Positions 1 to 42,866 of a stretch of DNA of 42,866 nt are shown piece by piece (position 1 is the stretch's first letter; each line of letters opens with the position of its first letter). The notes under the pieces were generated by a model that had not been told where the DNA came from, did no database searches, and saw only the letters and a list, made by a program, of their open reading frames with translations. Source of the DNA: Clostridiales bacterium (lineage in GTDB: Bacteria; Bacillota; Clostridia; Lachnospirales; Lachnospiraceae). The position numbers and the translations under genes are program-made. Where the stretch lies: positions 1 to 42,866 of the forward strand of contig JAQXLK010000278.1 in the NCBI GenBank assembly GCA_029012085.1, given 5' to 3'.

Positions 1-282
1 ATCCACAGAAGTAACTTTATACTTCACACCGTTAAGCGTAACGGTATCCGGAATGACAACCGTAGTTGCAACAGATGATGCTGGTGCTACATACTTCACT
101 TCGCCTTCCAAATCCTTTTTACCGGCAACAGTCGGCAGAACCGTTGCACCCGATGTAGTATCTTTTATCTCTTTGCCAACTACAACTGCTGATGAACCAC
201 CGGTTGTATTACCTCCGGTCGTATTTCCTCCGGTTGTATTTCCTCCGGTTGTATTTCCTCCGGTTGTGTTTCCGCCTGCAAT
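1..282 (-). pseudogene. In-frame C-terminal continuation of the BspA-like LRR gene, beyond a TAA stop
   Basis: Reading on past the TAA at 283-285 in the same frame gives 94 codons without a stop, to the window edge. They encode a Gly/Asn/Thr linker of five NTTGG units, then a segment containing VVIPDTV, LNGVKYKVTSV. This closely resembles the start of the C-terminal LRR_5 block in the other LRR protein of this window (27811-29301), which has VVIPETVKINGVTYTVTSV. The stretch has no start codon with a ribosome binding site of its own. It is therefore best explained as the detached C-terminal part of the upstream gene. Alternatives are a sequencing error in the stop codon, translational readthrough, or a genuinely shortened protein. 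The continuation itself is directly visible; that it is a loss-of-function event is inference. Confidence 0.7.
196..276 (-). repeat. 15-nt tandem repeat encoding NTTGG linker
   Basis: Five consecutive 15-nt units encode Asn-Thr-Thr-Gly-Gly on the minus strand, preceded by Gly-Gly. Differences between units are at wobble positions (for example ACA/ACG, GGA/GGT). Because the unit is five codons, changes in copy number would keep the frame. Such Gly/Thr/Asn repeats commonly act as flexible linkers between surface-protein domains. Read on the plus strand the array gives a proline/valine-rich open frame that is only a shadow. Confidence 0.85.
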
Positions 283-3200
283 TTAAATATAAACATTAGC
301 ATTACCCATATTATATCCATTAGAAGATATACTTCTTGGATATTCTACTTTAATTGGAACACTCTTCTCTTTTGCATCAGCTTTAAGAATCTTCACATTT
401 CCTTTATTATCCACACTGACATAATCTGGTGCGGCAGATGTGTAACGAATCTCGCTGGCAAAACCACTGTATTCAGATAATTTATCTATATTTTCTTTAT
501 TCACAGTCTGGTTAAAATAATTGCTACAGGAATCAAATATATTAAATTCCGTTCCAACCGCATTGGCTTTGTTAAATTCTGTCGGTATGGACAATTTCAT
601 AGTCTGTATAAATGAATCTACCTTATATGTATATACATGTTTGTATTGAGGATATCCTTCCGGATATACTGTAATCGTTGCAGTTCCTACTGATGCTGCA
701 GTCAAAGAAAACTGCCCGCTTCCGCTGTTACACTTCGCAAGGAATTTGTTATCTTCCGGAGCTTTTCCTGAGCCTGGATACAGTACAGACGCATCACTTG
801 TTTCCACAACAACATTATTGACATCCAGTGTCTCTCCGGAACCGGTTAAATCCTCTAGCTTATAATATAGTGTTAAAGATTTGCTGCCGGAAACATTCAT
901 TGGAACCATGACACCTTCTCCGTCCGGAACCGCCGTTGTTTTTGCGCTATCCAAATATAATACCGGACAAATCGGCTTATCACTAACTGATACTTTATAT
1001 TTTACACTATAATCTGCAACATTCACTCTATACGCTTTATCAGCCGTTTCAAAAGAAAGTGAACCCTTTAAAGTCAATGAAATCGGCTCCTTTGTTGCTT
1101 TTAAGCCTTCTAATTTGATGGTTTCAATATCAGACCTGTCTGTTCCGGCACGTTTAACCTTAATCGTATATGGCTTCTGTAATGGTTCATAGAGAGCTAT
1201 GTTTTCAATCTTATTACTGATATCTATACTTGTTCTATAGCATCCATCTGAAAGACATCCACTCACCTTCAATGCATCCTGCTCCGCCTCAGAGCCTTCT
1301 AACAATACATATGCATATGAAGAAGCGGATTTTTCTTTATTTACCGTTGTGTAGAACGGAAGATCCATTGACCGCCCTAACGAAACATGAACAGCACTTG
1401 GCTCACCTATCACGATACTCAAGTTATTGCTCTTCTGCGCCGTATATTTGTTATCCTTATTGGTTCCTGCCTGTTTAAATACGCCCTGACTGACAGTGGT
1501 TGTAGGTTCCACTTCCACTCTTCTCAGATTACAACAGCCGGCAAGAGCATTATCTCCAATGTATTCAACCTCTTTACCAAAAATAACTGTATTTAAGTTC
1601 TGACAATCAAAAAAGGTATTTGAACTAATAGCGGAAACCTTTGTACCTGATATTTTAACCTCTGTTAACGGAGTCTTTTCAAAGGCATTATTCCCAATTT
1701 TTTCAAGATTAACCGCTTTACTAAAATCAACCTTTGTAACACCTTTTCCCTCTGTCCATGCTTTCATGGCAAAGCTGTTATTACCGATAGATGTCAAATT
1801 ATTACCAATGGTTATGATACCAAGAGCATCACAATCATAGAAGCTCTTATCTCCAATAACCTTCGGTTCCTCTAACAGTTTAGAATCGGTCAGAACCAGT
1901 GACTTACAACCGGAAAATGCTTCAATCCCGATTTCTTCAATATGATTCTCACCTAAAAACGTAACATCTTTAAGAATCGTTTGATTTAAAAATGCTTTTT
2001 TCCCAATCTTAGTGGCACCACCTACGCTAATATAGTTGAAATCGGTCTCCGTATCTGCTGCAAATGAAAAATCTCCAATGGTAAAAGATGCATTCTCCGG
2101 CAGCGTCACACTGGTAAGCTTCGTACAAGCACCAAATACACCACAGGCTGGACCTTCCGATCCATTGATTTTACCGGATCCAAGAACCTTCAAGGATGTA
2201 TACCCTGATAAATCCGCACTTACAACCGAGCTGCTATTGAACAAGCCTAATCCGATATTTTCTACATAGCTTCCTTGAGGAAGTACCGTTTCCGCCTGCG
2301 TAATGTTCCAGCATCCCTGATACATCTGCAGCGGAATCGTAGTCCAACGGTTGATACCGGTGGTATCTGCCTGCCATATTACCTCAGAAACTCCTGTATA
2401 TGCAAAGATACCATAGCCACTCTGTATCATATAGTCCGGAATATAGACTTGTCCATTCTGACCGGCTGATGGAGTCTTCATTGTTGTCATGTTTGCCTGA
2501 CCGGCAAACATACCAGACTGAAGGAAAAGAGAGTCACCCAGGAATGCAGCCTTATCCGGAAGAATTACAGTAGTTAAAACCGGTAAGCGAGAATCATTCA
2601 GCGTTCTAATTATCCTTTTATTATACTGACGATCATCTCTATCACTATCTGCCAGTAAATCCAAATATGCAAAAGCTGATCCGTTAATCCTCGTCAAATT
2701 CACAAGTGGTGATAAATCCAATGAAACAAATGCGTTTCCATAAAACGCCAATTCTCCAATCGTCGTAAGATTTGTCAGATTGGACGGCATTTCAGAAAGA
2801 TTACAATTTGCAAAACATCGAAGCGGAATCTCCTCTAAAGAAGATGGTAACTGAACCGATGAAAGCGAACGACATTCTTCAAATGCTTTCTTTCCCAAAG
2901 CCGGACTGGTTCCATCTGCTTTATTCTGAATCTCAATTGTATTAAGTGACTTACAGTTATAAAATGCTCCCCAGCCAATAGACTGCAGTGACTGTGGTAA
3001 TACATTCGCTCCATCTGCCGTCAGCTTTGTAAGCTTCTCATTATTGAGAAATGCATATGCCTGAATCTCCAGTGTCTGATTATCAGCCGGCAAAATCATT
3101 TCGGTCAAATTCTGATTGCCCCGGAATGCCTCCGTATAAATAATCCGACTTGCAGAAGGATTCCCATCTGTATTCCATATAATTTTCTGAATATTTGATG

Positions 3201-4848
3201 TAGAGCCTGTTACCTTGCTGCTATTACTAAAATAAAACGCACGGCTTCCAATCTCCTCTACAGAAGACGGAATAATAATCTCCTTAATATTCACACAATT
3301 GGTAAACACTTCACTACCGCATAGTTTCTTTTCATTGCTGTTGTTCTTCTTTTGTCCATCATCATCCACAACCGAATTCTGTCCACCAAGTGCCAGAGAA
3401 GTTATTTTTGATGATCCTTTATCATTCTGTTCTTTTACTGCATCCTCAGAGATATGCTGGGTACCGATTGTCTTAAGCTTTGTCATATACTGTAAAAAAG
3501 CAGCATCTGTCAAAGTATCACGGAATGCGCAATCACCGATATAGGTAACAGCAATATCATTCGAAGAAAACGTAATATCTTCTAGCTTCTTACATCCATC
3601 AAAGGTATATTCCCCAATATAAGGCACATGTGCCGGAATCTTGATTGAAGTAATGGCCGTATTACCATAAAAACAACCGGCACCAATTTCTGTTACATAT
3701 TCCGGAATAATAATCTTACCTTCTTCTAAACTATCGCCTGCGCCCATTGCACTCAAATATGTACTATAATCTTTTGTCGGATATGCGAAAGCCTCATTAC
3801 CAATCTTCATGCTTTCTGTGTTAGCCGGCAGCTTTACTTTCGCCAGATTATCTACTCCCATAAATGCTTTTTCCTGAATATCATTCAGTTTGGTACATTT
3901 TGATAAGTCAATAACACCTGTCTGCTTTGTTCCAATGAATGCTTTTTGCATAATCGTTATCAGACCGGTACCAAACTGAATCTTCATGCCTTCACATCCT
4001 TCAGCTGTTCCACAGCTTTCAAATGCATCCGAAGGAATAATCTCTATATTATCTCCAAAAGTAACGTTACAAAGACTAGTACAACCGTAAAACATTGCTA
4101 CGGCATGCTCTAATGCTCTGCCATTTTTCAGATTCGGAATCGCAATTGCTGTAAGCTTGGTACATTGCTGGAATGCACGCTGCTCCACAGCTTCAAGATT
4201 GGATGGTAAAGTATCCTCTACCACCATATTGTTCTGAAAGCTGTTCACATGCTCTAACTGCTGGCAAGCATCAAACGCATTCTCACCAATACTGGTGATA
4301 GTATCCGGCAAAGTAATGGAAGTAAAATTACACTTTGCGAATGCATCCTTTGGAATAGAAGAAAAATTCACCTGCCCTAAATCCAATTCACCTGTATATT
4401 GTCTTAAAACATCATATGTAAATTTATCCGGCTCCATACCAGGAGCAACTTTTTCAATTAATGCCTGCAATAGAACCCCATTATCAATAACCTTCGATAC
4501 CGGGTCTGTATCTTCTGCTATCAGATAAGATGTAATCTCCTCTTCCGTACCAGTCACTTCCATACTATCATCCGCATCTGACTGTTCCACAGATTCAATC
4601 TCATCCTTCTTTAAACTGCTGGCTTGTTTCAGTTCTGCATCCGTAATAATCCCAACAGCTTCTTCCCCTGCTGTATTCTCTGTAGCTGACTGATTAACAT
4701 CTTCTTCCGGTAATGAATCCACTACCGTCTGTTGGACAACATCATCATTCTTTTCTGCTGCAGATACATCTACACCCATAAATGCAGTCGATGCAACAAT
4801 TGAAGCTGTCAGTGCTAAACTTAGCGCACGTCTTCCATGTTTTCTCAT
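283..4848 (-). CDS. Large BspA-like leucine-rich-repeat (LRR_5) secreted protein, probably C-terminally truncated
   Basis: A 1521-residue exported protein. Residues 1-31 form a signal peptide (RKHGRR, a hydrophobic core, cleavage near DVSA). An acidic low-complexity segment follows to about residue 110. From about 160 to 1090 there are many degenerate LRR_5 (BspA/Treponema-type) repeats of the form IG..AF..C..L..(I/V).(I/L)P. The last third is Ig-like, ending in a BIG2-type module (YTSAAPDYVSVDNKGNVKIL). BspA-like proteins in other bacteria bind host matrix or other bacteria; the ligand here is unknown. No LPXTG motif or C-terminal membrane helix is present, which fits loss of the real C terminus: the frame continues past the TAA for at least 94 codons. 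The start has AGGAGG seven bases upstream and a good sigma-A promoter before it. Confidence 0.88.
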   Translation of the reverse strand: MRKHGRRALSLALTASIVASTAFMGVDVSAAEKNDDVVQQTVVDSLPEEDVNQSATENTAGEEAVGIITDAELKQASSLKKDEIESVEQSDADDSMEVTGTEEEITSYLIAEDTDPVSKVIDNGVLLQALIEKVAPGMEPDKFTYDVLRQYTGELDLGQVNFSSIPKDAFAKCNFTSITLPDTITSIGENAFDACQQLEHVNSFQNNMVVEDTLPSNLEAVEQRAFQQCTKLTAIAIPNLKNGRALEHAVAMFYGCTSLCNVTFGDNIEIIPSDAFESCGTAEGCEGMKIQFGTGLITIMQKAFIGTKQTGVIDLSKCTKLNDIQEKAFMGVDNLAKVKLPANTESMKIGNEAFAYPTKDYSTYLSAMGAGDSLEEGKIIIPEYVTEIGAGCFYGNTAITSIKIPAHVPYIGEYTFDGCKKLEDITFSSNDIAVTYIGDCAFRDTLTDAAFLQYMTKLKTIGTQHISEDAVKEQNDKGSSKITSLALGGQNSVVDDDGQKKNNSNEKKLCGSEVFTNCVNIKEIIIPSSVEEIGSRAFYFSNSSKVTGSTSNIQKIIWNTDGNPSASRIIYTEAFRGNQNLTEMILPADNQTLEIQAYAFLNNEKLTKLTADGANVLPQSLQSIGWGAFYNCKSLNTIEIQNKADGTSPALGKKAFEECRSLSSVQLPSSLEEIPLRCFANCNLSEMPSNLTNLTTIGELAFYGNAFVSLDLSPLVNLTRINGSAFAYLDLLADSDRDDRQYNKRIIRTLNDSRLPVLTTVILPDKAAFLGDSLFLQSGMFAGQANMTTMKTPSAGQNGQVYIPDYMIQSGYGIFAYTGVSEVIWQADTTGINRWTTIPLQMYQGCWNITQAETVLPQGSYVENIGLGLFNSSSVVSADLSGYTSLKVLGSGKINGSEGPACGVFGACTKLTSVTLPENASFTIGDFSFAADTETDFNYISVGGATKIGKKAFLNQTILKDVTFLGENHIEEIGIEAFSGCKSLVLTDSKLLEEPKVIGDKSFYDCDALGIITIGNNLTSIGNNSFAMKAWTEGKGVTKVDFSKAVNLEKIGNNAFEKTPLTEVKISGTKVSAISSNTFFDCQNLNTVIFGKEVEYIGDNALAGCCNLRRVEVEPTTTVSQGVFKQAGTNKDNKYTAQKSNNLSIVIGEPSAVHVSLGRSMDLPFYTTVNKEKSASSYAYVLLEGSEAEQDALKVSGCLSDGCYRTSIDISNKIENIALYEPLQKPYTIKVKRAGTDRSDIETIKLEGLKATKEPISLTLKGSLSFETADKAYRVNVADYSVKYKVSVSDKPICPVLYLDSAKTTAVPDGEGVMVPMNVSGSKSLTLYYKLEDLTGSGETLDVNNVVVETSDASVLYPGSGKAPEDNKFLAKCNSGSGQFSLTAASVGTATITVYPEGYPQYKHVYTYKVDSFIQTMKLSIPTEFNKANAVGTEFNIFDSCSNYFNQTVNKENIDKLSEYSGFASEIRYTSAAPDYVSVDNKGNVKILKADAKEKSVPIKVEYPRSISSNGYNMGNANVYI

Positions 4849-4899
4849 CTCTTATCCTCCTCTTAAATTATTAAATATTTTTTATGCATATTTACTTAA

Positions 4900-4928
4900 A
4901 TTATACCTTTCCATTGTGAAAAATACAA
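4900..4928 (-). promoter_or_regulatory. Sigma-A-type promoter for the BspA-like gene
   Basis: On the minus strand TTGTAT (4923-4928) is followed after exactly 17 bases by a consensus TATAAT (4900-4905). The BspA-like ATG lies about 50 bases downstream, after an AGGAGG ribosome binding site. The -35 box is just upstream of the DUF5688 stop region, so this large gene has its own promoter. Confidence 0.75.
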
Positions 4929-4935
4929 GTAAATT

Positions 4936-5910
4936 TTAATTCTGTCCGTAAATATACATCTGTTCCCGCTCTCTATCGTAATAATAGATATGGTCGGATA
5001 ATAAATCAATCAGCCCCACTGCACTCTGGTTTGCTTCCATCACCAGTTCTTCTAAAAATTCCGGTTCCGTTTCCGTATTCTCCGGTACAAGCATTACTTC
5101 ATGAATGCTGGATGGCAGTACAAAGATATTACAGTCCTGCACCTTAGCGAAGTTACGCAGTACATTATCATATAACATACAGGTTGCTCCATTCACGCAA
5201 TGATCATTGGTCAGCACATACATGCTTACCCCATTTTCCATTTCCTCAAGCTCCTGCAATAAACTTTCCGGCAGAGCATTCCCCTCCTGCTTTCGGATAC
5301 TTTCCGTAATCACCTTTACAAGAGAATCCATTTTCCAAGGAAATTCCCGCATTGTATTAAATAATGCCAAATGATACAGTTCCTCCAGCTCCACCTGCCA
5401 CAATTCAAACTCAGTATTCGATACAATGGAGCTTGCAATTCCAATTACATCCTTGCTCACTACATACCGAAAGGTAATGGCCAAATCCAGATATCGCTTA
5501 TGAGGGCAGGTCTTGAGAAGCTCACGGTTTTTATCATAGTTCACAAGCCTAATGACAATCTTATCCTTTACTGCATTAAAATCCGTAATATCCGATACTT
5601 CCAACCTTGTTTCTTCCGTCAGCTTCTGATAACGGAAAGCAATCTCTTCCATAATGACTGAAATCGGTTTTCCCATCTGATAGCTTTCAAAATATGTATT
5701 AAGGTAAATATTGGGACTGACCTGCTCCCCCTCTTTTCGAATCGTTAGTCCATCTAACACGATTCCATTATTCTTTACAACTTTATGAAGGGAAATATCA
5801 TATTTTTTTACATCCTGTTCCTTATCCTTTTCTTCTCCAGCATGTTCTGTACCTAACAGAACTTCCTCCATGTTCTCTTCAATGTATCTTAAAAATTCCT
5901 CGTAATTCAT
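4936..5910 (-). CDS. DUF5688 family protein
   Basis: Encodes 324 residues starting MNYEEFLRYIEENMEEVL. This start is preferred over an ATG eight codons upstream because AAGGAG sits six bases before it. The sequence is soluble, acidic and has no signal peptide or membrane segment. Its layout (N-terminal helical part, then a central segment with SPNIYLNTYFESYQMGKPI) matches the DUF5688 proteins that are abundant, often in many copies, in Lachnospiraceae. No catalytic motif is apparent to me and the function is unknown. The gene stands alone with its own promoter between hisC and the BspA-like gene. Confidence 0.75.
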   Translation of the reverse strand: MNYEEFLRYIEENMEEVLLGTEHAGEEKDKEQDVKKYDISLHKVVKNNGIVLDGLTIRKEGEQVSPNIYLNTYFESYQMGKPISVIMEEIAFRYQKLTEETRLEVSDITDFNAVKDKIVIRLVNYDKNRELLKTCPHKRYLDLAITFRYVVSKDVIGIASSIVSNTEFELWQVELEELYHLALFNTMREFPWKMDSLVKVITESIRKQEGNALPESLLQELEEMENGVSMYVLTNDHCVNGATCMLYDNVLRNFAKVQDCNIFVLPSSIHEVMLVPENTETEPEFLEELVMEANQSAVGLIDLLSDHIYYYDREREQMYIYGQN

Positions 5911-5932
5911 ATTCTTCTCCTTATTCAATGTC

Positions 5933-5962
5933 ATTATATTGTTCAGTCATAGCTTATGGCAG
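5933..5962 (-). promoter_or_regulatory. Probable promoter for the DUF5688 gene
   Basis: The minus strand has TATAAT (5933-5938) with CTGCCA (5957-5962; four of six -35 consensus bases) 18 bases upstream. The -10 box lies about 22 bases before the preferred ATG, giving a very short leader. Confidence 0.55.
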
Positions 5963-6140
5963 GATATTCCTTTTGAATAATCCCCACAACAAAAAAAGCC
6001 CTGACATACTGTGATTCTAACCATGCTGATATACATTCATTATGGGATTGCAATGCATATCCTGGTCTTTCATCTAATTCAGAGAATAAATATATATGAA
6101 ATAAAAAAATGTGAAAATGATACGATCTGTATCTCAGATA

Positions 6141-6191
6141 AAAGGCTTTATCTGATAGCCGTGTACAGGTATCATATCTGATAAAGCCTTT
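6141..6191 (-). terminator. Long stem-loop, probable hisC terminator (possibly bidirectional)
   Basis: The arms 6141-6157 and 6175-6191 are complementary over 17 bases with a single mismatch, separated by a 17-base loop. On the minus strand the stem ends in GCCTTTT, suiting termination of the hisC transcript. An alternative 8-bp stem with a 4-base loop (6135-6142 with 6147-6154) uses part of the same arm and would exclude the longer one. Confidence 0.55.
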
Positions 6192-6210
6192 GCTGTCAAC
6201 TCCTCCATCT

Positions 6211-6225
6211 CGAGGCTCCGCCTCG
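6211..6225. repeat. GC-rich 6-bp hairpin with 3-base loop
   Basis: CGAGGC-TCC-GCCTCG forms a perfect, very stable small hairpin 28 bases after the hisC stop, in an otherwise AT-rich sequence. It may be part of an intergenic repeat element or stabilise the hisC 3' end. Its function is not established from one copy. Confidence 0.55.
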
Positions 6226-6252
6226 CAGTAGGGCACTTTGTTAGTTGTCACT

Positions 6253-7305
6253 TTACTTATTCAGAAGCTGCTCTAAAAAGCAGACAAACTGCTTCATCTC
6301 TTCGTCTGTTCCAATAGAAATCCGAAGGAAATTATTAATTCTTGGCTTGTCAAAATATCTCACGAAGATACCTGCCTCCTTCGCCTGTTCAAAAATAACC
6401 TTCGCAGGAACACTTCCATGAGAAGCAAACACAAAATTAGAAGCGGATGGCAGACAGGTAAATCCCAATCTTGTAAGTTCTTTTTCAAACCATTCTCTGG
6501 TTGCCACAACCTTTGCAACTGTTTCCTTGAAATATATATCATCTTTTATACTTTCCACACCAAGCACAATAGATGGATAATTCATGGTATAGGAATTATA
6601 GCTGTATTTTACATCATTTAATGCTTTGATTAGAGCCGGATTTCCCATTGCATAGCCAATTCGAATACCTGCCATGGAACGGGATTTTGAAAATGTACGA
6701 ACCACTAATAAATTCTCATACCGGTCAATCAGGGAAAGTGCAGACTGCCCACCAAAATCAATGTAAGCTTCATCCACGATTACCACAACATCCTGATTAT
6801 GCTCCAAAATATCACAGATAAAATCAATATCTACCACTAGTCCTGTTGGTGCATTCGGATTTGGAAAAATAACGCCGCCATTTTCCTCATAGTAATCCTC
6901 TGCCACCAGCTTAAAATCATCATCTAAAGCCTTCGTCTCATATGGAATTTTGAATAAATCAGCCCATACATCATAAAAACTATACGTAATATCCGGAAAA
7001 TAAATCGGCTTTTCACTATTAAAAAAGGTCAAAAACGACATAGCAAGCACATCATCCGAACCAACTCCTACAAATACCTGATTATCATTCAAATTGTGAT
7101 ATCCGGCAATCTCCTTTACCAAATCACTGGCTGCCGGATCCGGATAGAGTCTTAACTGTTCAAGCTCTGTCTTTGCAGCAAGCACTTTCGGTGACGGCGG
7201 ATAAGGATTCTCATTGGTATTTAGCTTAATGATATTCTTTTCCTTTGGCTGTTCACCCGGTGTATAGGGAACGACTCTCCTAATATTCTTCTCCCATGCT
7301 TTCAT
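6253..7305 (-). CDS. hisC: Histidinol-phosphate aminotransferase
   Basis: A 350-residue fold-type I PLP aminotransferase of the HisC family. It converts imidazole-acetol phosphate plus glutamate to L-histidinol phosphate in histidine synthesis; related enzymes can act on aromatic amino acids. Visible family features are LNTNENPYPPSP near residue 27 and the PLP-lysine region TFSKSRSMAGIRIGYAMG near 205. The length is normal. The ATG at 7305 (MKAWEKNIRR) is chosen because GGAGG lies eight bases upstream; a start five codons earlier has no ribosome binding site. It follows the aminopeptidase and the shikimate genes, with no other his gene in view, so an additional role in aromatic amino acid transamination is possible. 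Confidence 0.92.
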   Translation of the reverse strand: MKAWEKNIRRVVPYTPGEQPKEKNIIKLNTNENPYPPSPKVLAAKTELEQLRLYPDPAASDLVKEIAGYHNLNDNQVFVGVGSDDVLAMSFLTFFNSEKPIYFPDITYSFYDVWADLFKIPYETKALDDDFKLVAEDYYEENGGVIFPNPNAPTGLVVDIDFICDILEHNQDVVVIVDEAYIDFGGQSALSLIDRYENLLVVRTFSKSRSMAGIRIGYAMGNPALIKALNDVKYSYNSYTMNYPSIVLGVESIKDDIYFKETVAKVVATREWFEKELTRLGFTCLPSASNFVFASHGSVPAKVIFEQAKEAGIFVRYFDKPRINNFLRISIGTDEEMKQFVCFLEQLLNK

Positions 7306-7346
7306 CACTATGTCCTCCATTTCTTATTCTGCATTTTATGTATTGT

Positions 7347-7373
7347 CATATAGAGTATACATCCTGCATACTC
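7347..7373 (-). promoter_or_regulatory. Possible hisC promoter with interrupted palindrome
   Basis: The 89-base gap before hisC contains GAGTATaCA-TCC-TGcATACTC (7353-7373), arms of nine bases with one mismatch. On the minus strand a weak TTGAGT ... TATATG pair brackets it with 17-base spacing. The arrangement could be a repressed promoter, but both hexamers are far from consensus. Confidence 0.3.
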
Positions 7374-7394
7374 AAACGTAAATATCTTATCACA

Positions 7395-8477
7395 TTATAA
7401 TATAATCAGACTTTTATCAGAATGAGACAGCTTTTCATAACCTGTCTTCTTCACGACAACCAAATCTTCAATCCGAACACCGAATTTTCCCGGCAGATAA
7501 ATACCGGGTTCCACTGTAATAACCATATTCTCCCTTGCTGTTACATCACATTTTGGAGAAAACCTTGGCTCTTCATGAATATCTAAACCAACACCATGTC
7601 CCAGTCCGTGTCCAAAATATTCCCCATAGCCCTTTTCTTTAATATAATCTCTTGCCACAGAATCAATCTCATTGCATTTTTTTCCTTCTGCAATCTGTTC
7701 CATCGCCCGTACATTTGCATCCAATACAATCTGATAAACCTGTTTCATTTCCTCCGTCGGGGTACCTACTGAAACCGTTCTTGTCATGTCGGAACAATAT
7801 CCCTGATAAATACAGCCAAAATCCATAGTAACAAAGTCACCATATTCTATTTTTTTGTCTGTAACCTGTGCATGTGGCATAGAAGAATTCGCACCACTTG
7901 CTACAATCGTATCAAAGCTAAGCCCTGATGCCCCCTTCTTCTTCATAAAATACTCCAATTCTAAAGCAATTTCAGCCTCTGTTACACCAGGCTTTATCAA
8001 GTCTAATATATGTGAAAATGCGGCATCTCCGATTTCCTCTGCCTTTTTTATGCTTGAAATCTCTTCCTCCTCTTTCACCATACGGCTCATATTCATCTTG
8101 TCACTGCACTCTTTAAACTCTACCCCAGCACATGTTTTACATAACTGTAAATACCGGTTAAGCTGCATACTCCCTTCAATTGCAATACAAGCCTTTTTCT
8201 CCAACACTCCCTTATCTGCAAATAATTCCCGAATGGTATCACTGTATCCTTTGTCTGTCAGCCGAATCAAAGGAATATCCGGACACTCCTTTTCCACCTG
8301 TTCATAATAGCGTGAATCCGTAATCAGATAACTATCAGGAAACAGCATAACGAACATTGCCTCACCGCCTGTAAACCCGGTATAATAATAAAGATTCGAC
8401 GGATTGTCAATAATGACTCCGCAAACATCTGTACCTTCTAATTCTTTTTTTAGTCTATTTCTTCTATTCACAAACAT
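7395..8477 (-). CDS. Xaa-Pro aminopeptidase / M24B family metallopeptidase
   Basis: Encodes 360 residues: an N-terminal creatinase-like domain (about 1-120) and a C-terminal M24 'pita-bread' catalytic domain. The metal ligands are visible: two Asp in MDFGCIYQGYCSDMTRT (near 221 and 232), His in HGLGHGVGLDIHEE (near 290), Glu in VEPGIY (near 320) and Glu in VRIEDLVVV (near 335). Such cytosolic enzymes remove an N-terminal residue preceding proline and recycle peptides. The start MFVNRRNRLKKEL has AGAGGA nine bases upstream, better than an upstream ATG. The gene lies 64 bases after aroE-aroK in the same direction and is probably cotranscribed. Confidence 0.88.
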   Translation of the reverse strand: MFVNRRNRLKKELEGTDVCGVIIDNPSNLYYYTGFTGGEAMFVMLFPDSYLITDSRYYEQVEKECPDIPLIRLTDKGYSDTIRELFADKGVLEKKACIAIEGSMQLNRYLQLCKTCAGVEFKECSDKMNMSRMVKEEEEISSIKKAEEIGDAAFSHILDLIKPGVTEAEIALELEYFMKKKGASGLSFDTIVASGANSSMPHAQVTDKKIEYGDFVTMDFGCIYQGYCSDMTRTVSVGTPTEEMKQVYQIVLDANVRAMEQIAEGKKCNEIDSVARDYIKEKGYGEYFGHGLGHGVGLDIHEEPRFSPKCDVTARENMVITVEPGIYLPGKFGVRIEDLVVVKKTGYEKLSHSDKSLIIL

Positions 8478-8541
8478 GATTCCCAATCCTCTCTGCACCA
8501 GCTTATTTTTATAATTTATTGTACGCTTTAGATCCTCATCT

Positions 8542-9939
8542 CTATTTTACTCTATTTCCATGTTGTGTACCGTAATCTTCCATAATCTTTCCACATACTT
8601 CTTCAATATCCGTACTATTGGTATCCACCAGTACATCTGCTGCTCTCTCATACAATGGAGCCCTTTCTTTCATCAACATGCAGATTCGTTCATATGGATT
8701 CTCACATTGAAGCAATGGTCGGTTACTGTCCTCTTTCACACGTTCATATATCACCTGATTTGCTGCAGTCAGATAATAAACTCTGCCAATTTCTTTCAAA
8801 AGCCTGGCATTACTGGTTCGAAGAGGCATACCTCCACCTGTGGAAAAAACCGTATTAGTCACTGTATCCCGAAGCCTGGTTAGTACCTCTGTCTCCAGTT
8901 TTCTAAAATAGTCCTCTCCATCTTCCTCAAATATCTTTGCTATCGGCTTTCCTGCCTGTTCTTCGATAAAAGCATCTGTATCTAAAAAATTCATATTTTG
9001 TTTTTCAGCTAGTGCCTTTCCAAATGTTGTTTTTCCACTGCCCATAAATCCAATCAGCACAATATTATCTTTTGGATAAACATTACGTTTCAGTTCTACA
9101 TAAATATCATTCACAATGTCCTGCGGAACATGTATGTCATGCCATAATTCATAAGCAATCACACCTTGATATAGAAGCATTTTAAGTGCATTATATGCTT
9201 TACCGCCAGCCTCTGTTACAAGCTGCATAAATCTTGTATTTGCAGGATTATAAATTAAATCCACACCGATTTTAACTTTCTTATAAAATTCTTTATCCGA
9301 AAGCACCACATCCTCCACATGTGGTGCAAGACCGATAGATGTTGCCTGAAATACAATCAGCCTTTCCTCATTTATCTGACGGTAATCTTCTAATGCCATA
9401 GGAACAATCACAGTACCCATCTGCAGTGTATTCATATCTTTAGCAATCACTTCTGCCTTTTCAAATGTTCGATTCAACAGATACACCTTTCCTGCACCTT
9501 CTGTCAGACACATATATACCACAGCCTTTGCAGCACCGCCTGCCCCTAATATGACGACCGTTTCCCCTTCAAGAGAAATGCCATCCTCTTTTATCTGTCT
9601 TGAAAGTCCCAGCATATCTGTATTATAGCCCTTATATCCGCCATCCATACGAACCAGTGTATTAACAGCTCCTATCTGTTTTGCCGCCTCATCAATCTCC
9701 AAAAGACTTTCCATAACCCGGTTCTTATGGGGAACTGTAACATTCATGCCCAAAACATTCAGCTCATAAGCACCTTTTACTGCATCAGCGAGTCCCTCGG
9801 ACTCCACCTTAAATGGTACGTAAACTGAATTCACACCCAATCCTTTACTTATTCCGTTATGTATGACCGGTGACAGCGTATGCTCCACCGGATTACCAAT
9901 CAGACCTATTAATCTTGTCTTTCCGTTAATATCCACCAT
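8542..9939 (-). CDS. aroE-aroK: Fused shikimate dehydrogenase - shikimate kinase
   Basis: A 465-residue bifunctional enzyme. Residues 1 to about 285 are shikimate dehydrogenase (AroE): NVTVPHKN near 65, GYNTDMLG, and the nucleotide-binding VVILGAGGAAKAV near 130. From about 290 to the end is shikimate kinase (AroK): Walker A GFMGSGKTTF near 296, DTDAFIEE, the GGG shikimate-binding loop and the lid motif with SNRPLL. Together they reduce 3-dehydroshikimate to shikimate and phosphorylate it, two consecutive steps towards chorismate. The joined frame has no internal start or stop. It follows yqeG by 12 bases, so the two are very likely cotranscribed. Confidence 0.93.
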   Translation of the reverse strand: MVDINGKTRLIGLIGNPVEHTLSPVIHNGISKGLGVNSVYVPFKVESEGLADAVKGAYELNVLGMNVTVPHKNRVMESLLEIDEAAKQIGAVNTLVRMDGGYKGYNTDMLGLSRQIKEDGISLEGETVVILGAGGAAKAVVYMCLTEGAGKVYLLNRTFEKAEVIAKDMNTLQMGTVIVPMALEDYRQINEERLIVFQATSIGLAPHVEDVVLSDKEFYKKVKIGVDLIYNPANTRFMQLVTEAGGKAYNALKMLLYQGVIAYELWHDIHVPQDIVNDIYVELKRNVYPKDNIVLIGFMGSGKTTFGKALAEKQNMNFLDTDAFIEEQAGKPIAKIFEEDGEDYFRKLETEVLTRLRDTVTNTVFSTGGGMPLRTSNARLLKEIGRVYYLTAANQVIYERVKEDSNRPLLQCENPYERICMLMKERAPLYERAADVLVDTNSTDIEEVCGKIMEDYGTQHGNRVK

Positions 9940-9951
9940 CTTTTCTTCCTT

Positions 9952-10476
9952 TCACGCTTCCACATCAAAACATCCACTATGAAGTCCCCGCTTTCTACGG
10001 TATCTCCACTTAATATACTTTTCCGGGATTCTCTTTAAAACAATCTGAATCTCCTCCTTTGGATTGATAGGATCTAATAATATGCTATACAACCCGGCAC
10101 TTTTTGCTCCCCATATATCTGTAAATATCTGATCACCCACAAATAATGTATTGGAAACATCCGTGCCCATTAGTTCCATTGCCTTTTTGTATCCTTTCGT
10201 AAGTGGCTTTCCCCCTTTATAGATGTATTGTACCTTCAGGGGTTCGTTAAAGGATGCAACTCTTTCTTTGTCATTATTTGATAACAGACAAATCCGATAT
10301 CCCAGTTTCTTTAAATATGCTATAAATGTAATAGCCTTCTCATCTGCCGGAGCATCATGGGGAACAAGTGTATTATCTATATCAAAAATAACCCCCCGGT
10401 AGCCCTGCTCATAATATGTTTCAAATGGAACATCCTCCTTCTTGTCATAATATCTATCCGGATAAAGATTACGCAT
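9952..10476 (-). CDS. yqeG: YqeG family HAD-IIIA phosphatase
   Basis: A 174-residue cytosolic HAD-superfamily protein of the YqeG family. Motif I FDIDNTLV is near residue 30, motif II Ser/Asn in LLSNND, a conserved Lys in GGKPLTKGY, and motif III/IV VGDQIFTDIWGA. The physiological substrate is not established. In Bacillus yqeG is also found next to aroE and yqeH-type genes, and here it directly precedes aroE-aroK. The ATG at 10476 is preferred because GAGG lies eight bases upstream; an in-frame ATG six codons earlier lacks this. The gene starts just after the terminator of the pilus locus. Confidence 0.85.
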   Translation of the reverse strand: MRNLYPDRYYDKKEDVPFETYYEQGYRGVIFDIDNTLVPHDAPADEKAITFIAYLKKLGYRICLLSNNDKERVASFNEPLKVQYIYKGGKPLTKGYKKAMELMGTDVSNTLFVGDQIFTDIWGAKSAGLYSILLDPINPKEEIQIVLKRIPEKYIKWRYRRKRGLHSGCFDVEA

Positions 10477-10500
10477 GTCATATACCTCATTCATTCATTT

Positions 10501-10529
10501 TGAGTTTCACAAAACTCAGTGCCATTGTA
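10501..10529 (-). promoter_or_regulatory. Possible extended -10 promoter and leader hairpin of the yqeG operon
   Basis: The minus strand carries TGTTACAAT, an extended -10 element with TACAAT at 10524-10529, immediately after the pilus-locus terminator. No good -35 is seen. Downstream, TGAGTTT-TGTG-AAACTCA (10501-10518) can form a 7-bp hairpin in the leader. Some new initiation is needed here if the terminator works. Confidence 0.4.
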
Positions 10530-10533
10530 ACAC

Positions 10534-10565
10534 AAAAACGGTGTGAAGGAAACCCTTCACACCGT
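10534..10565 (-). terminator. Rho-independent terminator of the pilus locus
   Basis: A perfect 12-bp stem (10538-10549 with 10554-10565) with a 4-base loop is followed on the minus strand by TTTTT. It lies about 43 bases after the stop of the fibro-slime gene and marks the end of the pilus transcription unit. Confidence 0.9.
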
Positions 10566-10607
10566 CTTTCATTTTCTTTATATTCTGCATTTGCAGTATT
10601 TTTGATT

Positions 10608-13370
10608 TTACGTCAAATCCTTCAAATCAGGAGCTATTCTCTTTGCTCTCAACTCGAATTTTAAATCCGGATAAGTCCATTGCTTTGCCTCCCAATCATA
10701 TTCTGGGATATACTTAAGTGTTAATTCCGGAACTCCTGCTTCATTAATCCAAATTACACCAACCTCTTTCTCCTTGGTTGAATCATAACCTGTCTGTGGA
10801 ACCTCTTCATCGTTAATAAATAGCTTATAACTGGTTAAGACAGTTGGATCTAACTTAATTGTATAATTTCCCATTGGAAGCTGGTCTAAGCTAACATCTG
10901 TAACTCCAATTACATCCGGATTATTCTCATAATGATAAGCTCCCGGTTTATCTTTGGAATTGCTTATATAATTATATTTTGCATTTGGAGAATCGCCCTC
11001 CCTCACATAGATGACCTCATCATCTGCTTCAGATAACATATAATCACCGTCTCTGTCTATCGTAAACTTACCATAATCAGCTAACTGCTTTTTCTCGTTA
11101 TCTGTCTTGGCAACACATAATTGGGCACTTCCGGTAAGTACCGTTACGGTTCTGTCTTTACCTTCTTTACCTTTTGTTGCTTTTTGAGCACCATCCATCC
11201 ATGCATCATAGGTTACATCCGTATGGAATGTCAAAGATTTCTCATTCACAGTTGTTCCAGCCACATCATCATATTTAGAATATGGTTTAAAAGATGTATC
11301 ATATTGTGGTCCTGTAACTTTAACAACTTCTCCCTGACGTACTTCCAACTTTTTAAAATAATCCGATACAGCAGCTACTTCAGTAGGTGTAGGATTCTTT
11401 GGATCAACAAATGTAAACTCTGCAGTACGTGTAGTATCAATATTACCATTTTCATCCACTACTGTTACCTTTAACTTGTTATCCCTCAGAGTAACACCTT
11501 CACCTAATTTGAAACCATTCGCACCAATCGTATTACCTAATTCATCAGTAAAAGTAATATTTTTATTGGTTGTTAACTCTCGCAAGGTTGTAAAGTTATA
11601 ATTCAAATCCTGAAGATAACCATATGGAATAGAATCATAGTCCATATCAAAACTTACATCATCGTTTGCCAACTTAAAATTCATCTTGCCATAGAAATTA
11701 CTTTCTGTAGAATGACGTTCCATATAGAAGAAATCAAGACTTACAACTTTACCATTCTTGATATCCCACTCTGGATGTTCCGTTGCAATCTTATCCAGAT
11801 TAATTTCTCCATTTAACTGCGTATGCGCACCACCCAAATCCATATACAGATAATCATTTACAAAGACATATACATCATCATCACCAGAGAAATAGAAAGT
11901 CTGCTGTGCACCTTCTTTGTAAACAAATTTACTATGAGATGCAATCGTATAATGGAAGTTATGGTAATTATTACCACTGACAGAGGTACCCCATATTTTA
12001 TAATCAATTTCAGGATAGGCAGAAACAAGATCATCAAGGATAAACATACTACCACCCTCTGTTATCTTATCACCTTTTGTAGTATCCCCGGTATCGGTAC
12101 CAAATGCATTACGAATTGTTTTATCCGTCTTATTATAAATTATATCGTACTTTGGAATTTTGGAACTCGGTTCTGCTGCCGCAAATTCATAATATACTTT
12201 ACCATCACTATCAACTTTATGGAAAATTAAATTCTCATAATCGTTATATTGTGTATTTAAACTTGGATGATAGAGAAATAAATTTTTTGTAACAAAATAT
12301 GCATAATCCATACATGTAGTAATATCTGTCCATCCCAGACTAGGATCATTATCAAACTTAGTTTTTGACTGTGTATAATCACCAAGAGGATATCCCTTAT
12401 CCGGGTCTAAAACGATATATGCTACCGTCAACTTCTCGAATGCTTCATGTAAAGGATCTGTAACGCTATCTGCTATTTCTATAGTCACCTTAATTTCCCC
12501 ATTAGCATCTGCTGAAACCACACTGCCTTTTTTCACAGGAGTATCATTAATAAAAATTTTTGTTTTACCGGTATTATTATAGTTATTATCACCTTTCCAC
12601 AGGGAATTATTTACAGTATAACTGCCAGATAAACCGGTAAAGGTTTTAGAAACAGATACCTTCTTAAAAAAAGTAAGACCGTCTCTACGAACAATATACA
12701 CCGGTGTATCAGGAGTCAATTTATTGCCAGCTGCATCTACCTCATACACCTCCGCATATACTTCTTTATACTTAATCGTGGAATCACCATATGTCCTATT
12801 CTTGTTATAGTCTGAGTTTGGCACCATTTCCATTTTATAAGTAACACCCGGATCTAAACCTTCCGGTTTCCATATGCTATCATAATCACCAGGATTCAGA
12901 TGCTGATTTGTATTCCAGTCTAAAATACTTGCACTAGGTCTTGGATCATAATTTGCTTTCACATATTTTCGCAGACTTAAATCATGATACTCACTGCCAA
13001 CCTTTTTGTTCAACAAATTTGAAGAAAAGTTTCCTTCTAAGTTTTTCTGTACAATTCTTGCTATTTCTTCTACTGTCGATTGTTTGTACACAGGTGTTTT
13101 ATCTGGTCCAAGTTTTTCCTCAACAAGTCCTTTTCCATTTCCCAAACCATAATAATTCGAAAATAAACCCAGATTATACTGAGAAGCATTATTCCACTCA
13201 AACAGCAAATCATCTCTTCGAAAATCCAATACCTGAATTGGAAAATAAATCTCTGGCGGAAACTCATCTGTTGCAGCCTGAACAGCAGAAGGAAATGGTA
13301 TCGCTGTAACTGCCACCAAAACCGCTAACGAAGCAGAGACAATATGTTTCATAAATCTTTTCATTCTCAT
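10608..13370 (-). CDS. Secreted fibro-slime domain protein, candidate pilus-tip adhesin
   Basis: Encodes 920 residues. A Sec signal peptide covers about 1-32 (MRMKRFMKH, hydrophobic core, cleavage near AVQA). A fibro-slime/PA14-like module is centred near 450-560, recognised by FYFSGDDDVYVFVNDYLYMDL, the following LGGAH and LDFFYMERHSTESNFYGK; this resembles TIGR02148 domains first seen in Fibrobacter. The C-terminal 300 residues look like Ig/Cna-B-type beta domains. There is no LPXTG, LysM, SLH or membrane anchor. The gene is last in the type IV pilus locus, 18 bases after a PilW-like minor pilin, and ends at a terminator. This position matches pilY1 in Pseudomonas, so I infer a pilus-associated adhesin, perhaps for carbohydrate or a cell surface. 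Domain and location are seen; the role is inference. Confidence 0.8.
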   Translation of the reverse strand: MRMKRFMKHIVSASLAVLVAVTAIPFPSAVQAATDEFPPEIYFPIQVLDFRRDDLLFEWNNASQYNLGLFSNYYGLGNGKGLVEEKLGPDKTPVYKQSTVEEIARIVQKNLEGNFSSNLLNKKVGSEYHDLSLRKYVKANYDPRPSASILDWNTNQHLNPGDYDSIWKPEGLDPGVTYKMEMVPNSDYNKNRTYGDSTIKYKEVYAEVYEVDAAGNKLTPDTPVYIVRRDGLTFFKKVSVSKTFTGLSGSYTVNNSLWKGDNNYNNTGKTKIFINDTPVKKGSVVSADANGEIKVTIEIADSVTDPLHEAFEKLTVAYIVLDPDKGYPLGDYTQSKTKFDNDPSLGWTDITTCMDYAYFVTKNLFLYHPSLNTQYNDYENLIFHKVDSDGKVYYEFAAAEPSSKIPKYDIIYNKTDKTIRNAFGTDTGDTTKGDKITEGGSMFILDDLVSAYPEIDYKIWGTSVSGNNYHNFHYTIASHSKFVYKEGAQQTFYFSGDDDVYVFVNDYLYMDLGGAHTQLNGEINLDKIATEHPEWDIKNGKVVSLDFFYMERHSTESNFYGKMNFKLANDDVSFDMDYDSIPYGYLQDLNYNFTTLRELTTNKNITFTDELGNTIGANGFKLGEGVTLRDNKLKVTVVDENGNIDTTRTAEFTFVDPKNPTPTEVAAVSDYFKKLEVRQGEVVKVTGPQYDTSFKPYSKYDDVAGTTVNEKSLTFHTDVTYDAWMDGAQKATKGKEGKDRTVTVLTGSAQLCVAKTDNEKKQLADYGKFTIDRDGDYMLSEADDEVIYVREGDSPNAKYNYISNSKDKPGAYHYENNPDVIGVTDVSLDQLPMGNYTIKLDPTVLTSYKLFINDEEVPQTGYDSTKEKEVGVIWINEAGVPELTLKYIPEYDWEAKQWTYPDLKFELRAKRIAPDLKDLT

Positions 13371-13388
13371 CCTATTCCCTCCTCCTTT

Positions 13389-14291
13389 TTACTTCTTTTT
13401 AAACATCTTCTGTGGTACCACAGTCAAGACATTTGAGTTACGTAACAATACGGATTCCGCATAATTATATGTATATTTATGATATCTGGAATCCTCAAGA
13501 AGCATATCGACAAATACTGTCTCAGCTTCAGTATCTGCTGATAAGTAACAATCCTTTACACACTCTGTCAAGAGTCCATTCTCACCTTTTCCCTTGGCTG
13601 CCTTTGTTTTTACGGAAGCTTCCGCGATTCTATAACCGTCTGCAACACCTGTTCCAAAAGCGGAAACATCCCCTCTGTCCATATATATTTCATTACCTTT
13701 AAAGTAATAAATAACATAGGCTTCCGTTTCAACACCATCTATCTTTTTCTGATAGCGCAAATAAATACATTCCGGTTTTACATACAGAGGTTCTCCTGCT
13801 ACACCATCCTTTGTAAGAATTCGGAAAGACTTTACTGCCGTTCCATCTTCATCACCGGATAGCGGATATACAGCACCAGATTCATCCACCAATGTATAAT
13901 CCGTATCGTTCAAAATAATCTTTCGATCTGTTGTTCCGTTTTTTAAATAATTGGGATAATTATCCACTACTAACTGTCCCGAAAGACTTCCACCATCACT
14001 TACACTTCTCGCTTTTCTATTCTTTGCATTTAACTGGTTATCCAGCTTATACATCTTACCATCCTGAGTAGATACTCTGATATACGTTGCCTGAGCTAAT
14101 GCATCCGAAAGCTGTTCTCCCACTTCCATAGCTTCAGTCTGAAGACTCAGATTCTTTTTTGTCTTCGATAAAGCCCCTGATGTTGTACCCATAAACTGGG
14201 TTACCATAATCATAACAATGGACAATAAGGCTACGGCAATCAGTAATTCAATCAATGAGAATCCTTTATTCTTATTCATTTGCTGATTCAA
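13389..14291 (-). CDS. PilW/GspJ-like minor pilin
   Basis: A 300-residue protein with a class III (prepilin) signal, NKNKG|FSLIELLIAVALLSIV, with Phe+1 and Glu+5, and a single N-terminal helix followed by a mostly beta C-terminal domain. The large size and the segment after the helix (TQFMGTTSGALSKTKKNL) resemble PilW/GspJ minor pilins, which help form the initiation and tip complex. The most likely start is TTG at 14291, which has AAGGAGG eight bases upstream; the ATG four codons later is too far from it. The stop of the preceding FimT-like gene is 13 bases upstream, so translation is tightly linked. Confidence 0.8.
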   Translation of the reverse strand: MNQQMNKNKGFSLIELLIAVALLSIVMIMVTQFMGTTSGALSKTKKNLSLQTEAMEVGEQLSDALAQATYIRVSTQDGKMYKLDNQLNAKNRKARSVSDGGSLSGQLVVDNYPNYLKNGTTDRKIILNDTDYTLVDESGAVYPLSGDEDGTAVKSFRILTKDGVAGEPLYVKPECIYLRYQKKIDGVETEAYVIYYFKGNEIYMDRGDVSAFGTGVADGYRIAEASVKTKAAKGKGENGLLTECVKDCYLSADTEAETVFVDMLLEDSRYHKYTYNYAESVLLRNSNVLTVVPQKMFKKK

Positions 14292-14304
14292 CTACTCCAC
14301 CTCC

Positions 14305-14850
14305 TTATTTAACATAATGCTTTCCTGAAACAGGGTCTAAAGAAATCGTAGCATATGGTTTCTCACCATATTTTCTGGCATATATCACATAGGAACCACC
14401 ACCATATTTTGTAGAACCGTCTGATTTAATAAACTGTATTATCATATCACTGCCTGACCACGCCTGCCCTGTGGCTGGCTGATATTCAATCTTTGAAATC
14501 TCTTTTGATAAGACCGCTTCACAATTTTCATCTTTATTTGGATTTAATGCGTTCCCTGCACTATCTGTTATGTTACTACCATTAACATACCCTGTCATAA
14601 TCGCATAGGTACCATCTGTTCTTTCTTTAATCACCATGCAAAGCGGGGTACTTGTGCTGTTTGTTGAAGTGGAAACCGCTTTTGTTCGGACCAGACAACT
14701 GCTCATCTGATTATTCAGCTCACTTACTGCAGACTGACGTTTCGATTCTTTTATAATTCCGATGGTAATAAAAGAAACACCACCAAGAATCGCTATGATT
14801 GCGATTACAATAATCATTTCAACCAGTGTATACCCTTTGTTTTTCTTCAT
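14305..14850 (-). CDS. FimT/GspH-like minor pilin
   Basis: Encodes 181 residues with a type III prepilin signal MKKNKG|YTLVEMIIVIAIIAIL (Tyr+1, Glu+5). The globular part is about 145 residues. The size, single helix and position among other minor pilins suggest a FimT/FimU/GspH-like subunit, though the globular domain gives no strong family signature. The ATG at 14850 is chosen because GGTGG lies five bases upstream and the basic leader is then the usual six residues; a GTG three codons earlier is possible. PilD in this locus should cleave after Gly6. Confidence 0.78.
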   Translation of the reverse strand: MKKNKGYTLVEMIIVIAIIAILGGVSFITIGIIKESKRQSAVSELNNQMSSCLVRTKAVSTSTNSTSTPLCMVIKERTDGTYAIMTGYVNGSNITDSAGNALNPNKDENCEAVLSKEISKIEYQPATGQAWSGSDMIIQFIKSDGSTKYGGGSYVIYARKYGEKPYATISLDPVSGKHYVK

Positions 14851-14862
14851 ATATACCACCGC

Positions 14863-17703
14863 CTAATCTACATTCTTCTTCCAGTTCTTGAAAGCTAAAA
14901 TGTCTTCATACTGAACTGCTGTTATGCTCTTCATAGATTCCACATTACTATCCGGTGTGGTTGAGGTTGAAAACTCACTTGGAACATAATGACGGAACAA
15001 GGAACAAATGCCTGATAAATCCTCACCGCCAAGTCTCTTTGACTCATCACACTCTCGTAATACCGATTTAATAATTTCTGCATTTGCAACAAAATCAATA
15101 GAATGCTCAACTTTAATCTTTCCGCCTGCAACAATCAGACCTTCAAATTCTTTCACATTGGAATCAAATGTTACATCACCTTTACAGATAACAATACCCT
15201 TTACTCTGCCATCCGGAGTATCCGCTGAAACATTAACATTAGCTTCTCCTAAAAAGACAATATATCCGGATTTCATCTTATTCTTAGCCTTTATTTTACC
15301 TCTGTCTTTTGTTTCAGTAATGCCATTCAGACCTTCAAAATTGAAATAATAATTAATCGGTGTGATATTACCTTCATCCGCAGTATAGGCATTTTCCACT
15401 GCAACAGCATTAGTAGAGTCGCTTGTTAAGAGCATCTTCATCTCTTTATATTCCTTCTGCAGACCTTTTGTAATCTTTTGTGAATATTGCTGTGGATTGG
15501 AACCAGCAACCGAATCATCCGGCACATCGTCCTGAAGCTTTTTATCCAATGCTTTTTTCGCCTCTAAAAGAGGTGCCACACTCTTACTGTCTGCTTTAAT
15601 GGTAACCTTATCACCTTTCTTTACAGAAATAGCAGAATTAGAATAAATTTTACTCACATCCACATTAACAAGATTAACCTTAAACTCATCATAATCTGTT
15701 ATATCATAGAAGTTTGCAAGATCACCCTTTGTGTGTGTCTCACCAGCAGCCAAGTCAAAGAGCTTTGTGTACTCTTCCATATATTTATTCATTGTAACAG
15801 CATCTTTTGCCTGGGAAAAATCATAAAAATAATACTCAGAACCGGAAATTACGGTTTTAATAACCGGAACCTTGCTAAGATCATCCCACATATCTTTAAA
15901 ATAGTCTGCTGTTCGAATACTCTCCGGCCATATAACATATAAACTTCCATCCGTTGGATCCTCTTTTACATTATATGGCGGAATATATGCCAGCTGATTA
16001 CTCTTAACAGAAAGACCTTCACCTGTGCGATAATCCTGGATTCTTGTTTTGTTTCCATCCTTATCCATAGAATAGTTTTCATCTGATTTCTCTTCATATG
16101 AATAGGTATCCTTTGTTACTCTCTCCACACTACCATCGTCTGGTGTTGTAGGTGTTACAGGTGTCAGTGTCAATTTATTATCCGCTTCTGTTGCCACATA
16201 CTCATTTGATGTAGTAGCTTTTGACATTTCCACATAAGCCTGACCTGCAATATACATGGTATTCACATTTGATAAATCCAATGTGGAATCAGAACCATTC
16301 ACAACTACAGAACTACTATTGTAGTGTGCCTGACCTACCAAACGGTTTCCTTCCCCATCTTCGCCAATGTAGTTACCATCATTAATCTTAACAATAGACT
16401 TTCCATCTTTATCTTTCAAAAACTTTCGATTGGTAGATGCTTCAATAAAATCATCGCTATACTTACGATTATCGGTAGAAGCATAATTGTAACCATAATA
16501 GGTTCCATCTAAAGCAAATCCGGAACCTGCGGCATTTACTTCCAAGTCATCATAAACATAAGAATCTGCTTTCATCTTAAGGTTAGAACCTCTATAACTG
16601 TCCGTTCCAACCTTCTTTCTGGAATAGCCGCCTAATATAATACCATCTGCCCATACCTTAGTTGGAGACGCACCACCGTCTTTTATGCTACCAACCACAT
16701 TCAGATTTGCACAGTTCATGGAAGCAAGACTTCCCGGAACAATCAGTTTATCTGCCATAATAGTCACTTTTGCACCATTCACATAAAAACCGGAATACAT
16801 ACTCTTTTCTGAAACGCCATCACACTTTTTCAGCTCATCATCCGAATAGGAATTCACTCTGTTTGCTAATGGCTTTGTTCTTGTATCATCTGTTTCCTCT
16901 TCTACTTTTCCCGTAGATGCATTTGAATTATATTCTTTGTTGTAAAAGTCTGCTGCTGCATAAACATTACCGATAATACTGGAATTCGTTGAAATTCCGT
17001 TTACCTCAACACCCATGTCACTAATCATTACAAAATCATATAATTCGCTGATATCATTGCCCACAGAATCAAAATCAATATTGAAATCCGGAACGCTAAT
17101 CGTCAAGTCGGTTGTAATAGACTGAACAAAAGTGGTAGCAGCTCTCTTGTCACCGTTTTTCTTTGCGTTTACTGTACTATATTCCGCTTCTCTTGATAGT
17201 ATAACATCTTTAATAGTCAAAACATCGCCCTCTAATGCAACATTTCCGACAGAAATTTTAACTCCCTCCGGCACGGATGAACTGTACTGATTACTAATCA
17301 TACCATTCAGAGTATCAACAATGTTGGCATACTGAAGTTTTGAATCTTCCGTAAGCTTATGCAAAAAGGTATTTTTCATCAGCTTGTTTGCATCCGCATT
17401 CTTCATCGTCATATAAGTCTTTGATACAGAATCGAAATATACGATTACTTCTGATGTTTCATCATAAGCAGCATTCAGATGTTTCATGCTGATTTCACCA
17501 ACACCTTCATAAATCTCATCCATCGCCTGTTCCAAATAGTAAAAGTTATCTCTGGAATTAATGTCATAAGCTTTCATCCGGAAACATAAGGCCACTGCAA
17601 CCAAAAGTGCTGTAACTAAGACTGCAAGAAAGGAAATAGTTGCTACTACAACAATAAAGCTGTTTCCTTGATTTGACTTTCTTTTTCTTTTCAGTTTAAT
17701 CAA
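14863..17703 (-). CDS. Giant PilX/GspK-like minor pilin with large passenger domain
   Basis: A 946-residue protein with a prepilin-like N terminus: a very basic leader, then QG|NSFIVVVATISFLAVL. Position +5 is Val, not Glu. Absence of Glu5 is typical of PilX and of GspK, the large minor pseudopilins found at the tip. The remaining 900 residues contain repeated short beta segments (VNGAKVTIMADKLIVPGS, LNVVGSIKDG, MYIAGQAYVEMS, GIVICKGDVTFDSN, EGLIVAGGKIKVE), suggesting a beta-helix or stacked beta architecture as in PilX/DUF7305-type proteins. It is several times the usual PilX size and could display a functional domain at the pilus tip. TTG at 17703, with GGAGG eight bases upstream, is the likely start; it overlaps the PilV-like gene by eight bases. 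Confidence 0.75.
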   Translation of the reverse strand: MIKLKRKRKSNQGNSFIVVVATISFLAVLVTALLVAVALCFRMKAYDINSRDNFYYLEQAMDEIYEGVGEISMKHLNAAYDETSEVIVYFDSVSKTYMTMKNADANKLMKNTFLHKLTEDSKLQYANIVDTLNGMISNQYSSSVPEGVKISVGNVALEGDVLTIKDVILSREAEYSTVNAKKNGDKRAATTFVQSITTDLTISVPDFNIDFDSVGNDISELYDFVMISDMGVEVNGISTNSSIIGNVYAAADFYNKEYNSNASTGKVEEETDDTRTKPLANRVNSYSDDELKKCDGVSEKSMYSGFYVNGAKVTIMADKLIVPGSLASMNCANLNVVGSIKDGGASPTKVWADGIILGGYSRKKVGTDSYRGSNLKMKADSYVYDDLEVNAAGSGFALDGTYYGYNYASTDNRKYSDDFIEASTNRKFLKDKDGKSIVKINDGNYIGEDGEGNRLVGQAHYNSSSVVVNGSDSTLDLSNVNTMYIAGQAYVEMSKATTSNEYVATEADNKLTLTPVTPTTPDDGSVERVTKDTYSYEEKSDENYSMDKDGNKTRIQDYRTGEGLSVKSNQLAYIPPYNVKEDPTDGSLYVIWPESIRTADYFKDMWDDLSKVPVIKTVISGSEYYFYDFSQAKDAVTMNKYMEEYTKLFDLAAGETHTKGDLANFYDITDYDEFKVNLVNVDVSKIYSNSAISVKKGDKVTIKADSKSVAPLLEAKKALDKKLQDDVPDDSVAGSNPQQYSQKITKGLQKEYKEMKMLLTSDSTNAVAVENAYTADEGNITPINYYFNFEGLNGITETKDRGKIKAKNKMKSGYIVFLGEANVNVSADTPDGRVKGIVICKGDVTFDSNVKEFEGLIVAGGKIKVEHSIDFVANAEIIKSVLRECDESKRLGGEDLSGICSLFRHYVPSEFSTSTTPDSNVESMKSITAVQYEDILAFKNWKKNVD

Positions 17704-19090
17704 TTTCTCCGCCTCCTCTTGTTCCCTGTAACACCGGACCCGGCTTCTTTATAGCTTCTTCATCCAATGATGCGCCTTCCTGCATCCACACCTTAACCTC
17801 ATATAAACCTCTCATTCCACTTAAGGCCTGATTTAAATTCTGAACAGAAGGTACTGCTTCAAATATATGTGTTGCATCATGATACAACATCTGTGTCTTT
17901 CCGGCAGCTGTACTGTCACATACCACATCCAAATTCTTGCTATTATGGTTATTCCATTCTGCTAAAGCTGTTTCGTACTCTTCCCTCGTTTTGTAGTCAC
18001 TTTCCAACGGTGCGAACATATTATGATACACATGGAAATTTTTTCTCTTTTCCTCTGTTAATCCATTCTTTAATAATGCCATACTAATGGAAGCTCCATC
18101 ACGAACATTACCATTTGCTTTCCGATATAAACCGGAAGCATCTCCTTTTAAAACATTTTCATTTTCAGCATCTACTGATTTTATATCCTGAGAATAATTT
18201 GCTGCTGTTTCAATCACAAACACATTCACTTCCGATTTTTCATCCACACCGGAAATATCATATGTAATATAATCATTTGTGTACTGCTCATTGTATACAC
18301 CAACATTATACATCAGATAAATATTCGGCAGCTTATCAAAATGCTTTTGATATGGTGTATATTCCACCATACCAACATTATTTCCAATGGATAAATACTC
18401 ACCATTATCAGAATAGTTCAGTGTACATTTCACATCAAAACCACTTGATGCATCACCTTTTACTTCAATATTGATAATACGATTACCGGTATCGTTATTG
18501 AATTTTTCTGCATCTCTTATCGGATCATATGCATCACCCTGCATTTCACGTAATTTTGTCATTTTTTTCGTTAATAATGCATCACGTGCCGGTGTATCAT
18601 AGTTTGCAAGGGTGGCACTGATAAGTGCCACCTTTGACTGATCCAAGTCTTCAACCAAACCGGATGTCACATTGTTCGGATTCATTTTTCCGGCAGCCTG
18701 CAGGACTGCATAAGGCTGACTGCTCATTTCAATCAGGTAAGAATATTCCGTACGTTCCACGCCGAGATAAGTCGTTCCCTTTATAGTATATACATCATAT
18801 GGGTATACCTCCGAAGGATCACTCTCCGTATGAGAAATAGCAACTCCTTTCGACCCAAGCTTTTCAAAATATGATGCATCACCATCATTCAATACGTCAA
18901 TCGGCACTTCTTTCATACTCTCCATAAGATTCTGTGCGTATTCATTACGATTCTGAACCTCTTTACCGGTCGTTGTCGTCTTCATACCGGTAATCAATCC
19001 ATTTACAATCGGAATCATCATGACAGAAAATATTGCTAAAGCAATCAATACCTCAACCAGACTGACACCTTTATTTACTTTACGTACCAT
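17696..19090 (-). CDS. PilV/GspI-like minor pilin
   Basis: Encodes 464 residues beginning MVRKVNKG|VSLVEVLIALAIFSVMM, a prepilin signal with Glu+5. The VSLVEVLIALAIFS core is typical of PilV/GspI-type minor pilins. The protein is longer than Gram-negative PilV (about 185 residues), as often seen in Clostridia. The C-terminal part has no signature I recognise. GGAGT lies eight to nine bases before the ATG. The stop overlaps the start of the PilX/GspK-like gene, consistent with a coupled minor-pilin module PilV-PilX-FimT-PilW. Confidence 0.8.
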   Translation of the reverse strand: MVRKVNKGVSLVEVLIALAIFSVMMIPIVNGLITGMKTTTTGKEVQNRNEYAQNLMESMKEVPIDVLNDGDASYFEKLGSKGVAISHTESDPSEVYPYDVYTIKGTTYLGVERTEYSYLIEMSSQPYAVLQAAGKMNPNNVTSGLVEDLDQSKVALISATLANYDTPARDALLTKKMTKLREMQGDAYDPIRDAEKFNNDTGNRIINIEVKGDASSGFDVKCTLNYSDNGEYLSIGNNVGMVEYTPYQKHFDKLPNIYLMYNVGVYNEQYTNDYITYDISGVDEKSEVNVFVIETAANYSQDIKSVDAENENVLKGDASGLYRKANGNVRDGASISMALLKNGLTEEKRKNFHVYHNMFAPLESDYKTREEYETALAEWNNHNSKNLDVVCDSTAAGKTQMLYHDATHIFEAVPSVQNLNQALSGMRGLYEVKVWMQEGASLDEEAIKKPGPVLQGTRGGGEID

Positions 19091-19106
19091 GGATCATCAC
19101 TCCGTT

Positions 19107-20360
19107 CTATTGATATACCTTTACTAATCCGGACTTTGTAATTGTTACTCTTGGTGAAACTGCATCATCTTCACTTACCTTTACATATACCGGCATAGAA
19201 GATGTATTACGGATTGTAATCTTAACGCCTACCTTATCATCCTCATTCTTTCTTGCAGAAGACTGAATTAAAAGTTTAATATCATCTGCTGAAGTTACTT
19301 CTGCTTCATAATTCTTACTACCATCTAATGTATACTTACAATAAACTTTTCCATCCTTCTCATAAATATCATAACTTAAAGAAGATACAGAATTTTCATT
19401 ATCGGTAACGACTGTTTTCTCCTTACCGGTGCCATTCTGACCAATAACCTTTGCAGATACATCACTAGTTGCTGCATTTAACATGGTATAGAAATCATAA
19501 GATGTCTCAATTGCTGCTCCATCCTTGTCATCATACTTATTCAAAGATGAATCAGAAGAAGATTTAGCACCTCCGTTACCACCTTCAAAGATGTTATCTA
19601 CACCAATCTCAACTTCATTCAGCTCTAAGCTGCGTTCCGGTCTTTCCTCACCCTCTACAGAATAGCAGGTAAGATTTAAATTACCACTGTAAATACCCTC
19701 ATCCGAGAAGGAAATATCCAACGAATCAACTGTCATACGATCCGAAAAGTTGTCAATGTACTTTACAACATCCTTCAAAGACTTATATGAACCGGTATAA
19801 GCAATTGGGAACTCTGCACTGTAACAAATGAGCTGATTCGGATCTGCTGCTGTACCTGCCTCCACAAGCTCACCAGAATCTGTTGTCTCTGTACTTGCAG
19901 TCTCTGTTGTTGCAGTCTCTGTACTTGCAGCCTCTGTTGTAGTCCCATCTGCTGTCGTATCCGTTGAAGCTGTTCCATCCAAAGTAGCATCCGCACCATT
20001 TGTACCCAATGTATAGAATGGGACCTTTTCACCTAATCCCAAAGATACAATGCTAAAATCATTATCATCTTTAATGCCTTCTAAGAACATAATCGTGATT
20101 TCCTGATTCAAATCTGCCGGAAACCGATCTAAGACCGCCTCATACTTCTCCTTATATTCCACAATTCCTGCTTCATACTTTTCTCTGTCGGCTTCCTTTG
20201 CCTGCAATTCCTTTAATCGTGCATCCAACTGCACACACTCTGCTTCCAATGCGGAACGCTGTTCAAAATTTGGTTTTGCAATATAGAAAATAGATAAAAA
20301 ACATACCGCTGCACCTAATAATCCAATTAATGCAGCTTTTTCTGAACTCTTTAAACTCAT
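19107..20360 (-). CDS. pilO: PilO-like inner-membrane alignment protein with Thr-rich insert
   Basis: A 417-residue bitopic protein: a short cytoplasmic N terminus, one transmembrane helix (about 11-29), a coiled coil (about 35-80) and an extracytoplasmic domain with the PilO-like pattern of a ferredoxin-like fold (FPIAYTGSYKSLKDVVKYIDNF). PilO links the PilM/PilN assembly to the pilus machinery. Between the coiled coil and this fold, residues about 125-165 are an unusual Thr/Ala/Glu-rich low-complexity stretch encoded by 15-nt repeats. The C-terminal extension of about 170 residues is longer than canonical PilO. AGGAGG precedes the ATG. The gene directly follows pilM-pilN by 13 bases, the expected position. 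Confidence 0.75.
   Translation of the reverse strand: MSLKSSEKAALIGLLGAAVCFLSIFYIAKPNFEQRSALEAECVQLDARLKELQAKEADREKYEAGIVEYKEKYEAVLDRFPADLNQEITIMFLEGIKDDNDFSIVSLGLGEKVPFYTLGTNGADATLDGTASTDTTADGTTTEAASTETATTETASTETTDSGELVEAGTAADPNQLICYSAEFPIAYTGSYKSLKDVVKYIDNFSDRMTVDSLDISFSDEGIYSGNLNLTCYSVEGEERPERSLELNEVEIGVDNIFEGGNGGAKSSSDSSLNKYDDKDGAAIETSYDFYTMLNAATSDVSAKVIGQNGTGKEKTVVTDNENSVSSLSYDIYEKDGKVYCKYTLDGSKNYEAEVTSADDIKLLIQSSARKNEDDKVGVKITIRNTSSMPVYVKVSEDDAVSPRVTITKSGLVKVYQ
19886..19945 (-). repeat. 15-nt tandem repeat inside the pilO-like gene
   Basis: Four adjacent 15-nt units (the first and third identical, the second with two or three changes, the fourth degenerate) encode repeats of the form TETAS/TETAT. 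The unit is five codons, so copy-number change would lengthen or shorten the linker without a frameshift. Confidence 0.8.
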
Positions 20361-20373
20361 ACGTCATCCCCTC

Positions 20374-22002
20374 CTATTCAGCCTGCAATGTTGCATCGCC
20401 GGTTTCACTTTCTATTTCATTTTCCGTTTCTTCTTCCACCATAGATACAAAATTACATGTAAGGGAAAAAGTATAGGTGATAGAACCGGTATCATCATCT
20501 TCTTCTTCATCAATTGAAGTAACAAATGCATTCTCAATACATTCAACCTTCTTTAACTGTACAACCAGCTTTGCAATTGCATCATAGCTTGCTGAACTAC
20601 CTGAAATATTCACGGACTCATCATTCGAACTATATTCTGTAATAATCATATCCTTCGGCTGATTTGCTTCTAATGCATCAATGAACATACTTACATTTTC
20701 ATTCAAGGTACGGGTCTGATTATACATTACCATTGCATCTTCATACTTTGCCTTGGTTTCTTCGTACTCATTAATAACCTGTTCCACATCCTGAATTGCT
20801 AAAATCTGTGCATTCAGATTATCCCGCTTTTGTTGGGAAGCATTCTTCATTACTATGGATACCCCACTTACCGCAACACCGACAACAATCAATACAACCG
20901 TTGCTACAATAGCACCTTTAACATAATCCACATTACTAGAAGAGCTGCTCTTTACCTCAGAAAGGCGGAAGCCCATAGGCTCAAAAGCCGCACCAATCGC
21001 CACAATCAGATATACCGGGTTGTATATCTTTAAATCAATCTTTGGATCAAACTTAACGTTATATAAACTGTCTAATACTCTTGTCTGAATATTCAACTGA
21101 ATCTTAAACAAGCCATCAATACCACGAATCAAAGCACCATCACCGGTAAGATACACGTCATCAATCGGCTTATCCGGATTCTTTGTCATATAATAATCCA
21201 CGATACGTCCAATATTATTAATCAGATAACGGAATGCACCAGTCGCCGCATTATCATCAAAATCCACCGTAATCAACCTGTCATTTTGTAACAAGGTCAT
21301 TGCAGTTGTGGCATCCACACCCTTTTCTTCCATAACCTCAGTTACAACCGGATTAATTCCATAAGGAACGGTTCTCTGAAGCAATAAGGTATCGCCTCTT
21401 ACAATGTTCAAAATAGTAGACTCACTACCTAACTGGATTACCATTGTTGTAGTAGATGCACTCGTCTGTGTCTTAATCATCTGAAGCATAGCATTACCGA
21501 CATAGTCAATAGACTGTACATTCAGGCCAACCATACTTCCTAACTCATAGTAACCCTTTACCATATTAAGTGGTGCAGCAACTACCATAAGCTTTAACTG
21601 CTTTGCATTATTTTCATCTACTACATGCTCTAATATAGAGTGAGAAACAACGTAATCCTCTATATTAACAGGGAAATACTCGGATGCATTTGCACTGACA
21701 ATTCCCCTTACTTTGTTCTCTTTTACATCCGGAATTAAAACTTCACGGTTTACAACCTTTGTTGAAGTCAGAACAAATATTACATTCTTGTTCGTAATTC
21801 CATTACTATCTAACTGTTCGCGAATTGCGGATGCAATTCTCTCTACATTCTTAATTGTACCATCTTCATAAGAATCATCCGGTGTTTCAAAAATTAACGT
21901 ATTATGTACAATCGTCTGTTTCTTGTCTGAAGGTGTTACTTCCACTATTGTTATGCTTTCATTTGTTATCTCTACTGTTAAGACTTTATTATTCTTTGCC
22001 AT
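20374..22002 (-). CDS. pilM: PilM-PilN fusion protein
   Basis: A 542-residue protein combining two usual pilus proteins. Residues 1 to about 350 are an actin-like (ATPase fold) PilM domain: a beta-rich start KVLTVEITNESITIVEV, REVLIPDVKENKV, SANASEYFPVNIEDYV, and the phosphate-binding-like TTMVIQLGSESTILNIV. About residues 358-380 are a transmembrane helix, followed by a coiled coil and a PilN-like fold (KPDMIITEYSS-type region, VNISGSSASYDAIAKLV). In most bacteria PilM binds the cytoplasmic N terminus of a separate PilN; here the two are covalently joined. The order pilD, pilMN, pilO fits a type IV pilus inner-membrane platform. A GGGAGG ribosome binding site precedes the ATG. Confidence 0.85.
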   Translation of the reverse strand: MAKNNKVLTVEITNESITIVEVTPSDKKQTIVHNTLIFETPDDSYEDGTIKNVERIASAIREQLDSNGITNKNVIFVLTSTKVVNREVLIPDVKENKVRGIVSANASEYFPVNIEDYVVSHSILEHVVDENNAKQLKLMVVAAPLNMVKGYYELGSMVGLNVQSIDYVGNAMLQMIKTQTSASTTTMVIQLGSESTILNIVRGDTLLLQRTVPYGINPVVTEVMEEKGVDATTAMTLLQNDRLITVDFDDNAATGAFRYLINNIGRIVDYYMTKNPDKPIDDVYLTGDGALIRGIDGLFKIQLNIQTRVLDSLYNVKFDPKIDLKIYNPVYLIVAIGAAFEPMGFRLSEVKSSSSSNVDYVKGAIVATVVLIVVGVAVSGVSIVMKNASQQKRDNLNAQILAIQDVEQVINEYEETKAKYEDAMVMYNQTRTLNENVSMFIDALEANQPKDMIITEYSSNDESVNISGSSASYDAIAKLVVQLKKVECIENAFVTSIDEEEDDDTGSITYTFSLTCNFVSMVEEETENEIESETGDATLQAE

Positions 22003-22022
22003 CTCTTAGCCTCCCTCGTAAA

Positions 22023-22877
22023 TCAGAAGTTAATTATTAGGGCTTCTAAGCCCAATACACTCAGGTACCAGCTCACAAGCTGTTCACCGCATATCATTGT
22101 TATATAAACGCCCAAAGATAAATACGGGCCGAGAGCAAACTGTCTGCCGCTCCTCTTAATCTTCATCAACATCAAATGTATCACTGACCCTGCAACACAT
22201 CCAATCATCAATGCAAGAAAATTAAGTTTCCAGCCTAAAAGCAAGCCGGTTGCTGCCATTAATTTGATGTCACCGCCCCCTATTGCACCATCAATCTCCA
22301 TACCTTCCTTTGCATACCGCTTTTTTAATATGGGAGTTGATATTTTATCAATAAGGAATAAAAAACCGCTGACTACAAAAAGACCTATTGCATAATCCAA
22401 CCAATTAGATAAATCCATAAACATATGAATCAGTCCACAAATAAATAGTATTCCACTCATCTCCAGTGGGATATATTGGGTATTCCAGTCCACAACACTT
22501 AAGGACAATAAGGCTGCAGTGGATACCACATAAAGGATATTAACGGTACTCATTCCCTTCGACCAAAAAAGGAATCCCATTAATATCACATGAAAAAAAA
22601 GATAGAGAATGTATGTCTTTCGTTCACTATCTACGCAGCAGGTACACTTTTTTCTTACTTTATAATAAGAAACCAACATAAATTCATTGAGCCAATCACT
22701 CTTTCCTCTTTTCAGAGGCTGTTTTGCGAAACAACTCTTCTCATCCACACATTGTTCGCAGACTGTGCCATCTTCTACCTTTTTAATAAATAAAGAAAGA
22801 GGAATTGCCACCATACCTACAACACCTGACAGCAATCCTATCACTATCACCAAAAACATATCCATCTCATTCACCAT
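22023..22877 (-). CDS. pilD: Prepilin peptidase (A24 family)
   Basis: Encodes about 284 residues with six to eight membrane helices. The A24 aspartate pair is present: Asp in SVVDWNTQYIP and Asp in the GGGDIKLMAATG motif. The enzyme cleaves the basic leader after Gly in the five prepilins encoded here, and can methylate the new N terminus. The cytoplasmic segment has Cys pairs (CEQC and a KKCTCC cluster) resembling the zinc motif of full-length PilD, though with altered spacing. The start is uncertain: ATG at 22877 directly after a strong hairpin, ATG at 22865, or GTG at 22889 inside the hairpin. The AAAGGGG that could act as ribosome binding site lies in that hairpin. Confidence 0.88.
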   Translation of the reverse strand: MVNEMDMFLVIVIGLLSGVVGMVAIPLSLFIKKVEDGTVCEQCVDEKSCFAKQPLKRGKSDWLNEFMLVSYYKVRKKCTCCVDSERKTYILYLFFHVILMGFLFWSKGMSTVNILYVVSTAALLSLSVVDWNTQYIPLEMSGILFICGLIHMFMDLSNWLDYAIGLFVVSGFLFLIDKISTPILKKRYAKEGMEIDGAIGGGDIKLMAATGLLLGWKLNFLALMIGCVAGSVIHLMLMKIKRSGRQFALGPYLSLGVYITMICGEQLVSWYLSVLGLEALIINF

Positions 22878-22913
22878 AATCCAATACACCCCTTTAATGG
22901 GGTGTATTGGATT
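22878..22913 (-). promoter_or_regulatory. Perfect 15-bp hairpin between pilA and pilD
   Basis: The arms 22878-22892 and 22899-22913 pair perfectly over 15 bases with a six-base loop. It sits 15 bases after the pilA stop and abuts the pilD start. On the minus strand no U-tract follows, so it is not a classic terminator in that direction. It can stabilise the 3' end of the abundant pilA message and at the same time bury the AAAGGGG that may serve as the pilD ribosome binding site. On the plus strand it is followed by TTTTATT. Confidence 0.85.
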
Positions 22914-22927
22914 TTATTATGTATTAT

Positions 22928-23398
22928 TTAGTTAGCATTCTTTAAATCGAAATACTCACCCTGTGTAGGATAAACCATGTATTTCTCATCTCCATCGTTA
23001 CCAGCATAAACTTGAACCTGACCTGCATTATAAATCACATAGAATTTACCATCAAAACCAGGCTTGCTTCCATCAGCAGCTTTCTTTGCCTTCTGTACAA
23101 CGCTAGCTGAATCTCCTAAAGTTTTCACCAATTCATTACCTAAAGAAGTACCAGATGCAGTTTCTTTGCTACCATATGCTTCATCAAAAGTAGAAGGTGT
23201 TGCATCATCAATAGCCTCATTTGTTAATGCAGTCTGAATAGAACTTGCAATTGAATCACCTGTTGAAATATCAGCAGAAATTCTTGATCTTGCAATGTAC
23301 TTAATAAGTGTTGGTGCTAAAGCACCTGCTAAAATTGCCATAATTGCGATTACAATTATAAGCTCAACCATTGAGAAACCTTTGTTTGTTTTTTTCAT
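22928..23398 (-). CDS. pilA: Major type IV pilin
   Basis: A 156-residue prepilin: leader MKKTNKG, then FSMVELIIVIAIMAILAGAL with Phe+1 and Glu+5, the hallmarks of type IVa major pilins. The mature protein would be 149 residues: a long N-terminal helix and a small beta domain. It has no Cys, so it lacks the D-region disulfide of many Gram-negative pilins, as is usual in clostridial pilins. It is the smallest and simplest pilin of the locus and lies between pilC and pilD, hence major rather than minor. AAAGGAG is about eight bases upstream. A strong hairpin follows the stop. Confidence 0.9.
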   Translation of the reverse strand: MKKTNKGFSMVELIIVIAIMAILAGALAPTLIKYIARSRISADISTGDSIASSIQTALTNEAIDDATPSTFDEAYGSKETASGTSLGNELVKTLGDSASVVQKAKKAADGSKPGFDGKFYVIYNAGQVQVYAGNDGDEKYMVYPTQGEYFDLKNAN

Positions 23399-23495
23399 AA
23401 TTATCTCTCCTTTACATATAAAATATTTTATTTATTAAAGCTGCAGTGGCCATCTGCAGATTTAACCGTTAGAATAATTCGTTGTACTAACTCGA

Positions 23496-24704
23496 TTACA
23501 TATTATCAAGATTACTGTACATACTAAGAATTGGTCCATATACGGCTGCTACAATCACACCTACAATACCAGCCATGAACACCATAGTGAGTGGTTCCAT
23601 TGCCTGAGTCAGCGACTCTGTTGCCAAATCCACTTCTCTGTCATAAAGATCAGCCAGCTTATCCATCATATCTTCAATATTACCGGTCTCTTCACCAATC
23701 TTTACCATCTGAACAAGCATAGTAGGGAATACCTCCATGTCCTTAAGTGGCTTTGATAAAGGAAGACCTTTTGCCACCTGAACTTTTGTATCCATCAAGC
23801 CATCCCGGAACACTTTATTGCCCATCATCTTTGCCACCTGTTCAATGGCATCCAACATTGGAATACCTGCCGCCATCAGTGTGCTTAAGTTTCTTGCAAA
23901 TCTTGCTGAGTTTGACTTGATTACAATGTCACTAAATATCGGAGCATTAATCGCTGCCTTTGCAAAAAGCATCTCTCCAGTCGGAGTTGCTTTAAACGCC
24001 TTGATTCCAATTACAATTCCTGCAATAATGATAAGTAACAGCCACCACTTATGTAACACAAAATCACTACCTGCCATCATAATTCGGGTTGCCACCGGAA
24101 GGTCGACTCCCATATCAGCAAACATATCCTTAAACTGCGGAATTACTGCAATCATAACTACGATAATAACTAACACCGCTACAACCAATACCATAATCGG
24201 ATAAGTAAAAGCACCTTTAATCTTACTCTTTAATGCATCATCTTTTTCAAAGTGTGTCGACAACCGTTCAAAAGATGTCTCCAGATTACCGGAAGCCTCA
24301 CCTGCCGATACCATGTTAATCATAATCGGAGGGAAGATATTTGGATTCAGTCTCAAGGAATCTGCCAAGCTTCCTCCCTTCTCCACATGAACCTTTGCTT
24401 CTATCAAAGCATTCTTTAAAACCTTATTATCCAACTGTTCAGAAAGCATGTCCAATGCAGTAATAACGGTAACACCTGCATTCAATATACTTACCATCTG
24501 TTTACATATAATGGATAATTCCCGGCTCTTCACCTTTTTCTGTAAACTAAAGCCTGCTTTGCTCTCTCCGGCATCTTTCAATTCCGTGATAGAAAGCCCT
24601 TCGCTTCGCAGTTTCTCCTGGGCTTTCTCCCGGTCTGCCGCATCAATGGTACCTTTCTTTGCCTTACCATACTGATCTACTGCTTTATAATTAAATTGTG
24701 CCAT
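23496..24704 (-). CDS. pilC: Type IV pilus inner-membrane platform protein
   Basis: A 402-residue polytopic protein with two T2SSF (GspF/PilC) domains, about residues 65-190 and 270-395, each followed by hydrophobic segments (YPIMVLVVAVLVIIVVMIAVI; LTMVFMAGIVGVIVAAVYGPIL). Conserved features include ISAGEASGNLE-type motifs (NMVSAGEASGNLETSFERL and QMVKIGEETGNIEDMMDKL). PilC forms the membrane core that is turned by PilB and PilT. The N-terminal MAQFNYKAVDQYGKAKKGTIDA is typical of the family. GGAGG precedes the ATG by about six bases. The gene follows pilT after a 207-base gap. Confidence 0.93.
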   Translation of the reverse strand: MAQFNYKAVDQYGKAKKGTIDAADREKAQEKLRSEGLSITELKDAGESKAGFSLQKKVKSRELSIICKQMVSILNAGVTVITALDMLSEQLDNKVLKNALIEAKVHVEKGGSLADSLRLNPNIFPPIMINMVSAGEASGNLETSFERLSTHFEKDDALKSKIKGAFTYPIMVLVVAVLVIIVVMIAVIPQFKDMFADMGVDLPVATRIMMAGSDFVLHKWWLLLIIIAGIVIGIKAFKATPTGEMLFAKAAINAPIFSDIVIKSNSARFARNLSTLMAAGIPMLDAIEQVAKMMGNKVFRDGLMDTKVQVAKGLPLSKPLKDMEVFPTMLVQMVKIGEETGNIEDMMDKLADLYDREVDLATESLTQAMEPLTMVFMAGIVGVIVAAVYGPILSMYSNLDNM

Positions 24705-24911
24705 CCCACGCCTCCATCATTCTTTTGTTCCCATCACTTCGTCGCATCTAAATTATGTACTACATGTAAACTATCTTCATTGAAGCAACCAAAATGTGAA
24801 CTTTTTATTAACAATCTATTATCTATTTATGATAATACTACATATTTATCAGAAATGCAACATTTTTTTTCAATTTTTTTAAAAAAATTGTGCATCAATG
24901 ATATTGTTATT
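24705..24911. other. AT-rich intergenic region between pilT and pilC, with 20-bp perfect palindrome
   Basis: This is the largest gap in the pilus locus. At 24870-24889 lies CAATTTTTTTAAAAAAATTG, a perfect palindrome, next to another T-run. It could fold weakly as a bidirectional 3'-end structure or act as a protein site. I find no ORF of note in the gap and no promoter that I can call with confidence, though a secondary promoter for pilC-pilA would be plausible here. Confidence 0.5.
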
Positions 24912-25964
24912 CTATATTTTCTTTCGCAAGGCTGCCTGATCCTGCGCGTAAATTAGTGCATTTTCACGACTGATAGCTCCTTCTTTGTACAAATCATACA
25001 GATAATCATCTAATGTAATCATGCCCGCCTGTCGACTGGTCTGAATAGTCGATTGAATCTGATGCGTCTTTGCATCACGTATCAGACTACGGATTGCAGG
25101 ACTTCCAAACATAACTTCAAAAGCTGCTACACGCCCTCTTCCATCTTCCGCCGGAATCAATGCCTGTGAGATAACACCTTCCAAAATCATGGCAAGCTGT
25201 ACTCTCGTCTGTTGCTGCTGATGAGTAGGGAATACGTCAATAATACGGTCAATGGTATTCGCTGCACCAATTGTATGCAAAGTAGAAAATACCAAATGTC
25301 CGGTCTCAGCCGCAGTAATCGCCGTTGATATCGTCTCTAAGTCACGCATCTCTCCTAACAGAATGATATCCGGATCTTCACGAAGTGCTGCTCGCAATGC
25401 ATTACCATAGCTTAACGTATCCATACCGACCTCACGCTGGTTCACGACAGACTTCTTATGGTGATGCACATACTCAATTGGATCTTCCAATGTAATAATA
25501 TGATCCGTCAGATTCTCATTCGCCTTATTAATAATAGAAGCAAGTGTTGTGGATTTACCGGAGCCGGTCGGTCCGGTTACCAATACAAGTCCTCTCTTTT
25601 TCTTGTAAAGCTCTACTACTTCATGCGGAATTCCCAACTGATCCGGTCTCGGAATCACCGTCTCCACGCGTCGGTAAGCAGCCGCCATATTTCCTCTGTC
25701 CATAAACACATTCACACGGAAACGCCCCGTCTCATCCGAATCAAACGAAAAGTCAACTTCTCCTCTTTCCTTTAAAATCTGCTTATGTCTCTCATGCATC
25801 GTAGCCCCAATCATCTCTGCCGCATCCATCGGCTCTAATGGTGGAGCCTCCACCTCAATCAACTTACCGTTAATTCTAAGCTTTGGTGGAATACCTACTG
25901 CAATATGCACATCCGATGCCTTCTGTTCCACTGAAAACGCCAATAATTCTTTAATATCAATCAT
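24912..25964 (-). CDS. pilT: Twitching motility / retraction ATPase
   Basis: A 350-residue hexameric secretion ATPase of the PilT type. Walker A GPTGSGKST is near residue 135, Asp box with LEDPIEYVH, Walker B DPDIILLGEMRD near 203, and the His box GHLVFSTLHT. The C-terminal AIRSLIRD motif corresponds to the PilT signature AIRNLIRE, needed for retraction. The absence of the tetracysteine zinc motif also distinguishes it from PilB. PilT depolymerises pili, giving twitching motility, surface adherence or DNA uptake. It is 59 bases downstream of pilB on the same strand. Confidence 0.94.
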   Translation of the reverse strand: MIDIKELLAFSVEQKASDVHIAVGIPPKLRINGKLIEVEAPPLEPMDAAEMIGATMHERHKQILKERGEVDFSFDSDETGRFRVNVFMDRGNMAAAYRRVETVIPRPDQLGIPHEVVELYKKKRGLVLVTGPTGSGKSTTLASIINKANENLTDHIITLEDPIEYVHHHKKSVVNQREVGMDTLSYGNALRAALREDPDIILLGEMRDLETISTAITAAETGHLVFSTLHTIGAANTIDRIIDVFPTHQQQQTRVQLAMILEGVISQALIPAEDGRGRVAAFEVMFGSPAIRSLIRDAKTHQIQSTIQTSRQAGMITLDDYLYDLYKEGAISRENALIYAQDQAALRKKI

Positions 25965-26023
25965 TCTTCTTCCCCTTTCTCTTTTTAAAATACATATTCT
26001 TATCTATTTTTCTAAATAACACT

Positions 26024-27745
26024 CTACTCTTCATCTCCGGCCTGATATACAATCTTGCGCATCTCGCCAATAGAGGTGATACCATTCAACACATGTCGGC
26101 TGCAGCTAATCTTAAGAGTAGACATTCCTTCTTTCAGTGCCTGTTCTTCGATTACCTGCGCCGGTGAGTTCTTAGCAATAATCTGCTGCAGATTTCTCGA
26201 AACCTCTAGCATCTCGTATACACCAATACGTCCGGTAAATCCGGTGTCGTTACAGATTGCACATCCATTCGGCTCGTATATTACCACATCATCCTCATCC
26301 TCCGGAACTCCTAAAAACTTTCTTTCATAGTCCTCTGCAAAACGCGGTTGCTTACAGGTGCATAATCTTCGCACAAGACGCTGTGCAATAACACCCTTTA
26401 AGGCATCTCCGGCAGTATAAGGCTCAATTCCCATATCAATCAGACGGGTTACCGTAGAAGCTGCGGAGTTCGTATGCAATGTAGATACCACCAAGTGACC
26501 GGTAATAGCCGCCTTAACCGCAATATCCGCCGTCTCGCCATCTCGAATCTCACCAATCATAATAATATCCGGGTCCTGACGCAGAATAGAACGAAGTGCT
26601 GCCGCAAAGGTCATGTCCGCTTTTTCATTCACCTGACACTGATTAATACCATCAATATTCGCCTCCACCGGATCCTCTACTGTAACAATATTAACCTCTT
26701 CTGTATTCAGCTCACTTAACGCCGTATACAATGTGGTAGACTTACCGGAACCAGTCGGTCCGGTTACAAGGATAATACCATTCGGATTACTCAGGATATC
26801 ATCAAACCGCGCCTCTTCTTCCGGGCTGAAACCAAGTCCCGACTTTGCACGTGTCAGACCCTCCTTCGAAGTAAGACGCATTACCGTCTTCTCTCCATAC
26901 ACCGTAGGCAACATAGACACACGGATATCAAATTCTTTACGGTCTACCATGATAGAGATACGTCCATCCTGAGGCTTACGTTTTTCGGAAATATCCATAC
27001 CACCCATGATCTTTAAGCGGGCACAAATACCGGAAAGCAAGGAATAGTCATAGGACATTACCTGCTTTAACACACCATCAATACGATAGCGGACACGAAC
27101 CGAACTTTCAAGTGGTTCAATATGAATATCAGAAGCTCTCTGCCTTACTCCACCCTCTAAAATCTGCTTAACTAAAAGTACAATTGGAGAATTTTCAATA
27201 TCATCATTATACTGTTCTTCCTCCGCTTCAGACAGCATAGACTGTTCCCGTTCCTTCCGGTATGCCTCAGCCGCCTCCATTGCCTGATGATTACCATAGT
27301 ACTTACCAATGGTCTCACTAATATCATCTTCCATGGCAAGTACAGCCTCTATCTGCGAACCGGTAACAATGGTCAAGTCATCAACCACCATAATATCCAT
27401 CGGATCCGACATGGCGACCCTCAAAACATTCGGGTTCCTCTCATCATATCCCAACGGAACCACTCCATATTTCATAACCATCTCTTCCGGAATCAGCGAA
27501 AGTACTTCATCATCAAACTTACATCCTCGAAGCTCTACGAAATCCACACCAAGCTGTCTCGTCAAAACAGCAATCAGCAGTTCCTTGCTGATAAAGTTCT
27601 TTTCCAAAAGAACCCTTCCTAACTTCTTTCCTTCCGATTCTTTCTGAATCGCCAGCGCTTCCTGCAGTTGTTCCTCGGTAATTGCACCTGCCGTCACAAG
27701 CAAATCACCCATTCTAATTTTTTTTCTTCCTACACCAATTCGCAT
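26024..27745 (-). CDS. pilB: Pilus assembly ATPase PilB with MshEN-type c-di-GMP-binding domain
   Basis: A 573-residue extension ATPase. Residues about 10-75 carry two MshEN repeats: RMGDLLVTAGAITEEQLQEA and the following LAIQ fit the RLGxxLxxxGxLxxxxLxxxLxxQ pattern fully, and KKLGRVLLEKNFISKELLIA with LTRQ fits with one change. MshEN domains of this type bind cyclic di-GMP in Vibrio MshE and clostridial PilB. The ATPase core follows: Walker A GPTGSGKST near 330, Asp box VEDPVEANI, Walker B DPDIIMIGEIRD near 390, His box GHLVVSTLHT. A zinc-binding tetracysteine (CTC near 463 and CAIC near 496) is typical of PilB/GspE. GAGG precedes the ATG. There is no clear promoter in the 65-base gap upstream. 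Confidence 0.94.
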   Translation of the reverse strand: MRIGVGRKKIRMGDLLVTAGAITEEQLQEALAIQKESEGKKLGRVLLEKNFISKELLIAVLTRQLGVDFVELRGCKFDDEVLSLIPEEMVMKYGVVPLGYDERNPNVLRVAMSDPMDIMVVDDLTIVTGSQIEAVLAMEDDISETIGKYYGNHQAMEAAEAYRKEREQSMLSEAEEEQYNDDIENSPIVLLVKQILEGGVRQRASDIHIEPLESSVRVRYRIDGVLKQVMSYDYSLLSGICARLKIMGGMDISEKRKPQDGRISIMVDRKEFDIRVSMLPTVYGEKTVMRLTSKEGLTRAKSGLGFSPEEEARFDDILSNPNGIILVTGPTGSGKSTTLYTALSELNTEEVNIVTVEDPVEANIDGINQCQVNEKADMTFAAALRSILRQDPDIIMIGEIRDGETADIAVKAAITGHLVVSTLHTNSAASTVTRLIDMGIEPYTAGDALKGVIAQRLVRRLCTCKQPRFAEDYERKFLGVPEDEDDVVIYEPNGCAICNDTGFTGRIGVYEMLEVSRNLQQIIAKNSPAQVIEEQALKEGMSTLKISCSRHVLNGITSIGEMRKIVYQAGDEE

Positions 27746-27810
27746 CTATCCAACCTCACACAAGTTTATTTCATTCACTGACTACAAGCACAATATGTAT
27801 TCATGTATTT

Positions 27811-29301
27811 TTACTTTTTAATCTTTGCTTTCGAACCAACACCCTTTGACTTTAACATCTTCTTATAAGCTGAAAATTTTTTCTTTGGAATTTTTATAGT
27901 TGCCTTCGAATGAATACCCTTAAACGCCTTACTTCCTACATTCTTATTTGAAAGTCTCGTTGTCTTTATGGTAATTGTCTTTAAATTCTTACAACCATAA
28001 AATGCCTGTTTCCCTATCTTATTCACCTTAGAAGGTATTGTAATCTTCTTAAGCTTTGTACACTTATAAAACGCTTTCGCTTTAATAGTTGTTACATTCT
28101 TGCCCATGGTTACACTCTGCAGATTCGAACAACCCATAAATGCATTCTCACCAATCACTTTTACATTGTTGCCAATAACTACTTTTTTTATCTTCTTATT
28201 GTTTTTAAACGCATTATCCGCAACAGAAGTAACAGTATATGTAACACCATTTATCTTCACAGTTTCAGGTATTACTACATCCCCACTCATATCTTCCGAC
28301 GCCTTACTATACTCCACTGTGTTTTCATTACTTCCAGGTTCTTCTTTTGTAACATACTCTGTTCCCGTTTTCGAATCTTCCATCGAAACCTCAATCGTCG
28401 GTGGAACCTCTCCCGCTGTAGAACTTCCATCACTGCTGACTGTTCCTGCATACGACCAAAGCGTGGTATCTGACAGATTCAGATGCAATACCGGACACAC
28501 CGTATAATTACCCATGTCAACATAATAGCCATCCTGATAAATGATACCTGTAGCACCCACATACATAGCATTATTCGGATATTCTTTCACCAAATTCCGA
28601 AGTCTCCAATATCCATTCCCACTGGACGGCTTATTCTTCATATCCCGACCATAGCTTCCACCGGCTGCTACATAAGCCGTATTCTTTATTGAGCGTGCCG
28701 GATTCGCAGTATCACCGGAAGCAGAGAACCCATAGGAAGGATTGGTTGCCTCCTCATAGGACAATAAGAAAACCTTGTCTGCTGTTTGATGGCTTGGAGC
28801 AGAATTCGTAACCGTGGTCGTCATAATTGCCGCCTGCTCAGAAGCAGCAAATGCTTTGCTCATAAAACTCTCCTTGCTATAATCCGCTTTGCATAAATTA
28901 CTATCACTACCATATCCATTGAGCCAGCTTCTTATCGTACTGTTATCCCAGGTTAGATTCTTCAATACTTCTTTGCTGTCCCATGTTTCATTATATCTTC
29001 GTGCATCAAGGTTACAATCTGACATTAGATACGCATCATTCCCATTCACAGACAACACTCTCCACTTAATCGGATCACTTTTCTTTCCGGTTGCATCCGA
29101 CTGTGGATATCTGCCAAAATACACGCAGTCCCAGGTTGCCACACCATTACTTGCTATACTCGGATTCTTCAACGAAGTTGCAGCCTGCACCTTGGACATA
29201 TCCTTTGCAGTTACTCCTGCCAGCAACGGCACCGCCATCACTGCTGCCAAAACAACTGACATAATTCTTTTACCTGTTTTATCAAATCTTTTCTTATACA
29301 T
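27811..29301 (-). CDS. Secreted DUF6273 - LRR_5 surface protein
   Basis: A 496-residue exported protein. The signal peptide covers about 1-41 (MYKKRFDKTGKR, hydrophobic core, cleavage near VQAA). Residues about 48-290 are a DUF6273-type domain (VYFGRYPQSD, DPIKWRVLSVNGNDAYLMSD, NLTWDNSTIRSWLNG, CPVLHLNLS). After an acidic linker, residues 340-460 hold four or five LRR_5 (BspA-type) repeats. The C terminus is very basic, with FSAYKKMLKSKGVGSKAKIKK, a tail common to clostridial LRR surface proteins. There is no LPXTG. It has a strong promoter and lies 65 bases upstream of pilB with no terminator between, so it may be the first gene of the pilus transcript. The biochemical function is unknown. 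Confidence 0.82.
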   Translation of the reverse strand: MYKKRFDKTGKRIMSVVLAAVMAVPLLAGVTAKDMSKVQAATSLKNPSIASNGVATWDCVYFGRYPQSDATGKKSDPIKWRVLSVNGNDAYLMSDCNLDARRYNETWDSKEVLKNLTWDNSTIRSWLNGYGSDSNLCKADYSKESFMSKAFAASEQAAIMTTTVTNSAPSHQTADKVFLLSYEEATNPSYGFSASGDTANPARSIKNTAYVAAGGSYGRDMKNKPSSGNGYWRLRNLVKEYPNNAMYVGATGIIYQDGYYVDMGNYTVCPVLHLNLSDTTLWSYAGTVSSDGSSTAGEVPPTIEVSMEDSKTGTEYVTKEEPGSNENTVEYSKASEDMSGDVVIPETVKINGVTYTVTSVADNAFKNNKKIKKVVIGNNVKVIGENAFMGCSNLQSVTMGKNVTTIKAKAFYKCTKLKKITIPSKVNKIGKQAFYGCKNLKTITIKTTRLSNKNVGSKAFKGIHSKATIKIPKKKFSAYKKMLKSKGVGSKAKIKK

Positions 29302-29350
29302 AATTTCCCCTCCTTAAAATCTTATCCATTTAAAATTGCACTATGCTATT

Positions 29351-29379
29351 ATTTTATCAAAAAATTACAAATTTCTCAA
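29351..29379 (-). promoter_or_regulatory. Strong promoter for the DUF6273-LRR gene (possibly for the pilus locus)
   Basis: The minus strand has TTGAGA (29374-29379), a 17-base spacer and TAAAAT (29351-29356) preceded by TG one base before, i.e. an extended -10. It is about 50 bases upstream of the ATG with its AAGGAGGGG. It is the best promoter I find upstream of the pilus genes. Confidence 0.7.
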
Positions 29380-29450
29380 GAGAATTTTATATTTTTGCCA
29401 AAAAATAAACAAAAAAAGAAATGGAAAAGCACTTTTTCATTTTCATTACA

Positions 29451-29456
29451 TATACT
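29451..29456 (+). promoter_or_regulatory. Possible -10 element for sigK
   Basis: TATACT lies about 27 bases before the preferred sigK ATG. No convincing sigma-A -35 box is found at the right distance, so recognition by another sigma factor is possible. Confidence 0.35.
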
Positions 29457-29482
29457 GATGAAAAGCCCTCAAGGTGACTTTC

Positions 29483-30115
29483 ATGCAGACATTTAAGCAA
29501 CCTCTTACAAAGGAACGGGAACTTTACTACTTAAAGCGCAGTAAAGAGGGCGATTTATCTGCAAGAAACCTTTTAGTAGAATACAATCTCCGTCTTGTGG
29601 CACATATCATAAAAAAATATAACAACTTTGACCGGGATATAGATGATTTAATCTCCATCGGCACCATCGGGCTCATCAAAGCAATCAACACATATGATAT
29701 CGAAAAAGGAAACCGGCTTGTGACCTATGCTTCGCGTTGTATAGAAAACGAGCTACTCATGATGCTCCGTCAGGAAAGAAAATGTTCAAAAGAATTTTCC
29801 CTATATGAACCAATCGGGACTGACAAGGAAGGAAACGAAATCAATCTGCTAGATATCGTAGAATACGAAGGAAAGGATATCGCAGAACAGGTCATATTAG
29901 AAGACAATATCAAACAGCTTTACGAATCACTTGAAGTCCTGTTAGACCAGCGGGAATTAGAAGTACTCACCCTGCGGTACGGACTTTTTAACCGTTCACC
30001 ATATACCCAGCGTGAGGTTTCCAATCAGCTTGGCATCTCCCGCTCATACGTTTCCAGAATTGAAAAAAAGGCTCTTGCCAAATTAAGAAGATCCTTTGAC
30101 TGCTTTACGGCGTAA
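29483..30115 (+). CDS. sigK: RNA polymerase sigma factor of the SigK family
   Basis: A 210-residue sigma-70 family protein. Regions 2.1-2.4 are clear (NLRLVAHIIKKY, DLISIGTIGLIKAINTYD, YASRCIENELLM), as is region 4 with its helix-turn-helix (YTQREVSNQLGISRSYVSRI). The segment EPIGTDKEGNEINLLDIV closely matches sporulation sigma-K (DPIGQDKEGNEISLIDVL in Bacillus from memory) more than sigma-E. It begins MQTFKQPLTKERELYYL and lacks the hydrophobic pro-sequence of Bacillus sigma-K, as in Clostridioides difficile. The ATG at 29483 has AAGGTGA five bases upstream; the GTG three codons earlier overlaps that site. Sigma-K drives late mother-cell sporulation genes. The 3' end overlaps the convergent trhP gene. 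Confidence 0.85.
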   Translation: MQTFKQPLTKERELYYLKRSKEGDLSARNLLVEYNLRLVAHIIKKYNNFDRDIDDLISIGTIGLIKAINTYDIEKGNRLVTYASRCIENELLMMLRQERKCSKEFSLYEPIGTDKEGNEINLLDIVEYEGKDIAEQVILEDNIKQLYESLEVLLDQRELEVLTLRYGLFNRSPYTQREVSNQLGISRSYVSRIEKKALAKLRRSFDCFTA

Positions 30116-31321
30116 TATCGTACCTACCGGCAGACTTTGATTCAATTGTACCGTTAATGCCTCCTTCGGATGTGGAGCACTATCCACTTCCTCCATATCT
30201 GCATTCCAAATGCCCATGACCTCTAACTCTACATTCCGTCCGTCAAACATCATAGCCTCAATCTGCTCTCCAACGCAAAACTTATTGCGCTGAATAAAGT
30301 GAAGGCGCCCATCGGAATCGACAGATTCTACTTTACCAATGTACGTATATTCCTTCACATAATCATTGTTATCATACACCTGGGAATCCGAATCCGTTTT
30401 ACCAAAATAAAAACCGGTTGTAAATTGACGATAAGTACATTTCCCAATCTCCTCTTTGTACCATTCCAGATTCGCCGCATACTTTTCCGGACTTTCCATA
30501 TAGTCATCAATCGCTTTACGATAGGTTCTCGCAACTGTTGCCACATACAGTGCCGTCTTCATCCTTCCCTCTACCTTGAAGCTGTCAATTCCTGCCTCAA
30601 TCAGCTCCGGTACATGATTAACCATACATAAATCCTTTGAGTTAAAGATATAAGTTCCTCTGTCATCCTCTTCTACCGGAAAATACTCACCAGGTCTCGT
30701 CTCCTCTACCACACTATACTTCCATCGACAGGGATGTGTACAAGCTCCACGGTTTGCATCTCTGCCTGTCAGAAAATGACTAAGCAGACATCTCCCGGAA
30801 TAAGAAATGCACATAGCACCATGCACAAAGCTCTCAATCTCCATCTCCTTTGGAATATGCTCACGAATTTCCCTTATCTCCCTAAGTGACAATTCCCGTG
30901 CAGATACCACTCTGGTCGCTCCTAATCGATGCCAGAACTGATACGTGCCATAATTTGTATTATTTGCCTGAGTACTAATATGAATATCCACCTCAGGTAT
31001 CACTTCCTTTGCAATTGTAAAGATTGCAGGGTCTGATATAATAAGTGCATCAATTCCAATCGGCTTCAGTGTCTCAAAATATCTCCTTACTCCTTCCAAA
31101 TCATCATTATGGGCAAATATATTTGCGGTTACATAGAGTTTTACACCATGTGAATGACAATAGGATACTGCCTCTTTCATATCTTCGATTGTAAAATTGT
31201 GTGCCTTTGCCCGTAGTCCAAACGCTTCACCACCAATATAAACTGCATCTGCTCCATAATCAACCGCTACCTTAAGCACTTCCAAACTGCCTGCCGGTAT
31301 TAATAATTCAATCTTTCGCAT
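30083..31321 (-). CDS. trhP: U32 family protein, tRNA U34 hydroxylation (TrhP/YrrO-like)
   Basis: A 412-residue U32 'peptidase' family protein. The N-terminal barrel begins IELLIPAGSLEVLKVAVDYGADAVYIGG. The signature region (about 165-195) contains HGAMCISYSGRCLLSHFLTG, then NRGACTHPCRW, which supplies the conserved iron-sulfur Cys. Despite the family name, members such as TrhP and RlhA hydroxylate RNA. TrhP makes 5-hydroxyuridine at tRNA position 34 using prephenate. The adjacent gene encodes TrmR, which methylates that product, so the TrhP assignment is well supported by context. The two genes are 15 bases apart. The 3' end overlaps sigK by 33 bases on the opposite strand. Confidence 0.88.
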   Translation of the reverse strand: MRKIELLIPAGSLEVLKVAVDYGADAVYIGGEAFGLRAKAHNFTIEDMKEAVSYCHSHGVKLYVTANIFAHNDDLEGVRRYFETLKPIGIDALIISDPAIFTIAKEVIPEVDIHISTQANNTNYGTYQFWHRLGATRVVSARELSLREIREIREHIPKEMEIESFVHGAMCISYSGRCLLSHFLTGRDANRGACTHPCRWKYSVVEETRPGEYFPVEEDDRGTYIFNSKDLCMVNHVPELIEAGIDSFKVEGRMKTALYVATVARTYRKAIDDYMESPEKYAANLEWYKEEIGKCTYRQFTTGFYFGKTDSDSQVYDNNDYVKEYTYIGKVESVDSDGRLHFIQRNKFCVGEQIEAMMFDGRNVELEVMGIWNADMEEVDSAPHPKEALTVQLNQSLPVGTILRRKAVKGSS

Positions 31322-31336
31322 GCCATCACAATCTCC

Positions 31337-31978
31337 TTACTTTTTTACAGACAATGCAACTCCATCCCCCAGCGGAATCACAGAAGTCTCCAAAGACTCA
31401 TGATTCTTTAAAACATACAAATATTCTCTCATTCTGCTATGAATGGTCCGATTTCTCCGTTCCACCACGTAACGGGAATCTAATATCTCGCCATCCTGCA
31501 ATACATTATCTGATATCAATACTCCATCCTTTGCCAGCAGCCGAATCACATCCGGGAGAAAATGTATGTATTGTCCTTTTGCAGCATCCATAAATATAAA
31601 ATCAAAAGAATCCTGCAGTTCTTTCAATCGCTCTGCCGCATCTCCCTCTAACAACGTAATCATATTCTCCACACCTGCTCTGGCAAAATTGATTTTTGCC
31701 TTCTCAATACGAGGTTCCCACTTTTCAATAGTGGTAATATGTCCACCCTCCGGCAAAAACTGACTCATATAAATGGAGGAAAAGCCTACCGCAGTCCCAA
31801 CTTCTAAAACCTTTCGTGGTTTCTTTATCAGCAGCATTGTCTTAATCCATTCCTTCGTCTCTTTCCGAATAATCGGTACCTCATCTGCCAGGGCTTCCCG
31901 TTCAATTTCACCAACAATTCCTTCATCATCCCGTTCAAGCGAATGAATAAAGGAAATTATTCTTTCATCTACAATCAT
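31337..31978 (-). CDS. trmR: tRNA 5-hydroxyuridine methyltransferase (YrrM/TrmR-like O-methyltransferase)
   Basis: Encodes 213 residues of a class I SAM-dependent O-methyltransferase (COMT-like, methyltransferase family 3). SAM motif I VLEVGTAVGFSSIYM is near residue 59, followed by acidic ITTIEKWEPR, and the metal-binding DFIFMDAAKGQY motif. The family member TrmR of Bacillus methylates ho5U34 of tRNA to mo5U. The ATG at 31978 (MIVDERIISFI) is chosen because GGAG is five to six bases upstream and because it forms an ATGA overlap with the preceding MltG-like gene, indicating translational coupling. It is followed by trhP, the preceding enzyme of the same modification. Confidence 0.87.
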   Translation of the reverse strand: MIVDERIISFIHSLERDDEGIVGEIEREALADEVPIIRKETKEWIKTMLLIKKPRKVLEVGTAVGFSSIYMSQFLPEGGHITTIEKWEPRIEKAKINFARAGVENMITLLEGDAAERLKELQDSFDFIFMDAAKGQYIHFLPDVIRLLAKDGVLISDNVLQDGEILDSRYVVERRNRTIHSRMREYLYVLKNHESLETSVIPLGDGVALSVKK

Positions 31979-32361
31979 GATGTCTCCTCGCTCTGCATTC
32001 CACATATCATCCGGCAAATCTCGTCCGGAGTCATACTAGGAGATAAGGAATACGTTCCCGCAATAATCTTGTTATTATACTTTCCAAGATAGGCTCTTAC
32101 CAAAAAAATATACTTATTTTCTATTACACCATTTGTCTCAAGCAATACAGCAACATCCTTTGCTGAGCTTCCTTCGCCAATAGCAATCTCCTTTACTTCA
32201 GAAGAAGCTGCCACCTTTGGCAAATCCGCAAACACCTTATAAGAAAAGTGATACGAATAATTGAAGCCCTCCACTAATAAAAGTACAAATACGATATTAA
32301 CCAACGTCCGAATACATATTCCCAGCATTACTCCATATGCATTTTCATTATCTTTTGTCAT
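31975..32361 (-). CDS. Short MltG/YceG-like membrane protein without the catalytic domain
   Basis: Encodes 128 residues: a short N terminus, one transmembrane helix (about 12-34), then an extracytoplasmic segment with IGEGSSAKDVAVLLETNGVI and KIIAGTYSLSPSMTPDEICR. These match the LysM-like N-terminal part of the endolytic murein transglycosylase MltG (YrrL in Bacillus). Full MltG has about 330-380 residues, and the catalytic part with its Glu is absent. The gene is at the place where yrrL lies in Bacillus, directly before yrrM. GGAG lies seven bases before the ATG at 32361. It could be a peptidoglycan-binding regulatory remnant; a complete MltG may exist elsewhere. Confidence 0.72.
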   Translation of the reverse strand: MTKDNENAYGVMLGICIRTLVNIVFVLLLVEGFNYSYHFSYKVFADLPKVAASSEVKEIAIGEGSSAKDVAVLLETNGVIENKYIFLVRAYLGKYNNKIIAGTYSLSPSMTPDEICRMICGMQSEETS

Positions 32362-32365
32362 ATAA

Positions 32366-32701
32366 TCACTCCATGTAATCATAATCAAGCTCCAGACCCT
32401 CTGCAATTACTTCATATACCTCTGCAAGCTTTCTCGAAAATATCTGTTCTGCTATTAAAAATTCATTCACCAGTGGTTCCCGCAAAACATTCTCATATTC
32501 CAGCGATAAATTATGAATCTCCTCATACCGGTTAATCCCATCATCATAGCTTTGCAACTCGAAATTCCTTCTGCGAAAAGAATTCATTGCCTGATATAAC
32601 TCCGTATTCTCTTTCACTCTGCTTTTCGCCTGCAGATACCGCTGATATTCTTCACTGTCCTTAATTACCTGATTTAATTGATACGCCTCTTTTGTTATCA
32701 T
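32366..32701 (-). CDS. YlbF/YmcA family regulator
   Basis: A 111-residue, almost entirely helical protein of the YlbF/YmcA (Com_YlbF) family: YQLNQVIKDSEEYQRYLQAK, a central NSFRRRNFELQ segment, and a C-terminal LIAEQIFSRKLAEVYEVI. In Bacillus, YlbF, YmcA and YaaT form the Y-complex, which binds RNase Y and affects mRNA maturation, competence, biofilm and sporulation. Here it lies directly after an RNase J gene, separated by three bases, which also suggests a link to RNA decay. The ribosome binding site GAGGTG overlaps the end of rnj. It has no Cys, so iron-sulfur binding as in the Y-complex is unsure. Confidence 0.8.
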   Translation of the reverse strand: MITKEAYQLNQVIKDSEEYQRYLQAKSRVKENTELYQAMNSFRRRNFELQSYDDGINRYEEIHNLSLEYENVLREPLVNEFLIAEQIFSRKLAEVYEVIAEGLELDYDYME

Positions 32702-32704
32702 ACA

Positions 32705-34405
32705 TTACACCTCTGTAATAATCGGAAGTATCATCGGATTCCTCTTTGTTCGTTTCCATAAAAAGTCACCAAGATCATCCTTAATGGAAGTCTTAATCTT
32801 TCCCCAGTCTGTAATATTATTATTCAGACATTTAGCAAGAGCATCCTCTACCACATCATGACATTCATCCATAAGATTCTCTGATTCTCTTACATAAACA
32901 AAGCCGCGTGATACAATATCCGGTCCCGCCACAAGATAATTACTGCCCTTTTCAAGCGTTACCACAACAATAATCAAACCATTCTGTGACAAATGTTGTC
33001 TGTCACGAAGTACAATATTTCCAACATCCCCGACGCCTAAGCCATCTACTAAAATTCCCTGAGATGTTACATGACCTGCTACTCTTGCCCGTTCCGTAGA
33101 AAGTTCTAAAACTGTACCGTTACTAAGAATCTGAACATTTTCTTTCGCAACCCCCATCTCTTTCGCAAGCTCAGCATGGCGTTTCAGATGCCGATACTCA
33201 CCATGCACAGGAATTGCATACTGCGGTTTTGTTAATGCATAAATCAGCTTAAGCTCTTCCTGGCAGGCATGTCCGGATACATGCGTATCCTGAAAAATTA
33301 CATTTGCACCCTTTAATTCTAACTCATTAATAACTTTATTAATGGCTTTCTCATTACCCGGAATCGGGCTGGAACTTAAGATTACCGTGTCTCCCGGCTT
33401 GATACTTACCTTGCTGTGGATATTCGCTGCTATTCGGGACAGAGCCGCCATATTCTCGCCCTGACTACCGGTTGTAATCAGCACAATCTGTTCATCCGGA
33501 TAACTTTTCATCTGCTCAATGCCAATCAATGTATTATCCGGAATCTGAATAAATCCAAGTTCCGAAGCAGTATTAATGACATTCACCATACTTCTTCCTT
33601 CAATTACAACCTTACGTCCATACTTATCCGCACTGTTTATAATCTGCTGGACACGATCTACATTCGATGCAAACGTCGCAATAATCAAGCGATCCTTCTT
33701 ATGCTCTGCAAACAATGTGTCGAAGGTTCTGCCTACTTTCTTCTCACTCGGTGTAAATCCCGGTCTCTCAACATTCGTAGAGTCTGCCATTAAAGCAAGA
33801 ACCCCTTTTTTACCAAGCTCTGCATATCTTTGTAAATCAATCGTCTCACCAAACACAGGTGTAAAATCCACCTTAAAATCGCCGGTATGCACCAAAATAC
33901 CTGCCGGTGTATAGATAGCAAGTCCTGATGAATCCGCGATGGAATGATTCGAGCGAATGAATTCAATTCGAAAACATCCTAAATTGATAGTTTGTCCATG
34001 TCTTACAACTTTGCGCTTTACATTATTCAGTAAATTATGCTCCCGAAGCTTGTTCTCAATTAATCCCATGGTAAGCTTTGTTGTATAAATTGGCATATTC
34101 AATTCTTTCTCCACATACGGGATTGCTCCGATATGGTCTTCATGTCCATGGGTCACAACAAGACCTTTTACTTTGTCAATGTTATCTTTTAAGTAGGAAA
34201 CATCCGGTATTACCAAATCAATTCCTAACATGTCCTCTTCCGGAAATGCCAAACCGCAATCGATTACAACAATGGTATCCTCATACTCAATGGCTGTAAT
34301 GTTCATTCCGATTTGCTCAAGACCTCCTAAAGGAATAATCTTCACGCTGGGAGCCATCTCTTTCTTCTTTCCCTTTGGCTCACCCTTTTTCATATTCATT
34401 TTCAA
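32705..34405 (-). CDS. rnj: Ribonuclease J
   Basis: A 566-residue metallo-beta-lactamase/beta-CASP RNase, similar in length to RNase J1. The zinc motif VTHGHEDHIGAI is near residue 84, followed by NHSIADSSGLAI, HTGDFKVD and the beta-CASP motifs ATFASNVDRVQQ, GRSM and TGSQGE. The C-terminal DTHVSGHACQEE and PVHGEYRHLKRH are conserved. The enzyme combines 5'-3' exonuclease and endonuclease activity in mRNA turnover and rRNA maturation. The likely start is TTG at 34405, with GGAGG seven bases upstream, forming a TTGA overlap with the DUF1292 stop; an ATG two codons later is possible. It sits inside the yrz/yrr-type cluster. Confidence 0.93.
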   Translation of the reverse strand: MKMNMKKGEPKGKKKEMAPSVKIIPLGGLEQIGMNITAIEYEDTIVVIDCGLAFPEEDMLGIDLVIPDVSYLKDNIDKVKGLVVTHGHEDHIGAIPYVEKELNMPIYTTKLTMGLIENKLREHNLLNNVKRKVVRHGQTINLGCFRIEFIRSNHSIADSSGLAIYTPAGILVHTGDFKVDFTPVFGETIDLQRYAELGKKGVLALMADSTNVERPGFTPSEKKVGRTFDTLFAEHKKDRLIIATFASNVDRVQQIINSADKYGRKVVIEGRSMVNVINTASELGFIQIPDNTLIGIEQMKSYPDEQIVLITTGSQGENMAALSRIAANIHSKVSIKPGDTVILSSSPIPGNEKAINKVINELELKGANVIFQDTHVSGHACQEELKLIYALTKPQYAIPVHGEYRHLKRHAELAKEMGVAKENVQILSNGTVLELSTERARVAGHVTSQGILVDGLGVGDVGNIVLRDRQHLSQNGLIIVVVTLEKGSNYLVAGPDIVSRGFVYVRESENLMDECHDVVEDALAKCLNNNITDWGKIKTSIKDDLGDFLWKRTKRNPMILPIITEV

Positions 34406-34686
34406 AATTCTACCTCCATATCACTATCTTCTAACAATTCATCAAAAATCGAGGACAGTGCATCTAACTCCTTCTCGTCCTCTACAAAAGAATACATGCC
34501 ATATTCCGCATCTTTTTCGTCCGCATTTTCCTTCAGAATAAAGCACTCTATATCTTCTTCATCTGCCTCTTCAACCGGTGCAACCAGATAATAATTCACA
34601 CCCATTAATGTCGTCTGCTCCAAAACAAAAAATTCTGCCTCTTCACCATCTTCAAAGGTGATTACAATTGTTTCTAACTCTTCCAT
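34402..34686 (-). CDS. DUF1292 family protein (YrzB-like)
   Basis: Encodes 94 residues, very acidic, with the DUF1292 pattern: ETIVITFEDGEEAEFFVLEQTTLMG, then NYYLVAPVEEADEEDIECFILKE. The family is widespread in Firmicutes, consistently placed after ireB and ruvX, and its function is unknown. Here it keeps that position and overlaps the RNase J start by four bases, so the two are translationally coupled. Confidence 0.88.
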   Translation of the reverse strand: MEELETIVITFEDGEEAEFFVLEQTTLMGVNYYLVAPVEEADEEDIECFILKENADEKDAEYGMYSFVEDEKELDALSSIFDELLEDSDMEVEF

Positions 34687-34753
34687 ATCTTAATCCTTTC
34701 TATTACTCATTCTTCAAAATAAAAACGTTCCTCTTCTAAAATATCCGTATCTC

Positions 34754-35176
34754 TCACTGTCTATTCGCATCCAAATAGCTTTGCAGAATAATAGCCGCTG
34801 CCATCTTATCCACATATTCCTTCCGGTGTTCCCTTCGAACCCCTGATTCCATTAAAATACGCTCTGACTCCACCGTTGTCAGGCGCTCATCCTGCAAATA
34901 TACCGTAAGTCCCGTTCTTCGCTCAATATGCTCCTTAAATTCTTCCGTCGCCTTCGCTCTCGGTCCTACCGTATTGTTCATATTCTTCGGATATCCAAGC
35001 ACAACAAATGAAACCTCATACTCCTCAATAATAGACTCTATCTCGGCCAAGGTCTTTCGTAACTTATTCTCCGACTTTCTTTCTATGGTACGAATAGGCT
35101 GCGCAGTAATTCCCAACTCATCACTAAGGGCTACACCAACCGTCTTAGTACCATAATCCAGTCCTAAAATCCGCAT
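34754..35176 (-). CDS. ruvX: Holliday junction resolvase-like / pre-16S rRNA nuclease
   Basis: A 140-residue YqgF/RuvX protein with an RNase H-like fold. [19 protein letters not shown] carries the first catalytic Asp, [14 protein letters not shown] the substrate loop, LQDERLTT the Glu, and the C-terminal [13 protein letters not shown] the last Asp. YqgF cleaves the 5' end of pre-16S rRNA in Escherichia coli; a role at Holliday junctions was proposed earlier. AGGAG lies seven bases before the ATG. The gene follows ireB by 10 bases, as in most Firmicutes. Confidence 0.92.
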
Positions 35177-35186
35177 CCTGCATCTC

Positions 35187-35456
35187 CTATTGCTTCAGTC
35201 TTGTCTCAATATAATTCTCTAACAAAACTTCAATAATCTCATCTCTTTCCGCTTTCATAATCAAACTTCTGGCATTCTTATAACTGGTGATATACGTTGG
35301 ATCACCACTCATAACATACCCAACAATCTGACTCACCGGATTATATCCTTTTTCAGATAGCGCAGTATACACCTGAGCCAGAATCTCTGTCACAGAAAGA
35401 TTCGTGTCTTTCACTACTTCTACAAATTGTGTATTAAATGTACTTTGATTATTCAT
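35187..35456 (-). CDS. ireB: IreB family regulatory phosphoprotein
   Basis: An 89-residue protein of the IreB (UPF0297, YrzL) family, with the conserved core [35 protein letters not shown] and KNARSLI. In Enterococcus IreB is phosphorylated by the Ser/Thr kinase IreK on an N-terminal Thr pair and negatively controls cephalosporin resistance; here the N-terminal Thr are present (QSTFNTQF) but not adjacent, so phosphorylation is uncertain. It starts the cluster ireB-ruvX-DUF1292, which is standard in Firmicutes. A clear promoter precedes it. Confidence 0.9.
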
Positions 35457-35484
35457 AATATCACGTCCTTATTTCGATACATCT

Positions 35485-35513
35485 ATGATAATATATTTTT
35501 ACAAAAGTTGCAA
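35485..35513 (-). promoter_or_regulatory. Promoter of the ireB-ruvX-rnj-trhP cluster
   Basis: On the minus strand TTGCAA (35508-35513), a 17-base spacer and TATCAT (35485-35490) lie about 30 bases before the ireB ATG. No other strong promoter is seen down to trhP, and several junctions overlap, so this probably drives an eight-gene operon. Confidence 0.7.
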
Positions 35514-35607
35514 CCCGTATCTTCAATTGCTGACCATTTTTAATCAGATATTCTGCTCATTTTCGACATTTCAGGCAGACATCCCTACAACCTATCCGAT
35601 AAAACTG

Positions 35608-36963
35608 TTACTTTTCAACACATATAATACTTTCATCTAACTTCATAGAAAGTACCTGATTGACAACATTACATTCATACGGAAATTTCACTTTCACATA
35701 TCTTTTCGTATGACCTTCATAATATTGTATTCCCTCTATCTCCTCTTTCATCTCTTCTACCAGTACTTCATCTTCAAAGCCCGCAAGTGAGTCTTCAAAA
35801 TCCTTCTTCTGCCCCGCCGTTAACGCAAGCAAAACATCACTTCTTTGATTCTTTATTTCTTCTGATACTTGGTCAGGCATACGTTCTGCTACCGTTCCTG
35901 CTCTTACAGAGTACTTAAATACATGAATTTCATACAGTCCAATCCGTTTCAAATTCCTGACTGTTTCTTCAAACTCCTCCTCTGTCTCCCCTGGAAAGCC
36001 CACAATCACATCCGTAGTCAGTGCCGGCTTATCAAAGTATCTTCTTAACATTTCACACTTTTCTTCAAATTCTTCGATAGTATATTTTCGGTTCATTCTT
36101 TTCAAAGTCGCATTGCAGGCACTCTGCAACGACAGATGAAAATGTGGACACATCTTTTCGCTTTTCGAAATTTTATCCAAAAATTCTTCCGTGATAATTC
36201 TCGGTTCTAACGAACCTAAACGAATGCGTTTTACTTCGGGGATTGCAGCAATCATTTCTACCAAATCACCCAGATTAGATGTTCTTTCTATGCTGTCATC
36301 ATACTCTACGTTTGACTCATTAAAATCCAATCCATAAGAAGAAATATGAATTCCGGTAAGAACAAACTCTTTCACTCCGGCTTTCGCTAACTTGGTAATC
36401 TCTTTTAGTATATTTTCCGGCTTTCTGCTCCGGACTCTGCCCCGGGTATAGGGAATGATACAATAGGAACAAAACTGATTGCATCCATCCTGAATCTTTA
36501 TATATGCTCTCTGATGATCTAAATGTGAAGCTTCCAGACTTCCCATCTCCTCATATTCCTTCGTTTGATTTATATCCACATAAAAATCACTCTTATGGTG
36601 TTCATCCACATATTCTCTTATTACTTCTACAATATCTTTTTTACAGTTATTGCTGACAACGATATCAATAAAGTCTTCGTCTTTCAAAACATCATGTTCT
36701 GCATTCACATAACAGCCTGCCGCAACAATAATTGCTTCCGGATTCCATTTTTTCGCCCGCCTTAACATCTGCCTTGACTTTTTCTGTGCCATATTCGTAA
36801 CAGAACAGGTATTAACGATATAAATATCTGCCACATCCTCCGGTTCTACCACTGCAATCCCGGCTAAAATCAATTTATCCTTCATTGCATCCGCCTCATA
36901 TTTATTCACCTTGCAGCCAAGATTAATGATAGCTGCACTTAGTTTTCTCTTTTCTAAATCCAT
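35608..36963 (-). CDS. mtaB: tRNA t6A37 methylthiotransferase
   Basis: A 451-residue radical-SAM methylthiotransferase of the MtaB (YqeV) subfamily. The N-terminal UPF0004 domain has the three cluster Cys in NLGCKVNKYEADAM, NTCSVTN and AAGCYVN. The radical-SAM cluster motif is QDGCNQFCSYCIIPYTRGRVRSR near residue 160 (CxxxCxxC). A C-terminal TRAM-like domain follows. The GCKVN.YE form distinguishes MtaB from MiaB (GCQMN). The enzyme converts t6A to ms2t6A at position 37 of ANN-decoding tRNAs. AGAGGA precedes the ATG. It is monocistronic or loosely linked to ireB, 150 bases downstream. Confidence 0.92.
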   Translation of the reverse strand: MDLEKRKLSAAIINLGCKVNKYEADAMKDKLILAGIAVVEPEDVADIYIVNTCSVTNMAQKKSRQMLRRAKKWNPEAIIVAAGCYVNAEHDVLKDEDFIDIVVSNNCKKDIVEVIREYVDEHHKSDFYVDINQTKEYEEMGSLEASHLDHQRAYIKIQDGCNQFCSYCIIPYTRGRVRSRKPENILKEITKLAKAGVKEFVLTGIHISSYGLDFNESNVEYDDSIERTSNLGDLVEMIAAIPEVKRIRLGSLEPRIITEEFLDKISKSEKMCPHFHLSLQSACNATLKRMNRKYTIEEFEEKCEMLRRYFDKPALTTDVIVGFPGETEEEFEETVRNLKRIGLYEIHVFKYSVRAGTVAERMPDQVSEEIKNQRSDVLLALTAGQKKDFEDSLAGFEDEVLVEEMKEEIEGIQYYEGHTKRYVKVKFPYECNVVNQVLSMKLDESIICVEK

Positions 36964-37245
36964 ACATATCCTCTATTCCAATTATTTTTTATTTGTTACG
37001 TTATCTGTTTACTTGTTTCCAATACACAGCTTCGAATCCGAAAAAATTGTTTTCCATAAAGGCTATTTGCATCCGTTGGTACTTAGGCTGCGTTCTTTGC
37101 AGCCTTATGTACCACTACGCATGCAACTAAGCGCAAGCGAGCCTGGTTGGAAACAATTTTATCGGATTCGGAGCGTCCGTCTGGTCAAACTGTGAAAAGT
37201 AACAACAGTAACTCTTCTCTTCCCTCTCCAAACACGGATTTTCTA
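36964..37245. other. Intergenic region between divergent mtaB and the HPr-like gene
   Basis: The divergent genes mtaB (-) and the HPr-like gene (+) are separated by 359 bases. Most of the gap is the 146-bp foldback element at 37029-37174; the HPr-like promoter and operator occupy the right-hand end. No strong mtaB promoter is seen between the element and mtaB, although the short AT-rich stretch 36975-37005 could hold one. Small open frames across the element have no ribosome binding site. Confidence 0.55.
37029..37174. repeat. 146-bp nested foldback (MITE-like or structured RNA) element
   Basis: The ends 37029-37055 and 37149-37174 are inverted repeats (GCTtCGAATCCGA.. against ..TCGGATTCGgAGC, continuing through AAAATTGTTT.CC) with about three differences. 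Inside, further arms pair in strict nesting: GGCT (37061-37064) with AGCC (37140-37143), TTGCAT (37067-37072) with ATGCAA (37121-37126), GGTAC (37078-37082) with GTACC (37109-37113), and AGGCTGC (37085-37091) with GCAGCCT (37099-37105). The whole element can therefore fold into one long hairpin. It contains no gene and no clear target-site duplication. A non-autonomous transposable foldback element and a structured transcript both fit. Confidence 0.7.
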
Positions 37246-37274
37246 TTGACTTTTAATTGTTAAAAAGTTATCAT
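37246..37274 (+). promoter_or_regulatory. Strong promoter of the HPr-like gene
   Basis: TTGACT (37246-37251), a 17-base spacer and TATCAT (37269-37274) form a near-consensus sigma-A promoter, about 50 bases before the ATG at 37323. Confidence 0.8.
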
Positions 37275-37280
37275 GATAAC
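37267..37280. promoter_or_regulatory. 14-bp perfect palindrome over the -10 box (candidate operator)
   Basis: GTTATCATGATAAC reads the same on both strands and covers the -10 hexamer and the bases just downstream. A dimeric repressor bound here would block the HPr-like promoter. No regulator gene adjoins it. Confidence 0.5.
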
Positions 37281-37322
37281 GAAAGCGTGAATCCGTTCAC
37301 TATATTTTTAGGAGGGTGTACT

Positions 37323-37553
37323 ATGAAATCAGTTAAAATCTCATTAAATTCTATCGACAAAGTAAAAAGTTTCGTTAATGACATTGCAAAATTTGATGCC
37401 GAATTTGATTTAGTATCCGGAAGATATGTAATCGATGCCAAGTCCATTATGGGAATCTTCAGTTTAGATATCTCCCAGCCAATCACACTGAATATTCATA
37501 CAGAGGGTGATGATACAGATATCATGAAGGCATTAGAACCATATATCGTCTAA
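37323..37553 (+). CDS. HPr/Crh-like regulatory protein lacking the active-site histidine
   Basis: A 76-residue HPr-fold protein. The region around regulatory Ser46 of HPr is well kept (AKSIMGIFSLDIS, Ser41 here). The active-site loop that in HPr reads GIHARPA is replaced by SIDKVKSF, so the phosphotransfer His15 is missing. Bacillus Crh likewise lacks His15 and keeps Ser46, acting in catabolite control through HPr kinase and CcpA rather than in sugar transport. The same role is plausible here, but an unrelated regulatory use is possible. AGGAGGG lies seven to eight bases before the ATG. The gene is monocistronic with a strong promoter and terminator. The frame extends 22 codons upstream without a ribosome binding site. 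Confidence 0.82.
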   Translation: MKSVKISLNSIDKVKSFVNDIAKFDAEFDLVSGRYVIDAKSIMGIFSLDISQPITLNIHTEGDDTDIMKALEPYIV

Positions 37554-37593
37554 TCGTAACACACTTGAATGAATTTAATACAGCATACAACTG

Positions 37594-37625
37594 AGAGGAA
37601 CTGATCAGCCAGTTCCTCTTTTTTG
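37594..37625 (+). terminator. Rho-independent terminator of the HPr-like gene
   Basis: AGAGGAACTG (37594-37603) pairs perfectly with CAGTTCCTCT (37610-37619) around a six-base loop and is followed by TTTTTT. It lies 41 bases after the stop, and between two convergent genes, so it may also serve thiI on the other strand. Confidence 0.92.
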
Positions 37626-37640
37626 CATGTGCGATAAAAT

Positions 37641-38822
37641 CTAAATAACCGCCTCAACAATCTCTACCGTTTCAATCGCTGTCTTCACCAAATCCTCTAT
37701 CTCATCTTTCAGTTTTTCCTCTGACCGCTTAATAACCTCCAGTATCGGTTTCGTCACCGGATGTTTTGCCACAAAAATGGTACAACAGTCCTCATATGGA
37801 AGAATGGACGTCTCATACGTACGAATCTGTTCCGAAATATCAATAATCTCCTGCTTGTCCATTCCAATACAAGGGCGAAATACCGGTATTGTACACACCT
37901 CATTGGTACATGCTAAACTCTGCATAGTCTGGCTTGCTACCTGTCCAATACTTTCACCTGTAATCAATGCCTGACATTTATTCTCTTTTGCTAAATGTTC
38001 TGCTATCCGCATCATATACCGGCGCATAATAATCGTAAGTTCTTCATGAGGACACTTCTCATAAATAGCAAGCTGAATATCTGTGAAATTAACGATATGC
38101 AGACGTATTTTTCCCGAAAATCCCGATACAATCTTTGCAAGATCAATTACCTTTTGTTTTGCCCTCTCAGAAGTATACGGAGGAGCATTAAAATATACAG
38201 CTTCTAATTCCACACCTCGCTTGGAAATCATATACCCCGCAACCGGTGAGTCAATTCCACCGGAAAGCAGCAGCATCGCTTTTCCATTGGTTCCAACCGG
38301 CAGTCCACCGGCTCCTTTTATGGTCTCTGAATAAAAATATACCTTATCCCGTATCTCTACATTCAGTAACACATCCGGTTTGTGAACATCCACTTTAATA
38401 TTTGGAAATGCCTCAAGAAGATAATGTCCCAGTTCACTGTTAATCTCCATCGACTTCATCGGATATGATTTATTTCCTCTTCGTGCATTTACTTTGAACG
38501 TAAATGGCTTCTCCCCATAGCATACCTTCATATAATCAATCGCTGCTTTTTTAATTGTTTCGAAATCCGTACTTTCCTCCACAACAACCGGACAGATTCC
38601 AACAATACCAAATACCTTTTTTAGTTCCTCAATGGTATCCTCGTAATCATAGGCCGATTCTGCCTCCACAAAAATTCTTCCATATTCTCTGCGGATTTGA
38701 AACTCCCCCAAAGAATTAAGATGCTGTTTGATCTGCTTGCACAAAATATCTTCAAACACGTAACGATTTTTCCCTTTTGTTCCAATCTCTGCATACTTTA
38801 TCAAAAACGCCTTGTATTCCAT
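37641..38822 (-). CDS. thiI: tRNA 4-thiouridine synthetase
   Basis: A 393-residue ThiI. The N-terminal ferredoxin-like and THUMP domains (about 1-165) are followed by a PP-loop ATPase domain with LLLSGGIDSPVAGYM near residue 180. There is no C-terminal rhodanese domain, as in Bacillus ThiI, so sulfur must come directly from a partner cysteine desulfurase, which is the gene just upstream. The enzyme adenylates and thiolates U8 of tRNA and, in some bacteria, supplies sulfur for thiamine thiazole. AGGAGG lies about seven bases before the ATG; 16 bases separate it from the desulfurase. Confidence 0.93.
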   Translation of the reverse strand: MEYKAFLIKYAEIGTKGKNRYVFEDILCKQIKQHLNSLGEFQIRREYGRIFVEAESAYDYEDTIEELKKVFGIVGICPVVVEESTDFETIKKAAIDYMKVCYGEKPFTFKVNARRGNKSYPMKSMEINSELGHYLLEAFPNIKVDVHKPDVLLNVEIRDKVYFYSETIKGAGGLPVGTNGKAMLLLSGGIDSPVAGYMISKRGVELEAVYFNAPPYTSERAKQKVIDLAKIVSGFSGKIRLHIVNFTDIQLAIYEKCPHEELTIIMRRYMMRIAEHLAKENKCQALITGESIGQVASQTMQSLACTNEVCTIPVFRPCIGMDKQEIIDISEQIRTYETSILPYEDCCTIFVAKHPVTKPILEVIKRSEEKLKDEIEDLVKTAIETVEIVEAVI

Positions 38823-38838
38823 AATACGTTCCTCCTAA

Positions 38839-39981
38839 TTATTTTCTCGTAAATCTTCTAAGAACCGGCAACAATTCTCCTAAAACTTTTACCGTATATT
38901 CCGCTTCTTCTACAGTATTAAACTCACTGAAACTAAAGCGCAGTGTGGACTCTAACAAATCTTTTTCCAGACCGATTGCCTTCAACACACCACTGACTGC
39001 CGGGTGATTGGATGAGCAGGCCGAACCGGCCGACACACATATTCCCTTATCTTCTAATGCATGAAGCAATACCTCACTTCGCACTCCTTTGAAACTTAAG
39101 CTTGCAATATGAGGTGCCTCACCGGAATGATTGGTTACATCCTGCAATTGCAATGCACCTTCAATCAATGTCCTTTTTACCTGCTCCATCCGGCTTTTGT
39201 TTTCATCCATTCTTCCATATATTATCTCAACCGCTTTCCCCATTCCCGCAATGGCCGCCGTATTTTCCGTTCCGGAGCGAAGTCCTTTTTCCTGTCCTCC
39301 TCCATATAGAACCGGCTTAATCTTTACTCTGCTGTCCACAAACAATGCTCCGCTTCCCTTTGGACCATGAATTTTGTGACCACTCATAGAAAGCACATCT
39401 ACACCAAGCCGTTTTGGATAAAGTATCATCTTTCCAAATGCCTGAACTGCATCTACGTGATATACAATGTTCGGATTATATTCTTTCACTATGTGGGCAA
39501 TCTCTTCAATCGGTTCTATCGTTCCAATCTCATTATTCACAGCCATGGTTGACACCAATATGGTATCCTCACATAAAGACTGCCTTAAATCCTCAAGGTC
39601 TACTTTTCCAGAAGAATCCACCTTAAGAAAGGTGACCCGAAATCCCAAATCCTGTAAATACAGAATTGGATTATAGACGGACGCATGCTCAATTCCTGTC
39701 GTTATAATATGCTTTCCGGCTCTTTGATTTGCAAGCGCCGTTCCTATTAGTGCAAGGTTATTCGCCTCCGTTCCACCTGAAGTAAATGTAATCTCAGATG
39801 CCTCGCATTTTAACTGTCTGCTAATTACTTCCCTGGCATAACGGATATACTTTTCAGCGCCTACTCCCATTTTGTGCATGGAAGATGGATTACCATACTC
39901 CACATCCATCGTCTCTAACATGATTTCCCGTACTTCCGGGATGATTTTTGTTGTTGCTGCATTATCAAAATATACGTCCAT
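38839..39981 (-). CDS. Cysteine desulfurase (NifS/NifZ-like), ThiI partner
   Basis: A 380-residue PLP enzyme of the NifS/IscS class. The start MDVYFDNAATTKIIPEVREIM is typical. The PLP lysine is in SGHKIHGPKGSG near residue 203, the PLP-contact His in TTGIEHASV, and the active-site Cys in SAGSACSSNHPAVSG near residue 325, in the long class I-type loop. It releases sulfur from cysteine as a persulfide. Its position directly before a rhodanese-less thiI matches the Bacillus nifZ-thiI pair, which serves 4-thiouridine synthesis. AAGGAGA precedes the ATG. Confidence 0.92.
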   Translation of the reverse strand: MDVYFDNAATTKIIPEVREIMLETMDVEYGNPSSMHKMGVGAEKYIRYAREVISRQLKCEASEITFTSGGTEANNLALIGTALANQRAGKHIITTGIEHASVYNPILYLQDLGFRVTFLKVDSSGKVDLEDLRQSLCEDTILVSTMAVNNEIGTIEPIEEIAHIVKEYNPNIVYHVDAVQAFGKMILYPKRLGVDVLSMSGHKIHGPKGSGALFVDSRVKIKPVLYGGGQEKGLRSGTENTAAIAGMGKAVEIIYGRMDENKSRMEQVKRTLIEGALQLQDVTNHSGEAPHIASLSFKGVRSEVLLHALEDKGICVSAGSACSSNHPAVSGVLKAIGLEKDLLESTLRFSFSEFNTVEEAEYTVKVLGELLPVLRRFTRK

Positions 39982-39991
39982 CTCTATCTCC

Positions 39992-40741
39992 TTATGATTC
40001 CTCCTCTAACACAAACATGAGAAGGGATAAAATTGTCATACCTGCCGTCTCTGTCCGCAAAATACGATGTCCCAATGACAGCACATTGCCACCAATCGAT
40101 TCAATTATCTCCACCTCAGAGGCCTCAAATCCCCCCTCAGGACCGATAAATATTCCAATCCGTTTCTTATCCTTCGCTTCTCTTATCAGACGTCTGGCTG
40201 CCTCCATTCCTTCTGCATTTTCATATGGCAGCAGTATATAATCCATTTCTTTTGCATACTCGCATGCCTCTTTCAAAGACATCACTTTTGTCACTTCCGG
40301 AACCATTCCCCGTTTAGACTGTTTTGCTGCACTCAATGAAATGGCATTTAGACGTTCTAACTTCTTTGCTGCCTTTTTTTCGTCTAACTTCACCACACAG
40401 CGCTTCCTGCTAACCGGAACCACTTCAAAGGCTCCAAGCTCCACCGCTTTTTGCACAATGGTCTCTAGCTTATCTCCCTTGGGATAACCTTGAAACAATG
40501 TAATCTTTGCCGGCAGTTCCCTTGCATTGGCAAAAACATCTGCAATATCCAATAATACGCTCTCTTCTTCAGTATTATATCCAATAATCACACATAGATA
40601 CTCTTTTTCTCCTCCGGCACTGATAAGAACCTCTTCTCCTTTTTTCAGACGGAGAACATTCCGCATATGATTATAATCCTCACCAGTTATTACAACAGGA
40701 CTGTTATTCAATTGACTCTGTTTTACAAAAAACCGATACAT
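39992..40741 (-). CDS. rsmE: 16S rRNA m3U1498 methyltransferase
   Basis: A 249-residue SPOUT-family methyltransferase. The N-terminal PUA-like part has the typical HMRNVLRLKKGE motif; the C-terminal knot has GPEGGFEASEVE near residue 205 and LSLGHRILRTETAGM, both RsmE hallmarks. It methylates U1498 of 16S rRNA. The ATG at 40741 (MYRFFVKQSQL) is preferred, with GGGAGA seven bases upstream; an earlier in-frame ATG would extend it by 11 residues without a ribosome binding site. The first 38 bases overlap the end of the yfhO-like gene in another frame. Confidence 0.93.
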   Translation of the reverse strand: MYRFFVKQSQLNNSPVVITGEDYNHMRNVLRLKKGEEVLISAGGEKEYLCVIIGYNTEEESVLLDIADVFANARELPAKITLFQGYPKGDKLETIVQKAVELGAFEVVPVSRKRCVVKLDEKKAAKKLERLNAISLSAAKQSKRGMVPEVTKVMSLKEACEYAKEMDYILLPYENAEGMEAARRLIREAKDKKRIGIFIGPEGGFEASEVEIIESIGGNVLSLGHRILRTETAGMTILSLLMFVLEEES

Positions 40742-42866
40742 TTTTCTTTCTCCCAACCAAACAGATAATAGCAAATATCAAAAATCCAAAGCCTGAAATC
40801 AGCCATGCTATCCATGCATACGGAGTCTGATATCTGAATTCTACAGTATGCTTGCCTTTTTGCAGTGGCACACCAATCAATGCTCCACCAATCGTCTTAT
40901 AATCCGTTTTCTCACCATCTACATAGACAGTAAATCCTTTGACAGCCTGAACCGACGTCATCATGATTCCATTTCGGTCTGCATCTATGGTTCCACTTAT
41001 ATAATCGCTCTTCATGTCTGTTATCTCATACACACTATGAGATAATTTTTCATATACCTTCTGATATACTGCATCATCAAATTCCGCAAACTGGGCAGAG
41101 ATTAAAACTTCATTTCCTGCCTGTCCCTGTACACCACAAACAATGGTTATTTTCTGATTCTTTTTGACCCGACCGACATGTATCGTAAGCTGTCCGATTT
41201 TAATGGAATTATTCTGATACACCTGCTCATCATCTACCGACACTACTGCCGTAAAATATGTGGAACCCTGTAAATTTACATACAAATCCATATCGTGGTC
41301 TGCTGTAAGCTGAATAATATTTCCATCCTGCTCAAATAACGGAGTATATTGACAAGGCACCGCATAATCCTTGTCTGGATCCGTCATTGGAGTTAATGCT
41401 CCCAAGGAAGTTGCACATTCCACCTCAGGTTTCAATATATGAAACACCTCATCATCTGAGTTAAGCGCACATTTTACAAAATTATTCTGGGCTTCAAAAG
41501 GCACACGTTCTCCCGTCTTCCAATCCTCAACAGATTCTTCCACCATATATCCAAGTCCAGCCAACCGGTCAATCTTATAAAGCTTTAGCGGTTCCTCTGT
41601 CTTTACGAAACTACAGTCGCTAAATTCTGTATCCGATGCCCCAATTCCACATCCTACATTGAACATAAGATTCAAGAGAGGTGAACCACCGGAATACAAC
41701 AAGCCGGCATCCGGCACGGAACGCATACCTAAATTATGATTCAATGTATTCATTTTACCATTCGCATAAGAAGCAAAACCCGTTGTCGATGGTATGCCAA
41801 CTGACATTCCAAGATTATGTCCTGCATGCACAAATGCCATCCGCTGTCCCTTTTCAAGGGAAACATCCTTTGCTAATTGAAAAGCTTCCTTCACACACTC
41901 TGAATCTTCCGTTTTTTCTACATCATAAAACCGGAACTGATAAAACGCATTTACCGTAACCTCTACAATACATAACGATAAAAACACGATAATAAAGGAA
42001 CTCTTTTTGACACTCTTTCTGCAAAACAGCACTAGAAGAATAAAATCAAATATTATCAGCATTGCAGTGGCAAAATACACATAAAAATCTTCATATACTG
42101 TAATACTGATAAACGTATAAACAAATACGATAATATGAACCACTAAGCCCAATATACACTGCCAAATCTTTAAATCTTCTAAATGCACCAAAACATCCAG
42201 AGCCATAACTAATAACAAGAAAATGAGTGCAAATACATACCGGTGGTTATTCGTATGTGGAATGGAAAATCCATGCCACATATAATTGAATACTCCGATA
42301 AAAAGAGAGAGCATCATGAAAACTGCCATTCCAAGTTTTGCATATTTTATCTTCCGTTCCATCTTAACAAAGAAAAACATAGTACATACTACAATCATTC
42401 CAACCGACATATAAAATGCTGTATCTAATACATTTCCTTCATTTATATAAGTAAATACAAAAAATCTTTTGAAAATGTTATATGGTACTTCCAAAACAGA
42501 ATGAATATAGGCTGATACTTTGTCTTCACTTCCTGCAGAATAACGACTTCCTACATTCACTACACATGGAATAATAATTCCCATTGCGGAAATACCTGCA
42601 AGAAGTGAGGAGCCCAAAAAGGTAATTGTTCTTTTTTTTCTGTCCTTTGAAACAGATAGTATCTGTAGAAGAAACCAAAAAAGAACAAAAATGCAGACAG
42701 GAAAAGCAATATAAAAATTACAGACAATTGCCACCGTCAGGAAAATATAATACAACTTCCATTTTCCCGTCTCTATCATTCTCTCAACAAGTATCAATAA
42801 AACAGGAAACAAAATCAATGTATCCATCCAGTTAAAGAAACTCATAATGCCTAGAAAATAATTCCC
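40704..42866 (-). CDS. YfhO family membrane protein (5' part beyond the window)
   Basis: At least 720 residues; the frame continues without a stop to the right-hand edge, so the N terminus is missing. The internal ATG at 42845 is not the true start: the preceding codons read GNYFLGI, a conserved YfhO stretch. About nine transmembrane helices come first, then an extracytoplasmic beta-rich domain of some 300 residues, and a final helix (YAWIAWLISGFGFLIFAII) with a basic tail. YfhO proteins (PF09586) are GT-C-like membrane glycosyltransferases or their accessories; in Bacillus a paralogue (YfhO/CsbB system) adds sugars to lipoteichoic acid. The precise substrate here is unknown. The stop overlaps rsmE. 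Confidence 0.82.
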   Translation of the reverse strand, partial: GNYFLGIMSFFNWMDTLILFPVLLILVERMIETGKWKLYYIFLTVAIVCNFYIAFPVCIFVLFWFLLQILSVSKDRKKRTITFLGSSLLAGISAMGIIIPCVVNVGSRYSAGSEDKVSAYIHSVLEVPYNIFKRFFVFTYINEGNVLDTAFYMSVGMIVVCTMFFFVKMERKIKYAKLGMAVFMMLSLFIGVFNYMWHGFSIPHTNNHRYVFALIFLLLVMALDVLVHLEDLKIWQCILGLVVHIIVFVYTFISITVYEDFYVYFATAMLIIFDFILLVLFCRKSVKKSSFIIVFLSLCIVEVTVNAFYQFRFYDVEKTEDSECVKEAFQLAKDVSLEKGQRMAFVHAGHNLGMSVGIPSTTGFASYANGKMNTLNHNLGMRSVPDAGLLYSGGSPLLNLMFNVGCGIGASDTEFSDCSFVKTEEPLKLYKIDRLAGLGYMVEESVEDWKTGERVPFEAQNNFVKCALNSDDEVFHILKPEVECATSLGALTPMTDPDKDYAVPCQYTPLFEQDGNIIQLTADHDMDLYVNLQGSTYFTAVVSVDDEQVYQNNSIKIGQLTIHVGRVKKNQKITIVCGVQGQAGNEVLISAQFAEFDDAVYQKVYEKLSHSVYEITDMKSDYISGTIDADRNGIMMTSVQAVKGFTVYVDGEKTDYKTIGGALIGVPLQKGKHTVEFRYQTPYAWIAWLISGFGFLIFAIICLVGRKKNVSVFCKTESIE

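Follow-up and report, generated by a model that had tools for sequence, protein, structure and literature searches.

A fibro-slime protein in the conserved terminal slot of a Gram-positive type IV pilus locus as a candidate exchangeable tip protein

The pilus operon and its last gene

The window, by which we mean the whole 42,866-nucleotide stretch analysed, carries on its minus strand an operon in the order pilB-pilT-pilC-pilA-pilD-pilMN-pilO-pV-pX-pH-pW-FS, all read in the same direction, where FS denotes a fibro-slime protein and pV, pX, pH and pW are labels coined in this analysis. The first part encodes the extension ATPase PilB (26024..27745; TIGR02538, E 5.4e-183, 609.6 bits against a cut-off of 675.7), the retraction ATPase PilT (24912..25964; TIGR01420 above cut-off), the platform protein PilC/GspF (23496..24704; best match GspF, 366 against a cut-off of 424 bits), the PilA-like major pilin (22928..23398; N_methyl), a PilD-like prepilin peptidase (22023..22889), a PilM–PilN fusion (20374..22002; PilM_2 and PilN, the pilM model falling just below its cut-off) and a PilO-like protein (19107..20360). 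PilB, PilM and PilC score under the NCBIfam equivalog or subfamily cut-offs, and the names PilD and PilO come from sequence reading, position and synteny with no library match behind either (no NCBIfam match at 1e-5 for PilD, no PilO Pfam match for PilO). With PilB, PilT, PilC, PilM, PilN and pilins all found, the locus is, judged by its gene content, that of a type IVa pilus.

Four minor-pilin genes follow. The PilV-like pV (17696..19090) has an N_methyl match and a PilV-model match at E 1.6e-6, below cut-off; the large pX (14863..17703), the proposed docking partner of FS, joins a prepilin-like helix without Glu5 to a tapirin-type domain; the small pH (14305..14859) is GspH/FimU-like by size and position; and pW (13389..14291) is PilW-like. 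Both pH and pW match N_methyl (PF07963) and, from a reading of their N-termini, possess Glu5. No Pfam match was found for pX, and its classing as a minor pilin relies on a prepilin-like N-terminal sequence and on where the gene lies.

The FS gene (10608..13370) starts 18 nt after the pW stop codon, with a strong ribosome-binding-site-like run, AGGAGGAGGG (13377..13386, read directly), ending 6 nt before the start. Its 920-residue product opens with a Sec-type signal peptide (about residues 1–32, 13275..13370, from sequence reading), within which the structure model, itself of moderate quality (pLDDT 61.2, pTM 0.52), places a low-confidence helix at residues 3–20. The fibro-slime/PA14-like core (residues 469–563, 11682..11966) matches TIGR02148 Fibro_Slime over exactly these residues (E 6.7e-25, 87.4 bits, exceeding the curated cut-off of 45) and PA14 (PF07691) over residues 459–571 (40.2 bits, exceeding the gathering cut-off of 24), and the translation contains the motifs SGDDDVYVFVN, LGGAH and ERHSTESNF. 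These findings confirm the initial annotation's description of a Sec-exported fibro-slime protein of 920 residues that ends the pilus locus after four minor-pilin genes. No LPXTG signal or C-terminal membrane segment is visible in the translation, which ends in ...LKDLT. A Pfam scan of FS at E<=0.1 returned PA14 alone, without PF05567 (PilY1/PilC) or PF16480 (DUF5057), and neither of these is among the families found in the nine FS orthologues. Beyond the FS stop codon, a hairpin scan located a terminator-like hairpin with a 12-bp stem (10538..10565), assigned by the scan to the plus strand; on the minus strand, TTTTGTG comes after the stem. A sigma-70 scan gave 67 promoter-like sites, about equal to the 60.5 (sd 9.0) in shuffles.

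Occupants of the terminal slot

The locus is syntenic across the genus, and a PilB copy at least 82% identical to that of the window occurs in 22 of the 26 genus genomes, our own (G000) included. TIGR02148 matches are present in 10 of the 26, at 12 places, and at nine of these (nine genomes, again including the window's own) the FS gene lies directly after pW. The upstream neighbour is hidden at the other three places, which stand outside the resulting 9/9: the contig is 3.6 kb long at G018:C462, 436 bases are present upstream at G000:C75, and the ORF is cut at its 5′ end at G017:C51. The latter two are second FS copies, lacking the tail described below, in genomes whose slot is itself filled by FS; that of the window's own genome (L068) encodes 1508 aa, and a 299-aa ORF ending in an LPxTG-like sequence comes next, the pair being either two genes or one broken gene. 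In the other 11 readable genus loci the gene after pW encodes an FS-unrelated protein of about 1700–2080 aa, with a PF16480 (DUF5057) match in 11/11. The slot is thus occupied in 20 of 20 readable genus loci, nine times by FS and 11 times by DUF5057, and the initial annotation's placing of FS in a conserved terminal slot after the minor pilins is borne out within the genus for every FS gene whose upstream neighbour can be seen.

The two occupants never occur together in any of the 26 genomes examined: PF16480 is found in 13 of them and in 0/10 of those with FS, G000 being among the genomes without a match. G007, G008 and G020 harbour neither protein, and a close counterpart of the window's PilB is missing from all three; nor was one seen in G012, where pH-pW-FS lies on a short contig. 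Many of the genomes are metagenome assemblies, G000 being 91.6% complete with 8% contamination, and contigs break off inside several loci; the four named relatives found through the FS protein are likewise Lachnospiraceae metagenome assemblies, with rumen, reindeer and goat colon among their sources. Several genus genomes (at G016:C16, G007:C59, G020:C19 and elsewhere) have another PilB-like ATPase, about 39–42% identical and in a different gene setting, and G009 has a second DUF5057 gene (G009:C227:9682-11523) away from its pilus slot.

Trees of PilMN+PilO, pX and pW, built from 18 genus loci (seven with FS; the broken loci of G006 and G012 left out) and four outgroup loci, all DUF5057-bearing, place the FS loci in a single clade (SH-aLRT 99, 100 and 98, respectively) nested inside DUF5057-bearing lineages. 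The simplest account of these comparisons is one replacement of DUF5057 by FS in the genus.

Beyond the genus, the slot and FS part company. Of 298 family genomes, 57, G000 among them, have a TIGR02148 match (family and class counts being samples drawn evenly from larger groups), and homologues of pV, pX, pH, pW, pilMN and pilO were found near FS in 0 of 40 neighbourhoods taken from the 78 FS places listed outside the genus. In at least five of these 40 the contig ends just upstream of FS, and the upstream neighbour is hidden in this way in at least L120, L121, L126, L143, L147 and L241. Two regions, L128 and L245, have pilT/pilC-like genes within 19 kb of FS, on the opposite strand. Of the 40 neighbourhoods, 35 contain a recognisable FS ORF; it is complete in 32, of which 14 carry a sortase-like C-terminus by regular expression. 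A class-wide search with the FS profile matched 14 of 391 genomes, the match outside the genus being limited to the FS core, and a minor-pilin operon was present at 0 of 12 regions (G045 and G155 left out). A quick tree built from 54 FS cores over just 99 columns groups the nine pilus-linked proteins in a clade (SH-aLRT 95) whose nearest neighbours are FS proteins without a sortase signal.

The general claim of the initial annotation is therefore too wide, because FS after pilus genes is seen in this genus alone: genome context speaks against it at the family level (0/40) and not at the genus level (9/9). FS as a general Clostridial tip protein was rejected on these family and class neighbourhoods (0/40 and 0/12). 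Nor is FS the usual occupant of the slot, DUF5057 being found there in 27 of 29 other-genus Lachnospiraceae loci besides 11 of the 20 in the genus.

These other-genus loci were reached through pX, homologues of which occur in 34 of the 298 family genomes. In 29 of 32 such loci the pilins are followed by a large gene that is complete, and its product matches a full-length profile built from the genus DUF5057 proteins in 27 of the 29; the DUF5057 proteins in the slot range from 858 to 2334 aa. The slot is filled in 29 of the 30 loci with a readable stretch after pW. DUF5057 loci in other families are also type IV pilus loci in four of five cases, the fifth (G362) being a sub-threshold match. The term DUF5057 was not found in a search of the open-paper literature. 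Three loci differ in their own ways: L219 (G109), whose genome gives six FS matches, has a complete minor-pilin set but nothing large encoded behind pW, and the slot proteins of L211 and L218 (918 and 2847 aa) have no Pfam match and end in FFMLD and YFDLY.

C-terminal tails and a tapirin-fold pilin

The unrelated occupants of the slot appear, on comparison, to share a similar C-terminal tail. L-x-D-L-T ends 9/9 complete pilus-linked FS proteins, seven of them with PLxDLT, and the tail occurs in 0/32 complete FS proteins outside the genus. In the window's FS the tail, a proposed donor strand, comprises residues 912–920 (...LKDLT; 10611..10637). LF[DE]LT is found close to the C-terminus of 11/11 genus DUF5057 proteins (L083 and L084, which fail a P-x-L regular expression, carry LFDLT); this motif is at the very C-terminus in one and is followed by 10–29 further residues in the other 10, and so need not be a free end. 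Terminal proteins of other genera end in LFDLD, LYELD, LFELN, LHDLT and the like, with Leu at position −2 in 29/29. An ending of the form [LFIYM]xxL[DTNE] fits 26 of these 29 (the exceptions being L199, L201 and L218; L206 is included, and L196, L216 and L219, with no complete terminal gene, are left out) as well as 2 of 988 other ORFs of at least 150 aa in the same sets of loci and 0 of 32 FS proteins from outside the genus; as the pattern was written after the tails had been inspected, these counts describe and do not test.

Loci collected later and judged by eye offer a fairer test, in which the tail was found in two of five other-family terminal proteins and in the one of the family itself (L262, ending in MFLLE). 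Both other-family matches come from L259 (ends VKLPSLD and VKLKSLD), where, at 4633–14369, a DUF5057 and an NPCBM/SpaA terminal non-pilin protein adjoin within one type IV pilus locus, with near-identical tails. Profile comparison of the C-termini of FS and the genus DUF5057 proteins yields an alignment limited to the last 23–28 residues, at a probability of 15% with 60-residue profiles and 2–3% with longer ones, and no alignment of FS with the DUF5057 proteins of other genera. In the FS model the last strand spans residues 903–911 and the tail is coil, with pLDDT below 50 for residues 915–920, which would suit a strand folding only once a partner is bound; low confidence by itself would look no different.

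Tip-most pilins of the GspK type lack Glu5. A Glu at +5 is present in 0 of the 46 pX sequences that could be parsed, five of 51 being left unparsed. By fold search, the C-terminal region of pX has the tapirin fold, which denotes a shared fold and does not imply function; a sequence comparison of pX with tapirin chains at E<=1 gave no match. Unlike the tapirins of Caldicellulosiruptor, pX retains an N-terminal helix of the prepilin type and has minor pilins as its neighbours.

The make-up of the tails has a parallel in diderm pili. In AlphaFold-Multimer models from Myxococcus xanthus, the C-terminal residues LQNVYELP of PilY1.3 form a strand on PilX3, and SKVLIYAP of PilY1.1 likewise forms one on PilX1 (PMC11046646); a 2026 paper (PMC13190605) describes C-terminal strand docking of the PilY1 type in four complexes and refers to a preprint dealing with strand complementation at the tip. 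The slot-protein tails, and with them the C-terminal stretch of FS, seem similar in character to LQNVYELP and less so to SKVLIYAP. Since the tail has this PilY1-like make-up and pX lacks Glu5, we prefer strand addition to pX, with pW as a possible partner.

Candidate role at the pilus tip and further features of the locus

Little is understood of how Gram-positive type IV pili hold on to their targets. In the reviews consulted, a non-pilin tip protein is treated as a diderm feature, PilC/PilY1 being a mainly proteobacterial component, and modular pilins are presented as the Streptococcus sanguinis solution (PMC6916266, PMC10191384, PMC4471445). The S. sanguinis minor pilins PilB and PilC give a monoderm pilus adhesive tip modules, as is proposed here for FS; there the head is grafted onto a pilin, whereas FS, which lacks a prepilin sequence, would be docked as a protein of its own. 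FS shares with PilY1/PilC of diderm type IVa pili (PF05567) its large size, non-pilin nature, variable head and encoding with minor pilins, but has no PF05567 match and comes from a monoderm host. A PF05567 search matched 0 of the 26 genus genomes, which does not prove absence because the positive controls were silent too. A search of open papers, mostly at the level of titles and the openings of abstracts, brought up no account of monoderm type IV pili with a non-pilin tip protein, and no paper that combines a PA14 domain with an adhesin, a minor pilin and type IV pili; a rumen review names PilY1 merely as an entry in a biomarker table (PMC6167468).

We consider it probable that FS sits at the tip of a Gram-positive type IVa pilus as a non-pilin component, performing the PilY1/PilC job without homology, docked by its tail, and that it replaced a DUF5057 protein once. 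FS would be exported by Sec and set free outside the membrane, where its free C-terminal tail (...PxLKDLT) would dock, most likely as a beta-strand added to the tip-most minor pilin, of which pX without Glu5 is the candidate and pW a possibility. The minor-pilin complex would prime filament growth and so carry FS outward, and the PA14/fibro-slime head may then be shown to a ligand, most likely a polysaccharide. FS would have arisen once in the genus by taking over the slot of a DUF5057 tip protein, with which it has no sequence relationship, the slot and the similar tail being kept. The non-homologous PilY1-like role put forward by the initial annotation is in this narrower form still the best reading, given a slot filled in 20/20 genus loci and the PilY1-like tail; as first worded it is not supported, FS not being the usual occupant of the slot.

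Fibrobacter succinogenes has fibro-slime proteins that share the domain with FS. Antibodies against them lowered cellulose adhesion by 62%, according to work that PMC4668043 cites, and the proteins were most abundant in the medium (PMC4668043); their genes are typically surrounded by hypothetical ones, in some cases close to cellulases or to a gene for CBM6, and, unlike in the window, lie at different loci from the pilin genes (PMC3079729). FS might be an ordinary secreted adhesin, merely co-transcribed with the pilus genes and sticking to wall or medium without pilus contact, as its Sec signal, its missing anchor and the absence of minor-pilin loci from the FS neighbourhoods sampled elsewhere would allow. 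We regard this as unlikely, for it leaves unexplained both the strict exchange of FS and DUF5057 in one slot and a tail that is common to unrelated occupants and absent from 32/32 FS proteins outside the genus.

The near-constant filling of the slot, in 20/20 readable genus and 29/30 readable other-genus loci, would also suit a protein that, like DUF5057, mainly primes or stabilises filament assembly and whose head is no adhesin, and pilC/pilY1 mutants are indeed unpiliated unless pilT is also lost (PMC4471445, PMC10191384). The heads, however, are unrelated and variable, some with carbohydrate-binding-type modules, and we give this account very little weight. It is just as improbable that FS is a secretion substrate expelled by a pseudopilus-like filament rather than a lasting tip adhesin: PulA (T2SS) and TcpF (T4bP) are tabled as non-pilin tip-located effectors beside PilC1/PilC2 (PMC10191384), but the locus has PilT and a T4aP-type set, and a monoderm has no outer membrane to cross.

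Should FS be the tip protein, the comparisons suggest that the tip adhesins of Gram-positive pili can be exchanged, much like those of Gram-negative ones. A tip slot and tail conserved across Lachnospiraceae would then offer a proposed role for DUF5057, fibro-slime and tapirin-type adhesins would be linked to one machine, and the last nine residues would be a simple handle on tip docking in gut and rumen bacteria. More tentatively, and at somewhat less than an even chance, monoderm type IV pili of Clostridia might use plug-in heads (DUF5057, fibro-slime, NPCBM) on one donor strand together with a tapirin-fold, Glu5-less pilin, forming a two-part polysaccharide-gripping tip whose outer head is exchanged in evolution; the tapirins of thermophiles would then be relatives of this pilin that became detached or specialised.

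The locus has a few further features. Leucine-rich-repeat surface proteins lie on both sides of it, at 283–4848 (LRR_5 profile run) and 27811–29301 (classed by reading). Residues 11–64 of PilB (26024–27745) match the MshE-related c-di-GMP-binding domain (60.4 bits against a cut-off of 38), and the PilM–PilN fusion (20374–22002) gives a weak match, at E 3e-15 and far under cut-off, to the Amuc_1101 PilM-like family. A hairpin with a 15-bp stem (22878–22913), perhaps an attenuator that sets the excess of pilin, lies between the genes for the major pilin and PilD and overlaps the listed start of the pilD ORF.
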